Source: Nitrosospira lacus
GTDB taxonomy: Bacteria; Pseudomonadota; Gammaproteobacteria; Burkholderiales; Nitrosomonadaceae
Length of the DNA stretch: 64,000 nt
Assembly: GCF_000355765.4 (NCBI RefSeq)
Contig: NZ_CP021106.3
Coordinates: 653,137 to 717,136 of the forward strand
Direction: 5' to 3'
Within the stretch, counting starts at the first letter, position 1. The number at the start of each line of letters is the position of its first letter. Both the position numbers and the translations under genes were made by a program. This document shows positions 1 through 64,000 of the stretch, one piece after another. Below the pieces are notes generated by a model. It had not been told where the DNA came from. It made no database searches and saw only the letters and a list, made by a program, of their open reading frames with translations.

Positions 1-139
1 GGTCGACCGCGCTTTTTTCAGGTTATCGTTATGATTAATAGCAATATCTTTGTGCTATCTGATCCTCATCCTTTAGGCGAGTCGGTCCAACTGCCGGATG
101 CAGGTTCAACAAATATTGCGCGTAAAATTTCTCACTGCC

Positions 140-469
140 ATGGAATCCATACTCATCGTTACTAATTTGCCCGATAGAGAAAGGGCCATGGCACTGGCTC
201 ACAGGCTGATCGAGGAGCGATTAGCTGCTTGCGTTAACGTGATGGCAGACTGTACTTCCGTATACCACTGGCAGGGAAAAAGCGAAACCGCCAGCGAGGT
301 GCCGGTTCTTATTAAAACCCTGGCCCAGCATTATGTCCGGTTGGAGCAGTTGATACTGTCGATGCATCCTTACGAACTACCCGAAATCATTGCTGTCCCA
401 GTAACGAATGGTCTACCCGCTTATTTGAGGTGGATTGCCGACGAAACGTTGGTTTCAGACAAAAAATGA
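140..469 (+). CDS. cutA: Divalent-cation tolerance protein CutA
   Basis: Small cytoplasmic trimeric protein of the CutA1 family, linked to divalent-metal (copper) tolerance and resembling PII proteins in fold. The chain starts MESILIVTNLPDRE and carries the family's RLIEERLAACVNV and VPVLIKT segments and a C-terminal HPYELPEIIAVPV block, all in the expected order for a roughly 109-residue protein. An upstream in-frame ATG at 98 would add 14 residues without homology, so I take the ATG at 140. The stop overlaps the dsbD start (ATGA), which implies translational coupling and a shared role in metal and thiol homeostasis. The exact biochemical role of CutA is unsettled. Confidence 0.93.
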   Translation: MESILIVTNLPDRERAMALAHRLIEERLAACVNVMADCTSVYHWQGKSETASEVPVLIKTLAQHYVRLEQLILSMHPYELPEIIAVPVTNGLPAYLRWIADETLVSDKK

Positions 470-2430
470 ACGCTGCCAGGTTACCCGTGCATCTGATCCG
501 ATACATTCTGGTATTAATCTATTTTTTCAGTATAAACGCCTTTGCTGAAGAGAAGACGTCATCCGGTTTCCTTTCGGGATTAAAGCAACTCGGCGCGGCC
601 TTTGATCAGGACGAGCAGGAGTTATTACCACCGGATCAGGCTTTTAAGCTGACCGTCAGGGTGCGCGATGAGAATACGTTGGTGGCACAATTTGAGCCGG
701 CAAAGAACTATTATCTTTATCGGGATAAGGTAGCGTTCAAGCCGCAAAATACCGAAACTTCAATCGAGAAAATCTCGCTGCCCCAGGGAGCGGTAAAAAG
801 CGATTTGACTTTTGGCCAGGTGGAGGTTTTTCATAAGCCGTTCGAAGCGGTAATTTCGTTGAAGCGGGATGCATCTTCGCCTAACAAACTGACTCTCGTC
901 GCCACCTACCAGGGCTGCAATGAACCGATAGGCGTCTGCTATGCACCTATCAATAAGGTAATCGAGCTGACGCTCCCGGTGGCAAAGGCGGCGGTAGGGG
1001 CCGTCGCCAACGCGGTAAGCAGTGACGCGGCGGCAGCAACACCTTTTTCAGCCGCAAAACCGGACGCTGCTGCGGAACTGTTTGCAACCGCCCCATCTCC
1101 TGCCGTGGAAACCGAATCTCTCAAAATAGAGCGTATGTTCGAGAGCGGCAACTTCTGGCTGATTCTGACCGGTTTCTTTGGCATCGGTCTGCTTCTGTCA
1201 TTCACGCCTTGCGTCTTTCCGATGTTTCCCATTCTGTCGGGCATTATCGCCAAGCGGGGTGAGCATATTACCAAGACCCGCGGATTCATATTATCACTGG
1301 CCTATGTCATGGGAATGGCGATCACTTATGCTGTCGCCGGTGTCGCAGCCGGGCTTTCCGGTGCAATGCTGTCCGCGGCTTTGCAAAATGCCTGGGTACT
1401 GGGCACCTTTGCGGCAGTCTTTATAACACTGGCTTTTTCCATGTTTGGTTTCTATGAACTGCAATTACCCACCTTTCTGCAAAGCAAGCTCTCCGAGGAG
1501 GCCGGGCATTTAAAGGGGGGACAACTGACGGGCGTATTCGGGATGGGAGCATTGTCCGCATTAATTGTCGGGCCGTGTGTAGCCGCCCCGCTGGCTGGAG
1601 CATTGCTTTACATCAGCCAGACCCGGGACGTGGTACTGGGTGGTTCAGCATTGTTCGTCATGGCGTTGGGTATGGGGGTACCGCTGTTATTGCTGGGTGC
1701 ATCCGCCGGAGTGCTTCTGCCCAAAGCCGGACCCTGGATGGAGTCAGTCAAACACTTTTTTGGCGTATTGCTACTTGGGGTAGCCATATGGCTGATATCG
1801 CCAGTTATCCCGGCGGTGGCACATATGTTGCTGTGGGCGACACTATTGATCGTCTCGGCCATTTATTTGCATGCCGTTGATCCGCTAAGACCCGATGCTT
1901 CGGGCTTTCGGAAATTCTTGAAAGGTTTGGGCATGATCGCGCTGCTGACCGGTGTTGCCTTGCTGATAGGCGTTTTATCCGGCAGCCGTGACATTCTGCA
2001 ACCGCTCTCAAAACTGAACGTTGCAAATGCTGACGTGAGTGGAACGAAGAAGAGCACGGCCCAAACCGGGCATTTGCCATTTCAGCGTATAAAGTCGGTA
2101 GCGGAGCTTGAACAACATATCCTCCAGGCCCGGGACAAGTACGTGATGCTGGATTTTTACGCCGACTGGTGCATTTCATGCAAGGAAATGGAGCGCTTCA
2201 CCTTTACCGATGAGAAAGTGCAATCCCGCCTAAAAGATGTGGTACTGCTGCAGGTTGATGTTACCGCCGGCACGCCCGACGATGCGGCGCTGCTTAAACG
2301 TTTCAAGTTATTTGGCCCTCCCGGTATCCTGTTTATCGATCGCCAGGGGCGTGAAATCCCGCGTATCAGACTTATTGGATATCAGGACACGGAACGTTTT
2401 CTCTCGATACTCAATGCAGTATTGATTTAG
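466..2430 (+). CDS. dsbD: Thiol:disulfide interchange protein DsbD
   Basis: Inner-membrane protein that carries reducing equivalents from cytoplasmic thioredoxin to periplasmic thiols, including apocytochromes c and the disulfide isomerase. All three modules are visible: a signal peptide and periplasmic alpha domain with paired Cys (GCNEPIGVCYAP), a multi-span beta domain with the redox Cys pair in FTPCVFPMFP and VGPCVAAPLAG, and a C-terminal thioredoxin domain with WCISC in YADWCISCKEMERF. The length of about 654 aa is slightly above the E. coli protein. The start at 466 overlaps the cutA stop as ATGA; an in-frame ATG at 430 lies inside cutA and would spoil the signal peptide. The role fits an organism with many periplasmic c-type cytochromes. 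Confidence 0.95.
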   Translation: MNAARLPVHLIRYILVLIYFFSINAFAEEKTSSGFLSGLKQLGAAFDQDEQELLPPDQAFKLTVRVRDENTLVAQFEPAKNYYLYRDKVAFKPQNTETSIEKISLPQGAVKSDLTFGQVEVFHKPFEAVISLKRDASSPNKLTLVATYQGCNEPIGVCYAPINKVIELTLPVAKAAVGAVANAVSSDAAAATPFSAAKPDAAAELFATAPSPAVETESLKIERMFESGNFWLILTGFFGIGLLLSFTPCVFPMFPILSGIIAKRGEHITKTRGFILSLAYVMGMAITYAVAGVAAGLSGAMLSAALQNAWVLGTFAAVFITLAFSMFGFYELQLPTFLQSKLSEEAGHLKGGQLTGVFGMGALSALIVGPCVAAPLAGALLYISQTRDVVLGGSALFVMALGMGVPLLLLGASAGVLLPKAGPWMESVKHFFGVLLLGVAIWLISPVIPAVAHMLLWATLLIVSAIYLHAVDPLRPDASGFRKFLKGLGMIALLTGVALLIGVLSGSRDILQPLSKLNVANADVSGTKKSTAQTGHLPFQRIKSVAELEQHILQARDKYVMLDFYADWCISCKEMERFTFTDEKVQSRLKDVVLLQVDVTAGTPDDAALLKRFKLFGPPGILFIDRQGREIPRIRLIGYQDTERFLSILNAVLI

Positions 2431-2467
2431 CGTCGATACTGCCCCTGTCAATTCATAAGGAGCATAT

Positions 2468-2545
2468 TTGCGCGCTTTCCAGAATTGCGATCAAGGTTCC
2501 TGCGGTACATGGCCGTGTTGCACCACGCCTGCACTCCAAAAATAA
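2468..2545 (+). CDS. Possible small Cys-rich peptide
   Basis: A 25-codon frame starts at TTG, five bases after a strong Shine-Dalgarno (AAGGAG at 2457-2462), and ends with TAA. It encodes MRAFQNCDQGSCGTWPCCTT plus PALQK, with four cysteines. It lies in the 155-bp gap between dsbD and a TlpA-like thioredoxin, both of which act on thiols. I recognise no family. The strong ribosome-binding site is the main support; at this length the frame could be chance or a leader peptide. Confidence 0.22.
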   Translation: MRAFQNCDQGSCGTWPCCTTPALQK

Positions 2546-2585
2546 GATAGCACGCTTCCCCCTCCAACCATGGGATTTAGGGTAA

Positions 2586-3137
2586 ATGACGAAATCACAA
2601 CAGATGCTGATGTATATGGGTGTCGCCATACTTGCGGTGGCTGCCGGTTTATTGTTGCGTGCGCAGCTGACAAGCGACAACCCTCAAGCTGAAATGAGAA
2701 CGAGTGTCGCGAATAGCGGGGCCGAGACAATATTCGCGGCAAGCTTGCCCGACCTTCAGGGCAAGCATCAATCCATCTCACAGTGGCGTGGTAATGTCAT
2801 GGTGGTCAATTTCTGGGCGACCTGGTGCGAACCGTGCCGCGATGAAATTCCTGAGTTCATTGAGCTCCAGGAAAAATTCAGTGATAAGGGGCTGGTGTTT
2901 ATCGGCATTGCAGTGGATCAGCAAGAAAGAGCGGCAGCTTTCAGTAAGGAGATCGGCATCAATTACCCGGTGCTGGTGGGTGATTTAAAAGCCATGGAAC
3001 TGGCTGGCGCAGCAGGAAACCGTCAAGGAGCGTTACCTTTTACTATCGTTATCGACCGCAGTGGAAATATCACTGGCACTAAATTGGGTCGCCTCAGTCA
3101 GAGCAAGCTTGAATCGATGATCAAACCGCTACTGTAG
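2586..3137 (+). CDS. TlpA-like membrane-anchored thioredoxin
   Basis: Periplasmic thiol-disulfide oxidoreductase of the TlpA/ResA group. Residues about 7-26 form a single uncleaved or signal-anchor hydrophobic segment (MLMYMGVAILAVAAGLLL), followed by a thioredoxin fold with the redox motif WCEPC in FWATWCEPCRDEIPEF and the cis-proline strand GALPFTIVIDR. At 183 aa it is typical of the family. It follows dsbD on the same strand and is a likely recipient of electrons from DsbD, for example for reducing apocytochrome c haem-binding cysteines or a copper site; the specific client is inferred. Confidence 0.88.
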   Translation: MTKSQQMLMYMGVAILAVAAGLLLRAQLTSDNPQAEMRTSVANSGAETIFAASLPDLQGKHQSISQWRGNVMVVNFWATWCEPCRDEIPEFIELQEKFSDKGLVFIGIAVDQQERAAAFSKEIGINYPVLVGDLKAMELAGAAGNRQGALPFTIVIDRSGNITGTKLGRLSQSKLESMIKPLL

Positions 3138-3172
3138 GGTAAAGATGATTTCCAATACCCAGGCATTGCAGG

Positions 3173-3679
3173 TTATCGGGTTTTATAGCCGCGCGCCCTC
3201 ATTACCTTCCACGCGTATTCCAGCGTATTGTCCGATGGAATCAGCATTGAAAGCGCGCCTTTGCTGAGCGGTTGCACTGTTAATTCAATATCATATTCCC
3301 TGCCGTTTACAGATGCCTCAGCGGCTATCCTTGGTTCCATGGGTACGATAAGAACCGTAACCTGAGTCACCATATAATCGGAGTTGCCGTTGTAAATGCT
3401 GCCGTTGAAGGCACCGTAACCAAAGCCGGCATGAGTGACGAGCTTGTTGAAAGCATCGGCCGGCAGGTCGGTGTCGGTGGACTTACTCTGGGGCGATTTC
3501 TCGCGGCAAGCGCGCACGACGATGGCGGCTGCACGATCGCTGGTGATCCTCTTCATGGATTCTTGAACGCACTGATCGTAACCTCCTGGATCAGGTAAGC
3601 TCCCGGCAGATGAATTCAGCGATGCCAAAAGTATCCATGAGAAAATAATGAGAGACGTGAGCGTTGTTATATTTTTCAT
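3173..3679 (-). CDS. Hypothetical secreted protein
   Basis: A 168-residue protein with a clear N-terminal signal peptide (hydrophobic TTLTSLIIFSWILLASL followed by small residues SSAGS). The mature part has two cysteines (YDQCVQES and VVRACREKS) near the N-terminus and a beta-rich, low-charge remainder. I do not recognise a named domain. The gene is convergent with the TlpA-like gene, whose stop lies 35 bp away. Secretion and a disulfide between the two cysteines are inferences. Confidence 0.72.
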   Translation of the reverse strand: MKNITTLTSLIIFSWILLASLNSSAGSLPDPGGYDQCVQESMKRITSDRAAAIVVRACREKSPQSKSTDTDLPADAFNKLVTHAGFGYGAFNGSIYNGNSDYMVTQVTVLIVPMEPRIAAEASVNGREYDIELTVQPLSKGALSMLIPSDNTLEYAWKVMRARGYKTR

Positions 3680-3765
3680 TCGTGTTTTCTACCCCGGAAT
3701 AGAAAGCATCGATCCGACAGTGTCTACAGATCAGCTTCTTTATTCTCGGATGGTAAGGACCCCTG

Positions 3766-3835
3766 ATTTGTTCGCCCCGGGAGGGACGAACAAATACCAC
3801 CGTTGCCCGCGCCCCGTGAACGAATGGGGCGCGGG
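3766..3835. other. Two adjacent perfect hairpins
   Basis: Two inverted repeats lie side by side. The first is ATTTGTTCG at 3766-3774 paired with CGAACAAAT at 3787-3795. The second is CCCGCGCCCC at 3806-3815 paired with GGGGCGCGGG at 3826-3835, a 10-bp pure G/C stem. Neither is followed by a U-run on either strand. They sit between the DUF2490 gene end and the secreted-protein gene start, so factor-independent termination is not well supported; transcript-stabilising or attenuator roles are possible. Confidence 0.5.
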
Positions 3836-3905
3836 TTGGAAAGATTAACCGCCACGAAGATTGCGGAGGGCTTGGTCCCTGGTCCTTTCGGTACTCATGA
3901 AGAGT

Positions 3906-4634
3906 TTAAAAGTTGGCTAATATGTTAATCGATAAAATATGATCCATCAGATTGGCTCCTCGCCTGACAATATAATGATTCATATAACCAATTTCACCGG
4001 TAATCTCCTTGGTAATGGCATAGCCGATTCCCGTGAAAAACCGATTGTTATCAATGCCTCTTCGTGGTACCCAGTCGTTAGTGTTAAGCGCGACGAAAAC
4101 CTCATCCTGGATGATGTAGCTAAAGCCCGGCGCAAATGACAGCGGCACCGCTAGTTTGACCAACTGCCGGTAACGCATGCCAACATCATTGCCCAGCTGA
4201 GGTATCATGCGTTCTTCCAGACGGCTGCGAGACTGGACCACCCCGAACGAGAACTTGTCTCTCCACAACACTTGCTGCCATACCCGCTGTTCGTCGACCG
4301 CAATTCTGGTAAAGGGACTCGTAGTGGGGGCCCAGGCGTAACCAGCCCAGATGCTGGTGGTATTGTTAATCTGATAGCCTAAACCTGGACGTATCAGCGA
4401 TTGAGAGAAATGCGATGCGTTATCACCAAAACGTCCCTGACCCTCGGCCCACCATTTCAATTTCTTCAACATAGGATTGTCGGGATTGACAAACCCCCAA
4501 TTTCCCGTGGCAGTGATATTGCCCCACACCTGGAAATCTGTCAGATCATCCGCAAACTGTTGAGCAGTAGTCGGACCCGATAGCATCAGGCCGGATAGCA
4601 ATAATGCAGTAGAGATACGTATTTTATTCAGCAC
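3906..4634 (-). CDS. DUF2490 outer-membrane beta-barrel protein
   Basis: A 242-residue protein with a signal peptide (ISTALLLSGLMLSGPTTAQQF) and alternating hydrophobic/aromatic beta strands ending in a C-terminal phenylalanine (SINILANF), the usual outer-membrane insertion signal. The segments DFQVWGNITATGNWGF and LIRPGLGYQINNTTSIWAGY match the DUF2490 pattern. No specific substrate is known for the family. It stands alone on the minus strand, with a 388-bp spacer upstream before the decayed transporter. Confidence 0.8.
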   Translation of the reverse strand: MLNKIRISTALLLSGLMLSGPTTAQQFADDLTDFQVWGNITATGNWGFVNPDNPMLKKLKWWAEGQGRFGDNASHFSQSLIRPGLGYQINNTTSIWAGYAWAPTTSPFTRIAVDEQRVWQQVLWRDKFSFGVVQSRSRLEERMIPQLGNDVGMRYRQLVKLAVPLSFAPGFSYIIQDEVFVALNTNDWVPRRGIDNNRFFTGIGYAITKEITGEIGYMNHYIVRRGANLMDHILSINILANF

Positions 4635-5022
4635 TTGATTCCCCTTTTATAACTTGATATCGAAAATTTTCATCAGGAGCAGGTGTTAGCCTGCGATTCA
4701 TCCGGTTCAACATCTAATATTGCTGCTAACGCATATTTATATCAAAAAGAAGCCAAGAATAAATCCTGGCAAGAAAATTAGCATAACGCATGTGAAGAAA
4801 CTATCGCAGCGATGTGGGAATTTTGTGAAGATAGTTTTAATTGCAGCACCAGCGCGTTTAAATAGACAAATAAAATAAAGTGCTTGCACGAATTGGCAAG
4901 AACTAAGTTCCGATTCTGTCGTAAAAAAAGTCTATCACTACAGTGAGCTGAAGAACGGCACTTATTTTACTGCGATGAATGGCATGCTGGGAAGCAAATG
5001 CATGCTTACATCGACCCTGCAA
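4635..5022. other. Intergenic spacer, no gene seen
   Basis: AT-rich spacer upstream of the DUF2490 gene. No frame with a ribosome-binding site or recognisable product was found; it presumably holds the promoter of the minus-strand DUF2490 gene. Confidence 0.5.
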
Positions 5023-5529
5023 TTACTCTTTTAAGCCCTTTTCAGTCGAATTGCCCATTAAATGGCGATCACCTGGTAAAGATTGTAAAGACTTGGTAAT
5101 GATGATTAACGTTCCCACCAGGACCAGTAACGTCCGTGCATGAAGTTTCTTGCGTAGCACCGCTGCCAATGGTGCGGCGAACAGTCCTCCAAACACCATA
5201 CCTACGATGATGGGCCATGTGTCGGTTTCCATTTACAAAGTAAAGACTGGGGCACTTGTCAATGTCAGGAAAAACTCCGCAAAATTGACTGAACCCATGG
5301 TGGTGGGTGGATCGATACCTGAACTCATCAGGGTTGAGGTTGCTACTGGTCCCCAGCCTCCACCGCCAGTCGCGTCGACAAATCTGTCGAATAATGCGAG
5401 CTTTCCCACATATTTTGGCGCCTGCGTACGCAGGCGCGGCGGCCGAAATGCTTTGCTGAGAATATATATTCCCAGGAGTAATAGATAAGCAAAAATGTAC
5501 GGCTTGCAAGAGGGCGATGAGGCATTCAT
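5023..5529 (-). pseudogene. Decayed TauE/SafE-family membrane transporter
   Basis: The translation carries the second-half signature of TauE/SafE (COG0730) sulfite/organosulfonate exporters: a hydrophobic span, then VDATGGGGWGPVATSTLM, MGSVNFAEFFLTLTSA and, after a TAA stop at 5233-5235, the in-frame continuation WPIIVGMVFGGLFAAPLAA. The stop falls between two parts that are contiguous in intact homologues. The whole N-terminal half of the two-repeat protein is also missing, leaving about 168 codons of an expected 250 or so. Re-initiation at the ATG directly after the stop could make a fragment, but transport function is unlikely. Confidence 0.78.
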
Positions 5530-5694
5530 CGGAAATGAACTCCCGGAGGCAATAACCTGAATTCGGCAACCGACCGCACTTTTTCAGTTTAGTGCTATGA
5601 TCTGCAAAGACTTTTTTTGCTGTCTGATTTCCAACATGTGGGTGAGTTTGCTACCGCCGGATTTAGGCTCATCCGGCTAAATCAGGGGATAGCC

Positions 5695-6078
5695 ATGGCG
5701 CTCGCTGACGCCATACTTATTATTCATTTTGTGTTTGTGCTGTTCGTGGTGGGCAGCCTCCCATTAATCTGGATCGGAGCTTGGATGGGGTGGGGCTTTG
5801 TGCGCAATCTCCGGTTTCGGCTCGCACATCTGGCCGCTATCCTGTTTGTCGTTGGCGAATCCCTCATCGGTATGGTGTGTCCGCTTACCTTATTGGAAGA
5901 TTCGCTGCGCCGCGCGGAAAGCGATGGTGATTTTATCCAGCGATGGTTGCACCGTATCCTTTTCTATGATGTTCCGGAATGGGTGCTGACGACGGTCTAC
6001 GTGCTGTTTGCGCTCTTGGTCGCGATCACTTTCAGGCTACTTCCACCGCGTCATCGCAAGCCCCGGCTCCCCCTTTGA
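5695..6078 (+). CDS. DUF2784 membrane protein
   Basis: A 127-residue integral membrane protein with three or four hydrophobic helices (ADAILIIHFVFVLFVVGSLP, AHLAAILFVVGESLIG and a C-terminal LTTVYVLFALLVAITF). The conserved family features are the N-terminal IHFVFVLFVV, the MVCPLTLLE motif and the following RWLHRILFYDVPEW. The function of DUF2784 is unknown. I chose the ATG at 5695 because homologues begin just before the first helix; a further in-frame ATG at 5617 would add 26 unrelated residues. Confidence 0.8.
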   Translation: MALADAILIIHFVFVLFVVGSLPLIWIGAWMGWGFVRNLRFRLAHLAAILFVVGESLIGMVCPLTLLEDSLRRAESDGDFIQRWLHRILFYDVPEWVLTTVYVLFALLVAITFRLLPPRHRKPRLPL

Positions 6079-6204
6079 TCAAATTTCTTCCGCGATCATT
6101 GACCCATTCTTCCGCGGCGCGTAAAGTTGGAAGGCCAGAAAGGGTGAAGTTCCTATCCTTACACTCCATCCAGTCATTCATTCCAACAAGAAAACTGCAC
6201 GACC

Positions 6205-9200
6205 ATGACTTCATCTCTCCGTCGCTTTATTTCCGGCAAACGTTTGAGAACGGGTCTTGGGGTCCTGGCCGCAATCATTATTCTCTTCGGATTGCTTGGT
6301 TATTTGTGGTTGCCGGGTTACGCCAAGACCAAACTTGAAACGCTACTGTCAGAAGCCGTCCACCGGCCCGTGACGATACAGTCAATCGATATTCAGCCTT
6401 ACACGCTGGAACTGACGGTACGTGGTTTCCGTGTGGGTGAAAAAGCGGCGAGCGCCGACGCCGATAACGCGTTGATGTCCATTGACGAACTGTATACCAA
6501 TCTTAGCATTGCCTCCATCGCCCGGCGGGCGCCGGTAATCAGCTCCTTGTCGGTAAAGCGGCCCGCGGTGCGCATAGTCCGTGAAGGCGAGCAACGTTTC
6601 AATATCACGGACTTGATAGAGGATTTCATGAAACGTCCCGATGACGGCAGTAAGTCGATGTTTTCAGTAAGTAACATCACCATTGAAGGGGGTCGTTTCG
6701 AATTCATCGACCGGCTCAAGAACAGCCATCAGGAAATTTCTGAAATCCGTGTGGGGGTACCATTCGTCGCTAATTTCGAAAGCGATGAGAAAGCCTGGGT
6801 GGAGCCGCACTTCAGCGCCAAGGTAAATGGCGCACCGCTTGTTCTCGCCGGCAAGGTGCGTCCTTTCACCAAGAATCGCGAAGCAACACTGGAACTCAAG
6901 CTCAATGATATCGATCTGACCCGGATCGACGAATATTCGCCGATTCCGGTCGGCATCAGCCTGCTTTCGGGACGTTTTGACAGTGATCTACTGCTGACAT
7001 TCTCTCAGATCGATGGGGAATCGCCGAGCATGGTCTTGACAGGCAGCGCAGCGCTGCGCAAGTTCGAGATTGAAAATCAGGCGATGGAAGTACCCTATGC
7101 CGCAAAATTCGATCGACTCGATATCAAATTGACCGAAATTAATTTGAATGGGAAGAAGCCTTCGCTTGCCGGCCTGGTCCTGGCGAATGCGGCAATGATC
7201 CGCAAGGGTGATTCAGAGCCGGCACTGAGCCTGCCGAAACTCAGCGTGGAAGATGCCGCAATCGACCCCGTGCAACAGAGTGCCGTGATCGGCACGGTAA
7301 CGTTCGACGGCTTTAAAGCGTCAATGCGCCGCGAAGCCGATGGCCGTCTCGACCTGGTTAAATTTTTCGCGCTCCCTTCCGACAAGGCCGTGGTAGCGAC
7401 ACCCGTCGAGGCGGCGGCCGGCAGCAGGCCATGGACAGCCCGGCTGGGGACATTGAAGCTGGTGGCCGCGGCACTGCGTTTTGAAGACAGCACGCTCACA
7501 AAAGTTGCACCAATGATGGTCGATCCGCTGGATTTAAGCGTGGACGATATTGATCTCAGCGGCGCCAAGCCACTCAAGCTGGCGTTAAAAGCCTTGGTAA
7601 ATCAGAAGGGCAGTCTTGAAACAAGCGGTTCTCTGGCTTGGGCACCGCTAGCGATGGATCTCGCTGTCGATGCCAAAGACATCGATCTTGTCTCTCTTCA
7701 AGGTTGGGCTGGCGACCGATTGAATGCCCTGCTTACGCGTGGCGCAGCATCCTTCCAGGGCAAGGTCAAGATGGATGGGTCGCCCTTGAAAGTGGCGTTG
7801 AACGGCGACACCCGATTGACCAACTTTAACGTTTTGGACAAAGTAACCGCGACGGATCTCATGCGCTGGCGCAGTCTTGACATTAACGGTATCGAGTTTG
7901 TCAACGAACCCGTGCGTGTCAATATCAATTCGGTCGCGATTGCCGACTTCTTTGGTTACGTCATACTTACCCCGGAAGGCAAGCTCAATCTCAAGGATAT
8001 TGTCCGGCAGGATAATGAGGGGGCGCTATCCGCGAAAAGCGCATCAGCTTCACCCATCGCCGACCAGACAACCGCAGCCGCGCCGTTGCCGGCGCCCGCA
8101 GCCAAGCCCGTGCCTCTTCGTATTGGCCGCGTAGTAATGCAGGGCGGGAATATTATTTTCAACGATCAATTTATCAAGCCGAATTATCGAGCCAATTTAA
8201 CGGGTCTCGCCGGGCGCGTAGGACCACTGGATCCGAAAAAGCCGGGAGAAATTGATATTCGCGGAGCGGTGGATAAAACCGCGCCGCTGAAAATTGTCGG
8301 CAAGATCGATACGTTAAGCAGCGATCTCTATCTCGACATCGCGGCGAGTGCAAAGGGCATCGATATGCCAACCTTCAGCCCTTATTCTGGCAAATATGTC
8401 GGCTACGCCATCGAGAAGGGCAAGCTATCGGTCGATATTCATTATCATGTCGAGAAAGGTGAGCTGAAAGCCGAAAACAATGTTTTTCTTGACCAGCTGA
8501 CCCTGGGTGAAAAAGTTGAAAGTCCGGATGCATTGTCGATTCCGATAAACCTTGCTTTGGCGTTGCTAAAGAACAGGCATGGTGAAATCGATGTCCATCT
8601 GCCGATCAGCGGTTCCATCAACGACCCGCAATTCAGTATTGGCGGACTTATTGTAAAGGTCATCCTTAACCTGCTTACAAAGGCCGCCACCGCGCCTTTT
8701 GCGTTGCTCGGTTCACTTCTTGGCGATGGCGAAGAGCTGTCGACGATAGAGTATACATCCGGCCTGGCGCAGATTACACCCGAAGCCGAAAAACGCCTCC
8801 AGGTCTTATCCAAGGCGCTCATAGACCGGCCGGCGCTCAAGCTTGAGATTACGGGTACGGCTGACCCGGAACATGATCCTGAAGCGCTGAAGCGCGCGAT
8901 ACTCGCGCGCAAGGTCAAGGCCCAAAAATTATCGGAAAATGTTAAAAAAGGCGAGGCAGGTGGCTCGCTGGAGGATGTTGAGCTGAAGCCTGAGGAATAT
9001 GCCAAATATCTGACACTGGCCTACAAGGAAGAAAAATTCCCTAAACCAAAAAATGTGGTGGGTTTGACGAAAAGCCTGCCGGTACCGGAAATGGAGCAAT
9101 TGATGTTGGCCAACATCAATGCCGGCGACAGCGAAATGCGGGCACTTGCCGAACGTCGTGCCGTAGCCGCGCGGGACTGGCTGGTCGAGCAGGGCGGGGT

Positions 9201-9294
9201 GCCTGCTGACCGAGTGTTTGTACTAGAGACCAAGATCGAGGTTGAAGCCGGCGGCAAGAAATCCGGTAGCCGCGCAGAATTTTCGCTCAAATAA
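6205..9294 (+). CDS. DUF748 (AsmA-like) envelope protein
   Basis: A 1029-residue protein with an N-terminal signal-anchor helix (residues about 16-37, GVLAAIIILFGLLGYLWLPG) and a very long repetitive beta-rich periplasmic region typical of DUF748 proteins of the AsmA-like superfamily, thought to span or organise the envelope and possibly move lipids. An Ala/Pro-rich linker lies around residues 612-640. The last 190 residues resemble an OmpA-type or related C-terminal domain (LQVLSKALIDRPALKLEITG, then ERRAVAARDWLVEQG and a C-terminal beta strand). It appears monocistronic, and the porin gene is convergent downstream. The lipid-transfer role is inferred from the superfamily. Confidence 0.85.
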   Translation: MTSSLRRFISGKRLRTGLGVLAAIIILFGLLGYLWLPGYAKTKLETLLSEAVHRPVTIQSIDIQPYTLELTVRGFRVGEKAASADADNALMSIDELYTNLSIASIARRAPVISSLSVKRPAVRIVREGEQRFNITDLIEDFMKRPDDGSKSMFSVSNITIEGGRFEFIDRLKNSHQEISEIRVGVPFVANFESDEKAWVEPHFSAKVNGAPLVLAGKVRPFTKNREATLELKLNDIDLTRIDEYSPIPVGISLLSGRFDSDLLLTFSQIDGESPSMVLTGSAALRKFEIENQAMEVPYAAKFDRLDIKLTEINLNGKKPSLAGLVLANAAMIRKGDSEPALSLPKLSVEDAAIDPVQQSAVIGTVTFDGFKASMRREADGRLDLVKFFALPSDKAVVATPVEAAAGSRPWTARLGTLKLVAAALRFEDSTLTKVAPMMVDPLDLSVDDIDLSGAKPLKLALKALVNQKGSLETSGSLAWAPLAMDLAVDAKDIDLVSLQGWAGDRLNALLTRGAASFQGKVKMDGSPLKVALNGDTRLTNFNVLDKVTATDLMRWRSLDINGIEFVNEPVRVNINSVAIADFFGYVILTPEGKLNLKDIVRQDNEGALSAKSASASPIADQTTAAAPLPAPAAKPVPLRIGRVVMQGGNIIFNDQFIKPNYRANLTGLAGRVGPLDPKKPGEIDIRGAVDKTAPLKIVGKIDTLSSDLYLDIAASAKGIDMPTFSPYSGKYVGYAIEKGKLSVDIHYHVEKGELKAENNVFLDQLTLGEKVESPDALSIPINLALALLKNRHGEIDVHLPISGSINDPQFSIGGLIVKVILNLLTKAATAPFALLGSLLGDGEELSTIEYTSGLAQITPEAEKRLQVLSKALIDRPALKLEITGTADPEHDPEALKRAILARKVKAQKLSENVKKGEAGGSLEDVELKPEEYAKYLTLAYKEEKFPKPKNVVGLTKSLPVPEMEQLMLANINAGDSEMRALAERRAVAARDWLVEQGGVPADRVFVLETKIEVEAGGKKSGSRAEFSLK

Positions 9295-9347
9295 AGGCTA
9301 CGTTGACCCTGGAAAATTTCCAGGCCCCATCATGTGAAAGCCTTCTC

Positions 9348-9388
9348 AGCGGGAGATACATGTCCTGTCCGTATTGGCCTCCCGCTTT
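9348..9388 (+). terminator. Hairpin with short T-run after the DUF748 gene
   Basis: AGCGGGAG at 9348-9355 pairs with CTCCCGCT at 9379-9386, followed by TTT on the plus strand. It is placed between two convergent genes. The loop is long (23 nt) and the T-run weak, so the call is tentative. Confidence 0.4.
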
Positions 9389-9389
9389 A

Positions 9390-11072
9390 CTAAAAATCAA
9401 CCTGGACCTGGGTTAGGAAAGAGCTCAAGTCGGCGTTATTAAAGCCGGCGGTACGAGGGATGGGGGATCCGCTTGTATTAACGTTTAAAACGTGTGTAAC
9501 ATTATTCTGTATTTTTATATTCGGGTGGGGATACCAGTTTAAGCCAAACCTGAACATGTCCATCTGCCCTCCTCTAATTACCCCGCTGTTCAAGTTGAGA
9601 TAATCATAACCAGCGGCGATTTCCCAAGCTCCCCAGCCCGAACCGTTCCATTGAAAATTCTGCTTGGGTTTTATTCGATTTGCCGCACCATTTCTAACAT
9701 GGTAGGCCTTGGATTCTCCAGTCAGAAAATAGCTGACAAAACCATAGTAGCCTGTGAAATGTTCGCCGTCATAACCCTGCCCATTAATATTGGTCCGCAA
9801 ATATTCCCCTTGGACCGAGAAAGGACCGTGCACCAGCCAGCCTTCCGCGCCGAACCGGTCGTAGCTGTCTATACGGCGCGAGCCCGGCGCCCCTTTGTTT
9901 CCCACGCTCAGGTTGCCGGTATTCAGCACGTTGGTACGATCCACGTTCGTTCCGGGAAAGGCAAAGAATGCCATCCCGCCGCCGCCTCCGGTCTGATTCG
10001 GCCCTACATTGATCGTGCCGTTAGCTTGGTATTGCGTATTGACAGCGGTGTGCCCGGCCGAGACCCCCACATGCAAAAATTTGGTTTCGTCTTCCATCCA
10101 TGGCCGGCCTGATATCCGACCTATGCCTTCCCACCCCGTATCGCCTGAACCATTGTTGCGACTATTGTTGCCGGCGGCATTAACCGAGGTAGAGGCCGCC
10201 GACCAAGCGCCAACCGGCTCGGTCTGAAAAGCAACGCCAAATTGAAAACGTGGGACTGCATAGTTGGCGCCTATACCGGTTTTGTAGGTATTGGGATTGT
10301 CAACAAATGAATTGACAGACATGTGACGTTCAATGAACGTGAGATACCGGTTACTGGCGGCTTCCTCCAGACTGAAAGGTTCTTTAAATGAACCAATTTT
10401 AACCGAGAATGGCTTGGTGACATTCATGCGCACGAAAGCGTCGGTAACCCCAGACGCAAGTGAACCATTGCCTCGAGTGAAGTCGAACTCAAATTTGTAA
10501 TCCCAGATCTTGTAAAAACTACCTTCAAAACCCAAACGAGCACGGCGAATAGTCATGCCACTATTTAATTCGTTGGGTAGATTGCTTCCGGTAGCAGGCA
10601 GGACATCATTGACAAAATTGTATTGGGAGCCAGCCTGGACACGCCCATTCATCGCAAACGTAAAATTGCCATCCTTGCTGGCAAAATGCGGGCCACCATC
10701 ATGAAACTCAACGTGAACTTTCTCGTTTTCCTTGACTCGTTCTTCGAGCGACGCAAGATCACTGGTAAGCCGTGCCCCCATCATCTTGGCTTTCAATTCT
10801 ATATCCCTGCGAACTGCAGTTAAACCCTCCGCATCGGCCTTGTCTGCAGCGATATCTGCTGTCTTATCCGTCGCACGGTCTGCCGTTTTGTCCAGTACCT
10901 TCGCGGGCGCATCCTGTCTCACAAAAGAACCCATATGGACGCGGCCAGGCCCGGGTTTTGCATAAATTTGCTCGGTTTTGGTATCGACATACAAGTCAAT
11001 GGCACACGCCCCGGATGACATGCCCGCGCCTAAAATGGCAGCCATTGCTATAGCAAGCTTGGATAACTTCAT
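9390..11072 (-). CDS. Phosphate-selective-type (OprO/P-like) porin
   Basis: A 560-residue outer-membrane porin. It has a signal peptide (KLAIAMAAILGAGMSSGACA), then a charged stretch at about 50-115 with a predicted coiled coil (ELKAKMMGARL, DLASLEERVKENEK), as found in trimeric porins of this group, then a 16-strand-like barrel with TIRRARLGFEGSFYKIWDYK and EPFSLEEAASNRYLTFIER, both hallmark segments of OprO/OprP porins, and a terminal Phe (FLTQVQVDF). It probably passes anions such as phosphate or polyphosphate, though substrate choice cannot be read from sequence. A 304-bp spacer precedes the divergent DUF2024 gene and probably holds both promoters. Confidence 0.87.
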   Translation of the reverse strand: MKLSKLAIAMAAILGAGMSSGACAIDLYVDTKTEQIYAKPGPGRVHMGSFVRQDAPAKVLDKTADRATDKTADIAADKADAEGLTAVRRDIELKAKMMGARLTSDLASLEERVKENEKVHVEFHDGGPHFASKDGNFTFAMNGRVQAGSQYNFVNDVLPATGSNLPNELNSGMTIRRARLGFEGSFYKIWDYKFEFDFTRGNGSLASGVTDAFVRMNVTKPFSVKIGSFKEPFSLEEAASNRYLTFIERHMSVNSFVDNPNTYKTGIGANYAVPRFQFGVAFQTEPVGAWSAASTSVNAAGNNSRNNGSGDTGWEGIGRISGRPWMEDETKFLHVGVSAGHTAVNTQYQANGTINVGPNQTGGGGGMAFFAFPGTNVDRTNVLNTGNLSVGNKGAPGSRRIDSYDRFGAEGWLVHGPFSVQGEYLRTNINGQGYDGEHFTGYYGFVSYFLTGESKAYHVRNGAANRIKPKQNFQWNGSGWGAWEIAAGYDYLNLNSGVIRGGQMDMFRFGLNWYPHPNIKIQNNVTHVLNVNTSGSPIPRTAGFNNADLSSFLTQVQVDF

Positions 11073-11376
11073 TTGATTGCTCTCTTCTCAGTTGTTATGG
11101 AAACCACGGCTGAGAATAGTGCAAATAAATGTCGTTTTTATTGCTGTTTTATAACAGTTTTGTGACAAGAATGATGCATTGGGACTATCATATATTCATT
11201 GCTGAGATTCTATTCGCGCCATAAATGGAATGGATAGTACGCTCCGTTACCTTTCATCAGCAGCGACTGCATTCCACTTTTTCCGCCGCCATGATAGTCT
11301 ATGTGCTGGTTTATTCGAATTATCGAGAAGCTCCCTTCAATTCCTTCCAAGACCCCTCTCTGTTAAAGGACTCGTT

Positions 11377-11634
11377 ATGGAAATTCATGTATACGACACT
11401 TATGTCAAAGCAAAAGATGGTCACACGATGCATTTCGATGTATTTACAGCAGTAAAGGATGACAAAAAGGCAGTCGAGTATGCGAAGCAATGGCTGACTT
11501 CAATCGGTGAAGGCGATGCGACCGTGACCAGCAAAGAATGTAGTTTTTGCCACAGTCAGAGTGCGCCTAATAATGTTGCCGACGCAATCAACAAGGACGG
11601 TTATTTTATCTACAAGATGGAAGGCTGCAAGTAA
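11377..11634 (+). CDS. DUF2024 family protein
   Basis: An 85-residue soluble protein that begins MEIHVYDTYVKAKDGHTMHF and matches the DUF2024 pattern in length and order, including CSFCHSQSAP and the C-terminal GYFIYKMEGC. The start at 11377 is preceded by AAAGGA at a good distance; an in-frame ATG further upstream at 11230 would add 49 low-complexity residues. The CSFCH string looks like a haem motif, but the protein has no signal peptide, so haem attachment is unlikely; metal binding through Cys/His is possible. Function is unknown. Confidence 0.85.
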   Translation: MEIHVYDTYVKAKDGHTMHFDVFTAVKDDKKAVEYAKQWLTSIGEGDATVTSKECSFCHSQSAPNNVADAINKDGYFIYKMEGCK

Positions 11635-11697
11635 TCCTGATCTTGTGTCCAGGAAAAAAATCATGCCGCTGAAAGTGGGAATGGGCATTAAAAAACC

Positions 11698-12489
11698 ATG
11701 AATGCCTGGCGTGCGTTCCTGCATTTTTTCCCCGGTTGCGTCAAAAGCTTTGCAATTTTCGGACTGGTTTCCGTTTCTCCACTTTGGGCCGGTGACCCTA
11801 TCAAGACTATCGAATACACCAAGCCATCGATTGTCGGAGTGGGAACCGTTCAAAGGACACGTTCCCCACCGGTTAATATCCTGGGTACCGGTTTTGTGCT
11901 GGACGACGGTCTTCATGTCATCACCAGCGCTCATGTTGTCCCCGAGGTACTGGATGTTGCGAACAAGGAGTTGTACACGGTAATTACCGGCAAGGGAAAA
12001 GAACCGGAACTCAGGGACGCAACTGTTGTTGTCGTTGACAAAGAGCATGATCTGGCACTGCTGAAAATCAGCGGTGCGGCTTTACCTGCCATGAAAATTG
12101 GGGATGCCAGTACGGTTCGGGAGGGGCAAGACCTGATTTTCACGGGATTTCCAATTGGTATGATTCTGGGATTTTATCCCGTCACCCATCGCGCCATGGT
12201 TTCCTCGATTACACCGATTGTGTTGCCCGCGCAGAACTCAAGGCAGCTCAATGCAAAATTGATCGGACAGTTGCAGAAATCCGCTTACGCGGTGTTTCAG
12301 CTCGATGGCACCGCTTACCCGGGCAGCAGCGGGAGCCCGCTCTACGACCCCACAACCGGGCTTGTATATGGTGTGGTCAATATGGTGTTTATAAAAGGAA
12401 AGAAAGAAGCTGCGCTCAGTAATCCAAGTGGCATAACCTATGCTATTCCAGGAAACTACATTCTTGAATTGTTGCGGCGCAGACAGTAG
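11698..12489 (+). CDS. Secreted trypsin-like serine protease
   Basis: A 263-residue S1-type (DegP-like fold) protease with an N-terminal hydrophobic signal (residues about 14-31). The triad is visible: His79 in ITSAHVVPEV, Asp118 in EHDLALLKI and Ser211 in YPGSSGSPLYD, with the GTGFVLDDG strand ahead of the histidine. No PDZ domain follows, which separates it from DegP/DegQ. It probably acts in the periplasm. The gene starts 63 bp after the DUF2024 gene on the same strand and may share its transcript. Confidence 0.87.
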   Translation: MNAWRAFLHFFPGCVKSFAIFGLVSVSPLWAGDPIKTIEYTKPSIVGVGTVQRTRSPPVNILGTGFVLDDGLHVITSAHVVPEVLDVANKELYTVITGKGKEPELRDATVVVVDKEHDLALLKISGAALPAMKIGDASTVREGQDLIFTGFPIGMILGFYPVTHRAMVSSITPIVLPAQNSRQLNAKLIGQLQKSAYAVFQLDGTAYPGSSGSPLYDPTTGLVYGVVNMVFIKGKKEAALSNPSGITYAIPGNYILELLRRRQ

Positions 12490-12772
12490 TAAATGAAAAA
12501 TCCGGGCTTAACCCGAGATTCTCGCTGGTAATCATTACGCGGTTTATGAAACACCCGGGTTAAATACGGAAGGAACGCTTTTTTATAAATTTGACCGGTG
12601 TAGCCTCGATTCGCTGGTTATCAGAATCTCAAGCATAATGTACGATATCATTCTCGAAAGCGTTAAAGGCGGTCTTTGATTTGCGACAAAAATTACTAAA
12701 GATTGACTACGTTAAAAAATGGGACCGGCTTAACTGCCTTTGATAACGATGAATGAGCGGGAGGGAGAAACC

Positions 12773-13258
12773 ATGCAAACGGTTACTGTGGCAATTGCCG
12801 ATACGAATCCGGGAAGACGCGCAAAGCTGGAACAATCCCTGCAAGGCGGGCAAGGCATCAAATTGCTAACAAATGTTATACCGGAAGGAAGCAACGCGTC
12901 CGTTGGCCACCAGCTTGAATCCCATGCAGACATGACATCGGTTGAAGAAGTGGTTGCAAGGATCCGCCAGCTCAACCCCCGTATTCTTTTTATCAATTTC
13001 GATCAGTCCACCGGAGGGGACTTCGCCCTGTTAGGGGCCTTGCAACGCGAATGTCCTGAGACGCTGGTAGTGCTATTAACCGATAAATCGGCCCAGGATG
13101 AGCAGATTCTACAGGCGCTGGCGAATGGTGCGCGCGGTTGTTTGAACCATGAAGCAGATCCGTTTTACTTCTTAAAGGCTGTGCGTGTAGTGGATCAAGG
13201 CGAGATCTGGGTGACACGCAAAATGCTTGGAAAAATCATGGACAAGGTGCTGCACTAA
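12773..13258 (+). CDS. Receiver-like protein without output domain
   Basis: A 161-residue protein with a CheY-like fold: TVAIADTNPGRRAKL at the N-terminus, ILFINFDQSTGGDF at the phospho-acceptor strand and TLVVLLTDKSAQDEQILQAL at strand 4. The usual acceptor Asp at the end of strand 3 is Asn (FINFD), and the usual Lys after strand 5 is absent (ARGCLNHEAD), so it probably does not work by normal phosphorylation. The start at 12773 has GGGAGA seven bases upstream. It is followed within 26 bp by a LuxR-type regulator with a similar receiver, which suggests a pair acting together. Confidence 0.8.
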   Translation: MQTVTVAIADTNPGRRAKLEQSLQGGQGIKLLTNVIPEGSNASVGHQLESHADMTSVEEVVARIRQLNPRILFINFDQSTGGDFALLGALQRECPETLVVLLTDKSAQDEQILQALANGARGCLNHEADPFYFLKAVRVVDQGEIWVTRKMLGKIMDKVLH

Positions 13259-13283
13259 CCATGAATATCGATGGGAGACATAC

Positions 13284-13949
13284 TTGATCTTGCTAGCGAG
13301 TTCATCTCAGGATGACCTATTCCGCTGGGAGCAGGGCGTACGCAGTCTTGCTCCTGTTTTTTGCTCAACCAATCTGGATTCGGTCAGAAGCGAATTGGTA
13401 CGAATAAAGCCGCAAGTTCTCCTGCTTGATCATGAGTTACCCAAGCTGGATGGGCCGATCGGGATTTCGGGCCTGATGAAATTGAATCCGGAAACCAAGG
13501 TGATTGTCATGAGCCATGCCATTTCTGATGAGATCGAATGGGGGTTATTCAGGACGGGTATAAGGGGTTGTTGCAGAGATGATATTGAGCCGGAGCAGCT
13601 CAAAAGCGTTGTTGAAGCTGTTCAGCAAGGTGAATTGTGGATTAGGCGAACACTCAGCTGGCATCTGCTGAACGAGCTGGTGATGATTACGCAGGAGAAG
13701 AATAAAATTAAGCAAGCCGTCAGTGATTTGCTTGCAAATCTTACGCGGCGTGAATATGAAATTGCCACGCTTGTCGGCGATGGCGAATCCAACAAACAAA
13801 TTGCACGAAGGCTGGATATTACCGAACGGACAGTGAAGGCGCATTTGACCGAAGTTTTTCGTAAGCTGGACGTCGCTGATCGGCTCAAGCTGGCGTTAAT
13901 AGTAAAGGGCTCCATGCCCCCACGGGATTCGTCAAGCATAGGACACTGA
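13284..13949 (+). CDS. LuxR-type response regulator
   Basis: A 221-residue NarL/FixJ-type regulator: a receiver domain with acceptor Asp in VLLLDHELPKLDG and a C-terminal LuxR helix-turn-helix (LTRREYEIATLVGDGESNKQ, then RRLDITERTVKAHLTEVFRK). The conserved receiver Lys is replaced (GCCRDDIEPEQ), as in the preceding gene. I prefer a TTG start at 13284 preceded by GGGAGA at 13273-13278; an in-frame ATG at 13227 lies inside the upstream gene and gives a non-homologous leader. The position just ahead of the exopolysaccharide/XrtA block suggests, without proof, control of that block. Confidence 0.84.
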   Translation: MILLASSSQDDLFRWEQGVRSLAPVFCSTNLDSVRSELVRIKPQVLLLDHELPKLDGPIGISGLMKLNPETKVIVMSHAISDEIEWGLFRTGIRGCCRDDIEPEQLKSVVEAVQQGELWIRRTLSWHLLNELVMITQEKNKIKQAVSDLLANLTRREYEIATLVGDGESNKQIARRLDITERTVKAHLTEVFRKLDVADRLKLALIVKGSMPPRDSSSIGH

Positions 13950-14600
13950 TATGAGTTTTGCATTTTTGGCCATACTTAAATATCCGGTGATTCAAATACC
14001 TGAAACCTCTTCATTTTAAATTGCTTCTTTTTTCTCGCTGCCCGGCGAATCGTATTTTGGTCTCACCCCACCCTAGATCATTGCTGGGTTGATCCGGCTT
14101 GGAAAAAATTGAGGATTCCCGAAATTCTCGATTTATCCGCTCCTCGATTGGCGTACTAAAGTCCAATTGTTCTTGCGGGCGAAATTGATATGATGCGAAT
14201 ATAGTTTGACGCAAAGAAGACCGCTCCAAAGGGTCATTCAGTATGAGTATGTATATGGATGGCTTATCCCGGGATCAGGGGTTCTGCATATCGTAGTTGA
14301 CGCAGTCTTGAAAATGCACAATTGGGGGCGCCAGATGATCATTGCGACAGCTTATCCACCTGGTTGCTTAAGCGATTATGGGTGACGCGTTAAACAATTT
14401 CTTCCGAGAAAAAATCTGCGTGGGTTATATAAGCAGAGCAGGCATTAATCACTCTTTTGCGTAATTCGCGGAACTGAATCTTACGCATGTGCCTGCCAGC
14501 GGGTCAAGCGCCGGGCGCGCTTCATATTGCGGCTGGGCAATAAGTACACGAGAATGTGGCAGCGTGCCTTATGGTCAACAAGGCACCAGGAGGGCCAAAA
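13950..14600. other. 650-bp intergenic region before the XrtA block
   Basis: No gene could be supported. Short frames of about 70 codons exist on the minus strand but lack a ribosome-binding site or recognisable sequence. The region probably carries the promoter of the exopolysaccharide block. I looked for a sigma-54 (GG-N10-GC) promoter that PrsR could use and did not find a convincing one. Confidence 0.45.
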
Positions 14601-15998
14601 TTGTTTCGTATTTATAATCATTACATTTCCAGAACCACAGTCTTGCTTATCAGCGCGGAGGTATTTGTGCTGATGGTGGCGTTTTACCTGGGTACTGGCC
14701 TTCGCTTCTTTGGCGAAATCGAATTGCTGCCTTTTTCGCTCTCCTCCTTGTTTCCAGTGGCCAGTACTTTCACTTCCGTCATGATCCTGAGCATGGCGGC
14801 AATGGGAATGTATCAACTGGATTTTCGGCCGGATATCAAGGACACCTTATTCCGTCTCATGCCATCGATGCTGCTGGGATTTGGAATCATGACCCTGGTT
14901 TTTTATCTGCTGCCCGATCTTTATTCCGGTCGGGGCGTACTTGGGCTGGTGATGGTACTTGCTTTGTCCGGGATTCTTCTGACACGAGCTGCTTTTCTTA
15001 AATGGTCCAGCCTGGGAATCCTGGAGTCGCGAGCCATCGTGCTGGGCATCGGCAACAAGGCAAAGGAGTTTATCGATCAGATCAAAAAAGATCCTCACCG
15101 CAGGGGATTCAAGATCATTGGTTTCATTCCGCTGCCGGATGAAGATCTTCGGGTGCCATCCTCCGCGGTCTTGCCGAAGGTTGAGTCTTTGATATCCCTG
15201 GTAAACCGATATGGCGCGAGGGAAATCATTATCGCGATTCAGGAACGGCGTGGCGGCTGCTTTCCTATACAGGATCTGCTGGAATGCAAGTTGAACGGGA
15301 TTAAAGTGACAGATTCGGCTGCCTTTTTCGAGCGAGAACTCGGCCAGATTCGAGTAAATTCCCTTTATCCGAGCTGGCTGGTTTTTGGAGGAGGGTTCGA
15401 TCAAAGCCTTTTGAGGTCGGGCATCAAGCGAGCTTTCGATCTGATCGCAAGCGGCATTCTTCTGGTTATCACATTCCCTGTAATGATTATTACTGCCCTC
15501 TGCATTCTTATTGAGGATGGCGCTCCTATTTTTTACCGGCAGGAGCGAGTCGGAAAAGGGGGAAGAACTTTCATGGTTCTGAAGTTTCGCAGTATGAGAG
15601 ATGACGCGGAGAAGGGTGGAAAACCCCAATGGGCGGCTGCGGACGATCCTCGAACGACCCGGGTGGGCAGGATTATCCGCAAACTGAGAATTGATGAGCT
15701 TCCCCAGATATTCAATGTTTTGAATGGTGAAATGAGTTTTGTCGGCCCTCGTCCGGAAAGACCCTATTTTGTGAATCAGCTCTGCACGGAAGTTCCTTAT
15801 TACAATGTAAGGCACAGCATAAAGCCAGGGATAACCGGATGGGCTCAAGTTCGCTATGGCTATGGCGCTTCGTTGGAAGATGCCATCGAGAAACTTCAGT
15901 ATGATCTGTACTATGTGAAGAATCACAGTTTGTTCCTTGATGTCATCATCTTGATAGACACCATCGAAGTTGTTGTTCTCGGCAAAGGCGGGAGATGA
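14601..15998 (+). CDS. XrtA/PEP-CTERM-associated sugar transferase
   Basis: Polyprenyl-phosphate sugar transferase that starts exopolysaccharide repeat-unit assembly at the inner membrane. The N-terminal half has four or five membrane helices and a nucleotide-binding-like CoA-binding domain (IVLGIGNKAKEFIDQIKKD). The C-terminal third is the bacterial sugar transferase domain: PIFYRQERVGKGGRTFMVLK, FRSMRDDAEKGG, RKLRIDELPQIFNVL and SFVGPRPERPYF. The sequence fits the family found next to PrsK/PrsR in exosortase-A clusters. I use a TTG start at 14601 with a perfect AGGAGG at 14588-14593; a longer frame from ATG 14556 lacks such a site. It is followed 22 bp later by prsK. Confidence 0.88.
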   Translation: MFRIYNHYISRTTVLLISAEVFVLMVAFYLGTGLRFFGEIELLPFSLSSLFPVASTFTSVMILSMAAMGMYQLDFRPDIKDTLFRLMPSMLLGFGIMTLVFYLLPDLYSGRGVLGLVMVLALSGILLTRAAFLKWSSLGILESRAIVLGIGNKAKEFIDQIKKDPHRRGFKIIGFIPLPDEDLRVPSSAVLPKVESLISLVNRYGAREIIIAIQERRGGCFPIQDLLECKLNGIKVTDSAAFFERELGQIRVNSLYPSWLVFGGGFDQSLLRSGIKRAFDLIASGILLVITFPVMIITALCILIEDGAPIFYRQERVGKGGRTFMVLKFRSMRDDAEKGGKPQWAAADDPRTTRVGRIIRKLRIDELPQIFNVLNGEMSFVGPRPERPYFVNQLCTEVPYYNVRHSIKPGITGWAQVRYGYGASLEDAIEKLQYDLYYVKNHSLFLDVIILIDTIEVVVLGKGGR

Positions 15999-16020
15999 TT
16001 CCCGGAGACAGCATTACGCC

Positions 16021-18105
16021 ATGCTGACCAGTATCGCGACAGCCAGTTACACAATGTCCGCCGCGGCGTATCTTTTTCTGGCCGTGCTTTTGCTAACCCG
16101 CTGGCGGGGCCGGTTACACAGCATCATATTGCCCGTCGCATGCCTGTTTTCCGCTCTTTGGGCGGCAACGCTTGCTTATCAGGCCAACCAGCTCCCTACT
16201 CTTTCACTCCTGACGGATGTCATGGAGATCCTCAGAAATGCGGGTTGGTCTGCTTTTCTAATAGTATTGCTGGTGGGACCCTACCGGCAGGTGGAACTCT
16301 CCTCAATCACAAGGATGAGACCCGCCGTAGCGATTATCGTTGTGCTTTACCTGGCGTGCCTTGCCGTGGCTCTCTACGCTCATGGAGGGTCCGACTTTTT
16401 GCAGCATCAAGCCTTTGATTTTAAAAGTAGCATTGTTGGAAGTGTAGCAATGGCAATCGTTGGCATGATCCTGGTGGAACAGCTTTATAGAAATACGCCG
16501 ATAAAGCAGCGATGGGGAATAAAATTCGCCTGCCTCGGAATAGGTGGAATTTTTGCCTATGATTTTTATTTGTACAGCGATGCATTGCTGCTCAAACATG
16601 TGAACCCCGAGATCTGGACCGCGCGGGGCATCGTCAATGCATTGGTTGTTCCGCTTATCGCCGTGTCTGCAGCGCGAAATCCACAGTGGTCGTTGGGTAT
16701 CACGGTATCGCGTCGTATCCTGTTCTATTCGGCGGCGCTGTTCGGCGCCGCCATGTACTTACTGGCGATGGCCGCAGCCGGTTATTACCTCCGTTTTTTT
16801 GGCGGAAGCTGGGGCACGGTCATGCAGGTCACTTTCTTGTTTGGTGCCGTGGTACTGCTATTGCTCGTGCTGTTCTCCGGTACCTTACGCTCCTGGCTGA
16901 GAGTCTCCATCAGCAAGCATTTTTTCAGCTATAACTACGACTATCGAGAGGAATGGCTACATTTCACGCGTACGCTTTCAATGGGCGAGCATGCGCTGGG
17001 TGAACGCGTAATCCAGGCCCTGGCCCAACTGGTGGAAAGTCCTGGTGGTGGTTTATGGATCAGCCGGGAATCCGGCAATTGTGAGCCTGCGGCTCATTGG
17101 AATATGCCCATGGCGAGCGGATTCGAGCCCATTGACAGTTCCTTCTGCAAGTTTCTGGAGTATAAAGAGTGGGTCATCGAGTTGCGGGAATATGCGACTA
17201 ATCCGGAAAAGTATTCGGCAATCACTTTGCCTCAATGGTTACAGACAATTCCCAAAGCATGGCTGGTAGTGCCGCTGATTCAACAGCGAAAATTATTTGG
17301 CTTTATCGTGCTGGCGGAACCCAGAAGTAGCGTAAAGCTGAACTGGGAAGTGAGCGACCTGCTCAAGGTTGCCGGTAACCAGGCAGCAAGTTACCTTGCG
17401 CAAGATGAGGCGGCCAATGCGTTGCTGGTGGCGCGACAGTTTGAATCTTTTAATCGCATGTCAACTTTTGTAGTGCATGACCTGAAGAATCTGGTTTCCC
17501 AGTTATCGCTTTTGCTTTCCAATGCCGAGAAACATAAAAGGAATCCGGAATTTCAAAAGGACATGATCGAAACGGTATATTTATCTGTTCAGAAAATGAA
17601 GCGCCTTCTGGAGAAATTAAGCAGTGGCGATTCTTCGGAAAAAGCCGCTCCCCTATTCATTGCCGGGTTACTGCAAGAGGCGACAAAGAGTAAATCCATT
17701 GCCGAACCCAAGCCAATTCTCGAAATACTGGATTCCAGCCTCGCGGTGTATGCCAACTCGTCGCGTCTCGAGCGAGTCATAGGGCATCTCATACAGAACG
17801 CCATTGAGGCTACCCCGCGAGACGGCGAGGTCCGGGTTCAGCTAAGAGGAGAAAAAGGTTTGGCTATCGTTGAAATAAAAGACACAGGGCATGGCATGAG
17901 CGAAGACTTCATCCGTGAGAAGCTTTTCAAGCCTTTCGAAACGACCAAGTCAGCAGGCATGGGTATAGGGGTGTTTGAAAGTAAGGAATATGTATCTGAA
18001 CTGGGAGGAGAACTTGAAGTTGTCAGCAGTGAATCGGGGGGCACCATTTTCCGTGTAATTCTGCCCCTTCATCAAAGCGGCAGTGCTGCTGAAGTCATTA
18101 CGTAA
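16021..18105 (+). CDS. prsK: PEP-CTERM-system histidine kinase PrsK
   Basis: Membrane sensor kinase of about 694 aa. The N-terminus has eight or so hydrophobic helices, starting with AAAYLFLAVLLLTRW. A GAF-like domain follows at about residues 310-460 (LAQLVESPGGGLWISRESGN). The phospho-acceptor His is in STFVVHDLKNLVSQLSLL, and the HATPase domain has NAIEATPRDGEV, DTGHGMSEDFI and AGMGIGVF. This architecture matches the PrsK family paired with PrsR in exosortase-A organisms. The start at 16021 follows the glycosyltransferase stop by 22 bp; an in-frame ATG at 15970 overlaps that gene. The signal sensed is unknown. Confidence 0.9.
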   Translation: MLTSIATASYTMSAAAYLFLAVLLLTRWRGRLHSIILPVACLFSALWAATLAYQANQLPTLSLLTDVMEILRNAGWSAFLIVLLVGPYRQVELSSITRMRPAVAIIVVLYLACLAVALYAHGGSDFLQHQAFDFKSSIVGSVAMAIVGMILVEQLYRNTPIKQRWGIKFACLGIGGIFAYDFYLYSDALLLKHVNPEIWTARGIVNALVVPLIAVSAARNPQWSLGITVSRRILFYSAALFGAAMYLLAMAAAGYYLRFFGGSWGTVMQVTFLFGAVVLLLLVLFSGTLRSWLRVSISKHFFSYNYDYREEWLHFTRTLSMGEHALGERVIQALAQLVESPGGGLWISRESGNCEPAAHWNMPMASGFEPIDSSFCKFLEYKEWVIELREYATNPEKYSAITLPQWLQTIPKAWLVVPLIQQRKLFGFIVLAEPRSSVKLNWEVSDLLKVAGNQAASYLAQDEAANALLVARQFESFNRMSTFVVHDLKNLVSQLSLLLSNAEKHKRNPEFQKDMIETVYLSVQKMKRLLEKLSSGDSSEKAAPLFIAGLLQEATKSKSIAEPKPILEILDSSLAVYANSSRLERVIGHLIQNAIEATPRDGEVRVQLRGEKGLAIVEIKDTGHGMSEDFIREKLFKPFETTKSAGMGIGVFESKEYVSELGGELEVVSSESGGTIFRVILPLHQSGSAAEVIT

Positions 18106-18316
18106 AGTCAATTTTTATTCGATTTCCAGTTTTTAAGTTGAAGCTCGGTATTAAGACAGCTTCCGATGGCAACAAAAGGCGAGCTTTTCCGTGGCTGAGC
18201 CAATTTCCGAAAAGCGATGGTATTCCCCGGTTTCTCTGCGGATAGGCGCTCTGGAATTATGGCAAGATTGAGTTCAGGCATATAGAAGTCCCAAAATGAA
18301 CGAATGAGAGGCGTAA

Positions 18317-19669
18317 GTGAATCAGGATAAAAAGAGTCTGCTGGTGATCGAGGACGATCCCGGTTTACAGAAACAACTCCGCTGGAGCTTTGATAACTAT
18401 GAGGTATTGGTGGCGGGGGATCGCGAAAGTGCGCTCGCCCTGGTTCGACGGCATGAACCCGCGGTCGTCACCATGGATTTGGGACTTCCCCCGGACCCGG
18501 ATGGAGCTTCCGAAGGGTTGGCCACGCTAAAACAGATACTTGAGCTCGCGCCGGATACCAAGTTGATTGTTCTTACGGGTAATCAGGATCATGGGAATGC
18601 TTTAAAAGCGATTGGCATGGGCGCTTACGATTTTCATCAAAAACCTTTCGATCCCGAGATGCTCGGCCTAGTAATCGAAAGAGCTTTCTATCTGTACGCG
18701 TTGCAGCAGGAGAATCGAAGATTATTGCAGACCCAGACAAATTTACCCATAACCGGCATTATCACCCGCGATCCGGGGATGATTAAAGTATGCCGCAGTG
18801 TGGAGAAGGTGGCTTCATCGGACGCCACGGCGATCCTGCTGGGTGAGAGTGGAACGGGAAAGGAAATTCTGGCAAGAGCTCTCCACCACTCGAGTGCCAG
18901 GCAGGGGAAACGCTTCATGGCAATTAATTGCGCGGCGATCCCCGAAACACTTTTAGAAAGCGAATTATTCGGCTATGAAAAAGGCGCTTATACGGGTGCA
19001 GCCAAGCAGACGCTGGGTAAGATCGAGCTCGCCAACGAGGGCACTTTCTTTCTTGATGAGGTAGGTGATTTGCCCATGCCGCTCCAGGCAAAACTTCTTC
19101 GTTTCTTGCAGGAGAGGGTGATCGAAAGGGTTGGCGGACGTAAAGAGATTCCGGTGGATGTGCGCATCGTATGTGCAACGCACCAGAATCTGAAGAAATT
19201 GATAGAGGAAGGACGTTTTCGCGAGGACCTTTACTATCGCCTGAGCGAAATCGTCATTACCATTCCTCCTCTGCGCGAGCGAGCGGGTGACGCCGCGCTG
19301 CTGGCGCATCACTTCAAGAATAAATTCTCTGTTCAGGAAAAACGCCCCTCATTGAATTTCAGCCAGGAGGCGCTTGCCGCGATTGAAGGCCATCCGTGGC
19401 CGGGTAATGTCCGGGAAATGGAGAACTGCATCAAGCGTGCCGTTATCATGGCCGATGGCCCCATGATCAGCGCGGAAGATCTCGGGTTGCAGGCTTCAAT
19501 CGCTCCGGTGGAACCCATCAATCTTCGCCAGATCCGTGAAAAGGCGGAATGTGATGCCTTGATGAAAGCGCTGGCAAGAGTGGATGGCAATGTTGTCAAG
19601 GCAGCGGAACTATTGGGCGTCAGCCGTCCCACCATTTATGATCTAATGAACCGCTACGGGTTAAAGTAA
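18317..19669 (+). CDS. prsR: PEP-CTERM-system sigma-54 response regulator PrsR
   Basis: An NtrC-type activator of 450 aa: receiver domain with acceptor Asp54 (VTMDLGLPPDPDG), AAA+ domain with Walker A GESGTGKE, the sigma-54 contact loop GAYTGA (variant of GAFTGA), Walker B FFLDEVGDLPM and the arginine finger region, and a C-terminal Fis-type helix-turn-helix (NVVKAAELLGVSRPTIYDLM). The start codon is GTG at 18317. PrsR proteins activate RpoN-dependent promoters of PEP-CTERM protein genes; no such target gene is seen in this window. It lies 211 bp after prsK, leaving room for its own promoter. Confidence 0.92.
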   Translation: MNQDKKSLLVIEDDPGLQKQLRWSFDNYEVLVAGDRESALALVRRHEPAVVTMDLGLPPDPDGASEGLATLKQILELAPDTKLIVLTGNQDHGNALKAIGMGAYDFHQKPFDPEMLGLVIERAFYLYALQQENRRLLQTQTNLPITGIITRDPGMIKVCRSVEKVASSDATAILLGESGTGKEILARALHHSSARQGKRFMAINCAAIPETLLESELFGYEKGAYTGAAKQTLGKIELANEGTFFLDEVGDLPMPLQAKLLRFLQERVIERVGGRKEIPVDVRIVCATHQNLKKLIEEGRFREDLYYRLSEIVITIPPLRERAGDAALLAHHFKNKFSVQEKRPSLNFSQEALAAIEGHPWPGNVREMENCIKRAVIMADGPMISAEDLGLQASIAPVEPINLRQIREKAECDALMKALARVDGNVVKAAELLGVSRPTIYDLMNRYGLK

Positions 19670-19935
19670 GCAAATTCCCCTGATCAATGATCCTGAATCT
19701 GGCAATTGACTGTTCAATTTTCACTTATTTGTCAAGCTCAGCGCTATGATATACAGATTGCACCACTTGATCTTCACCCTTATGGTGAGTCGCTACAGGG
19801 CAGATTGCAAGATTTTTGCGGCACATGGCGAGTTTATTCGCAACGCCTTGTCCCACACCCGAAAATCGCACATCCACCCTACCGGATTTTAGGATAGTTT
19901 GTTCCTCATCACTATTTGATAGACGGGTTTTCTCA

Positions 19936-21519
19936 ATGGCAGATCTTGTTCATAAGCTCATTTTCAAGTCCGCGGATCTTTTTCCTGACAGGGAGGCGCT
20001 GGTTTATCGAGATGAGCGGATAGGCTACGCGGTGCTGGCCAAGGCCATCGACTCGGCTGGGAAGGCGATGCTCGCTTTGGGACTTGATCGAGGGGAACGC
20101 GTCGCGGTTTATCTCGAGAAACGCCCGGAAACAGTTGCCGCACTGTTCGGCGCTACGGCCGCTGGAGGTGTTTTCGTACCTGTGAACCCTCTTCTCAAGC
20201 CGGAACAGGTGGCGTATATCCTGCGCGACTGCAATGTAAGAATCCTGATCACTTCAGCCGACCGGCTGAGACTGCTTGCTGCGGTTCTATCGCAGTGCCA
20301 TGATCTGCATACCGTGATAGTGGTCAACCCGGGGGCGATTGCGCCGGTTATCGTCGGCTTGAATATCATATCCTGGGATGACGCCCTTGCCGCCGGGCAT
20401 GGCAAGGCGCATCACGGTATCGATAGCGATATGGCAGCGATTCTTTATACTTCCGGCAGTACCGGCAAGCCAAAGGGTGTGGTCCTTTCCCACCGTAATC
20501 TGGTAGCCGGTGCTGCGAGTGTTGCCCAATACCTGAAAAATGATCCCGATGACCGGATTCTATCGGTACTGCCGCTGAGTTTTGACTATGGGCTGAGTCA
20601 GCTGACTACCGCTTTTCATGCGTGTGCGACGAGTGTTCTGATGAACTATCTGTTACCGCGAGATATCATCGAGATTGTCGAGAGGGAGCGCATCACGGGT
20701 CTGGCCGCAGTGCCCCCATTGTGGATTCAACTGGCCCAGTTGAATTGGCCATCGCACATTTTACTACGCTACATTACAAATTCAGGCGGAGCAATGCCGC
20801 GAGCAACTCTCGATTTACTGCGCAGCAAAGCTCCCAATACCCAGGTATTCCTGATGTATGGCCTCACCGAGGCGTTCCGTTCGACCTTTCTGTCTCCCGA
20901 GGAAGTGGATAGGCGTCCCGACTCCATCGGTAAGGCCATCCCCAATGCCGAAGTGCTGGTGCTACGCGAAGATGGGTCGCTGTGCGCTGCTGGTGAGCCG
21001 GGGGAGCTGGTGCATCGTGGAGCCCTGGTTTCCATGGGATACTGGAATGACCGGGAAAAGACCGCCGAGCGTTTTAAACCTGTCCCTTCCCGTCAGTCCG
21101 GGCTGACTATTCCGGAATTGGCGGTATGGTCGGGAGATACGGTGCGCATGGATGAAGAAGGCTTCCTTTATTTCATTGGTCGCCGTGATGAAATGATCAA
21201 GACATCGGGTTATCGTGTCAGCCCCACCGAAGTGGAAGAAGTGATCTACGCCACGGAACTCGTGGGAGAAGCTGCCGCCATTGGAATACCTCACCCGATA
21301 CTGGGTCAGGCTATCGTTCTGGTCGTCACGTCGCGGAACGATGCGACGCTGGACCACGACGCATTGCTGGCTGCCTGCAAGCTTCATCTTCCGGCTTTCA
21401 TGCTGCCCAGCCGGATCGAATCCAGGGAAGGTAATTTGCCGCGCAATCCCAACGGCAAGATAGACCGTAAACTGCTCGCCCAGACGCTGCAAAATGCTTT
21501 TATGGAACACGGCACATGA
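19936..21519 (+). CDS. Acyl-CoA ligase, exosortase-A associated
   Basis: AMP-forming adenylate ligase of 527 aa. Motifs include the phosphate loop ILYTSGSTGKPKGVVLSH, the adenine-binding MYGLTEAFRSTFL and the C-terminal GRRDEMIKTSGYRVSP with a final catalytic Lys in NPNGKIDRKLL. It belongs to the ligase type found beside XrtA exopolysaccharide genes, where it is thought to activate an acyl or amino-acid substrate that modifies the polymer; the substrate is unknown. I take the ATG at 19936, where homology begins; an in-frame ATG at 19816 adds 40 unrelated residues. It overlaps the next gene by 4 bp (ATGA). Confidence 0.88.
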   Translation: MADLVHKLIFKSADLFPDREALVYRDERIGYAVLAKAIDSAGKAMLALGLDRGERVAVYLEKRPETVAALFGATAAGGVFVPVNPLLKPEQVAYILRDCNVRILITSADRLRLLAAVLSQCHDLHTVIVVNPGAIAPVIVGLNIISWDDALAAGHGKAHHGIDSDMAAILYTSGSTGKPKGVVLSHRNLVAGAASVAQYLKNDPDDRILSVLPLSFDYGLSQLTTAFHACATSVLMNYLLPRDIIEIVERERITGLAAVPPLWIQLAQLNWPSHILLRYITNSGGAMPRATLDLLRSKAPNTQVFLMYGLTEAFRSTFLSPEEVDRRPDSIGKAIPNAEVLVLREDGSLCAAGEPGELVHRGALVSMGYWNDREKTAERFKPVPSRQSGLTIPELAVWSGDTVRMDEEGFLYFIGRRDEMIKTSGYRVSPTEVEEVIYATELVGEAAAIGIPHPILGQAIVLVVTSRNDATLDHDALLAACKLHLPAFMLPSRIESREGNLPRNPNGKIDRKLLAQTLQNAFMEHGT

Positions 21520-22751
21520 GTAGTCCCCGTCCCAAGCATGCTCCTGTGACGCAGTTTCCAATTCATGGCGACTGCCTCCAGATTGGTGGCATGTCCCTTA
21601 CACGTCTGGCGCAACGCGTCGGCAGAACACCTTTCTATGCGTATGACCGGCAGCAGATCACCGAACGGGTTGCTTTCCTGCGCCAGCATCTGCCTGCCGA
21701 GATCCACCTCCACTATGCCATGAAGGCAAATCCCATGTCCGCAATCGTACAGCACATGGCCAGCCTGGTGGATGGAATTGACGTGGCATCGGCAGGCGAG
21801 ATGAGGGTGGCGCTTGATACGCCCATGCCACCGCATCTGATCAGTTTTGCGGGACCGGGAAAGGGCGAAGACGAGCTCTCTTGCGCGATTGCCGCAGGCA
21901 TCGTCCTGAATATGGAATCCGAGCAGGAAATGGAGCGTATCGCCAGCCTGGGTGCTCACCTTGGTATCCGTCCAAAAGTGGCGGTTCGCGTCAATCCTGA
22001 TTTCGAGCTCAAGTCCTCCAGCATGAAAATGGGGGGTGGACCGAAGCAGTTTGGCGTGGATGCGGAGCGCGTCCCCGCCATGCTTGCCCGTATCGGTCAA
22101 CTCGAACTTGATTTCGAAGGATTTCACATCTTCAGCGGTTCGCAAAATCTGAAGGCGGAGGCCCTCCAGGAGGCTCATGAAAAAACCTTTCAGCTCGGCA
22201 TTTCTCTTGCTCAGCATGCGCCCGGGCCGGTTCGCATGCTGAACATCGGCGGCGGCTTTGGTATTCCTTATTTTCCGGGCGACGAGGCTTTGGATGTCGC
22301 AGCGGTGGGCAAGAACCTGCGGCGTCTGCTACCTGAAGTAAAACGGCAGCTTCCCGATGCATGCATGGTAATCGAATTGGGGCGATATCTGGTGGCGGAG
22401 GCCGGAATCTATGTGTGCCGCGTGCTGGAGCGGAAGGAGTCGAGAGGACAAGTATTCCTGGTAACAGATGGGGGTCTGCATCATCATCTTGCCGCCTCGG
22501 GAAATTTTGGCCAGGTCATCCGCAAAAATTACCCGGTCGTGGTCGGCAACAAGGTGCATGGTAATGACCGTGAAATTGTCTCGGTGGTGGGTCCTCTCTG
22601 CACCCCGCTGGATTTATTGGCGGACAGGATGGAAATGTCCAGAACCGAGATTGGAGACTTGGTGGTCGTCTTTCAATCAGGTGCCTACGGTCTGACCGCA
22701 AGCCCTACCGCATTTCTCAGCCATCCCGCACCCGTTGAAGTGTTGGTCTAG
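21516..22751 (+). CDS. PLP-dependent decarboxylase, exosortase-A associated
   Basis: Fold-III PLP enzyme of 411 aa of the LysA/ornithine-decarboxylase type. The PLP lysine is in HLHYAMKANPMSAIVQH, the glycine-rich phosphate loop is MLNIGGGFGIPYF and the substrate-site element is FQSGAYGLTASPTAFLSHP. This group replaces diaminopimelate decarboxylase in exosortase-A operons and probably supplies an amine or decarboxylated amino acid for polymer modification. The start overlaps the ligase stop (ATGA), so the two products are probably made together and act in sequence. Substrate is unknown; diaminopimelate decarboxylase itself is the main alternative. Confidence 0.87.
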   Translation: MSSPRPKHAPVTQFPIHGDCLQIGGMSLTRLAQRVGRTPFYAYDRQQITERVAFLRQHLPAEIHLHYAMKANPMSAIVQHMASLVDGIDVASAGEMRVALDTPMPPHLISFAGPGKGEDELSCAIAAGIVLNMESEQEMERIASLGAHLGIRPKVAVRVNPDFELKSSSMKMGGGPKQFGVDAERVPAMLARIGQLELDFEGFHIFSGSQNLKAEALQEAHEKTFQLGISLAQHAPGPVRMLNIGGGFGIPYFPGDEALDVAAVGKNLRRLLPEVKRQLPDACMVIELGRYLVAEAGIYVCRVLERKESRGQVFLVTDGGLHHHLAASGNFGQVIRKNYPVVVGNKVHGNDREIVSVVGPLCTPLDLLADRMEMSRTEIGDLVVVFQSGAYGLTASPTAFLSHPAPVEVLV

Positions 22752-22900
22752 ACTGCTAGACTGTCAGTAATAAAATGTTTACCTATCTGGAAGATAATGC
22801 ATGTTGTATGCCGTGGCTGCAAGTGGGGCATCAAATAATCATTAACCAAAAATAATGGAACGGTAATGCTGAAGAAAATGAGGGGGCCATTTTGAGCGGG

Positions 22901-24745
22901 TTGTGTGGCTGGATAGGCTACGGCACCACAGTTAATGAGAACTTGCAGCTTGTTCAGCGAATGGCTGGACCGCTTACCCGCTTCGATGGCGGCGAGGCTC
23001 GAACACTGGCTGCGGTGAACAGCGGCTTGGCGGTTGCGGCAACCGGTGATGGTGCGCAGGTTTACCAGAAGGAAGGGCTGCTCGTGGCACTGTGGGGACG
23101 AGCCGGCCTTAGCGATCCTCGCCTGGCCCAGCTTGCGCGCACCGATGGCATGGCAAAAACCTTGGCTGACAGCTGGCTGGAAAGAGGAGAGAAAGTCTTA
23201 GAAAGTCTCACAGGGGCATTTTCCCTTTGTATCCTGCATGAAAGGGAAAATGTGGCCCTTTTAGCTATAGACCGTATGGGTATCCACCCGCTTTCCTTCC
23301 AGATTTCAGGCGGATGCCTGGTGTTTGGCTCATCGGCGGATGCCATCATTTTGCATCCGCAAGTGAAATCCGCGATTTCCCCGCAAGGCATCTATAATTA
23401 TGTTTATTTTCACATGGTGCCCGCTCCCGGCACGATTTATCTGGAACAAAAGCGTCTTCTGCCCGGCGAATACCTGATCTACCGGAAGGGGAGCGTAGAG
23501 ACTCATAAATACTGGGAAATGCGATTCCTTGAGGACGAGAAGCGACCCTTCAAGGAACTTAAGCAGGATTTTATGGATGTATTGCGCTCAAGTGTGCTTG
23601 AGGCGATTGGGAAAGAGGAAGTCGGGGCTTTTCTGAGCGGTGGAACCGACAGTTCGACAATCGCCGGTATATTGGGAGAGGTAAGTGGCCAGCCGGCCCG
23701 AACTTACTCCATTGGTTTCGATGCCTCAGGTTATGACGAAATGGAATATGCGCGTATTGCGGCCCGGCATTTTTCCACCCGGCATAAAGAGTACTACGTC
23801 ACTCCCGATGATATTGTGACCGCTATTCCGCAGATCGCAGCGATTTTCGATCAACCCTTCGGTAACTCTTCCGCCATACCTGCCTTTTATTGCGCACGCA
23901 TGGCTAAGGAAGATGGCCTGAGCCGGATGCTGGGTGGTGACGGTGGAGATGAGTTGTTCGGCGGCAACGTGCGTTACGCCAAACAACATCTTTTTTCCCT
24001 TTATGAGCAAGTGCCTTCAATGATGCGCAAGGGGCTGGTCGAGCCGCTGGTTTTTGGCATGCCCGGTGGAGCTGCCTTGCCTCTGGTGCGAAAGGCCCGC
24101 AGTTACATAGAGCAGGCATCAATTGCGATGCCGGCGCGTACGGAAACTTATAACCTGCTGGAGCGTTATGGCCATGGAGAAGTCTTTACCCCGGAATTCC
24201 TGGCTACTGTCAATGCGGGCTATCCCGCTAGCCTCTTGAATGAAATCTACCATCAGAACAATGCTGATAGCCTGATAAACCGCATGCTTGCTTTTGATCG
24301 CAAGTTCACGCTCGCCGACAATGATTTGCCTAAAGTGGCAAAAGCTTGCGAACTGGCGGGAATGGACGTGGCGTTCCCCCTTATCAGCGACCAGATCACT
24401 GCTTTTTCTTTGCGGCTTGAGCCTCAGCTTAAGCTTAAAGGCACGAAATTACGTTATTTCTTCAAAGAAGCGTTGCGAGGGTTTTTGCCGGAAGAGATTA
24501 TCGCCAAGCAAAAACATGGCTTCGGCTTGCCTTTCGGTGTGTGGCTCCAACATCACAAGCCGTTGCAAGCCTTGGCTTCTGATAGCTTGACCGACCTCAA
24601 GTCACGGAACATCGTACGTGCCGATTTTATCGATACGCTGCTCGGGCAGCATCTGGATGAGCATGCAGGTTATCACGGTACCATGGTTTGGGTTTTGATG
24701 ATGCTGGAGCAGTGGTACCGGCAGCACGGAATTCACGGACAGTAG
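22901..24745 (+). CDS. Asparagine-synthase-like amidotransferase (XrtA block)
   Basis: About 614 aa with an N-terminal class-II glutamine amidotransferase domain and a C-terminal asparagine-synthase domain with the PP-loop FLSGGTDSSTIAGIL and later LGGDGGDELFGGN and KQKHGFGLPFGVW. Two TTG codons could start it. The one at 22901 gives Met-Cys-Gly, placing the catalytic Cys second as the Ntn mechanism requires. The one at 22892 gives MSGLCGWIG and sits better behind GAGGGGG, but it would bury the nucleophile. I chose 22901 for that reason. The enzyme probably amidates a sugar or amino-acid part of the exopolysaccharide. Confidence 0.83.
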   Translation: MCGWIGYGTTVNENLQLVQRMAGPLTRFDGGEARTLAAVNSGLAVAATGDGAQVYQKEGLLVALWGRAGLSDPRLAQLARTDGMAKTLADSWLERGEKVLESLTGAFSLCILHERENVALLAIDRMGIHPLSFQISGGCLVFGSSADAIILHPQVKSAISPQGIYNYVYFHMVPAPGTIYLEQKRLLPGEYLIYRKGSVETHKYWEMRFLEDEKRPFKELKQDFMDVLRSSVLEAIGKEEVGAFLSGGTDSSTIAGILGEVSGQPARTYSIGFDASGYDEMEYARIAARHFSTRHKEYYVTPDDIVTAIPQIAAIFDQPFGNSSAIPAFYCARMAKEDGLSRMLGGDGGDELFGGNVRYAKQHLFSLYEQVPSMMRKGLVEPLVFGMPGGAALPLVRKARSYIEQASIAMPARTETYNLLERYGHGEVFTPEFLATVNAGYPASLLNEIYHQNNADSLINRMLAFDRKFTLADNDLPKVAKACELAGMDVAFPLISDQITAFSLRLEPQLKLKGTKLRYFFKEALRGFLPEEIIAKQKHGFGLPFGVWLQHHKPLQALASDSLTDLKSRNIVRADFIDTLLGQHLDEHAGYHGTMVWVLMMLEQWYRQHGIHGQ

Positions 24746-25607
24746 CATTTTATTGCCCTCAACCCGGGATCCTATCCGCTTTTCTTTGTTGGGCCATGCG
24801 GCGTCCTGTCGCTGCATGTACGGTGGCCTGCTGTCATCCTGGGTGATGTGTGTGCAAGCGGGCGGCCGGAGTGATTCTATTGCTTCCGGCAGCAATTGCG
24901 CCGGATATTTTGCCGCCACTTCATCCGCCATATGGTTTCCCCGGCCGATGCCTGAAAAGTTTTCAGGCGCGGCTGAAGGGCAAGTGTGCCAGAACCCCCC
25001 TTCAGACTATATCCCAGGATTATGTGATCGAAGGCGCGTAATGCGCTACTCTACTCTGTGAAGCTAGCGGAAGTCATTCTGGCTTCCGCTCATTGTTTCT
25101 GGAGAGAAATCACATGACGTTGGAGACTGTTTTCTTGATATCTGCCGCCACTTGCGTAAACCGGCAAGGTCCCCCTGGCTTGGGGCGGACCTGTGCAACA
25201 CATCGCTGACCAGCTCCGCCAGGCAGGTTGTGTCGCTGCGGCTGCAAGAACCGGTCCGGCATTTCACCGTATTCTCGCCCGCTTGGGCGCCGTCAATTCG
25301 GGAATTTATTCGGTGTGTTCCGGATGATCGTCAACGTCATCTCCAATTCATCCGCGTGAGGGGCGACCGCCGTTTTACGCTTATGCCGTTGCGAATATCG
25401 GCATAGGTCGAGGCGCAAGGAAAAAATTCCGTGCTTCAGGTAAGAATGCTGTCTATGATGTAAGAAAATCTCCAAATAGACGACTCACGGTAGGCATGCC
25501 ATGATTCCGACCATGCACCATGCAATCGATAATGGAGGTTTCCTGAGAGATCCATGCAGTCGATCAATGGGGTTTTATCACGTCAATTTTATCCACAGGC
25601 AACCGCC
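24746..25607. other. 860-bp region with no supported gene
   Basis: Several overlapping short frames occur, but none has a good ribosome-binding site together with recognisable sequence. One inverted repeat is clear: AGCGGAAG at 25066-25073 and CTTCCGCT at 25083-25090, with a weak T-rich tail, which might be a terminator. The stretch separates the XrtA block from the arsM/pst cluster and could contain gene remnants and the cluster's promoter. Confidence 0.45.
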
Positions 25608-26306
25608 ATGACCGAGATTGCTCTGGTGCTCGTGTGCAAGCGGCCGTCATCGGGCCTCGCAAAACAGCGGCTGGCCGCAAGCCTGGGAAGGGAGGCGGCG
25701 GAGCGAATTGCCGAAGCGCTCCTCGCCTGTGCACTGGAGGACGCGGACGATTGGGACGGTCCGGTAGTCATCGCTCCAGCGCATCCCTCGGATCATGCCT
25801 GGGCCGATACGCTTTTACCGCGGTCGCGGCCGAAAGTGCGCATACAGCCACAAGCAGCGGGTAACCTGGGACAACGGTTGAACGGCCTGGATCGTGAACT
25901 GCGTAGAATGGGACTCGAACAGCTGGTTTACATCGGCAGTGATGCGCCCGCGCTTACGCCTGTCGATTACGCCGCGGTCAACAATGCCCTGTCTGCCCAT
26001 GACAGCGTGCTGATGCCGGCGGAAGATGGCGGCGTGGTGCTGATGGCAAGCCGCCATGAGTGGCCGATGCTGGGCGGTTTGCCGTGGAGTACTGCTCGCC
26101 TGGGTACAGCGCTAGCGGATTGTTGCCGCGCGGGGGGGCAGTCCGTCGCTACTCTTAAGCATGGCTTCGATGTGGACGAACACGGTGATCTCGTTCGATT
26201 GGCGACGGCACTGAGAATGGATCAACGTCCGGCACGGCGTGTATTACACGCGTTGGCTTGTGATCTCGTTCAACAAGGCCAACCGAGGGAAGCAGGGCAT
26301 GTTTAG
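25608..26306 (+). CDS. CofC-like glycosyl/nucleotidyl transferase (rSAM-linked type 1)
   Basis: A 232-residue protein of the TIGR04282-type family (transferase 1 of radical-SAM/selenodomain and arsenosugar-type clusters), related to the CofC/MobA nucleotidyltransferase fold. Visible are KRPSSGLAKQRLAASLG near the N-terminus, the metal-binding-like YIGSDAPALTP and EDGGVVLMA. The start at 25608 places the first strand (EIALVLVCKRP) at the N-terminus as in the family; a start at 25554 with an 18-residue extension remains possible. It is first of a tightly packed run and overlaps the next gene by 8 bp. Its role, perhaps glycosylating an arsenical or similar intermediate, is inferred from context. 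Confidence 0.8.
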   Translation: MTEIALVLVCKRPSSGLAKQRLAASLGREAAERIAEALLACALEDADDWDGPVVIAPAHPSDHAWADTLLPRSRPKVRIQPQAAGNLGQRLNGLDRELRRMGLEQLVYIGSDAPALTPVDYAAVNNALSAHDSVLMPAEDGGVVLMASRHEWPMLGGLPWSTARLGTALADCCRAGGQSVATLKHGFDVDEHGDLVRLATALRMDQRPARRVLHALACDLVQQGQPREAGHV

Positions 26307-26985
26307 CTTTAGTGCGATCATTCCCTGCTATCACGACGAGGCGAAGCTGGCCGATCTGCTCAACCAGTTGCAGAGCCTGCCGCATCGGCCGCTGGAAGCC
26401 GTGGTGGTGGATGGCGCTGACGACAAAGCGTGCCGCGAAGTGTGCGAGCAATACGGAGCACGCTGGCTGGCGGGGGAGCCTTGCCGCGGGCGCCAATTAC
26501 TGGCGGGGGCGGCGCTGGCGCAGGGTGACGTACTATGGTTTTTGCATGCTGACAATCGCTTGCCTCCCGATCCGGTGACGGCAATGGATCTCGCCATCAA
26601 GCGTGGCGCGGTGGGGGGCTATTTCCGATTTCGGTTCGATACTCCTCGCGCCTGGCCAGCGTTGCTGCTGGAACCGGCCATCGCATTGCGTTGCCGGTTT
26701 GGCGTTCCCTACGGGGACCAGGGGCTGTTCATGACACGCCAGGCCTATGCTGGCGCTGGCGGCCATTCGCCCTGGCCCTTATTCGAAGAGGTCTCCCTGG
26801 TGCGCGGATTGCGGCGCCTGGGGCGCTTTCTGCCTTTGCGCGAACCGCTCTTTGTCGATCCACGCCGCTGGCATCGCGATGGCTGGTGGCGGCGTACCTG
26901 GGTAAATCGCAATCTGGCGCTGGCTTTTGCGCGCGGCGTCGCGCCTGACCAGCTTGCGGTTCGCTACCGTTCAACAACTACCTGA
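26299..26985 (+). CDS. Family-2 glycosyltransferase (rSAM-linked type 2)
   Basis: A 228-residue GT2-fold protein of the TIGR04283 type (transferase 2 of radical-SAM/selenodomain and arsenosugar-type clusters). The N-terminal strand is FSFSAIIPCYHDE, the metal/nucleotide-sugar motif is LWFLHADNRLPPD and a downstream acceptor region reads GVPYGDQGLFMTRQAY. It starts inside the end of the previous gene (8-bp overlap), showing translational coupling. The pair of these two families next to a methyltransferase and a radical SAM gene is the recognised context of arsenosugar-like biosynthesis; the sugar and acceptor here are not known. Confidence 0.82.
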   Translation: MFSFSAIIPCYHDEAKLADLLNQLQSLPHRPLEAVVVDGADDKACREVCEQYGARWLAGEPCRGRQLLAGAALAQGDVLWFLHADNRLPPDPVTAMDLAIKRGAVGGYFRFRFDTPRAWPALLLEPAIALRCRFGVPYGDQGLFMTRQAYAGAGGHSPWPLFEEVSLVRGLRRLGRFLPLREPLFVDPRRWHRDGWWRRTWVNRNLALAFARGVAPDQLAVRYRSTTT

Positions 26986-27007
26986 TTTTCATAACGAGGC
27001 GATTACC

Positions 27008-28063
27008 ATGCATGACATTGTCAAGCAATATTACGGCGAAACCCTGACCAATTCACGTGATCTCCAGACCAACGCCTGCAAGACCGACGCGGGCTTGCCC
27101 GACTATGTGAAGCCGATACTGGCGCAGGTGCACAATGAGGTGTTGACCCGCTACTACGGCTGTGGGCTGGTGCTCCCCGAGTTGCTGGAGGATCTGACCG
27201 TACTCGATCTGGGTTGCGGGGCGGGCCGTGATGTCTACGTAATATCCAAACTGGTGGGGGAGCATGGCAGGGTAATCGGGGTGGATATGACTGAAGAGCA
27301 ACTGACAGTTGCGCGCCAGCATGAGGAGTATCATCGCAAGGCGTTTGGTCATGCCACCGGTAATGTTCTTTTTCTGCATGGCTATATCGAGCGCCTGTGC
27401 GAGCTCGAGCTGGCGGATAGCAGTGTGGACGTCATTGTGTCCAATTGCGTGATCAACCTTGCGCCCGACAAGGCGGCGGTGTTACGCGAAGCCTGGCGTG
27501 TTCTCAAGCCAGGCGGCGAGTTGTATTTTTCCGATATTTATACCGACCGTCGCGTACCCGGGGCGCTTGCCGGCGATCCGGTACTCTACGGCGAATGTCT
27601 GGGTGGAGCACTCTACTGGAATGATTTCAACCAGCTTGCGCGGGAGCATGGTTTTGCCGATCCGCGCCTGGTGGATGACCGTAAGATTGCCATTGGCAAA
27701 GCGGAACTGGCGGCGCGCGCCGGGAACATCCGCTTCTATTCCGCCACCTACCGGTTATTCAAGCTCGACAATCTTGAGTCGGCCTGCGAAGACTATGGCC
27801 AGTCAGTGGCTTACCGAGGGACGATACCGCATCACCCCCACTTGTTTGTACTGGATAAGCACCACCGTATGGAAACCGGAAAGCATTTCCCGGTCTGTGG
27901 CAACACATGGCGCATGCTGCACGATACTCGCTTCGCTGAACATTTCGAGTTCTACGGTAACTTCGAGCGGCACTATGGCATTTTTGCCGGCTGCGGTATG
28001 GGGCTACCTTATAATGACACCGCAAATGATTCCGAGAATAATCGTGCGGGCGGATGTTGTTAG
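27008..28063 (+). CDS. arsM: ArsM-like As(III) S-adenosylmethionine methyltransferase
   Basis: Class-I SAM methyltransferase of 351 aa. The SAM motif is VLDLGCGAGRDVY (about 65-77). Four cysteines occupy the positions expected of As(III)-binding ArsM enzymes: Cys24 (TNACKTD), Cys52 (YYGCGLV), Cys147 (VSNCVINL) and Cys197 (YGECLGG). A C-terminal extension carries CGNTW, AGCGMGLPY and a terminal Cys-Cys. ArsM converts arsenite to methylarsenicals in the cytoplasm. The start at 27008 lies 22 bp after the glycosyltransferase stop, and the radical SAM gene overlaps its end. Activity on another element such as Se or Te is possible but less likely. Confidence 0.82.
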   Translation: MHDIVKQYYGETLTNSRDLQTNACKTDAGLPDYVKPILAQVHNEVLTRYYGCGLVLPELLEDLTVLDLGCGAGRDVYVISKLVGEHGRVIGVDMTEEQLTVARQHEEYHRKAFGHATGNVLFLHGYIERLCELELADSSVDVIVSNCVINLAPDKAAVLREAWRVLKPGGELYFSDIYTDRRVPGALAGDPVLYGECLGGALYWNDFNQLAREHGFADPRLVDDRKIAIGKAELAARAGNIRFYSATYRLFKLDNLESACEDYGQSVAYRGTIPHHPHLFVLDKHHRMETGKHFPVCGNTWRMLHDTRFAEHFEFYGNFERHYGIFAGCGMGLPYNDTANDSENNRAGGCC

Positions 28064-29019
28064 TGCAAGCCGTGAAAGTCGCTCCCGCCAGCGCCGCACA
28101 GCCCGGCAGGTCCGAACACTGGCAACGTACTCCGGGTGATGAACGGCGTGGTTTTATCCAGCCGCATGCACTGGAGGAGTTGTGGTTTCACACGGGTACC
28201 GCCTGCAACCTCGCCTGCCCTTTCTGTCTTGAAGGCTCAAAACCGGGAGATGATCGCTTGCAAATGCTGCGGTTGGGCGATGCCATCCCATTTGTGGACG
28301 AGGCGCTCGACCTTGGCGTCAAGCAATTCTCCTTCACCGGGGGCGAACCTTTCATCAACAAGGATATAATAGCTATCCTCGATTACGCATTGATGCATCG
28401 GCCTTGCCTGGTGTTGACCAACGCAACCGAGCCGTTACTCAAGCGTCTGCAACAGTTGGAATCATTACGTAAGCGGCCGCACCCACTGAATTTCCGCGTT
28501 AGCCTGGATTATCCTGACGCCGTCCGGCATGACGCCGGGCGCGGCAGGGGCATGTTTGCACGCGCGCTGGAGGGCTTACGCAGACTTCATGACATGGGGT
28601 TCCGCGTATCGGTGGCGAACCAGCTCTTGCCGGACATCGCGCCGGATGCGGTCGCGGCGCATTTTGCCGACATTTTTCGTGCTGCCGGTTTACCCGGGGA
28701 TTTGCCGCGTATCGAATTCCCCGAATTTCATCCCCCTGGCACGCGCGTAACGCTACCGCAAATTACCGAGCACTGCATGACGGCCTTCCAGACCGAGGAG
28801 ACACGGCGCGCATTCATGTGCGCGTTCAGCAAGATGGTGGTGAAAAGCGGTGGCCGGATGCGTGTTTATGCCTGCACCCTGGTTGATGACGATCCGGATT
28901 ACATCCTCGGTGAAACGCTGACGGAAGCCCTGCAAATACCCGTGAGCATGAAACACCATCGCTGCCATAGCTGTTTCAAATATGGCGCCACTTGTAGCGA
29001 AATGAAAACGGGAAAATAA
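28054..29019 (+). CDS. Radical SAM protein of the arsM cluster
   Basis: A 321-residue radical SAM enzyme with the CX3CX2C cluster motif at Cys51, Cys55 and Cys58 (TACNLACPFCLEG) and the GGEP-type SAM-binding strand FSFTGGEPFIN. The C-terminal part has further cysteines: AFMCAFSKM, VYACTLVDD and HHRCHSCFKYGATCSEM, which could hold an auxiliary Fe-S cluster as in SPASM/twitch proteins. Usual arsenosugar clusters carry ArsS (radical SAM plus selenodomain, with a different Cys motif); this protein is not obviously ArsS. It starts within the arsM stop region (10-bp overlap). The reaction is unknown; adenosylation or alkylation of a methylated arsenical is a guess from context. Confidence 0.82.
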   Translation: MLLVQAVKVAPASAAQPGRSEHWQRTPGDERRGFIQPHALEELWFHTGTACNLACPFCLEGSKPGDDRLQMLRLGDAIPFVDEALDLGVKQFSFTGGEPFINKDIIAILDYALMHRPCLVLTNATEPLLKRLQQLESLRKRPHPLNFRVSLDYPDAVRHDAGRGRGMFARALEGLRRLHDMGFRVSVANQLLPDIAPDAVAAHFADIFRAAGLPGDLPRIEFPEFHPPGTRVTLPQITEHCMTAFQTEETRRAFMCAFSKMVVKSGGRMRVYACTLVDDDPDYILGETLTEALQIPVSMKHHRCHSCFKYGATCSEMKTGK

Positions 29020-29058
29020 ATGGCTGCGCGCGAGTCTTGATTTTTAGAGGCACCCGGG

Positions 29059-31197
29059 ATGAAACATTGGTGGTTGCTTATCATACTGGTGTTGTTGGCT
29101 GGATTGTTCTTCGCCTTTGATTTCCAGCGGTTCCTCAGTCTCGAAATGCTCAAGAACAGCCGGGATGAACTGCAACAAGCCTTTCAGGCGCAACCGCTGC
29201 AAGTCATTGGCCTCTATGCCGCGGCTTATATTGTCATAACCTCGCTTTCCCTGCCCGGCGCAACGTTGATGACGTTGGCCGGCGGTGCCGTCTTCGGGCT
29301 GTGGGTGGGAATTGCAGCGGCGCTCATCTCCGCCAGTATCGGCGCAACCGTGGCTTTCTGGACGGCACGCTACCTGTTTCGCGATGCCGTGCATCACCGC
29401 TTCGGCGGCCATATGACTGCAATCAATGCCGGCATTGAGCGTGACGGCGCATTTTATCTCTTCACTTTGCGCTTGGTGCCGGTATTTCCTTTTTTCGTGA
29501 TCAATCTCCTGATGGGGCTTACCGCCATGCGAACCGCAACGTTCTTCTGGGTCAGCCTGCTAGGGATGCTCGCCGGCACTGCGGTTTATGTCAACGCAGG
29601 AACCCAGTTAGGCACACTGACCAGTTTGTCCGGCATTTTGTCGCCATCGCTGATCGGATCGTTTGTTCTGCTGGCCGCCTTTCCGTGGCTGGCACGGCTG
29701 GGGCTGGAGCGTGTCAGGGAGAGCAGGGTGCGCGGCCACTGGCCCAGGTCGTCCAGGCCACGCCGATTCGATCGCAATCTGGTGGTTATCGGGGCCGGTG
29801 CGGCGGGCCTCGTAACATCATACATAGCAGCCAGCACGCGCGCCAAGGTTACATTGATCGAAGGCTACAAGATGGGCGGTGACTGTCTCAATTTCGGGTG
29901 TGTGCCTTCCAAGTCGCTGATTCGTTCGGCCGGCTTTTTGCGACAGGCCCGGCACGCCAAAGACCTTGGCATTGCCAGCGCAACCGTCGACTACAACTTT
30001 GGTGACGTGATGGCGCGTGTGCATCGGATCATCCGTACGGTGGAACCGCATGATTCAGTGGAACGCTATACGGAACTGGGGGTGGAAGTCATTCATGGCA
30101 ATGCGCGCATTACCTCCCCCTGGACCGTGGAGGTCAACGGGCGGACCATAACCACCTGCGCTATCGTCATCGCCACCGGCGCTGCCCCCGCCATCCCCCC
30201 GATTCCGGGATTGGAGCAGGTGTCGTACTATACGTCCGACACCATCTGGTCGCTTACCGAACGCCCGGAGCGGCTGGTCGTGCTAGGTGGAGGGCCGGTA
30301 GGCTGCGAGCTGGCGCAGGCATTTGCACGCCTGGACTGTCAGGTCACGCAAGTGGCGAAAACGTGTTTGATGGAACGTGAAGATGCGGATGCCGTTGCGC
30401 TGATTGAGGCGGCGTTGCGCGCCGATGGCGTGCGCGTATTGACTCAGACCGAGGCTATTCGCTGTGAGCGCGCATCCGGTCAGCAATGCTTGATGGTACG
30501 CTACCAGGATGGAACCGAGGAAGCACTTCCGTTTGATGCCATGCTGTGCGCAGTGGGAAGAACTGCCCGGACCAAGGGCTTCGGGCTGGAGGAATTGGGA
30601 ATTCCCATTTCACCCAAGCGTACCATTGAAACGGACGCGTGGCTGCAGACACTTTATCCCAACATCTACGCTTGCGGCGACGTGGCGGGGCCATACCAGT
30701 TCACCCACGTTGCGGCGCATCAGGGCTGGTATGCAGCAGTCAATGCACTGTTTGGTGCCGTGAAACGCTTTAAAGTGGATTACTCAGTGATTCCCTGGAC
30801 CACGTTTACCAGTCCTGAAGTCGCCAGGGTCGGGTTGTCGGAGGATGAAGCGAAGAAGCAGGGTATTTCCTATGAGGTGACACGCTACGGGCTGGAAGAC
30901 CTCGACCGCGCTATTGCGGATGAAGCGGCACATGGCTTTGTCAAGGTGCTCAGCGTGCCGGGTAAGGATCGCATTTTAGGCGTGACCATTGTCGGCGATC
31001 ACGCCAGTGACCTGCTGGCGGAATTCGTGCTAGCGATGAAACATGGTCTCGGTCTCAACAAAATACTCGGCACGATCCATACTTATCCGACTTGGTCGGA
31101 GGCCAACAAATACGCCGCAGGCGAATGGAGACGCGCACATGTGCCACATCGACTGCTTGATTGGGTGGAAAAATATCACGCCTGGCGGCGAGGCTAG
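29059..31197 (+). CDS. TVP38/TMEM64 - FAD disulfide-oxidoreductase fusion
   Basis: A 712-residue two-part protein. Residues 1 to about 225 are a TVP38/TMEM64 (DedA-superfamily) membrane domain, including TLMTLAGGAVFGLWVGIAAA, RLVPVFPFFVINLLMGLT and further helices. From about 239 a full pyridine-nucleotide-disulfide oxidoreductase follows: FAD motif LVVIGAGAAGLVTS, redox-active Cys276/Cys281 in GGDCLNFGCVPSK, NAD(P) motif LVVLGGGPVGCELAQ, YACGDVAGPYQFTHVA and a C-terminal dimerisation domain ending HTYPTWSEANKYAAG. The FAD half resembles mercuric reductase/dihydrolipoamide dehydrogenase without a mercury-binding N-domain. It may reduce a thiol-bound substrate at the membrane face; substrate unknown. 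Confidence 0.87.
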   Translation: MKHWWLLIILVLLAGLFFAFDFQRFLSLEMLKNSRDELQQAFQAQPLQVIGLYAAAYIVITSLSLPGATLMTLAGGAVFGLWVGIAAALISASIGATVAFWTARYLFRDAVHHRFGGHMTAINAGIERDGAFYLFTLRLVPVFPFFVINLLMGLTAMRTATFFWVSLLGMLAGTAVYVNAGTQLGTLTSLSGILSPSLIGSFVLLAAFPWLARLGLERVRESRVRGHWPRSSRPRRFDRNLVVIGAGAAGLVTSYIAASTRAKVTLIEGYKMGGDCLNFGCVPSKSLIRSAGFLRQARHAKDLGIASATVDYNFGDVMARVHRIIRTVEPHDSVERYTELGVEVIHGNARITSPWTVEVNGRTITTCAIVIATGAAPAIPPIPGLEQVSYYTSDTIWSLTERPERLVVLGGGPVGCELAQAFARLDCQVTQVAKTCLMEREDADAVALIEAALRADGVRVLTQTEAIRCERASGQQCLMVRYQDGTEEALPFDAMLCAVGRTARTKGFGLEELGIPISPKRTIETDAWLQTLYPNIYACGDVAGPYQFTHVAAHQGWYAAVNALFGAVKRFKVDYSVIPWTTFTSPEVARVGLSEDEAKKQGISYEVTRYGLEDLDRAIADEAAHGFVKVLSVPGKDRILGVTIVGDHASDLLAEFVLAMKHGLGLNKILGTIHTYPTWSEANKYAAGEWRRAHVPHRLLDWVEKYHAWRRG

Positions 31198-31206
31198 CAG
31201 GTTGCC

Positions 31207-32043
31207 ATGAGCATGAAAATATCGTCGACAACGCAGTATGTGATGTTAGCCGCGACATTATTGCTGGGATCTTGGAGCCTGTCCGGCAATGCCGCTTCAC
31301 AAAAACTGGTTTTGACTGGCGCCAGCACGATCGCCCCGTTGGCGGGAGAGATCGCACGGCGCTTCGAGGCATTCCATGCCGGCACGCGCATAGATGTGCA
31401 GACCGGAGGCTCCGCGCGCGGCATTAATGATGCCCGCAAGGGAATTGCCGACATTGGCATGGTGTCCCGTGCCTTGAAACCCGAGGAGAAGGATCTGCGC
31501 GCGCATACTATTGCCCTGGATGGTGTGGGCATCATTCTCCATGCAAGTAATCCGGTCGCCGTGCTAAGCACGCAGCAGATTGCCGGGATTTATACTGGCA
31601 AAATCCTCAACTGGAAGATCGTGGGGGGGCGCGATGCACCCGTCACTGTGGTCAACAAGGCCGAAGGACGCTCAACACTTGAACTGTTTTTGAGCTATTT
31701 TAAATTGAAGAACAGCGATATCAAGCCGCAAGTGATCATTGGAGACAATGCGCAGGGGATAAAGACCGTAGCTGGCAACCCGAATGCCATCAGCTACGTT
31801 TCCATAGGTGCGGCCGAATATGAAATAACGCATGGCACGCCGATCAAGCTGCTGCCGCTCAACGGCGTCGCGGCATCGGTGATCAATATACGTAACGGCA
31901 CTTTCCCGCTGTCGCGGCCGCTCAATCTGGTGACGCGGGAAGTGCCGCAAGGACTGGTACGGGATTTTATCGAATTTACCCGCTCGGAGCAGGTACATGA
32001 TCTGGTCGAAGCACAATATTTCGTTCCCATCAGCGTCCGCTGA
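31207..32043 (+). CDS. pstS: Phosphate-type ABC transporter substrate-binding protein PstS
   Basis: Periplasmic phosphate-binding protein of the short PstS type (278 aa). It has a signal peptide (MLAATLLLGSWSLSGNAAS) and the anion-binding loops LTGASTIAPLAGEIARRFE, GGSARGINDARKGIADIGM and NKAEGRSTLELFLSY. It starts 9 bp after the fusion gene and leads a pstSCAB set. Phosphate is the expected ligand, but arsenate is a close mimic and this set is embedded in an arsM cluster, so the physiological ligand is an open question. Confidence 0.86.
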   Translation: MSMKISSTTQYVMLAATLLLGSWSLSGNAASQKLVLTGASTIAPLAGEIARRFEAFHAGTRIDVQTGGSARGINDARKGIADIGMVSRALKPEEKDLRAHTIALDGVGIILHASNPVAVLSTQQIAGIYTGKILNWKIVGGRDAPVTVVNKAEGRSTLELFLSYFKLKNSDIKPQVIIGDNAQGIKTVAGNPNAISYVSIGAAEYEITHGTPIKLLPLNGVAASVINIRNGTFPLSRPLNLVTREVPQGLVRDFIEFTRSEQVHDLVEAQYFVPISVR

Positions 32044-32052
32044 CACCATGCC

Positions 32053-32889
32053 GTGGATAAGTTGATACTCAGGCTGCTGTGCGGTGGAGCAGGCATCGCC
32101 GCGACCCTGGTGCTGCTGATTCTCTTGTTCCTGGCGGTCGAGTCATGGCCTGCGCTACGGCATATACCGGCCGGGCGCTTTCTCACCGATCCGTCATGGA
32201 GCCCCGGAGAAAACATGTACAACCTGGCGCCGATGCTGTCGGGTACGCTCTACGCCGCAGGCGGGGCGCTGCTGGTGGCAGCGCCGTTAGGTATCGCTTC
32301 TGCACTGTTTGTTGCCTATTACGCCCCGCCTCGCGTTGCCGGCATATACCGGCGACTGATCGAGCTGTTGGCGGGCATTCCTTCCGTGGTCTATGGTTTT
32401 TGGGGTTTGACCACACTTGTGCCGCTGATTAACCAATTACATCCGCCGGGGGCCAGTCTGCTGGCCGGAATTCTGGTTCTGACACTGATGATCCTGCCTA
32501 CCATCGCATTAACCGCGCATGCTGCGCTATTGGCCGTCCCCGCAGAATATCTGCGCGGTGCGGCGGCGCTGGGCATGTCACGCTGGGGCATGATTCGCGG
32601 GGTTGCCCTGCCGACGGCAAGACCCGGCATCGTGGCCGGCATAATGCTCGCCGCCGGCCGCGCCATCGGTGAAACCATGGCCGTGCTGATGGTTACGGGC
32701 AACGTGGTGCGGCATGCGGATAGCCTGTTTGATCCGGTGCGTACGCTTGCCGCTAATATTGCGCTGGAAATGGCCTACGCCATGAATGACCATCGCGCTG
32801 CCCTGTTTGTATCAGGCCTGACACTGATGCTGATGGTCATGGCGCTCTCGGGCGTAGCCGGCTGGCTGGCGAGAAATCGTCATGCCTGA
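32053..32889 (+). CDS. pstC: Phosphate ABC transporter permease PstC
   Basis: Inner-membrane permease of 278 aa with six hydrophobic helices and the binding-protein-dependent transport (EAA-type) loop YLRGAAALGMSRWGMIRGVA, preceded by LLAGIPSVVYGFWGL, both typical of PstC. The start codon is GTG at 32053, nine bases after pstS. It pairs with PstA, whose gene overlaps its end by 8 bp. Shorter than E. coli PstC (about 319 aa), mainly at the N-terminus. Confidence 0.9.
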   Translation: MDKLILRLLCGGAGIAATLVLLILLFLAVESWPALRHIPAGRFLTDPSWSPGENMYNLAPMLSGTLYAAGGALLVAAPLGIASALFVAYYAPPRVAGIYRRLIELLAGIPSVVYGFWGLTTLVPLINQLHPPGASLLAGILVLTLMILPTIALTAHAALLAVPAEYLRGAAALGMSRWGMIRGVALPTARPGIVAGIMLAAGRAIGETMAVLMVTGNVVRHADSLFDPVRTLAANIALEMAYAMNDHRAALFVSGLTLMLMVMALSGVAGWLARNRHA

Positions 32890-33751
32890 AGCAGTTTCCA
32901 TGAAGCTGGCGCATGTCCATCGGGATCGCCTCGCGCAACTGGCCGTTTGCCTTGCTGCGTTCGTGGTCTGCGCCGCGTTTGCGTGGATAGTCGGTGATCT
33001 AGTGCGCGGCGGCCTGGGGCATCTTTCCTGGGGTTTTCTTGTCGATTCGCCGCGGGATGCCGGCCGTGCCGGCGGCATCGGTCCGATTCTGGTTTCCACC
33101 CTTCTTATCTTGCTGGTCGCCCTGATGGCGGCGCTCCCACTGGGATGGGCGACAGCCGCGCTGCTTGCCGAATATGTGTCCGCCAACAGCGGTTTTGGCT
33201 ACGCGGTGCGCTACAGCCTACAGGTGCTTGCCGGGGTGCCTTCCATTGTTTTTGGCCTGTTCGGCAATGCTTTTTTCAGTATTTATCTGGGTATGGGATT
33301 CTCCATTCTGTCTGGCGGCCTGACTCTGGCCTGCATGCTGCTGCCCATTCTCGTCAGTACCGCCGAGGCGGGTTTGCGCGCCGTTCCCGATTCGTATCGC
33401 CTGTCCGCCGCCGCATTGGGCATGTCGCGTGCAACAACGCTGTTCCGGTTGCTATTGCCGGCCGCCGCGCCGGCGCTGGCCGCGGGCCTCCTGTTAGGGA
33501 TCGGACGCGCCATCGCCGAAACCGCGGCACTATTGTTCACCAGCGGCTATGTCGACCGCATGCCGGGTTCGCTGCTGGACTCCGGGCGCTCCCTGGCGAT
33601 ACATATCTTCGATTTATCCATGAACGTATCCGGTGGCGATACGCCGGCGCACGCGTCGGTATTGGTACTGATCGCCGTGCTGCTGTTCATCAATATGGTC
33701 GCCATGCGGCTCACCGCCCGTTGGCAGCACGGAAAAATGGTACCGGAATGA
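32882..33751 (+). CDS. pstA: Phosphate ABC transporter permease PstA
   Basis: Second permease subunit, 289 aa, with six hydrophobic helices, the motif VLAGVPSIVFGLFGNAF and the EAA-type loop SYRLSAAALGMSRATTLFRL. The start overlaps the pstC stop by 8 bp, as expected for stoichiometric synthesis of the heterodimer. The protein resembles PstC throughout, reflecting ancient duplication of the permease. Confidence 0.9.
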   Translation: MPEAVSMKLAHVHRDRLAQLAVCLAAFVVCAAFAWIVGDLVRGGLGHLSWGFLVDSPRDAGRAGGIGPILVSTLLILLVALMAALPLGWATAALLAEYVSANSGFGYAVRYSLQVLAGVPSIVFGLFGNAFFSIYLGMGFSILSGGLTLACMLLPILVSTAEAGLRAVPDSYRLSAAALGMSRATTLFRLLLPAAAPALAAGLLLGIGRAIAETAALLFTSGYVDRMPGSLLDSGRSLAIHIFDLSMNVSGGDTPAHASVLVLIAVLLFINMVAMRLTARWQHGKMVPE

Positions 33752-33772
33752 ACTTAAAAGTGTTCCAATTCA

Positions 33773-34627
33773 ATGCATTCCGAGCCTGAGCAACCCATAA
33801 GCCCGGCCAATAATGCCTACACGCTTGGCCCGATGCAAGCGGGCCCGGTGTGTTGCGATCCGCAGCCCTTGATCCAGGTCGACAATTTTTCCCTTCATTA
33901 TGGTGTCAAGCCTGCGCTGGCCAACATTACACTGGATATCTACCGTGGCTGCATCACCGCCTTGATCGGTCCTTCCGGCTGCGGAAAAACCAGTTTCCTG
34001 TCATCGATCAACCGGCTTACGGATTTGATCCCAGGCTGCCGGATTACCGGTCGTATTCGCATAGAAGGTAATGACATTCATGATCCTTCCCTCAATGTGC
34101 AGGCGTTACGGCGGCAGATCGGCATGGTATTCCAGAAGCCAACCCCCTTTCCACTCTCAATCCATCGCAACATCGAACTGCCCCTGCACGAGCATGGTAT
34201 TACGCGGCGTGCCCATACGGGGGCCATCATCCGACAGGTATTGCAGGATGTCGGGCTATGGGATGAAGTGCATGACCGGCTGGACGCCCCCGCGCTGAGC
34301 CTGTCCGGCGGCCAGCAGCAGCGTCTTTGCATTGCTCGCGCGCTGGCGTTGAATCCACAGATCCTGTTGATGGATGAACCATGCAGCGCACTCGATCCCA
34401 TCGCTTCGGGAGTGGTCGAGGATCTGATCAGCCGGTTGCGCGGCCGCTATACTATCGTCATTGTCACCCATAATCTGGCGCAGGCGCGCCGCATTGCTAA
34501 CTACGCGGCATTTTTTTGGGTCCGGGGCCATGTCGGGCGCCTGGTTGAATTTGGTCATTGCCGCCAGATTTTTGAATCGCCTGCCCATGAACTTACTGCT
34601 GCTTACGTAAATGGAGCGAGGGGATGA
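33773..34627 (+). CDS. pstB: Phosphate ABC transporter ATPase PstB
   Basis: ATP-binding subunit, 284 aa: Walker A IGPSGCGKTSFLSSINR, Q-loop IGMVFQKPTPFPLSI, signature LSLSGGQQQRLCIARAL, Walker B ILLMDEPCSALDPIA and H-loop IVIVTHNLAQA. The combination of PSGCGKT(S/T)FLR-like sequence and QKPTPFP is diagnostic of PstB. The N-terminal 35 residues form an extra low-homology extension. No phoU follows, unlike many pst operons. It is the last gene of the cluster, and the next gene on the strand (nirK) is 434 bp away across a MITE-like element. Confidence 0.93.
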   Translation: MHSEPEQPISPANNAYTLGPMQAGPVCCDPQPLIQVDNFSLHYGVKPALANITLDIYRGCITALIGPSGCGKTSFLSSINRLTDLIPGCRITGRIRIEGNDIHDPSLNVQALRRQIGMVFQKPTPFPLSIHRNIELPLHEHGITRRAHTGAIIRQVLQDVGLWDEVHDRLDAPALSLSGGQQQRLCIARALALNPQILLMDEPCSALDPIASGVVEDLISRLRGRYTIVIVTHNLAQARRIANYAAFFWVRGHVGRLVEFGHCRQIFESPAHELTAAYVNGARG

Positions 34628-34727
34628 TCGGGATGAAAAACCCTTTTATCGTCATGCCCATATGAAGGTAATTTAGCATGGACAGGTATATGTTAAAGCT
34701 GTATAGTTGCCGAGCCTTCGCTCTTTA

Positions 34728-34968
34728 GGGCATCTCTAAGAATTCGAATACAGCGGCAATGGGCTATTGCTCCTCGATCGCCAAATGAGACTATTTTCCT
34801 GCCTGCCGGATCTGCGCGGCGAGAGGTTGTTTGCGCCCCTCGCCCCTTATGGCTGTTGCGGGTCGCTGCGGGCAAGCGCGTTGCCGAGGTTGCTGACTGG
34901 GCACGGGGGATGAATCCAGGCGAGTGCGCGCAAGGATCTGGCCGGGAATCGAGTTTTTAGAGATGCTC
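34728..34968. mobile_element. MITE-like element with 20-bp terminal inverted repeats
   Basis: The left end GGGCATCTCTAAGAATTCGA (34728-34747) and the reverse complement of the right end, GAGCATCTCTAAAAACTCGA (34949-34968), match at 17 of 20 positions. The 241-bp interior holds no transposase, so this is either a miniature element or an insertion-sequence remnant. A clear target-site duplication was not seen. The core AGAGATGCTCTT recurs at 41929-41940, after the hao cluster. It lies directly upstream of nirK and could affect its promoter. Confidence 0.6.
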
Positions 34969-35061
34969 TTCAGAAAAGGGTGAGATGTTAGCCATAGAAT
35001 GCCGGGCGGAAAGAAATGGCGCATGGATATGCGCGGTAAATAAACATTTATGGAGGGAAAC

Positions 35062-36162
35062 ATGAACAAAGTTGTTCGAGGGGCAATCGGATTCGGATTG
35101 CTGTGTATGAGTGCCGGTGCGGCCATGGCGGCGACGGACATTTCCAAATTGCCGGTGGTCACCCAGAACCTGGTGGCCCCGCCTTTTGTGCCCCAGCATG
35201 ACCAAGTGGCCAAAGGGGGTCCCAAAGTCGTCAAGGTACGCATGGAGACCATAGAAAAGCTGGTGCAGGTCGCACCGGATGGCACCAAGATGTGGGCACT
35301 GACTTTCAACGGCACGGTTCCCGGTCCGCTGATCGTCGTGCACCAGGATGACTATGTGGAACTGACACTGGCCAACCCGAAGACCAGCACCATGGCACAC
35401 AACGTTGACTTCCATGCGGCCACTGGCGCGCTGGGCGGAGCCGGCCTGACGCTGGTGGCGCCGGGCGAAGATGTGGTATTGCGCTTCAAGGCGATCAAGG
35501 CCGGGGTATTTGTCTACCACTGCGCCCCGGGTGGCACCATGATTCCGTTCCACGTCATTTCGGGCATGAACGGCGCCATCATGGTATTGCCGCGCGATGG
35601 CCTGAAAGACAACAAAGGCAAATCGGTGCGCTATGACCGGGCCTACTACATAGGCGAGCAGGATCTCTATCTGCCCAAGGACAAGGACGGGAAATACAAA
35701 GTGTACTCCCAGCCTGCCGAAGGCATGGCTGAAATGCTCGACGTTGCCAAGGGACTCATCCCCACCCATGTCGTCTTCAATGGCGCGGTCGGTGCGTTGA
35801 CGGGCGACAATGCGCTCAAGGCCAAGGTGGGCGAGAAAGTGTTGTTCATTCACTCCCAGGCCAATCGCGATACCCGGCCTCACCTGATTGGCGGCCATGG
35901 CGATCTGGTATGGCAAGGTGGCAAATTCAGCGACCCCCCCGTCACCAATCATGAAACCTGGTTCATTCCGGGGGGTGCCGCAGGTGCTGCGTTGTATGAA
36001 TTCAGACAACCCGGGCTGTATGTGTACCTCAGCCACAACCTGATCGAGGCGGTGTTGCTGGGTGCTGCGGCGCACATGAATGTCGAGGGCACATGGAACG
36101 ACGATCTCATGAAGCAGCTCAAGAAGCCGAATGAGAATTCAACCCCGGCGATGGATCACTAA
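35062..36162 (+). CDS. nirK: Copper nitrite reductase NirK
   Basis: Periplasmic two-cupredoxin-domain enzyme reducing nitrite to NO. All copper ligands are visible: type-1 His in TMAHNVDFH, Cys and the type-2 His in YHCAPGGT, His and Met in [11 protein letters not shown]; further type-2 ligands are the second His of NVDFHAA and the His in [10 protein letters not shown], with the active-site Asp in HNVDFH and the His in RPHLIGGH. A signal peptide ([19 protein letters not shown]) precedes. The start at 35062 has GGAGGG upstream; an in-frame ATG at 35050 would swallow that site. In ammonia oxidisers NirK supports aerobic ammonia oxidation and nitrite tolerance. Unlike N. europaea, no ncgABC genes precede it. 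Confidence 0.95.
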
Positions 36163-36189
36163 AAAAGAATCCATTAGTATCCTGTCCGG

Positions 36190-36224
36190 CGCGGCTTCAA
36201 CCTTACGTTGAAGCCGCGTTTTTT
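36190..36224 (+). terminator. Rho-independent terminator after nirK
   Basis: A perfect 12-bp stem (CGCGGCTTCAAC at 36190-36201 with GTTGAAGCCGCG at 36207-36218), a 5-nt loop and TTTTTT immediately after. It ends the nirK transcript and isolates it from haoA. Confidence 0.93.
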
Positions 36225-36297
36225 ATGGAATGGATGCCCAGGCGGAATATGGTTTCTGAACGATTTCGTAAAAATGATGTCCAGGTGCGCAATTTTC

Positions 36298-36326
36298 TTG
36301 ACACAGTGCTGTTGCCGGGTTAGGCT
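36298..36326 (+). promoter_or_regulatory. Candidate sigma-70 promoter of haoA
   Basis: A perfect -35 box TTGACA at 36298-36303 is followed after 17 bp by TAGGCT at 36321-36326, which matches three of six -10 positions. It sits 138 bp before the haoA start, downstream of the nirK terminator. The -10 is weak, so the call is tentative. Confidence 0.4.
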
Positions 36327-36463
36327 AGGCGGTGTTCGTCAAGGTAATTCTGTGCTACTTTCGGGTTTTTCAGAATTAAATTAGGGTGGGCTATTGGCGT
36401 AACGCGATAGTCCAGACGGATCAGGCATCAAAAAAACAATTAATACGGATAAGGAGAAGAGAG

Positions 36464-38173
36464 ATGGTAGTGAAGCTTGGGCTGAGGCTCATCACGCTGA
36501 CATGCGGGGCGCTGCTGGCGGCGTCGTCATGGGCGAACTATCCCAGCGTCCCGAAAGAGACGTACAAAGCGCTGAATCTGGAACAAACGGCCACGCCCAA
36601 GGAATTGCATGAAGCGGTGACCAAGCGCTACAAGGACCCGGCGCAAGGGGCTGGGCGGGGGACGCTGGCCAAGTACTGGGAGCCGGTGCCGTACAGCATG
36701 TACATGGACCCTGCCTCCTTCTACAAGCCGCCGACCTCGATGAAGGAAGTGGCGGAGCGTCAGGAATGCGTCAAGTGTCACACGGACGAATCGCCGGTAT
36801 GGGTGAATGCGTGGAAGAAGAGCACGCATGCCAACCTGGACAAGATCCGCAACCTGAAGCCGGACAGCCCGATCTACTACAAGAAAGCCAAGCTGGAAGA
36901 CGTGGAGAAGAACCTTCGCTCCATGAACCGGCTGGGCGCGAACGAAAAGCTGAAGGAAGTGGGGTGTATCGACTGTCACGTCGACATCAACACCAAGAAG
37001 AAGGCCGACCACATGACCGACCTTCGCATGCCCACGGCTGACGTATGCGGCACCTGCCACCTGCAGGAATTTGCCGAACGCGAATCCGAGCGCGACACCA
37101 TGGTATGGCCGAACAAGCAATGGCCGCAGGGACGTCCCTCGCATGCGCTGGACTGGAAAGCCAACGTAGAAGTTGCGGTATTTGCCGCCATGCCGCAGCG
37201 CGAGATAGCCGAAGGCTGCAGCATGTGCCACACCAACCAGAACAAATGCGACTCCTGCCATACCCGGCACGAATTCTCCGCGGCCGAATCGCGCAAGCCC
37301 GAAGCGTGCGCCACCTGCCACAGCGGGGTGGACCACAACAACTGGGAAGCTTACTCCATGAGCAAGCACGGCAAGATCGTATCGATGATGGGCGACAAAT
37401 GGAACTGGGAAGTCTCGCTCAAGGACGCCTACGCCAAGGGTGGCCAGACCGCCCCGACCTGCGCGGGGTGCCACTTCGAATATGAAGGCAAGTACAGCCA
37501 CAACGTCACGCGCAAGATACGCTGGGCCAACTACCCGGCCGTGCCCGGCATAGCCGAGAACATCAACAGCGAATGGTCGGAAGCGCGGCTGGACTCCTGG
37601 GTCAAGACCTGCACCCAGTGTCACTCCGAGCGTTTTGCCCGCTCCTACCTGGAATTCATGGACAAAGGCACCCTGCACGGCCTGGCCAAATTCAAGGAAG
37701 CGCATGCAGTCGCCGAGAACCTCTACAAGGACGGCCTGCTCACCGGACAGAAGACCAACCGTCCGGCGCCGATGGCACCGGACAAGGAAATGTTCGCCGG
37801 CTTCACCCAGCTCTACTGGTCCAAGGACAACAACCCCGCGGCGATCGAACTCAAGGCGCTGGAAATGGGAGAAAACGACCTGCCCAAACTGCACGTAGGC
37901 CTGGCCCACGTCAACCCGGGCGGCTGGACCTACACCGAAGGGTGGGGCCCGATGAACCGCGCCTACGTCGAAATCATGGACGAAAACACCAAGATACGCG
38001 AAATGGCGGCGCTGCAGGCCCGGGTAGCCAAGATGGAATCACGCCGCACCAGCCTGCTGGACCTCGACAGCAAGGATGACAAGCTCTCGCTGGGCGGCCT
38101 GGGCGGCGGCATGCTGCTGGCTGGCACCCTCGCGCTGGCTGGCTGGCGCCGGCGCGAAAAAAGCGGGCATTGA
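36464..38173 (+). CDS. haoA: Hydroxylamine oxidoreductase HaoA
   Basis: Periplasmic octahaem enzyme that oxidises hydroxylamine (to NO/nitrite) in ammonia oxidisers. Eight CXXCH motifs are present in order: CVKCH, CIDCH, CGTCH, CSMCH, CDSCH, CATCH, CAGCH and CTQCH. The segment [15 protein letters not shown] contains the likely tyrosine that cross-links to the P460 haem of the neighbouring trimer subunit. A signal peptide ([16 protein letters not shown]) and a C-terminal hydrophobic tail ([17 protein letters not shown]) flank the 569-residue protein. The start at 36464 follows AAGGAGAAGAG. Codons end very often in C or G, as in highly expressed genes. haoB overlaps its stop. Confidence 0.97.
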
Positions 38174-39336
38174 CCGCCTCATCCGCCTCGACTCCCTCCC
38201 CCTCCCGCGCCCAGCCGGCGCGGGGCGGACTGGGAACTAAACTCCTCCCGTCACTGGGCATCCTCCTGGTGACGGGAGGATTGCTTTTACTCGCCTGGTT
38301 TGCCTGGCTCTGGTTCAACCCGGCGCCCGCCCCCTACCGCTATACCCAGGTCAAGGAAGGCGGCATCGCCCAATTCAGCCAACTGGGCCTCGACCCCTGG
38401 CCGGACCTCACCGTCGCCCAGTATGAAATCCACGCCGAGGGCGTGAACGACCCCGTCGCCCTGGCCACCACCGCGCGGCGCGGCGCGATGGCTCCCATCC
38501 TCATCAGCTGGGAAAACCGCAGCAGCGAACTGCTCATCTCCCTCGACAGCAAACTCTCCGAACTGACCGCGCTGGCCGCCGCCATCGACAAATATGCGGG
38601 CCAGGACGCGCGCATCCTGGCCTGGTGGGACACCTCGCGCCAGCTCAAACTGCTGACCGGGCGCGACACCCTGTTCACCGCCCACCTGGGCGAACCCCTC
38701 ATCATCCCCGCCCCCTGGCAGCCCTACAGCGACTCCATCCGCCACCAGGAAGACCAATTCTGGGGGGCGCCGGCCTCGGCCGACGAGCGCCGCAACTTCC
38801 AGCGCTTTGCCGACGCCCTCATCGCCGAACCCGCCCGGGGGGCCGCCATCCTGCGCGAACTGGCGGGCAAAGGCGCGGATGGCGAAGCCTACGTCGTCAT
38901 CCACGTCACCGACCTCTACAAACTGGGACTGATGCGCCCCGAACAATTCGACATCACCTACAAGCACTTCCCCATGGAAGGCAACATGCACGGCATGATC
39001 GGCTACCTCAAGAAATGGATGCAGGAAAACAACTTCGCCACCTACACCCTGCAATCCCTCTCCGACAGCATGGTGCGCGGCTACTTCCTGCGCGATGATA
39101 AAAGCGGCAACACCCTCCTGGCCCAGATGCTGCCCTTCACCAATTCCATGCCGCTGGACCTCACCGTCCTGCAACTCATCTACCAGCAGGGCGGCTACTG
39201 GGTCTACAAAATCCCCTCGACCGGCGACACCGCAGCCGCACCCGCCGACACATCCGCCGGCACCCTCGATGCTGACGCTTCATCACCGGCGACACCCGCG
39301 CCTGCTGCCCCGCCCGCACTCTCACCCGCCTCCTGA
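38170..39336 (+). CDS. haoB: HaoB, membrane protein of the hao cluster
   Basis: A 388-residue protein encoded between haoA and the cytochrome c554 gene in the conserved ammonia-oxidiser order. It has a single N-terminal membrane helix ([20 protein letters not shown]) after a Ser/Pro/Ala-rich leader, a large periplasmic domain with no haem motif and a Pro/Ala-rich tail. It starts with TTG at 38170, overlapping the haoA stop as TTGA, so it is translationally coupled to haoA. Its function is not established; assembly or docking of HAO is a reasonable guess. Confidence 0.88.
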
Positions 39337-39403
39337 GGCGGGCCGCCCCGTCAGCGGGCAGCCCGCCATCCGGGGGCTGGTTGACGGATGAGACTCCCGC
39401 AGC

Positions 39404-39445
39404 GGTACCAGTGGTACCACAAAGAGTCATGGTACTGGTGCTACC
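39404..39445. other. Imperfect inverted repeat between haoB and cycA
   Basis: GGTACCAGTGGTACCA at 39404-39419 faces TGGTACTGGTGCTACC at 39430-39445; 12 of 16 positions pair, and GGTACC occurs twice in the left arm. No U-run follows. In the 224-bp haoB-cycA spacer it may mark transcript processing, attenuation or a protein-binding site. Confidence 0.4.
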
Positions 39446-39560
39446 CGTTTACATCAACCAGCGATAAAGTACCGTCATAAAATACAGTATGGACATCACT
39501 GGGTTTTTTATAACATAACAACAGCTATCAACGGATATACTTGCCCCGAAGGAGAAAACC

Positions 39561-40268
39561 ATGCGCCATTCCCTGACATTTGCCCTGGCTGCCGCAGCCA
39601 TGTTTGCGCTGCTATCCGGCAGCGCCACCGCACAATCGTTTGAAGGCCGCAAGAAGTGCAGTTCCTGTCACAAGAGCCAGGCCGAATCATGGGGCGAGAC
39701 CGCTCACGCCAAGGCCATGGACTCGCTCAAGCCCAACACCAAGGCCGAGGCCAAGAAAAAGGCCAAGCTGGACCCCAAGAAGGACTACACCAAGGACAAG
39801 GACTGCGTAGGCTGCCACGTTGACGGCTGGGGCAAGGAAGGCGGCTACACCATAGACGACCCCAACAAATTCACCAGCGGCGTGGGCTGCGAATCCTGTC
39901 ACGGGCCGGGTGCCAAGTATCGCGGCATCCACCGCAAGGCGGGAGCGGCCTACGAGAAATCGAAGAAGACCGCGCCGCGTTCGACCCTGGCCGATGCCGG
40001 GCAGGACTTCGCCTTTGAAGAATCCTGCAACGCCTGCCACCTGAACTACAAGGGCTCGCCGTGGAAGGGCGCCAAGGAACCGTACACCCCGTTCACCCCG
40101 GAAGTGGACAAGAAATACACCTTTGACTTCAACAAATACGTCAAGGACACCAAGGCCATGCACGAGCACTACAAACTGGACGGCACCTTTGAAGGCGAGC
40201 CGAAGTTCAAGTACCATGACGACTTCCAGTCCAAGGCCAAAGTGGGCGTGAAAGGTTCGGAGGACTGA
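39561..40268 (+). CDS. cycA: Cytochrome c554 (tetrahaem)
   Basis: Periplasmic tetrahaem cytochrome that takes electrons from hydroxylamine oxidoreductase. It has a signal peptide (LTFALAAAAMFALLSGSATAQ) and four CXXCH sites (CSSCH, CVGCH, CESCH, CNACH) in a 235-residue protein rich in Lys. An optimal GAAGGAG lies upstream of the start. The 224-bp gap from haoB suggests an additional promoter, in keeping with the higher demand for c554. The next gene overlaps its last base. Confidence 0.96.
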   Translation: MRHSLTFALAAAAMFALLSGSATAQSFEGRKKCSSCHKSQAESWGETAHAKAMDSLKPNTKAEAKKKAKLDPKKDYTKDKDCVGCHVDGWGKEGGYTIDDPNKFTSGVGCESCHGPGAKYRGIHRKAGAAYEKSKKTAPRSTLADAGQDFAFEESCNACHLNYKGSPWKGAKEPYTPFTPEVDKKYTFDFNKYVKDTKAMHEHYKLDGTFEGEPKFKYHDDFQSKAKVGVKGSED

Positions 40269-40870
40269 TGGCCGGAATGCGCGCGGGCGGCACCCTGCTC
40301 ACGGGTGCGCTCCTGGGGGTTGTCATGGTGGCGGTGGTATTCGGCGGCGAGGCCGCCGTCTCCACCACCGAATTCTGCACCAGCTGCCACTCCATGTCCT
40401 ATCCGGCGGAAGAACTCAAGACCTCCTCCCACTATGGCGCCCTGGGTGCCAACCCGGGCTGCAAGGACTGCCACATCCCGCAGGGCTTCAAGAACTTCCA
40501 CCTGGCGGTGGCGACGCACGTGGTGGATGGGGCGCGCGAGCTGTACCTGGAATTTGCCAACGACTACTCCACGCTGGAGAAATTCAACGAGCGCAGGCTG
40601 ATCATGGCGCACGATGCGCGCATGAACCTGAAGAAGTGGGACAGCAACACCTGCCGCGAATGCCACAAGAACCCGCAGCCGCCCGGATCCGATGCCAAGG
40701 CCGCGCACAAGAAGATGGAGACCGAAGGGGCCACCTGCATCGACTGCCACCAGAACCTGGTGCACAAGGAAGTCGCCGAGACCGACCTCAATGCCAGCCG
40801 CAAGGAAGGCAAAATGGTCCTCAAGCCCGAAAAGAAGGATAAGGACGACGAGGAGGATGAAGAGGGCTGA
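40268..40870 (+). CDS. cycB: Cytochrome cM552, NapC/NirT-family quinone reductase
   Basis: Membrane-anchored tetrahaem cytochrome, 200 aa, that passes electrons from c554 to ubiquinone. An N-terminal helix (GGTLLTGALLGVVMVAVVFGG) anchors it, and four haem sites follow: CTSCH, CKDCH, CRECH and CIDCH, in the NapC/NrfH pattern. The C-terminus is a highly charged tail of Lys, Asp and Glu. The start ATG shares its first base with the cycA stop (TGATG), so the two are coupled. It ends the hao cluster. Confidence 0.95.
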   Translation: MAGMRAGGTLLTGALLGVVMVAVVFGGEAAVSTTEFCTSCHSMSYPAEELKTSSHYGALGANPGCKDCHIPQGFKNFHLAVATHVVDGARELYLEFANDYSTLEKFNERRLIMAHDARMNLKKWDSNTCRECHKNPQPPGSDAKAAHKKMETEGATCIDCHQNLVHKEVAETDLNASRKEGKMVLKPEKKDKDDEEDEEG

Positions 40871-40929
40871 TTCAGGGCATCCTCGCAGTTTTTGCCTTAT
40901 TCACAGCTAGACTGATTTTCCCGCCCATA

Positions 40930-40961
40930 CCGCCGTTTCGACTTTTCTATTGGAACGGCGG
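40930..40961 (+). terminator. Probable terminator of the hao cluster
   Basis: An 8-bp stem CCGCCGTT (40930-40937) with AACGGCGG (40954-40961) followed by CTTTAAT. The loop is 16 nt and the T-run is short, so termination may be partial. Confidence 0.5.
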
Positions 40962-41101
40962 CTTTAATCGCTTAAAATACCCGCTGGCATCAAGTAGCTC
41001 CATTCCTTTCCAACTACTGGATCCAAGTGGATTTGTCGTACTGATGGTACCGAGAGCAAATCTGAATTTCCCATCCCCGATGCGATTCGCATAGACGAAC
41101 A

Positions 41102-41887
41102 ATGCTGCGCAATTTCCCTCCTGTCGATGTCATCGCCGCGCATAGAGTGCGCGACTACTTCATAGCGGGATTGACTTTTTCCTGCGTGGCGATCAGCCTG
41201 GTGATGGATGCCAGCGGGAGCATGGAACAACAAAATTTCATGGGAATCATCGCCTGGACATTTCTATTCGGATTGCTCTTCGGAGAAAATAAAGAAGTAC
41301 GGATGCAGGTAATCATAGCGGTGGCCTTTGCCACGCTGGGCGAGCATTTCGCCTCCATCTACATGGGCGGCTATACCTACCGCTTTGGGAATGTACCGGC
41401 CTACGTGCCGCCAGGTCACGGCATGGTTTATTTAACGGCTGTCGCGCTTGCGCGTTCCGGATTTTTTTTGAAGCATGCGCGGAAGATAGCCGCGTTTGTC
41501 GTGCTGGTGTGCGGCACATGGTCGATCTGGGGGATCAGCGGCTATCCGGAGCAAGGCGACCAGGTGGGTGCAATATTGTTCTGTGTTTTCCTTATCTACC
41601 TGTTCAAAGGCCGCTCGCCGATGGTTTACCTCGCCGCCTTTTTTATCACCACCTGGCTGGAATTGATCGGCACGGCAGCCGGAACCTGGCAGTGGGCAGT
41701 CCTGGAACCCATATTTGCGTTGTCGCAGGGAAATCCGCCCAGCGGTGTTGCGGCATGGTATTGTCTGGTTGATGCGGTGGCCATTGGCGGTGCTCCGCCG
41801 TTATTGAGAGCCTTGAAAAAAGGCGGCGAGTGGTTTAAGGCTGAAAAGCCGCAAAAAGATATCCGCCAGGGCGTCAGAAATGATTAG
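41102..41887 (+). CDS. Unknown polytopic membrane protein next to hao
   Basis: A 261-residue protein with about seven hydrophobic helices (DYFIAGLTFSCVAISLVM, IIAWTFLFGLLFG, MQVIIAVAFATLG, KIAAFVVLVCGTWSIWG, AILFCVFLIYLF, MVYLAAFFITTWLELIGTA and one near the end). Notable conserved-looking polar positions inside helices are the GEHF and YTYRFGNVPAYVPPGHG loop and TWLELIG, suggestive of an enzyme or carotenoid-biosynthesis-like membrane fold rather than a transporter. I do not recognise the family with confidence. It lies 231 bp after cycB on the same strand, with its own likely promoter. Confidence 0.75.
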   Translation: MLRNFPPVDVIAAHRVRDYFIAGLTFSCVAISLVMDASGSMEQQNFMGIIAWTFLFGLLFGENKEVRMQVIIAVAFATLGEHFASIYMGGYTYRFGNVPAYVPPGHGMVYLTAVALARSGFFLKHARKIAAFVVLVCGTWSIWGISGYPEQGDQVGAILFCVFLIYLFKGRSPMVYLAAFFITTWLELIGTAAGTWQWAVLEPIFALSQGNPPSGVAAWYCLVDAVAIGGAPPLLRALKKGGEWFKAEKPQKDIRQGVRND

Positions 41888-42165
41888 GCAGTTGCAGACT
41901 GCCGGATTTAAAGAACCAAGGTGAAAAAAGAGATGCTCTTGCAGCCGATTTCCCTTAAACCTCGTGGGCTCTACGGTTGATACAAGCTGTTGTTCTGGCG
42001 ACATTTCCCGATGTGATGTATGATGCCCACTCATGGTTGCGGCATCCTCTTCCGGTCACCGCTGCAACCGGCGGCCGCCTTCTTTTATCTTATATACCAT
42101 CCTCATCTTATTAACTATTTTGCCTGGACCGGTCCCAACAAGCGTTGGCAGGCGGTTTACGAGTC

Positions 42166-43704
42166 ATGAACATGTCGTTTGATCAACTCAACCTATCCCC
42201 CGAGATCCTGCGTGCCATTGCGGATCAAGGCTATACAGAACCTACTCCCATCCAGGCACAGGCTATTCCACCGATCCTCGAGGGCAAGGACATAATGGGG
42301 GGGGCGCAAACCGGCACCGGTAAAACCGCTGGCTTTACCCTTCCCATGCTGCATCGGTTGCAGCCACATGCCAATATCAGCGTATCGCCCGCCAAGCATC
42401 CGATTCGCGCACTGATTCTGGTTCCTACACGGGAATTGGCGGCGCAAGTGTATGAAAGCGTCAAGACTTACGGTAAATACCTGCCGCTCAAATGTGCGGT
42501 GGTGTACGGCGGCGTGAATATCGATCCCCAGGTGAAGGAGTTGCGCGCGGGCGTGGAGATCCTGGTAGCGACACCGGGACGGTTACTGGATCATATCGAG
42601 CAGAAAACGATGAATCTCTCCAGGATCGAGATTCTGATATTGGATGAGGCTGACCGCATGCTTGACATGGGTTTCATGCCCGACATAAAGCGTATTCTTG
42701 CGCTGATACCGCCGCAGCGTCAAAGCCTGATGTTCTCCGCCACTTTTTCCGACGAGATCAAAAAACTGGCAGATAAGCTGTTAAAACAACCGGTGCTGAT
42801 CGAAGTGGCACGGCGCAATTCCATCACCGAATTGGTGACCCACGTCGTACATCCGATCGACCGCGAGCGTAAACGCGAATTGCTCACCCACCTCATCAAG
42901 TCGCAAGACTTGAAACAGGTGCTGGTATTTGTCCGTACCAAGCATGGCGCCGGGCGCCTGGCTCAGCAGCTGGAGCGCGACGGCATCACCGCGACAGCGA
43001 TTCATGGCGATAAGAGCCAGCCTCAACGCACCCAGGCGCTGGCGGAATTCAAGGAAGGGGTGGTGCGGGTTCTGGTGGCAACCGACGTTGCCGCACGTGG
43101 ACTGGACATCGAAGACCTGCCGCATGTCGTCAACTTCGAATTACCCACGACGCCGGAAGATTATGTCCATCGAATCGGCCGCACCGGCCGCGCCGGCACC
43201 AAAGGCGACGCAATTTCCCTGGTATGCGAGGATGAGCATGAATTACTCGAAGGTATCGAGAAACTTCTGAAAATCAAGCTCAATGTGGAGGCGGTGGCAG
43301 GATTCGAGGCGGAAACGTCGCGTCACCCAAAGGGACCGGTAGATGATCGCCATCGACCCAATCGGAACGAGCCCGCCAGACCGGAGCAGAAGAAACAATC
43401 CGAATCCCGCAGACATCCCACTGAAGCGCATCCTTCTTCCCGCTCCAGGGAGCTCAAGAAACATGAAGGATCTGGAGAGTACAGACCAGGGGGACGCGCC
43501 AAGCAGCCCGAGGATCCCCTATTTACGCAGCCCTATACGCCATCGGTAAAACCTTCCGATACCGCCTCCGGACCCTCTAACGGAACGGCATCGGCATCCA
43601 TCGGGGGTAAACCATCGGATCATCTCCGCCGGGGGCAGCAAACCAAACCCCTGCCCGCGCTATTCATGCCGCGTGTTCTCCCAAAAACCAAGCAGGACGA
43701 GTAA
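42166..43704 (+). CDS. rhlE: DEAD-box RNA helicase RhlE
   Basis: ATP-dependent RNA helicase of 512 aa: Q-motif ([23 protein letters not shown]), Walker [17 protein letters not shown] in [18 protein letters not shown] in [10 protein letters not shown] and motif [14 protein letters not shown]. The 120-residue C-terminal tail is low-complexity, basic and rich in Ser, Pro and Arg, typical of RhlE and likely RNA-binding. The first ATG in a good context is 42166 (MNMSFDQL). RhlE helps ribosome and degradosome RNA remodelling. Confidence 0.93.
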
Positions 43705-43755
43705 CGGAAGCGCGATCCCGCCACATTATTCCATTACATGCAATAAGGTTCACGA

Positions 43756-44322
43756 ATGGGTAAACGGCTAACCAAGATCTATACGCGCACGGGCGATGAC
43801 GGCACCACGGGTCTGGGTGACGGTACTCGATCCGCCAAGGAGAGTTCACGTATCGAGGCTATCGGCACCGTGGATGAGCTTAATAGCTGCATTGGCGTGC
43901 TGCTTGCAGAAAATCTCGAGGAAGGAGCGCGCCTCAAACTGGAAAATATACAGCATGACCTGTTCGACCTGGGGGGCGATCTAAGCATTCCAGGGCGCAA
44001 CAGCATAAGTGAAGCGCAAGTAACCCGCCTGGAGACACAACTCGATGGCTACAATTCCACGCTGAGCGCACTTAAGGAATTCATACTTCCCGGCGGCACC
44101 CGCGCAGCCGCCCTCTGTCACGTCGCGCGTGCCGTTTGCCGTCGCGCGGAGAGATGTGTGGTCAGGATAGCTCGCAGCGAAGCAGTGATGCCATTACACA
44201 TCCAATATCTCAACCGCCTGTCAGACTTCCTGTTCGTGCTGAGCCGTGTTTTGAATCGTCAGCACGGTGAGGAGGATGTGCTATGGCAGCCTGGAAAGAA
44301 TCGTGCTTCGGATTGCGTCTAA
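43756..44322 (+). CDS. pduO: PduO-type ATP:cob(I)alamin adenosyltransferase
   Basis: A 188-residue enzyme that transfers the adenosyl group of ATP to cob(I)alamin. The family signature is complete: IYTRTGDDGTTGLGDGTR at the N-terminus (ATP-binding), then GTVDELNSCIGVL, FDLGGDLSIPG, FILPGGTRAAALCHVARAVCRRAER and LNRLSDFLFVLSRVLN. It lies 52 bp after rhlE on the same strand. A cobalamin-using enzyme is implied elsewhere in the genome, although methionine synthesis in this window uses the B12-independent MetE. Confidence 0.93.
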   Translation: MGKRLTKIYTRTGDDGTTGLGDGTRSAKESSRIEAIGTVDELNSCIGVLLAENLEEGARLKLENIQHDLFDLGGDLSIPGRNSISEAQVTRLETQLDGYNSTLSALKEFILPGGTRAAALCHVARAVCRRAERCVVRIARSEAVMPLHIQYLNRLSDFLFVLSRVLNRQHGEEDVLWQPGKNRASDCV

Positions 44323-44395
44323 ATAATCCCGATCCGGTGGCAGCGGACCCACCCGAAAGGTGAAAATCAGGTGTCCTACCGCTTTCTCTTCTGCC

Positions 44396-44863
44396 CTATT
44401 CCTGTTCCTTGCGCCGGAAACTATCAATGATCAGCAACATGGCGCCGACAAAAATCGCGGAATCCGCCACGTTGAACGCGGGCCAGTGATAGCCGCCAGC
44501 ATGGAAATCCAGAAAATCCACCACGTGACCCAGCGTAATGCGATCCCACAAGTTACCCAGCGCTCCGCCCAGCACCAGGCTCAGCGCGGCACAAAATAGC
44601 CTTTCGGCGGCATGCTTGCGCAGCAGATAAACAATCAGTACTGAAGCCCCCACCGCTATCGCGCTAAAAAACCAGCGCTGCCACCCGGCTGCGTCACTTA
44701 AAAAGCTGAACGCCGCGCCTGCGTTATAAGCGAGCACCAGGTTGAAGAAACCGGTCAGCGGAATGTGCTCGCCGTAAAACAAGGCAGATTCCACCCAGCG
44801 TTTGGTGGCAAAATCCAGCACCAGAACGATCGAAGCCAGGATCAGGCTGACTTGAAGTTTCAT
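44396..44863 (-). CDS. lspA: Lipoprotein signal peptidase LspA
   Basis: Inner-membrane aspartyl protease (155 aa) that cleaves prolipoprotein signal peptides. It has four helices, the N-terminal LVLDFATKRWVE motif and the catalytic aspartates in GNLWDRITLGHVVDF and FNVADSAIFVGA. It follows ileS by 33 bp on the same strand, the usual ribF-ileS-lspA arrangement of proteobacteria. Confidence 0.95.
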   Translation of the reverse strand: MKLQVSLILASIVLVLDFATKRWVESALFYGEHIPLTGFFNLVLAYNAGAAFSFLSDAAGWQRWFFSAIAVGASVLIVYLLRKHAAERLFCAALSLVLGGALGNLWDRITLGHVVDFLDFHAGGYHWPAFNVADSAIFVGAMLLIIDSFRRKEQE

Positions 44864-44896
44864 TGCGCCCGGTGCTCCCTTGCATAGTCCGTCATC

Positions 44897-47722
44897 TCAG
44901 GCATATCGCCGGACTTCGCCCGAGCCGAAAAGGTTGGAGACGCATCGGCCACAGATCGTGGGATGAATGGAATCGACTCCCACATCGCGGCGATAATGCC
45001 AGCAGCGCTCGCATTTCGGATGAGTGCTTGGCGTGACGGAAACCTCCGCCCTCTGCAGCGCTTCCGATCTGACCACACGCGCCTCGGAGGTGACGATGAC
45101 GAGTCGAAGATCGTCGCCCAGCGAATCGAGCAGCAGAAAATCCTCTCCGCCGATATGAATTTCCACCGCGGCGGCAAGCGATGAGCCGATTTCTCCCCGG
45201 CCACGCGAGTCTTCCAACTGCCGTTGCACGTGCGAGCGGAGCTCGCGCAGGCGGGCCCAACGCCGGATCAGCGCTGATTCTTCCGTCTGCAAAGGAAATT
45301 CATGCCAGGTATGCAGCAAGACACTATCGTCTGCGTCGCGCACCAGGTGCTCCCATACCTCCTCGGCGGTAAAACTGAGGATAGGCGCAAACAGGCGCAC
45401 CAGGCTATGGGCGATGTGATACAGCGCAGTTTGCGCAGAGCGGCGCGGGTTACCTTCGGCGGCAGCGGTATATAGCCGGTCCTTGAGAATATCCAGATAG
45501 AAACCACCCAAATCCTCGGAACAGAAATTATGCAGCCGGTGCACCGCCAGGTGGAATTCGTAACGCTCATAATACTGCGTCAGCTCATCCTGAAGCGCCC
45601 GCGTAAAAGCCAGCATATAGCGGTCTATCTCCAGCCATTGCTCCACCGCAACCGCATCCGTGGCAGGATCGAAATCAGCCAGATTGGCGAGAAGAAAACG
45701 CAGCGTATTGCGTATGCGCCGATAACTCTCCACCACCCGCTTCAGGATCTCATCCGAAATGGAAAGCTCGCCGGAATAATCGGTGGATGCCACCCATAGC
45801 CGCAGAATATCCGCGCCCGAGGTATCCATCACCTTTTGCGGAGCAATAACATTCCCCTTGGATTTGCTCATCTTGCGACCATGGCCATCCACCACGAAAC
45901 CGTGGGTGAGCAATGCGTCATAAGGCGCACGTCCGTCAATCACGCAACCCGTCAGAAGCGAGGACTGGAACCAGCCGCGATGCTGGTCGGAGCCCTCCAG
46001 ATAAAGGTCGGCCGGGTATTTGAGGTGGGCATCGGGTTTCAGAACCGTGTCATGCGTGGTCCCGGAATCAAACCACACATCCAGCGTGTCCGGGAGCTTC
46101 TTGTAGTCTTGCGCTTCATCACCCAGCAACTCCGCCGCGTCCAGGCTGAACCATGCTTCTATCCCCTGCTGCTCAACGCGCTGCGCGACTTGCTCCAGCA
46201 ATTCATCGGTACGCGGATGCAAGGCTCCCGTCTCCCTGTGCACGAAGAATGCCATGGGCACGCCCCAGTCCCGCTGGCGCGACACGCACCAATCGGGCCG
46301 GTTCCTGATCATCGCCTCCAGGCGAGCCTTACCCCATGCGGGATAAAACCGCGTGGCTTCCACGGCATTCGAGGCCAGTTCCCGCAGGGTTTTTTCCTGA
46401 GGAGAACCCCCTGCCCAGTGGTCCCGGCCCATACCGATGAACCACTGTGGCGTGGACCGGAAAATGATCGGGGTCTTGTGCCGCCAGCAGTGCGGGTAGC
46501 TATGCTGGATCTTTTCCATGTGCAGCAGGTGCCCACTGGCCCCAAGTATGTCGATCACCACATCGCTGGCTTTCCACACGAACAATCCGCCAACGACCGG
46601 CGTGGCGGCGATGAACTTGCCGTCGTCATCCACTGGGCTGTCATTGGAAAGACCGTACTTCTGGCCGATAAAATAATCGTCCAGCCCATGCGCTGGCGCG
46701 GTATGTACCAGGCCCGTCCCGGCTTCCAGGGTTACGTGCCCGCCGCAGATAATCGGTACCTGCTGCCCGTTGAAGGGATGATTCAACAGGATGCCTTCCA
46801 GCGCCGCACCTTTGCATGTCGCAAGGGTTTCGCCGTGCAGCCCATAGCGATCGAGACACGCTTGCGCCAGATCAGCGGCCAGTATGAGCAGTCCGCGAGG
46901 CGTTTCCACCAGCGCATAATCGAAATCGGGATGTACCGACACCGCCTGATTGGCGGGGAGTGTCCATGGCGTGGTAGTCCAAATGACCGCGTACACCCTG
47001 GTATTTTCAGGTATGGAGATGCCGAAAGCTGCAGCCAGCGGGTGCCGGGGATCATCCTCGGCATTTTGAGCGCGGGAACCAACGACCTCGAAGCCGACAT
47101 CAATCGCCGGCGACGTCTTGTCCTCATATTCGACCTCGGCCTCCGCCAGCGCGGAGCCGCAATCGATGCACCAGTTGACGGGTTTTTGCCCCTGGTAGAG
47201 AAATCCGCTTTTTCGAACCTTCCCAAGCGCGCGGATAATCCCTGCCTCGGTGCCGTAATTCATGGTGAAATACGGACTTTCCCAATCGCCCAGTACGCCG
47301 AGCCGGATAAAATCCGCCTTCTGCCGTGCCACCTGTTCCTGCGCAAAAGCGCGGCAGAGCGCGCGTACCTTGTCCGCAGGCAAGTTTTTTCCGTGTTTTT
47401 TCTCGATCTGGTGCTCGATCGGCAGCCCATGACAATCCCACCCAGGCACATAAGGGGCATCGAAGCCAGCCAGCGTCCTGGCCTTGACGATAATATCCTT
47501 GAGGATTTTATTGACCGCATGGCCGATGTGTATGTCGCCATTGGCATAGGGCGGGCCGTCGTGCAGCACGAATTTGGGACGGCCCCGGCAGACGTCGCGG
47601 ATTCTTTGGTAAAGCTCCTTCTCCTGCCAGGCTTTGAGCATGGCGGGTTCGCGCTTGGCGAGGTCGCCGCGCATGGGAAAAGGCGTGTCGGGCAGGTTGA
47701 GTGTTTTTTTATAATCGGTCAT
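44897..47722 (-). CDS. ileS: Isoleucyl-tRNA synthetase
   Basis: Class-I synthetase of 941 aa. The HIGH motif is in [16 protein letters not shown] and KMSKS is in [13 protein letters not shown]. The editing domain and anticodon-binding region are full length, and the C-terminal zinc site is visible ([12 protein letters not shown] and [11 protein letters not shown]), typical of the bacterial type. It follows ribF by 15 bp and precedes lspA, so it is the middle gene of a three-gene operon. Confidence 0.97.
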
Positions 47723-47737
47723 GGAATTTAGGCGGCG

Positions 47738-48748
47738 TCAGTTCAATCTATGCAAGCGATTTTTTTCAACGGCAGCAGAAAATGCCGGCGCGACCGAAGC
47801 AAAGTAGTGCCTGGCCTGCTCAACGTCTCGCGCTATCTGCCGGGTAAGTGTTTCCAGATCGGGATATTTTTCCTCATTCCGCAGCTTGCGCAGAAAATGC
47901 ACGCGCAAATGACGGCCGTAAATATCCTCAGCGAAATCGAACAGGTGGACCTCCAGCACCGGCTTGCCATTCTCATGCACGGTCGGACGCACACCCAGGC
48001 TGGCTACGCCTCGCATCGCCCGCATCGACTTGGGCGAGGGCAACGCTGTTACGCCTTGGGGACCCACTTCGACTTCTACCGCAAAAATACCCGACAGCGG
48101 AGGCCGGTTGTGCTTCAACTGGATGTTGGCCGTGGGGAAGCCAAGTTTCTTGCCAAGCCTGTCGCCACTCACCACCCGCCCGCTGATACCATAGGACCGC
48201 CCCAGCAGGCGCCTGACAAGGTCCAGATCGCCATCCGCCAATGCTTCCCGAACCGCCGTGCTCGAAACTCGCAAACCATCCACGGCGTAGGCGGGCATTT
48301 CTTCGACCTCGAAACCGCATTCGTCGGAAAAAGCTTTCAGCATGGCGAAATCACCGGCACGGCGGGCGCCAAAGCGAAAATCATCGCCCACCAGAATCCA
48401 CCTGACGGCAAGCCCGCGCCGCAGGATGCGGACAATGAAATCTTCCGCGCTGATCCTGGCGAAATCGAAATTGAAGCGGCATATCTGCACCCGATCCACG
48501 CCCGCCGCCGCCAGCAACTCCAGCTTCTCGCGCAAACTGGTAAGCCGCGTGGGTGCTTGGTCCGGCGCGAAAAACTCGCGCGGATGCGGCTCGAAAATCA
48601 TGACACAAGCACCAAGATGGAGCCGGCTGGCCGCTTCCTTCAGACGGACGAGCATCGCCTGATGACCCAGATGCACCCCATCGAAATTGCCTATGGTAAG
48701 CGCAACGGGAGCTTCGGCTTGAACGGGGATGCCTCGGGAAACACGCAT
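47738..48748 (-). CDS. ribF: Bifunctional riboflavin kinase / FAD synthetase RibF
   Basis: A 336-residue enzyme making FMN and FAD. The N-terminal FAD synthetase domain shows IGNFDGVHLGHQAML and MIFEPHPREFF; the C-terminal flavokinase domain shows GRVVSGDRLGKKLGFPTANI and later EVHLFDFAEDIYGRHLRVHF. It is first in the ribF-ileS-lspA operon and is transcribed away from the tRNA-Phe region. No FMN riboswitch was recognised upstream. Confidence 0.95.
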   Translation of the reverse strand: MRVSRGIPVQAEAPVALTIGNFDGVHLGHQAMLVRLKEAASRLHLGACVMIFEPHPREFFAPDQAPTRLTSLREKLELLAAAGVDRVQICRFNFDFARISAEDFIVRILRRGLAVRWILVGDDFRFGARRAGDFAMLKAFSDECGFEVEEMPAYAVDGLRVSSTAVREALADGDLDLVRRLLGRSYGISGRVVSGDRLGKKLGFPTANIQLKHNRPPLSGIFAVEVEVGPQGVTALPSPKSMRAMRGVASLGVRPTVHENGKPVLEVHLFDFAEDIYGRHLRVHFLRKLRNEEKYPDLETLTRQIARDVEQARHYFASVAPAFSAAVEKNRLHRLN

Positions 48749-49071
48749 GACACGATGCCGCTAAAAGCTTGAATTGTAGCCTGTCGCGGGCAAGCGGGTC
48801 TATACGGTGTTTACATAAATAACGGATGCGCTCTTTCGGAAGTGGATGAGACCAACGACACCGGCGCGGAGGTTCGCAGTCGCGCTCGCGTCCTTCGGCA
48901 GACCGTTCTGCGGTGTGCGCTTGTGTTCCAATGAGTTTTGCGCTGTGCTAGAATTGCGCACTCCTAAAAGCATGATCGTACCCGCTGGCGGGTAGGTAAA
49001 TTTCATACTGTGAGGATGCGTTAGCTGCTGAAGTTGATATCCTTATGTCACGGAATGAATAGGTTTCAAAT

Positions 49072-49214
49072 GGCCAAGTAGCTCAGTCGGTAGAGCAGAG
49101 GACTGGCAACATGTCTCGACATGTATCATGGCGAGATCTGTTGGAGTGAAGGCTAACGTGACCTTGGGCACGTTAAGTCCGGTGCAACCGGGCGGCCGGA
49201 GCTAAAATCCTTGT
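49072..49214 (+). pseudogene. Interrupted partial tRNA-Phe copy with structured insert
   Basis: Bases 49072-49105 repeat the first 34 nt of the intact tRNA-Phe exactly (acceptor 5' strand, D-arm, anticodon arm up to G34). A 98-nt insert (49106-49203) follows, then AAAATCCTTGT (49204-49214) resumes the anticodon arm; the T-arm and acceptor 3' strand are missing. With nine upstream bases the direct repeat is 43 bp (49063-49105 and 49234-49276). The insert has three perfect hairpins: ACATGT around CTCG, TAACGTG with CACGTTA, and CCGGT with ACCGG. It cannot make a functional tRNA as it stands; origin unclear. Confidence 0.75.
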
Positions 49215-49242
49215 AATGGAAAGTAGTAAATGTGTTTCAAAT

Positions 49243-49318
<76 letters not shown>

Positions 49319-49325
49319 ATAAATC

Positions 49326-49356
49326 AAAGGATTAGCTTAACCGCTAGTCCTTTTTT
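49326..49356 (+). terminator. Terminator of the tRNA-Phe transcript
   Basis: GGATTAGC pairs with GCTAGTCC (8 bp with one G-T pair) around a TTAACC loop, followed by TTTTTT. Confidence 0.85.
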
Positions 49357-49903
49357 ATTTTATTGGGGTAACGCGAGTCCCGGATTAATTTATGAATTTA
49401 GTATTTAATTGAAAATTAAACACCGTATTTAATCGCGTGCGTTCCACATAGGGTAATTACAAGTTTCCTAATTTCATATTAGGAAGCAGTCTGCCTCTGC
49501 TTGCGTGAGTTTTCCGGTCGCTTCTGCCACACTGGTAAAAGCATTGTGGCGTTGGTGACGGCTTGTTGTTTGATGTGTGTTGTAATTTCTGTGGTCCCCT
49601 TAGCAATGCCGCTTCAATTGCACGCTTTCGAGCAACCACTGAAGCGCTCTATCTCGTTCCGATCAGCCTCTGATACTGCCGCTTGGTCTGCACGCTGTCT
49701 TCTTCGCGCCAATAAAGAAAAATCTAATCATACCCTGCGTTAAATTCCAAAAGAAACTTGACTCTTAGCATTAAGCTTTTGGGGATATTATGTTTGAGAA
49801 CTGTTATCTGCTTAGGCTTTTCAAGAGTTATTCGAGTATGCCCTTTCCAATAATCAATTAACTATAAGAACCCCTGCTTCATCTCCTTGGGGATTACGTC
49901 GGG
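49357..49903. other. Region without a supported gene
   Basis: No intact gene. On the minus strand, overlapping frames around 49460-49640 give short fragments such as EITTHIKQQAVTNA and NAFTSVAEATGKLTQAEAD that read like one protein broken by a frameshift; they are vaguely phasin-like, but this is not secure. An 80-codon plus-strand frame (49501-49743) with one hydrophobic stretch has no support. Confidence 0.35.
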
Positions 49904-50992
49904 CTAGCCCACAGAAACACCCCCCTCTTTCCCCTTCCTCCACAAATAAGCAGGCCTGTTCCAGCCGCTCTCCACCCATCTGAAAAATAGAGCGCCACCC
50001 AGAATGCTGACGCCTAAAGCCAGGATCATCCCGAATGCATTCGTGACAGGCTGATCCGGAAAAAGGCGAAAGAATGTTGCGTTGACTATCAGGCACAGGG
50101 GGAAGTGAACCAGGAATATGGAGTAGGAAATACGGCCGAGAGTGCTTAGAAAATTCGGTATAGGCAAATCTTGCAGTACGGAGCGATATTGCCTGGCAAG
50201 ACCCAACGTCAGCATTACAATTCCCGCAATCGCAATGCGGGATCTGAAGTCTACCAGCAAGGCGGCCGCGATCATCACAACCAGCAGCAGCATGAGCCAG
50301 AGAGATTGTTGCCTGCTCGAAGCCCAATAAACCAGAATCCCGAGACCGAATGACCCAAAGAAATAGAAAGCGGTTTCGTCCAGGGAAGTATCCCGGTTAA
50401 ACACAAACAGCGAGGCTAAGGTTAAGCCGGTAATCAAAACCAGACCGGCTGCTTTCAGGTTCGGGTATCCGCGCTGGATTTGTCTTGATAGCCAGAGCAG
50501 GATCACGGTAACGGCGAACAATTGGAAATCGATCGCTACATACCAGACGCCTGCCGATAGCGCCTCCTGATCGAGCAAATCGTGCAGTAAAAATGCATGG
50601 GCCAGAAACTGGAAGGGTTCAGCCGCGTGAGGGATGGAATCGTGGACCATCCAGCTTCTTGCGATGGCCGCACATCCGATCGCCAGGATCAAGGCGGCGA
50701 GATACGGCACGACCAGTCTGAAGTAGCGTTGCTTGATGGCCTGAATGGGGTGGGCCACGAGTAATTCACCGCCCGGCGCATGTTTCCCGGCAAACAAAAA
50801 ACCCGCTACGACAAGAAATACTTGTACAGCCATTCTTCCGTATTCGTAAAGTCCATCGATCAAACCAGGAAACAGCGGATATGCTATCTCCGACATGGGG
50901 CCATAGGCCGCCAGGTGATGCAACACAATCAATATGCAGGCGATGGCCTTGAGGGCATCCACAAGGGGTATCCTCGTAATGTCAGCGTGCAT
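49904..50992 (-). CDS. Acyltransferase-3 family membrane protein
   Basis: A 362-residue protein with about ten membrane helices and the N-terminal signature of the OafA/NodX acyltransferase-3 family: VDALKAIACILIVLHHLA with the catalytic-type His, followed by a second helix and GRMAVQVFLVVAGFLFAGK. Members transfer acyl groups (often acetyl) to cell-surface sugars. It may decorate exopolysaccharide or lipopolysaccharide; the nearby EpsA-type regulator fits a surface-polysaccharide context. No adjacent glycan gene pins down the acceptor. Confidence 0.87.
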   Translation of the reverse strand: MHADITRIPLVDALKAIACILIVLHHLAAYGPMSEIAYPLFPGLIDGLYEYGRMAVQVFLVVAGFLFAGKHAPGGELLVAHPIQAIKQRYFRLVVPYLAALILAIGCAAIARSWMVHDSIPHAAEPFQFLAHAFLLHDLLDQEALSAGVWYVAIDFQLFAVTVILLWLSRQIQRGYPNLKAAGLVLITGLTLASLFVFNRDTSLDETAFYFFGSFGLGILVYWASSRQQSLWLMLLLVVMIAAALLVDFRSRIAIAGIVMLTLGLARQYRSVLQDLPIPNFLSTLGRISYSIFLVHFPLCLIVNATFFRLFPDQPVTNAFGMILALGVSILGGALFFRWVESGWNRPAYLWRKGKEGGVSVG

Positions 50993-51263
50993 GTTGCGTG
51001 GAATTAATCAGAGAGATTTTGTGGCGGATGGGATGAGATTTGCAGAACAGATGCCGAGCTCCTTATGACCCATCGCGATGCATGGCCGGGAAAGGAGAAA
51101 CAGGACTTTGGCATGGTATTGGCTCGGATTTTCGCTTGGAGCTGGTTTTTCTCGACAGCGTTAGTCCCCTTTTGGGGCGTGGTTATTCTATTAGAATTTT
51201 GTAGTCCGTAGAAAAATTTTATTGACTGATTAATGGGCTTTAATTATTTGTTGAAACCGGGCT

Positions 51264-52067
51264 TCAGCTACCCCGCTTGCGGATCTGTGCGATCTTTATA
51301 ACGGCTTGCATTCGAGTGGCAACATCGAGTGCTTTGAAGACATGCTGCAGGTGATTTTTAACCGTAAATACGCTTATACCTAAAATACTGGCAATTTCCA
51401 GGTTGGTTTTGCCTATCCTTACCCAATTCATAATCTCTATTTCACGCTTGCTCAACCCCCAGTATTCTCCAGCTTGCGGTTGATCTGCCAATACAGGCGC
51501 ATTGAACTCAGGATGGGCAAGGGGGGTTACCTGGCTTAACGCCGTGTCAAGATAAGGTAGAAGAATCTGCATTGCGCCAAGCGAGTCGTGAAGCTTTCTT
51601 TCCGAGCTGAAGATAATATAAAGGCAGTCCTGGTCTGACCTTTCGTCGATCAGGCCATGTACCAGTAAAGTTCGCATGCCTTGTAATGCTTTGCCGAGGG
51701 GACACGAAAGGCCCCCTTCTTCCAGCAGGAAACCGGAGTCGCCGACACCGAGTGTATAGGGTAATTTTCCCAGTTCGACCCAGCGATTAAACAATCCTTG
51801 CAATAGCGGGGAGAGTGTTTGCGGATTGGAGTATTCGGTTCTGATTCCAGGCAATGCTGAAACGATGTCATAGCAAATCAACTTTGATGTGAAATCACCC
51901 CATGCGGAAATCAGGATTTCATGCGGCAGATAGTGTTGCAATTCTCCTTGCAGCCATGCCAGCAACTCCTTGTGCCGGCTTACGCCTATCGCTTCCGTAA
52001 TGATGCGGTGGTAACGGTCGAGATGCTCGGCGGATAAGGTAGAGAGCTGATCCATTTTATAGGTCAT
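51264..52067 (-). CDS. epsA: EpsA-type LuxR-family regulator
   Basis: A 267-residue transcription regulator with an N-terminal sensory-like region (HRIITEAIGVSRHKELLAWL, then LPHEILISAWGDF) and a C-terminal LuxR helix-turn-helix (LSKREIEIMNWVRIGKTNLE, IASILGISVFTVKNHLQHVF). It fits the EpsA regulators associated with exosortase/PEP-CTERM exopolysaccharide loci of betaproteobacteria. Here it is a lone gene, about 27 kb from the XrtA block. No receiver Asp pattern is seen, so it is not a classic response regulator. Start ATG at 52067; an alternative is four codons in. Confidence 0.8.
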   Translation of the reverse strand: MTYKMDQLSTLSAEHLDRYHRIITEAIGVSRHKELLAWLQGELQHYLPHEILISAWGDFTSKLICYDIVSALPGIRTEYSNPQTLSPLLQGLFNRWVELGKLPYTLGVGDSGFLLEEGGLSCPLGKALQGMRTLLVHGLIDERSDQDCLYIIFSSERKLHDSLGAMQILLPYLDTALSQVTPLAHPEFNAPVLADQPQAGEYWGLSKREIEIMNWVRIGKTNLEIASILGISVFTVKNHLQHVFKALDVATRMQAVIKIAQIRKRGS

Positions 52068-52491
52068 GCTTTACGCGTGGTGGCCAGGCAATATCCGATG
52101 CGGGGCTTTGTAACCCCCTGCGGCGTGGTATCGCCAGCATCATGCTTGATACCGTTTCTTTGGGAAAGCAAGTTTCGTTCCCACAATTGATTCTAATTGT
52201 AAACAGTAACTTAACTGATGCGAAAAGGGGAGTCTGGAGAATATGTAAATAATGGCGACAACGATGACGGCCCACGTGAAAAAGCATGTCAGGAATCGCG
52301 AGGCCATCCCTATGGAGAAATGAGCGGCAAGGACGCGAACCAGGCGTGATATCCCCATCTAGCGCCTCATATTTTTCTGCATACCTGAAACTCTTCTGCG
52401 TAAAAACCCTTCTAATTGATGGTATTCAAACGCTTGTAATACTATAATCAGCGGATTTTCAGAATCTTCCCGGTTGCTTACATTGTCTTCC

Positions 52492-53745
52492 ATGCAGCTA
52501 TTTGCCTTTGGCATTAATCATCAGACCGCGCCGCTGGATGTCCGGGAGCAGGTTTCATTTCCGGAAGATGCGATGGAGCGCGCGCTGCAGGATTTTGTGG
52601 GCCACCGTCCGGTAAGAGAGGCCGCGATCGTTTCAACCTGCAATCGCACCGAGATTTATTGCAGCACCGACAAACCGGAAGAGGCAACGCACTGGCTGGC
52701 GGATTTCCACCACTTGCAGGCACGCGAACTGGAACCGTATCTTTATAAGCTGCCTCGTGAAAAAGCGGTCAAGCATGCCTTTCGGGTGGCCAGCGGACTG
52801 GATTCCATGGTGCTGGGCGAGCCGCAGATACTCGGCCAATTAAAGAATGCGGTAAAGTCCGCCGAGCATGCCGGCACGCTCGGGATGTTGTTGCACAAGC
52901 TGTTTCAGCGTACTTTCTTCGTCGCCAAGGAAGTTCGCAGCTCCACCGAGATCGGCGCGAATTCTGTCTCCATGGCTGCTGCCGCCACGCGGCTGGCCGA
53001 GCGGATTTTTGGCGACATCGGCGAGCAGCGCGTATTGTTTATCGGCGCGGGGGAAATGATCGAGCTATGCGCCAGTCATTTCGCCGCGCGTCATCCGAAG
53101 CGCATCACCGTCGCCAATCGTACCAGTGAGCGCGCACAGGTTCTGGCGCATCGTTTCAATGCGCAGGCGATTACGCTGAATGAGCTTCCCGAACAATTGG
53201 CATTGCACGATATTGTGGTGACCTGTACCGCGAGCACGCTGCCCATACTGGGTAAGGGCATGGTGGAGCGTGCGATCAAGGCGCGCAAGCATCGCCCGAT
53301 TTTTATGGTGGACCTGGCAGTGCCGCGAGATGTCGAGCCGGAAGTGGCGGAACTGGATGATGTGTTTCTCTACTCCGTGGACGATCTTGCCGACATCGTC
53401 AAGGAAGGATTGGATTCACGCCAAGGCGCGGTAGCCCAAGCCGAGGCGATTATCGACTCGAATGTGATCAATTTCATGCACTGGCTGGAGTCGCGCGAGC
53501 TGGTTCCCACCATCCGCGCATTGCGTGATCAGGCCGAACGATATCGGCGCCACGAGCTGGAGCGGGCCAGGAAGCTTCTGGCCAAGGGCGAAGATCCCCA
53601 GAAAATCATGGAATCCCTGAGCAACGGCCTGACCAACAAATTTCTGCATCTTCCCTCTTACGCGCTCAATCATGCCGCGGCGGAAGAACGTGACGATCTC
53701 GTCGATCTGATCAACCGCCTGTACCACCTCCACCGTCCAGAATGA
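52492..53745 (+). CDS. hemA: Glutamyl-tRNA reductase HemA
   Basis: First committed enzyme of C5 tetrapyrrole synthesis, reducing Glu-tRNA to glutamate-1-semialdehyde. The N-terminus [19 protein letters not shown] leads to the catalytic Cys in [13 protein letters not shown]; the NADPH domain shows [17 protein letters not shown] and [11 protein letters not shown], and the dimerisation helix ends the 417-residue protein. The ATG at 52492 fits homologues. prfA overlaps its stop by 4 bp, the common hemA-prfA-prmC order. Haem demand is high here because of the multihaem cytochromes. Confidence 0.96.
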
Positions 53746-54818
53746 ATAAAAGTATCGCTGCCAAGCTCACGCAGCTCAGCGTGCGCCTGGAGGAGTTGAA
53801 TCGTCTGCTGAGCAGCGAAACCATCACCGCCAATCTCGATAATTATCGCAAACTGACGCGTGAGCGGGCAGAGATCGCGCCTGTAGTGGAGCTTTACAAT
53901 GCCTATCTCCAGAGCGAGCGCGATATTCAAACCGCGCAGGGGATGTGCGGCGACGCCGAAATGCGCGAGTTTGCCGACGCCGAAATGCGCGAGGGCAAGG
54001 AGAGGCTCACGCAGATCGGGGCGGAATTGCAGAAACAGCTACTGCCCAAGGATCCCAACGACGAGCGCAGTATTTTTCTCGAAATCCGTGCCGGGACAGG
54101 CGGGGACGAATCCGCGTTATTCGCGGGTGATTTGTTTCGCATGTATGCGCGCTTCGCGGAGCGCCAGCGCTGGCAGGTGGAAATTATTTCGCAAAGCCCG
54201 TCCGAAGCGGGGGGGTACAAGGAAATCATCGCCAAGATCATCGGTAACGGCGCTTATTCCAAACTCAAGTTCGAATCAGGCGGTCATCGTGTGCAACGTG
54301 TGCCCGCTACCGAGACTCAGGGTCGTATTCACACGTCCGCCTGTACCGTCGCGGTAATGCCCGAGGCGGACGAAATCATGGATGTGGTGCTGAATCCGGC
54401 GGAATTAAGAATTGATACCTTTCGCGCTTCCGGCGCGGGCGGTCAGCATATCAACAAGACGGATTCCGCGGTGCGTATCACCCACTTGCCGACCGGTATC
54501 GTGGTCGAGTGCCAGGATGGACGCTCGCAGCACAAGAACAAGGCACAGGCGATGAGCGTTCTGGCCGCGCGCATCCGCGATAAGCAAACGCAGGAACAGC
54601 AGAGCAAACAGGCGGCTACCCGCAAATCGCTTATCGGTAGCGGCGACCGCGCGGGACGCATTCGTACCTATAACTTTCCGCAAGGCCGAATAACCGATCA
54701 CCGAGTCAATCTCACGCTTTACAAGATCGAGCAGATCATGGATGGAGACTTGAGCGAACTGTGCTCAGCACTCATGTCCGAGCATCAGGCAGAGCAATTG
54801 GCGGCGATGGGCGAGTAG
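53742..54818 (+). CDS. prfA: Peptide chain release factor 1
   Basis: Reads UAA and UAG stop codons. The 358-residue protein has the GGQ peptidyl-hydrolysis motif in [20 protein letters not shown] and the stop-codon-reading tip region ([14 protein letters not shown] with a PxT-type motif). It starts within the hemA stop (ATGA overlap). A short 24-bp tandem near-duplication encodes [14 protein letters not shown] at about residues 71-84. It is the substrate of the methyltransferase encoded next, which modifies the GGQ glutamine. Confidence 0.96.
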
Positions 54819-54867
54819 GCGATCTCGGTATTAAACTCCCATTTTTGCGCGATTATTGAATCCCGCG

Positions 54868-55728
54868 ATGCCGCAAATCACCATATTGCAAGCGCTCCAC
54901 CAAGCGCGCCGGGACATTGGCGATACCGACGCGCGGATGCTGCTGCAAAGTGTGCTCAGCGTCAGCCCCGCCCATCTGGCCACCCATCCCGAGCAAGAGC
55001 TTACTGCGGAACAAGCGCAATCTTTTTGCCTGTTGACGACACGGCGCGTTCATGGCGAGCCGGTCGCCTATCTTGTGGGAAAACGTGAGTTTTACAGCCT
55101 GGATTTCAATGTTACGCCGGCGGTACTCATTCCCCGGCCCGAAACCGAATTGCTGGTGGATTTGGCGTTGCAACGGATTTCTCCGGACCGTCCTTGCAAG
55201 GTTCTTGACTTGGGGACCGGAAGTGGCGCCATCGCATTGACCCTAGCCAGGCATCGTCCGCTAGCCGATATCGTGGCGGTGGATTTCTCGTCCGATGCCG
55301 TGGCCGTAGCCAAAATGAATGCCCGGCAGCTCAATGTGAGCAATGTGCGCATCATCGAAGCCGATTGGTTTGGTGGGCTTTCCGGGGAAAGATTCGATCT
55401 CATTGTCTCCAATCCTCCCTACATTGCCAGCGGTGACCCTCATCTCGCTCAGGGCGACCTGCGCTTCGAGCCTCGCATGGCACTCACGGGAGAAGCAGGT
55501 AGCGACGGCCTTGACTGCATTCGCTGCATCATCACGTCCGCTCCCCGTTATCTGGTTGCGGACGGTGTGCTGCTGTTCGAACATGGCTATGATCAGGCGC
55601 AAGCATGCAGGCATCTGCTGGGTAAAGCGGGTTTCCGCGGGGTGTTTTCCCATCCTGATCTGGCAGGCATAATGCGGATCAGTGGCGGACGGCTTGGAAG
55701 TTTCCCGCGAGAAGCTGTTAGAATGTGA
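54868..55728 (+). CDS. prmC: Release factor glutamine methyltransferase PrmC
   Basis: SAM-dependent N5-glutamine methyltransferase acting on the GGQ of RF1/RF2 (286 aa). The SAM motif is VLDLGTGSGAIALTLA, the substrate-Gln motif NPPY is in IVSNPPYIASGDPH, and the N-terminal helical domain is present. The ATG at 54868 is preferred; a TTG at 54856 would add four residues. It lies 49 bp after prfA, its target gene. Confidence 0.95.
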   Translation: MPQITILQALHQARRDIGDTDARMLLQSVLSVSPAHLATHPEQELTAEQAQSFCLLTTRRVHGEPVAYLVGKREFYSLDFNVTPAVLIPRPETELLVDLALQRISPDRPCKVLDLGTGSGAIALTLARHRPLADIVAVDFSSDAVAVAKMNARQLNVSNVRIIEADWFGGLSGERFDLIVSNPPYIASGDPHLAQGDLRFEPRMALTGEAGSDGLDCIRCIITSAPRYLVADGVLLFEHGYDQAQACRHLLGKAGFRGVFSHPDLAGIMRISGGRLGSFPREAVRM

Positions 55729-55831
55729 TGTTGGGATATATTGACCGAGATGAATGAACCCTATCTCTTGAAAAACAGTTTCATTTCCCATAATCTGATT
55801 TCAGATTGATTAAATTGACGAGGAGCCAGAC

Positions 55832-56140
55832 ATGAATACGCAAGAAACCATCAAACAGCAAGTGACCACCCATCCCGTGGTGCTCTACATGAAAGGTACG
55901 CCGCAAGCCCCCCAGTGCGGTTTCTCCGCCCATGCGGTGAAAGTCCTCAATGCGTGCGGGGTGGATAATCTTTTCGCGGTGGACGTGCTTGCCGAACCGG
56001 AAATCCGGCAGGGCATCAAGGAGTACTCAAGCTGGCCGACCATTCCGCAGCTTTATATCAACGGCGAGTTTGTCGGTGGGTCCGACATCGTGACGGAAAT
56101 GTACCAGAGCGGTGAACTGCAGAAGCTGCTTCAGAAATGA
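55832..56140 (+). CDS. grxD: Monothiol glutaredoxin GrxD (Grx4)
   Basis: A 102-residue CGFS-type glutaredoxin (PQCGFSAHAVKVL) with the glutathione-binding TIPQLYINGEFVGGSDIV. Such proteins bind and pass on [2Fe-2S] clusters and work with BolA-type partners. A good GAGGAG site precedes the ATG. It stands alone, with about 100 bp to prmC. The downstream stretch contains several ACCGATA/CCGATAAG repeats of no clear meaning. Confidence 0.94.
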   Translation: MNTQETIKQQVTTHPVVLYMKGTPQAPQCGFSAHAVKVLNACGVDNLFAVDVLAEPEIRQGIKEYSSWPTIPQLYINGEFVGGSDIVTEMYQSGELQKLLQK

Positions 56141-56257
56141 CGGAGATGGTTTGATCTTGCGCAAGGATCGATAGAGGACCGATAGAATCGGCGAGAACCG
56201 ATAAGCTGGCCGATAAGTCAGCAGCCGGATTTTTTATCGGGCAAACAGCCAATTGAG

Positions 56258-56680
56258 CTAGGGACTCATGGCCGCCGCGATTGCCCAGTAACGCGCGAAC
56301 TTTCCGGCAGCCATGAACAGCATTGCCAGTATCCAGTTGATCCGAAGCCACCCCGCAGCGACACACAACAGATCGCCGATGATCGGTACCCAGGCCAGAA
56401 AGAGTACCGGACTGCCATAGTTACGCACCCACGCCAGTCCACGCATATTCCCTCCGGATTTTTTCAGAAATGCTTTTTCATCAGGCAGGAGAAGCCCGAT
56501 AGCGTATGAACTCATACCGCCCAGGGTATTGCCCACCGAGGCGATCCCCAAGGCAGACCAGTAAAGCTCGGGATAGGCGGTCAAAACGCCGAATAGCACT
56601 GCTTCCGAGCCACCGGGGAGCAATGTGGCGGCAAGAAAACTGCTGGTGAATAACGCCAGCAGGCTGGATTGCTCATCCAT
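56258..56680 (-). CDS. YqaA-type DedA-superfamily membrane protein
   Basis: A 140-residue membrane protein that begins MDEQSSLLALFTSSFLAATL and continues LPGGSEAVLFGVL, the YqaA/SNARE-associated pattern, with SVGNTLGGMSSYAIG and a C-terminal WVPIIGDLLCVAAGWLR. Three or four helices are present. Homologues start at this Met; an in-frame ATG at 56743 would add 21 residues with an extra hydrophobic run. The family is related to lipid or undecaprenyl-phosphate flippases; a specific substrate is unknown. Confidence 0.82.
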   Translation of the reverse strand: MDEQSSLLALFTSSFLAATLLPGGSEAVLFGVLTAYPELYWSALGIASVGNTLGGMSSYAIGLLLPDEKAFLKKSGGNMRGLAWVRNYGSPVLFLAWVPIIGDLLCVAAGWLRINWILAMLFMAAGKFARYWAIAAAMSP

Positions 56681-56891
56681 AAAGGTAATCCAAAGGCAGG
56701 TAAAACCGATAAAGACAGCAGTGTAGCCGTTAATAAGGCGCAAGTGGATGCGGCAAGGAATGGTTTTACGGGTAGGGCTATATTGGCGCCTAATTTATGG
56801 CAACGGTAATTTAGTCGCCAAATTTGACTTCACGATATTATTTCGGGATGATATGCTGCTCGATTACCCATCTCTGTTGAAGAGGAAAACC

Positions 56892-57635
56892 ATGACAACC
56901 AACGTATCTCTTAAGCAAAGGATAGACTCCATCATTGATGCGCGGCATCTGCTCAAGCATCCTTTTTATGTGGCGTGGACCGAAGGCAAGCTATCGAAGG
57001 AGCAATTACGCCACTACGCGGAGCAGTATTTTCATAATGTGCTGGCCGAGCCGACCTATCTGAGCGCGGTGCATTTCAATACCCCGCATCATCATAGCGA
57101 AACGCACAGCGGCGACATCAGCGTGCGCCAGGAAGTATTGAAGAATCTGATCAGCGAAGAGCACGGTGAAAAGAACCATCCCGCCCTGTGGAAGACTTTC
57201 GCCCTGGCGCTGGGTTCCAGCGACAAGAGCCTGGCCAATGCCGCCGCCTTGCCGGGGACCGCGAGGCTGGTGTCGACCTACCGGGACATCTGCCTGAACG
57301 AGCCGTTTTATGCTGGACTTGCGGCGATGCACGCGTTTGAATCGCAAGTACCGGCAATTGCGGCCGTAAAAATTGACGGGCTGGCAAAGTTCTATGGAAT
57401 GGATGACCCGGACAGTTACGAGTTTTTCACGGTGCACCAGGAAGCGGACGTGCACCACTCGCAAGCGGAATGGGCATTGATCGAGCGCTTTGCCGATACG
57501 CCGGAAAAGCAGGCCGAAGTGCTGGCGGCCACCACCCGGGCATGCGATGCGCTATGGGGATTTCTCGACGGAATCTACGAGAATTACTGCTCAGACCTGG
57601 CTTGCGAGGAAGAAGCTGCGGTTACGATACACTAA
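56892..57635 (+). CDS. CADD-like p-aminobenzoate synthase, copy 1
   Basis: Haem-oxygenase-like metal-dependent oxygenase, 247 aa, of the Chlamydia CADD / N. europaea NE1434 group, which makes pABA from its own residues (self-sacrificing). Residues matching those implicated in CADD are present: Tyr26 (HPFYVAW; CADD Tyr27) and Lys160 ([12 protein letters not shown] Lys152). Metal ligands match too: Glu in LISEEHG, His96 (EKNHPALW), Glu150 (HAFESQVP), His182, Asp186 and His189 ([12 protein letters not shown]). A 681-bp stretch (56905-57585) is identical to copy 2 at 61116-61796; only the two ends differ. It starts 211 bp beyond the divergent yqaA-type gene, with its own promoter region. Confidence 0.88.
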   Translation: MTTNVSLKQRIDSIIDARHLLKHPFYVAWTEGKLSKEQLRHYAEQYFHNVLAEPTYLSAVHFNTPHHHSETHSGDISVRQEVLKNLISEEHGEKNHPALWKTFALALGSSDKSLANAAALPGTARLVSTYRDICLNEPFYAGLAAMHAFESQVPAIAAVKIDGLAKFYGMDDPDSYEFFTVHQEADVHHSQAEWALIERFADTPEKQAEVLAATTRACDALWGFLDGIYENYCSDLACEEEAAVTIH

Positions 57636-57646
57636 GCTAGCATTAA

Positions 57647-57683
57647 CGGTGAGCAAACGATAAGACGTTTGCTCACCGGTTTT
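57647..57683 (+). terminator. Terminator after CADD copy 1
   Basis: A perfect 13-bp stem (CGGTGAGCAAACG at 57647-57659 with CGTTTGCTCACCG at 57666-57678), loop ATAAGA, followed by GTTTT. It separates the gene from convergent metR. Confidence 0.8.
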
Positions 57684-57761
57684 GAGTAATCATCTTCCCT
57701 GATTTTTCCCCTTCCGTTTTTACCGATTCCTTCGTGTATTGCTGTCCGGTCAGTGAAACCG

Positions 57762-58676
57762 TCATTCCAGCGGGATAATTCCGTCCAATGTAGTGAAGCA
57801 GGTATTCCTTGCGGTTGTCAGGAAGTCCCGCAGATAGGGGCGGGATGCCGTTTCCTTGAGTGTTGACGCATACAGGTCGCTCCATAGGCCATTGGCGCCA
57901 ATGCGGCGGGCAATCACATAGTCGTGATCAACATAGTTCTTGATACCCCAGCTGGGTAGTGCGGCGACACCGCGGCGGCTGGCAACCAGTTGCAGGATGG
58001 CGACGGTCAGTTCCGCTGTGCGCCGCTGTGGCTGGATACCGGCGGGTTTCAGAACGTTGAGAATCAGATCGATGCGATCTTCCGGCACCGGATAGGTAAT
58101 AAGCGTGACATCGGCGAAGTCCGCCGCATGCAGGATCCGCTTTGCGCGCAAGGGATGCTCCGGTGCCAATACTGCGAGAATCTCGAAACGGAACAGCGGG
58201 TGATGGACAATACCCCGCTGCCGCTTGTGTTCCGATCCAATGACCACATCCGCACCCCCTTCTTCCAGCAGCTTGACGGGATCGGCATGAAATCCGGAAA
58301 CCAGATCCAGTTCCACCTCCGGCCAGTGCTGGCGGAATTCATCCATGAGCGGCATCAGCCAATCAAAACAGGTGTGACACTCCAGTACGATGCGCAAACT
58401 TCCCGATGCCTGCTGCGAGATTTTAGCGAGATCCCGTTCAGTTCCCTGAATTTCCGCCAATACCTTTCCGGCAAGCGCCACCAGGTGTTTTCCAGCATCG
58501 GTGAGCTCGATGGATTGCCCCCGGCGCTGTATGACCGGCAGGCCATAGTGGCTTTGCAGTGCCTTGATCTGATGAGACAACGCAGACTGGGTCAGATGCA
58601 CGCGCTTGGCGGCGCGCGACACGCTGCCGGTTTCATGCAATGCCGCAAGCGTGCGGAGGTGGCGTAGCTCAAGCAT
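57762..58676 (-). CDS. metR: LysR-family regulator MetR
   Basis: A 304-residue LysR-type activator of methionine genes that senses homocysteine. The N-terminal winged helix reads MLELRHLRTLAALHETGSVS, then RAAKRVHLTQSALSHQIKAL. The effector domain has LRIVLECHTCFDWLMPLMDE, a segment typical of MetR. It is divergent from metE across 123 bp that contains a MetR-box. I take the ATG at 58676, where LysR homology begins; an in-frame ATG at 58703 would add nine residues. Confidence 0.92.
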   Translation of the reverse strand: MLELRHLRTLAALHETGSVSRAAKRVHLTQSALSHQIKALQSHYGLPVIQRRGQSIELTDAGKHLVALAGKVLAEIQGTERDLAKISQQASGSLRIVLECHTCFDWLMPLMDEFRQHWPEVELDLVSGFHADPVKLLEEGGADVVIGSEHKRQRGIVHHPLFRFEILAVLAPEHPLRAKRILHAADFADVTLITYPVPEDRIDLILNVLKPAGIQPQRRTAELTVAILQLVASRRGVAALPSWGIKNYVDHDYVIARRIGANGLWSDLYASTLKETASRPYLRDFLTTARNTCFTTLDGIIPLE

Positions 58677-58693
58677 GGTTTCGAATATAAATA

Positions 58694-58706
58694 TGAATAC
58701 CATTCA
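58694..58706. promoter_or_regulatory. MetR-binding site between metR and metE
   Basis: TGAATACCATTCA fits the known MetR consensus TGAA-N5-TTCA exactly, in the divergent metR-metE spacer. It lies 93 bp before metE and just upstream of metR, a position suited both to activation of metE and to autoregulation. Confidence 0.72.
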
Positions 58707-58799
58707 TAATATATTTAGAACATTTCATTTGATTCATAGCGTAGTCTGCCACAGAATGGGTGCCTGCAGCAACTAAGCTGAGCAGAACGAGGAACAATC

Positions 58800-61106
58800 A
58801 TGGCTTTGACACATAATCTCGGTTTCCCCCGTATCGGCGCGCGCCGGGAGCTGAAACAGACGCTAGAGGCGTGCTGGCGTGGCGATATCGACGAACAACA
58901 GCTGCAAATCAAAGCGGCCGAATTACGGAAACACCATTGGATCGTACAGCGTGAAGCGGGTATTGACCTGATTCCCGCCGGTGATTTCGCACTTTACGAT
59001 CAAATGCTGAACATGACAGCGCTGCTCGGCGCGGCGCCTGCGCGATTCAACGCGGGCAATGACGAAATCGGACTGGATCTGTATTTCGCAATGGCGCGTG
59101 GAACGGCGAGTCAGCCGGCGATGGAGATGACCAAATGGTTTGATACCAACTATCACTACATCGTCCCTGAATTCAATGCGCACACCAGATTCCGCATCGC
59201 ATCGTCCCAGCTCTTCCGGGAAGTGACGGAAGCCAGAGTGCTGGGCATCTCGCCAAAGGTGGTATTGATCGGACCGCTGACCTATTTATATCTCGGCAAA
59301 GAAACGGAGCCCGGCTTCAACCGGCTCGACCTGTTGGCGCATCTGCTGCCGGTTTATCGTGAAATTCTGGCCCGGCTCGCATCGCTTGACGTGGAATGGG
59401 TGCAGATCGACGAACCATTCCTGGCGCTCGATGTGGACGATGACTGGCTGGATGGCCTGGACCAGGCATACGCCGCCCTGACTGGGGCCGGAACGAAACT
59501 GCCGAAGTTGTTACTGGCCACTTATTTTGAGGCGGTGGATAATCATGCTGCGCGTTTGAAGAAACTGCCGGTGGATGGCTTGCATATTGATTTGTGCCGC
59601 GCGCCGGACCAGCTCGATGTTTTTCTGGAAGGCTATCCGGCCAGCAAAGTTCTGTCGCTGGGTATCATTGATGGGCGCAATGTATGGCGCGCCGATCTGG
59701 TACAGGCGCTGGCGACCTTGTCGCGCGCGCAGTCGACCCTGGGCGAGCGGTTGTGGATTGCACCCAGCTGTTCGCTGCTGCATTGTCCGGTCGATCTCGA
59801 ACTGGAAACCCGGCTGGATAGCGAGATAAAGAATTGGCTGGCGTTCTCGGTACAGAAGCTAAAAGAGGTATCGGTCCTCGGACAGGGGCTGAACCAGGGA
59901 GAAAATGCCATACGTGATGAGCTGGATGCCTCTGCAAGAGCAAGACAAGAGCGCCGTGAGTCACCGCGCAACCACAATCCGGTAATGCAGGAACGTCTGC
60001 AACGCCTGACGCGAAATGACAGTCGGCGTACGAGCCCGTTCCCGGTGCGGCAGGCGTTGCAACGGCAACGTTTTCAACTTCCCGATTTGCCCACCACAAC
60101 GATTGGTTCATTTCCGCAGACACCGGAGATTCGCCAAGCCCGTGCCGCGTTCAGAAAAGGTGAACTCACTAATTTGAAGTATCTGGAAGCGATGCGCAAG
60201 GAGATCCAGCTGGCAGTAGGAAAACAGGAAGAGATCGGACTGGATGTGTTCGTCCACGGAGAAGCCGAGCGCAACGATATGGTGGAGTATTTCGGCGAGC
60301 AATTATGCGGCTACGCCTTTACCGAGAATGGATGGGTACAGAGCTACGGCTCGCGCTGTGTCAAGCCGCCAATTCTGTATGGCGATATCTATCGCCCCGA
60401 ACCCATGACCGTGGATTGGATTCAATACGCACAGAGTCTGACCACAAAGCCGGTGAAAGGCATGCTGACTGGACCCATTACCATGCTGATGTGGTCGTTC
60501 GTGCGTGATGATCAACCACGCTCGACTACGGCGCTGCAACTTGCCCTTGCCATCCGTGACGAGGTCGCCGATCTTGAACGCGCCGGAATCGGTATTATCC
60601 AGATTGACGAGCCGGCCTTTCGCGAAGGGCTGCCGCTCAAGAAAGCTGACTGGAATGAATACTTGAAGTGGGCGGTGGAAGCCTTCCGCGTATCCAGTTC
60701 CGGGGTGAAGGACGATACACAGATACATACTCATATGTGCTACTCCGAGTTCAACGACATTCTGCCGGCAATCGCCGATATGGGCGCCGACGTCATTACC
60801 ATCGAAACCTCGCGCTCACGCATGGAGTTGCTGGATGGATTCGGTCAATTCAAGTATCCCAATGAAATCGGGCCCGGCGTGTACGATATTCATTCGCCAC
60901 GAATTCCCGAAACCGGCGAGATGCTGGAATTACTGGAGAAGGCCTGCCAGGTGATCGATGCAAAACAATTATGGGTTAATCCTGATTGTGGCCTGAAGAC
61001 ACGCAGCTGGCCGGAGGTTGTCACTGCACTCGAACGCATGGTCGAAGCCGCGCGGCAACTGCGCGCCCAAATAAATACTTTTCAAACGGAAGCTCTGTCA
61101 GCATGA
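58800..61106 (+). CDS. metE: Cobalamin-independent methionine synthase MetE
   Basis: Transfers the methyl group of 5-methyltetrahydropteroyltriglutamate to homocysteine (768 aa). The N-terminus [20 protein letters not shown] and the catalytic domain are full length. Zinc ligands are visible: His and Cys in HTHMCYSEF, the Glu region in [11 protein letters not shown] and Cys in NPDCGLKTR; the [10 protein letters not shown] loop starts the catalytic half. The last codons overlap the second CADD-like gene (ATGA), so methionine synthesis and pABA/folate precursor supply are co-translated. Confidence 0.96.
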
Positions 61107-61843
61107 CAACCCCCATATCTCTTAAGCAAAGGATAGACTCCATCATTGATGCGCGGCATCTGCTCAAGCATCCTTTTTATGTGGCGTGGACCGAAGGCAA
61201 GCTATCGAAGGAGCAATTACGCCACTACGCGGAGCAGTATTTTCATAATGTGCTGGCCGAGCCGACCTATCTGAGCGCGGTGCATTTCAATACCCCGCAT
61301 CATCATAGCGAAACGCACAGCGGCGACATCAGCGTGCGCCAGGAAGTATTGAAGAATCTGATCAGCGAAGAGCACGGTGAAAAGAACCATCCCGCCCTGT
61401 GGAAGACTTTCGCCCTGGCGCTGGGTTCCAGCGACAAGAGCCTGGCCAATGCCGCCGCCTTGCCGGGGACCGCGAGGCTGGTGTCGACCTACCGGGACAT
61501 CTGCCTGAACGAGCCGTTTTATGCTGGACTTGCGGCGATGCACGCGTTTGAATCGCAAGTACCGGCAATTGCGGCCGTAAAAATTGACGGGCTGGCAAAG
61601 TTCTATGGAATGGATGACCCGGACAGTTACGAGTTTTTCACGGTGCACCAGGAAGCGGACGTGCACCACTCGCAAGCGGAATGGGCATTGATCGAGCGCT
61701 TTGCCGATACGCCGGAAAAGCAGGCCGAAGTGCTGGCGGCCACCACCCGGGCATGCGATGCGCTATGGGGATTTCTCGACGGAATCTACGAGAATTGTTG
61801 TCCGGATCTCGCCATACGCGACGGCAGGGTTGCGGCGCACTGA
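61103..61843 (+). CDS. CADD-like p-aminobenzoate synthase, copy 2
   Basis: Second CADD/NE1434-like gene (246 aa). Residues after the first five and up to GFLDGIYEN are the same as copy 1, and the DNA is identical over 681 bp (61116-61796); it starts MTTPIS rather than MTTNVS and ends [15 protein letters not shown] rather than YCSDLACEEEAAVTIH. The ATG overlaps the metE stop (ATGA), so this copy probably depends on metE/MetR for expression. All proposed self-sacrificed and metal-binding residues are retained, so both copies are probably functional. It is convergent with glnD, 22 bp away. Confidence 0.88.
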
Positions 61844-61865
61844 AAGAAATATCCTAAAGCCGGCC

Positions 61866-64000
61866 TCATGCAAGGGGCATTCCGGGGCCGGCGGTCGCGC
61901 TTGAAGTCCGCAGTACCTCCAGCAGCATGGTCTCAAGGCGGATCAGGGTTCGCGTCTCATTCAGTATCTCTCCCGTGATCAGGAACGTGTCTTCGGCACG
62001 TTCACCCAGGGTATTTATCCTGGCACTGTGCACATTTACACCGCAGCTTACCAATACCTGCGCTATGCGTGTCAGCAGCCCCGGCTGATCTCCCGCTACA
62101 ATCGACAGAACATGGTACATACCTTTTTCGTCAGGTTCGATGTCGACTTCCGGCGTAATCGGAAAATGCTTGAGATGACGGCTCAGGCGTCCTTGCAGCG
62201 GCTGTTTTAAAGGGACTTGCTGTTCCAATTGTTGCGCCAGTTCATGTTCCACGATAGCGATCACGTCACGCTGACGTTCCACCGCATTGAAGGGATCCAG
62301 CACCAGGAAGCTGTCAAGCGCATAGCCGTCGCGGGTGGTATGAATTCTGGCCTCGACTATGTTGTAATCCAGGCCATCAAAAAAACCGCAGATGCGCGCG
62401 AACAAATCCTTCTGGTCAGACGCGTAGACCAGCACCTGAATGCCTGTTCCAGCAGGGGCGATGCGCGCCTTGACCACCGGCACGGGGGATTTCACCCGGT
62501 GGCTCAAGTGACGCGTATGCCAGGCGATTTCCTGTGGATCGTGCAGCAGCAAATAGGTGGGATCGAGCTCCGACCACAGGCGCTCATGCGCGCTGGCGGG
62601 AATACCGGCATGCTGCAGCAATTCCAATGCCTTGTCCCTGCGTTTTTTTAGTGTACCATCCGCGTGGATTGACTCGCCGTAAAGATACCGCCGCGTTATC
62701 CAGAACAAATCTTCCAGCAGCTTGCCCTTCCAGGCATTCCATACCTTTGGACTGGTGCCTCGAATATCCGCAACAGTGAGCAGATAAAGTGCGATGAGAT
62801 GGCGTTCGTCCCGGACGCGTTTAGCGAAATCCCCAATCACACCCGCATCGGATATGTCTTTCTTCTGGGCCGTCATCGACATAACCAGATGATTCTCCAC
62901 CAGCCATGCAACCAGGTCCGTATCTTCCGCCGGCATCCCGTGCCGTTCGCAGAACTGCCGGGCATCAGCTTTGCCAAGCACCGAGTGATCTCCGTTGCGT
63001 CCCTTGGCAATGTCATGGAACAGCCCCGCCAGATAGAGCACCTCCGGGCGCTCGAATTCGCCGATGAGCCGGCTGCAGAGCGGATATTCATGGGTGAATT
63101 CCGGCGCCCTGAAACGGCGCAGGTTTCTCACTACCATCAGGATATGTTCGTCTACCGTATAAACATGAAACAGGTCATGCTGCATCTGGCCGACAATGCG
63201 TCCAAACGCCGGGATATAGCGCCCAAGGATGCCATAGCGATTCATGAGGCGGAGCTCGCGTGTCAGCCCCCTCGGCTGACGCAGGATTTGCATGAACAGG
63301 GCGCGATTGCGCGGATTGCGCCGGAAGGCCGCATTGATGAGAGGCGTGGCCCGCCACATTGCTCTCAGCGTCGCTGCGCTGCGTTCCTTTAATTCAGGAT
63401 ACTGTTGCAACAACAGCGTGCTCTCCAGGATCGTGCCCGGGTCCTGCCGGAAGATATCCTCATCGCGGGCCTCAAGCAATTCGCCGCGCTTCTGAAAACG
63501 TTCGTTGATGAGAACCGGCACCGTATCCGTAACAGGGAAAATTTCCGTGCGTAGGGTGGGTAACAGGATGGTATTGATCTGTGTCACCGCATTGGCGGCG
63601 CGATAGTAGCGTTGCATCAGTATTTCACTCGCACGACGCAGCGGTTTGCCGATTATGTCGAATTCTTCAGCAAGGGAAGCCTGATAATCGAACAGCAAGC
63701 GATCTTCGCGTCTTCCCGCGAGATAGTGCAGGCGAATGCGCAGGTTATGCAGGATAGTTTGATGAAGCCGGGTGAGGCGGGCCTCCCGCTGCGTAATGAG
63801 CCCGCTCTTGGCAAGATCCGGCCAGGATTTTCCCAGGTTCGCGGCACGGCTGACCCACAGAATATTCTGTAAATCCCGAAGCCCGCCGGGACTTTCCTTT
63901 ATATTGGGTTCAAGGTTGTGGGTGGCATCGTGATATCTGCCGTGACGCTGATGTTGCTCAAGCTGCTTGGCGATAAAAAATGCGCGCGGTTCAAGCATCG
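61866..64000 (-). CDS. glnD: [Protein-PII] uridylyltransferase GlnD (5' end outside window)
   Basis: Bifunctional PII uridylyltransferase/uridylyl-removing enzyme, the nitrogen-status sensor. About 710 residues are visible, starting in the nucleotidyltransferase region (THNLEPNIKESPGGLRDLQN). An HD hydrolase domain follows (LYLAGLFHDIAKGRNGDHSV), then two C-terminal ACT domains (IQVLVYASDQKDLFARICGF and HVLSIVAGDQPGLLTRIAQV) that bind glutamine. Roughly 150 N-terminal residues, including the first catalytic aspartates, lie beyond the window edge. The Met near 63998 is probably internal, not the start. Confidence 0.95.
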   Translation of the reverse strand, partial: MLEPRAFFIAKQLEQHQRHGRYHDATHNLEPNIKESPGGLRDLQNILWVSRAANLGKSWPDLAKSGLITQREARLTRLHQTILHNLRIRLHYLAGRREDRLLFDYQASLAEEFDIIGKPLRRASEILMQRYYRAANAVTQINTILLPTLRTEIFPVTDTVPVLINERFQKRGELLEARDEDIFRQDPGTILESTLLLQQYPELKERSAATLRAMWRATPLINAAFRRNPRNRALFMQILRQPRGLTRELRLMNRYGILGRYIPAFGRIVGQMQHDLFHVYTVDEHILMVVRNLRRFRAPEFTHEYPLCSRLIGEFERPEVLYLAGLFHDIAKGRNGDHSVLGKADARQFCERHGMPAEDTDLVAWLVENHLVMSMTAQKKDISDAGVIGDFAKRVRDERHLIALYLLTVADIRGTSPKVWNAWKGKLLEDLFWITRRYLYGESIHADGTLKKRRDKALELLQHAGIPASAHERLWSELDPTYLLLHDPQEIAWHTRHLSHRVKSPVPVVKARIAPAGTGIQVLVYASDQKDLFARICGFFDGLDYNIVEARIHTTRDGYALDSFLVLDPFNAVERQRDVIAIVEHELAQQLEQQVPLKQPLQGRLSRHLKHFPITPEVDIEPDEKGMYHVLSIVAGDQPGLLTRIAQVLVSCGVNVHSARINTLGERAEDTFLITGEILNETRTLIRLETMLLEVLRTSSATAGPGMPLA

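Follow-up and report, generated by a model that had tools for sequence, protein, structure and literature searches.

Two radical SAM enzymes that form carbon–arsenic bonds, ArsS and ArsL, are named in the excerpts of the literature consulted. The plan of ArsS-type clusters is already known, and ArsL is described, in the part of the article available, from the arsQML cluster of Burkholderia gladioli as a protein of 428 aa with the CX3CX2C motif at 194-201 (PMC8552651). Here we analysed a window (the whole stretch of 64,000 nucleotides) from Nitrosospira lacus, in which nine genes probably constitute an arsenosugar-type organoarsenical pathway where, judging from sequence, ArsS is replaced by a radical SAM enzyme (rSAM) of a different family. 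In our best reading, an arsenosugar-type operon with a non-ArsS rSAM is what is new here; a search of open-licence PMC (title and abstract start) revealed no description of the rSAM family or of the operon among the matches listed. The features are as follows:

25445..25464, + strand: conserved promoter-like element, about 140 nt upstream of gene 1
25608..26306, + strand: gene 1 (GTcof), DUF2064/TIGR04282-type protein with CofC-like nucleotidyltransferase fold, 232 aa
26299..26985, + strand: gene 2 (GT2), TIGR04283 family-2 glycosyltransferase, 228 aa
27008..28063, + strand: gene 3, arsM, arsenite S-adenosylmethionine methyltransferase, 351 aa
28054..29019, + strand: gene 4, rSAM enzyme with no family name, 321 aa; putative C-As bond-forming adenosyltransferase
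29059..31197, + strand: gene 5, fusion of a VTT (TVP38/DedA-like) membrane domain with a MerA/lipoamide-dehydrogenase-like flavin disulphide oxidoreductase, 712 aa
31207..32043, + strand: gene 6, pstS-like substrate-binding protein, 278 aa
32053..32889, + strand: gene 7, pstC permease (TIGR02138, 252 vs cut-off 196.45)
32882..33751, + strand: gene 8, pstA permease (TIGR00974, 221.9 vs cut-off 193.45)
33773..34627, + strand: gene 9, pstB ATPase (TIGR00972, 328.8 vs cut-off 343.2, i.e. under)

The nine ORFs (25608-34627) are co-directional and tightly packed on the plus strand, with overlaps at exactly 26299-26306, 28054-28063 and 32882-32889, as the preliminary description had stated, and with remaining gaps of 22, 39, 9, 9 and 21 nt. 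It should be added that gene 1 has an alternative start at 25554. Family scans agreed with the earlier identification of the transferase pair, ArsM, rSAM, VTT/redox fusion and PstSCAB, except that TIGR04282, PstS and PstB remained under cut-offs. The absence of arsR, arsC and arsB noted earlier holds for all nine genes, and no match to the efflux protein Acr3 was found in the searched genome of N. lacus. That Acr3 and rSAM occur inversely was considered and rejected: G392 and G403, which lack rSAM, are the sole genomes of the genus with Acr3, and these are too few.

Upstream of the operon, the promoter-like element was conserved in 11 of 13 aligned rows, window included (loci L037 and L182 are without it), and had a single window match with up to 3 mismatches, versus 0 in 100 shuffles. 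In the loci searched, its degenerate form, drawn up after the alignment was inspected, was confined to 10 loci of the Nitrosospira group, each with one copy upstream of the gene-1 homologue. The element was absent from the output of the sigma-70 scan. The consensus promoter and terminator scans were no richer than shuffles (7 vs 6.9 and 10 vs 11.8, respectively), and no RNA element reached the gathering threshold in 22700-36400.

Gene 1 matched PF09837 (DUF2064) over its own cut-off with 61.3 bits, and TIGR04282 under it (114.5 vs 134). The best Foldseek match to its AF2 model (pLDDT 94.3) was the putative nucleotide-diphospho-sugar transferase 3cgx, followed by Rv2983 and 3-phosphoglycerate guanylyltransferase. 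Residues K19, R21, D112, D140-G-G, D188 and D190 are kept by 95% or more of 99 rows. Alignment A4 covered 27 of 66 GTcof loci. Gene 2 scored over the TIGR04283 cut-off (191.1 vs 182 bits). Gene 5 combined PF09335 (84.5 bits), PF07992 (205.7) and PF02852 (103.2) within one 712-aa ORF; C276 and C281 of its redox motif are kept in 95% or more of 62 rows, which represent both cluster types.

The closest solved relative of the gene 3 product was the arsenite methyltransferase 5evj (353.6 bits, E 1.1e-104), and all NCBIfam ArsM models stayed under their cut-offs (PRK11873, 174.6 vs 263; NF038099, 80.7 vs 400; NF040538, 134.4 vs 500). At least 95% of 76 rows keep cysteines C24, C52, C147, C197, C297, C350 and C351; the first four, which we take to be the As-binding ones, had rightly been reported as complete. 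Alignment A3 covered 27 of 75 arsM loci. Since these cysteines are kept, the earlier notion of an "organo-element" compound may be narrowed to arsenic.

The sole domain match of rSAM at E up to 0.01 was PF04055 (63.9 bits). That it might be a standard family unrelated to this context, the case foreseen as refuting the preliminary description, was not what we observed, as the best 25 of 42 NCBIfam matches were all under cut-off; the best-scoring model, the Rv1681 family radical SAM (NF049973), gave 104.7 bits versus a cut-off of 380. The CX3CX2C motif (C51, C55, C58) and further cysteines C118, C241, C256, C274, C304, C307 and C314 were invariant in 60/60 rows of alignment A1 (window plus 59 of 66 dereplicated loci). 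Structure search with the AF2 model (pLDDT 88.5) retrieved distant twitch/SPASM-type relatives, with SkfB, BlsE and MoaA first and the best TM-score by query length of 0.59 among the best 50 rows. The protein is unlike ArsS (TIGR04167) in score (39.6 bits vs cut-off 300), in identity (about 20%) and in having no DUF3641 domain (PF12345), on which the ArsS control L118 scores 190.3; however, both share the C-terminal cysteine layout MC ... YxC ... HxCx2Cx6-7C, which was in register between the rSAM and ArsS profiles (266 columns aligned, 97.3%, E 1.8e-11; ArsS alignment A2 with 17 of 19 clustered proteins and 4 of 20 from a further set). The rSAM core aligned at least as well to an HpnH-like protein of the same genome (157 columns, 98.0%, E 1.7e-13). 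The nearest homologue there, L002 (35% over residues 50-219), we infer to be HpnH, whose 5'-deoxyadenosyl addition chemistry presumably resembles the proposed rSAM reaction. An identity of rSAM itself as HpnH (adenosyl-hopene transferase) was rejected, at 46.9 bits versus a cut-off of 225.05.

Matches to the rSAM family comprised at least 80 loci in a one-genome-per-species collection (matches listed) and 68 of 125 genomes of the family to which the window belongs. Among close relatives (at least 64.5% rSAM identity), 24 of 39 loci had flanks of 4.5 kb or more to either side. All 24 had GTcof, GT2 and arsM within 8 kb of rSAM; the MerA-like part was present there in 19 loci, and the complete pst set in at least seven, a lower bound because the 4.5-kb flank may end before pstB. 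Such recurrence makes a chance grouping of the genes unlikely. The partner genes thus accompany rSAM, also outside Nitrosospira, which answers the neighbourhood check suggested with the preliminary description. Over all 89 rSAM loci, where some contigs are short and a few species stand twice (12 loci come from our G genomes, some of the same species as a named record), arsM was within 8 kb in 62 and pstS in 14. On plasmid pHP-187 of Marinobacter adhaerens the rSAM match is in two pieces; no gene or partner is listed there, and the gene table is incomplete.

The preliminary description knew of no characterised system with this exact set; that the set stands alone was not supported. In G397 (same genus) and G311 (same family), ArsS sits at the rSAM position among the same eight partners (tblastn assignment), with TIGR04283 over cut-off in both. 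The operon is therefore an ArsS-type cluster variant in which another radical SAM enzyme takes the place of ArsS. Among 300 genomes sampled from the order, TIGR04283 was over cut-off in 93, ArsS in 92 and both in 88. The five with TIGR04283 and without ArsS were G000, G015 and G146, all from the window's own family and all with rSAM, and G242 and G264 (the latter a single contig), with no rSAM of this family. In the class sample (n=258), 141 genomes had TIGR04283 at E up to 1e-40, 132 of them over cut-off; ArsS was present in 132, with 129 over cut-off, and 129 genomes had both. None of the six class genomes with rSAM had ArsS (Fisher p = 0.013, with N. lacus itself and G616, a remote sister, included); five had a TIGR04283 match, two of them under cut-off. 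Of the 12 class genomes that have TIGR04283 and lack ArsS, seven had no rSAM of this family either; together with G242 and G264, they indicate that TIGR04283 is not always paired with one of the two enzymes. Strict mutual exclusion was rejected, as G311 has both cluster types and G109 has ArsS with a 34%-identical rSAM sister.

The window GT2 and GTcof were about 29-38% identical to their ArsS-cluster counterparts, versus mostly about 56-68% for arsM, MerA and pst (exceptions L149 and L150, arsM 32%); the sugar step may therefore differ from that of ArsS clusters. Furthermore, by clustering, DUF3047 accompanied 8 of 19 ArsS loci and 3 of 89 rSAM loci, and DUF547 accompanied 6 and 1, respectively; with looser tblastn, DUF547 was also seen in rSAM loci L099 and L212. 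The 19 loci were mostly chosen for having ArsS and TIGR04283 on one contig, so their GT2/GTcof counts are not a free sample.

From the gene content, conservation, family relations and exchange with ArsS, all directly observed, we infer the reactions and the product as follows. Pst would import arsenate alongside phosphate; arsenate would be reduced, and the membrane-bound MerA-like flavoenzyme possibly keeps arsenic trivalent. ArsM would methylate arsenic to dimethylarsenite, to which rSAM, as ArsS does, would join the 5'-deoxyadenosyl radical at arsenic, giving 5'-dimethylarsinoyl-5'-deoxyadenosine. An MTA-phosphorylase-type enzyme, the type expected to strip adenine from a 5'-modified adenosine, would then remove adenine; its gene is in-cluster in some relatives and elsewhere on the chromosome here. 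A paralogue lies between rSAM and GT2 in L079, L090, L098, L103, L111 and L114 and adjoins rSAM in G553, seven loci with none from Nitrosospira. Finally, the CofC-like gene 1 product would activate the arsenic-bearing ribose, and the TIGR04283 glycosyltransferase would move it onto an acceptor such as glycerol or lipid.

Arsenate enters cells by phosphate importers, and the closest solved relatives of gene 6 are the phosphate-binding proteins 4gd5 and 4q8r (TIGR02136, 161.6 vs cut-off 206.6, under); PstC and PstA were the two subunits over their cut-offs. The importer is a local accessory of the cluster, as pstS is near just 14 of the 89 rSAM loci. Pst as an essential part was rejected, since 0 of 22 full-flank loci of the more distant rSAM group have pst. 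A dedicated role for this Pst found no support: the genome holds two further weak PstS-like places (26% and 24%), around which one weak pstB match was the only other find. In G547 the partner set occurs with a PiT-like transporter (tblastn, 38%) and with no pst match in the stretch fetched. The earlier proposal of organo-element biosynthesis coupled to oxyanion uptake, rather than plain resistance, is supported by the missing Acr3 match, the partners recurring outside the genus and an rSAM under the cut-offs of its 25 best NCBIfam matches, with the importer as an accessory.

Formation of a different carbon–arsenic bond by rSAM, with another SAM group or substrate and an organoarsenical unlike known arsenosugars, is possible and considerably less probable. 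It is favoured by rSAM failing both the cut-off and the domain make-up of the ArsS family, by the arsM tree (76 rows), where arsM mostly separates by cluster type, by the GT2 tree (66 of 98 rows, Nitrosomonas thinned), where rSAM-cluster GT2 falls outside the ArsS-type group with L099 as sole exception, and by G311 keeping both cluster types, which therefore need not be equivalent and may yield different products. The common C-terminal cysteines, the identical partner set, MTA-phosphorylase in seven loci and the natural combinations of rSAM with ArsS-type GT2 and GTcof in L099 (a 12.8-kb contig without ArsS) and G554 (no ArsS detected) speak against it. On the same footing we offer, tentatively and against our own expectation, that the rSAM family, together with a sister family (Roseomonas plasmid p546-1, G109, G616), is a further enzymatic C-As route to an organoarsenical nucleoside or sugar unlike known oxo-arsenosugars, in ammonia-oxidising and marine bacteria, and that at least one genome (G311) keeps it alongside the ArsS pathway.

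Plain detoxification by methylation, with ArsM as the sole arsenic gene and phosphate-uptake and envelope-sugar neighbours by chance, appears improbable: ArsM by itself is a known detoxification enzyme (PMC12159101, in the part seen) and 27 of the 89 rSAM loci have no arsM within 8 kb, but the partners recur together in distant genomes, the reading frames overlap, and rSAM and the TIGR04282/TIGR04283 pair would be superfluous for methylation alone. We consider it slightly less probable still that the pathway handles phosphorus or another element (a phosphonate-like or selenium compound) with an ArsM homologue of changed substrate; the importers are phosphate- or phosphonate-type with phosphate-binding PstS relatives, but the conserved As-binding cysteines, the match to a solved arsenite methyltransferase and the general use of phosphate importers by arsenate argue otherwise. 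Hardly any weight falls on rSAM being an ArsL-type enzyme for an arsinothricin-like amino acid: ArsL likewise works with ArsM on arsenite (PMC8552651, excerpt), but no arsQ is among the nine genes, sugar transferases are present, and rSAM is shorter than ArsL with its motif at 51-58, by which an ArsL identity was rejected.

If the preferred arsenosugar-type reading is true, a third C-As rSAM family would extend the likely makers of complex organoarsenicals to marine Oceanospirillaceae and to nitrifiers of soil and wastewater, with a bearing on the identity of arsenosugar producers in soil and water. Concrete candidates for post-adenosylation steps are the MTA-phosphorylase encoded in some clusters and, by its CofC-like fold, the gene 1 product. 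Compared with known systems, the operon resembles arsQML in combining ArsM with a radical SAM enzyme, here a putative C-As bond former, and differs from it in gene set and in the larger ArsL with its motif elsewhere (PMC8552651, excerpt). With ArsS-type clusters it shares arsM, the TIGR04282 and TIGR04283 proteins and the VTT-MerA fusion and, with those of G397 and G311, also pstSCAB.

The host genome is one contig of 3.26 Mb, and the closest named records for the radical SAM enzyme (rSAM) and arsM of the window were from Nitrosospira. From 25608 to 34627 nine genes run in the same direction, as the preliminary description had stated, with three overlaps between neighbours (8, 10 and 8 nt) and remaining intergenic gaps of 22, 39, 9, 9 and 21 nt; these overlaps and short gaps make a single transcript likely. 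Scans with NCBIfam and Pfam assigned the genes, all on the + strand, as follows:

Gene 1: DUF2064/TIGR04282-type protein (GTcof)
Gene 2: TIGR04283 glycosyltransferase, over cut-off (GT2)
Gene 3: ArsM-like protein (arsM)
Gene 4, 28054 to 29019: radical SAM enzyme of 321 aa (rSAM), below cut-off in the best 25 of 42 NCBIfam matches
Gene 5: fusion of a VTT membrane domain and a MerA-like flavin disulphide oxidoreductase (VTT-MerA)
Genes 6-9: pstS, pstC, pstA and pstB

A 20-nt element at 25445-25464 occurs once in the window, and 11 of 13 Nitrosospira-group rows (the window counted) carry it 5' of gene 1; its degenerate form was composed after inspection of the alignment. The Rfam search matched no family. 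Upstream of the operon (21516-24745) lie genes of an exosortase A/PEP-CTERM locus, with the TIGR03099 decarboxylase over cut-off and the XrtA-type amidotransferase under it. The region directly downstream (35050-40268) holds the gene for a copper nitrite reductase (TIGR02376, 494.8 bits) together with multihaem cytochrome genes resembling the hydroxylamine oxidoreductase cluster known from ammonia oxidisers; the sole NCBIfam match of these cytochromes was hydrazine dehydrogenase, far below cut-off. A hairpin of 14 pairs with a T run behind it (36188-36220), 3' of the nitrite reductase gene, was the first-listed terminator-like site in the scanned stretch.

The operon is a recurring module. In a one-genome-per-species collection 145 rSAM relatives were confirmed, the best 80 of which were retained; neighbourhoods were counted for loci flanked by 4.5 kb or more on each side, and partners within 8 kb of the rSAM. 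At rSAM identities of at least 64.5%, GTcof, GT2 and arsM were present in 24 of 24 loci; the MerA-like part was found in 19/24 and all four pst genes in 7/24. More distant loci contained GTcof (18/22), GT2 (19/22), arsM (9/22), MerA (6/22) and pst (0/22). Pst is a local addition to the module. The rSAM occurred in 68 of 125 genomes of the window's family, in 15 of 23 same-genus genomes among those listed and in 6 of 258 genomes of the class sample, one of them (G616) with a remote sister. Class clusters comprised VTT-MerA, rSAM, arsM, GT2, GTcof and a PiT-like gene (G547); an MTA-phosphorylase paralogue adjoining the rSAM, with arsM and GTcof (G553); VTT-MerA, rSAM and arsM (G554); or GTcof, TVP, MER, GT2 and rSAM (G635). 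Nitrosomonas supralitoralis (L055) and G381 (L170), which may be one species, have second, partial matches to GTcof, GT2 and rSAM adjoining VTT-MerA, at L170 also beside pst; this looks like a decaying duplicate of a portion of the cluster.

Around ArsS (TIGR04167), the known arsenosugar radical SAM enzyme, VTT-MerA was found within 8 kb in 17 of 19 loci and arsM in 10; the corresponding counts for GTcof (17) and GT2 (16) do not represent a free sample, since most loci were picked for TIGR04283 on the same contig. Among 300 genomes of the order, 93 had TIGR04283 over cut-off, 92 had ArsS and 88 had the two together, and of the five with TIGR04283 without ArsS (G000, G015, G146, G242, G264) the first three carried the window's rSAM. 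In the class sample 141 genomes matched TIGR04283 (E up to 1e-40), 132 matched ArsS and 129 matched both; ArsS was present in none of the six rSAM genomes (p = 0.013), five of which had a TIGR04283 match, those of G547 and G635 being under cut-off. The rule that TIGR04283 is accompanied by either ArsS or the rSAM is not complete, since neither was found in seven further class genomes with TIGR04283, nor seen near the TIGR04283 transferases of G242 and G264; some of these genomes may rely on yet another radical SAM enzyme, or their assemblies may be incomplete. Strict replacement of ArsS by the rSAM is ruled out by G311, which holds both cluster types, and G109, with ArsS and an rSAM sister in one genome, is also against it. 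In some genomes of the family, a TIGR04283-like domain lies away from the cluster in open frames of about 660-700 codons (L167, around 8080; L168; L169), possibly a fused transferase.

The best solved relative of ArsM was 5evj (353.6 bits), and 95% or more of 76 rows keep the ArsM cysteines. The confident GTcof model (pLDDT 94.3) was nearest to a putative nucleotide-diphospho-sugar transferase and to CofC-type guanylyltransferases; with the conserved residues K19, R21, D112, DGG 140-142, D188 and D190, this likeness makes an activating nucleotidyltransferase plausible. Six of 89 rSAM loci, all from Motiliproteus or Neptuniibacter, had an MTA-phosphorylase paralogue between rSAM and GT2; the single copy in the window's own genome lies elsewhere (272.7 bits, slightly below the MTAP cut-off of 274.85). 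Enzymes of this type cleave adenine from 5'-substituted 5'-deoxyadenosines, an activity that fits an adenosylated arsenic intermediate.

Trees of arsM and GT2 were quick searches with SH-aLRT support and without bootstrap. Eight of the ten ArsS-cluster arsM, plus one from a contig ending before ArsS, formed a group (99 SH-aLRT) separate from rSAM-cluster arsM, within the window's family too; the remaining two (L149, L150) were distant from both. All 15 ArsS-cluster GT2 in the tree fell into one group (99 SH-aLRT), which included GT2 of the rSAM locus L099, a locus further holding GTcof, VTT-MerA, arsM and PiT. G554 combines the rSAM with ArsS-type transferases on a different contig, and no ArsS was detected in it. 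These two combinations suggest that the rSAM may feed ArsS-type downstream enzymes.

Our best guess, which we consider fairly probable, is that the rSAM forms the same bond as ArsS; a bond different from that of ArsS appears unlikely. Ten cysteines were invariant among 60 aligned rSAM sequences (C51, C55 and C58 of the CX3CX2C motif, C118, C241, C256, C274, C304, C307, C314) and ten among 21 ArsS sequences (C32, C36, C39, C102, C132, C250, C265, C304, C307, C315), and a profile comparison over 266 columns (97.3%, E 1.8e-11) placed the MC, YxC and HxCx2Cx6-7C positions of both in register. As a control, an HpnH-like protein of the same genome, used as a single sequence with no profile, scored slightly better (98.0%, E 1.7e-13) and is closer in pairwise identity (25%, versus 19-20% for ArsS), but its alignment spans only 157 columns and does not cover the C-terminal part. 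The Pfam scan gave no DUF3641 match in the rSAM, and its confident AF2 model (pLDDT 88.5) showed only distant likeness to SkfB, BlsE and MoaA.

A second cluster variant is located on Roseomonas plasmid p546-1 (L197:5067-12027), where the gene of an rSAM sister (37.7% identical) adjoins that of a TrsS-like radical SAM protein (below cut-off). The sister's other neighbours are a TIGR04282 protein over cut-off, DUF547, an ABC importer of the phosphonate type and a metallophosphoesterase; the opposite strand nearby encodes a VTT protein and a MerA-like oxidoreductase. G616 has the same sister family and ArsS-type transferases on a different contig, and no ArsS was detected there. PiT-type genes were found within 8 kb of ArsS at L151, L156, L161 and L163 (PHO4 confirmed for L163 only) and, by tblastn, at the rSAM loci L099 and L211; no pst genes were matched in these clusters. 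With pst and the Phn-type importer of p546-1 counted in, one or another importer for phosphate-like oxyanions thus recurs across clusters, though most rSAM loci had none of the importer types searched for.

Yao 2024 is reportedly the reference for ArsL. A literature search judged on title and abstract start found no paper about this rSAM family or operon, and passages of PMC13171826, PMC8787705 and PMC13188914 contained nothing on the family. According to PMC8552651, ArsS acts together with ArsM in Synechocystis, and ArsL has 428 aa with its CX3CX2C motif at 194-201.

The operon represents a new form of arsenosugar-type cluster. The preliminary description was correct in what it observed; the direction of its interpretation, probable biosynthesis of an organo-element compound coupled to oxyanion uptake, is right, and the uniqueness which it ascribed to the gene set was over-stated: ArsS, VTT-MerA, TIGR04283, TIGR04282-type, arsM and pstSCAB genes occur together in a genome of the same genus (G397) and one of the same family (G311), as assigned by tblastn with the window proteins and an ArsS protein over the TIGR04167 cut-off. 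These clusters differ from the window in having ArsS where the latter has gene 4, and in an extra DUF547 gene.
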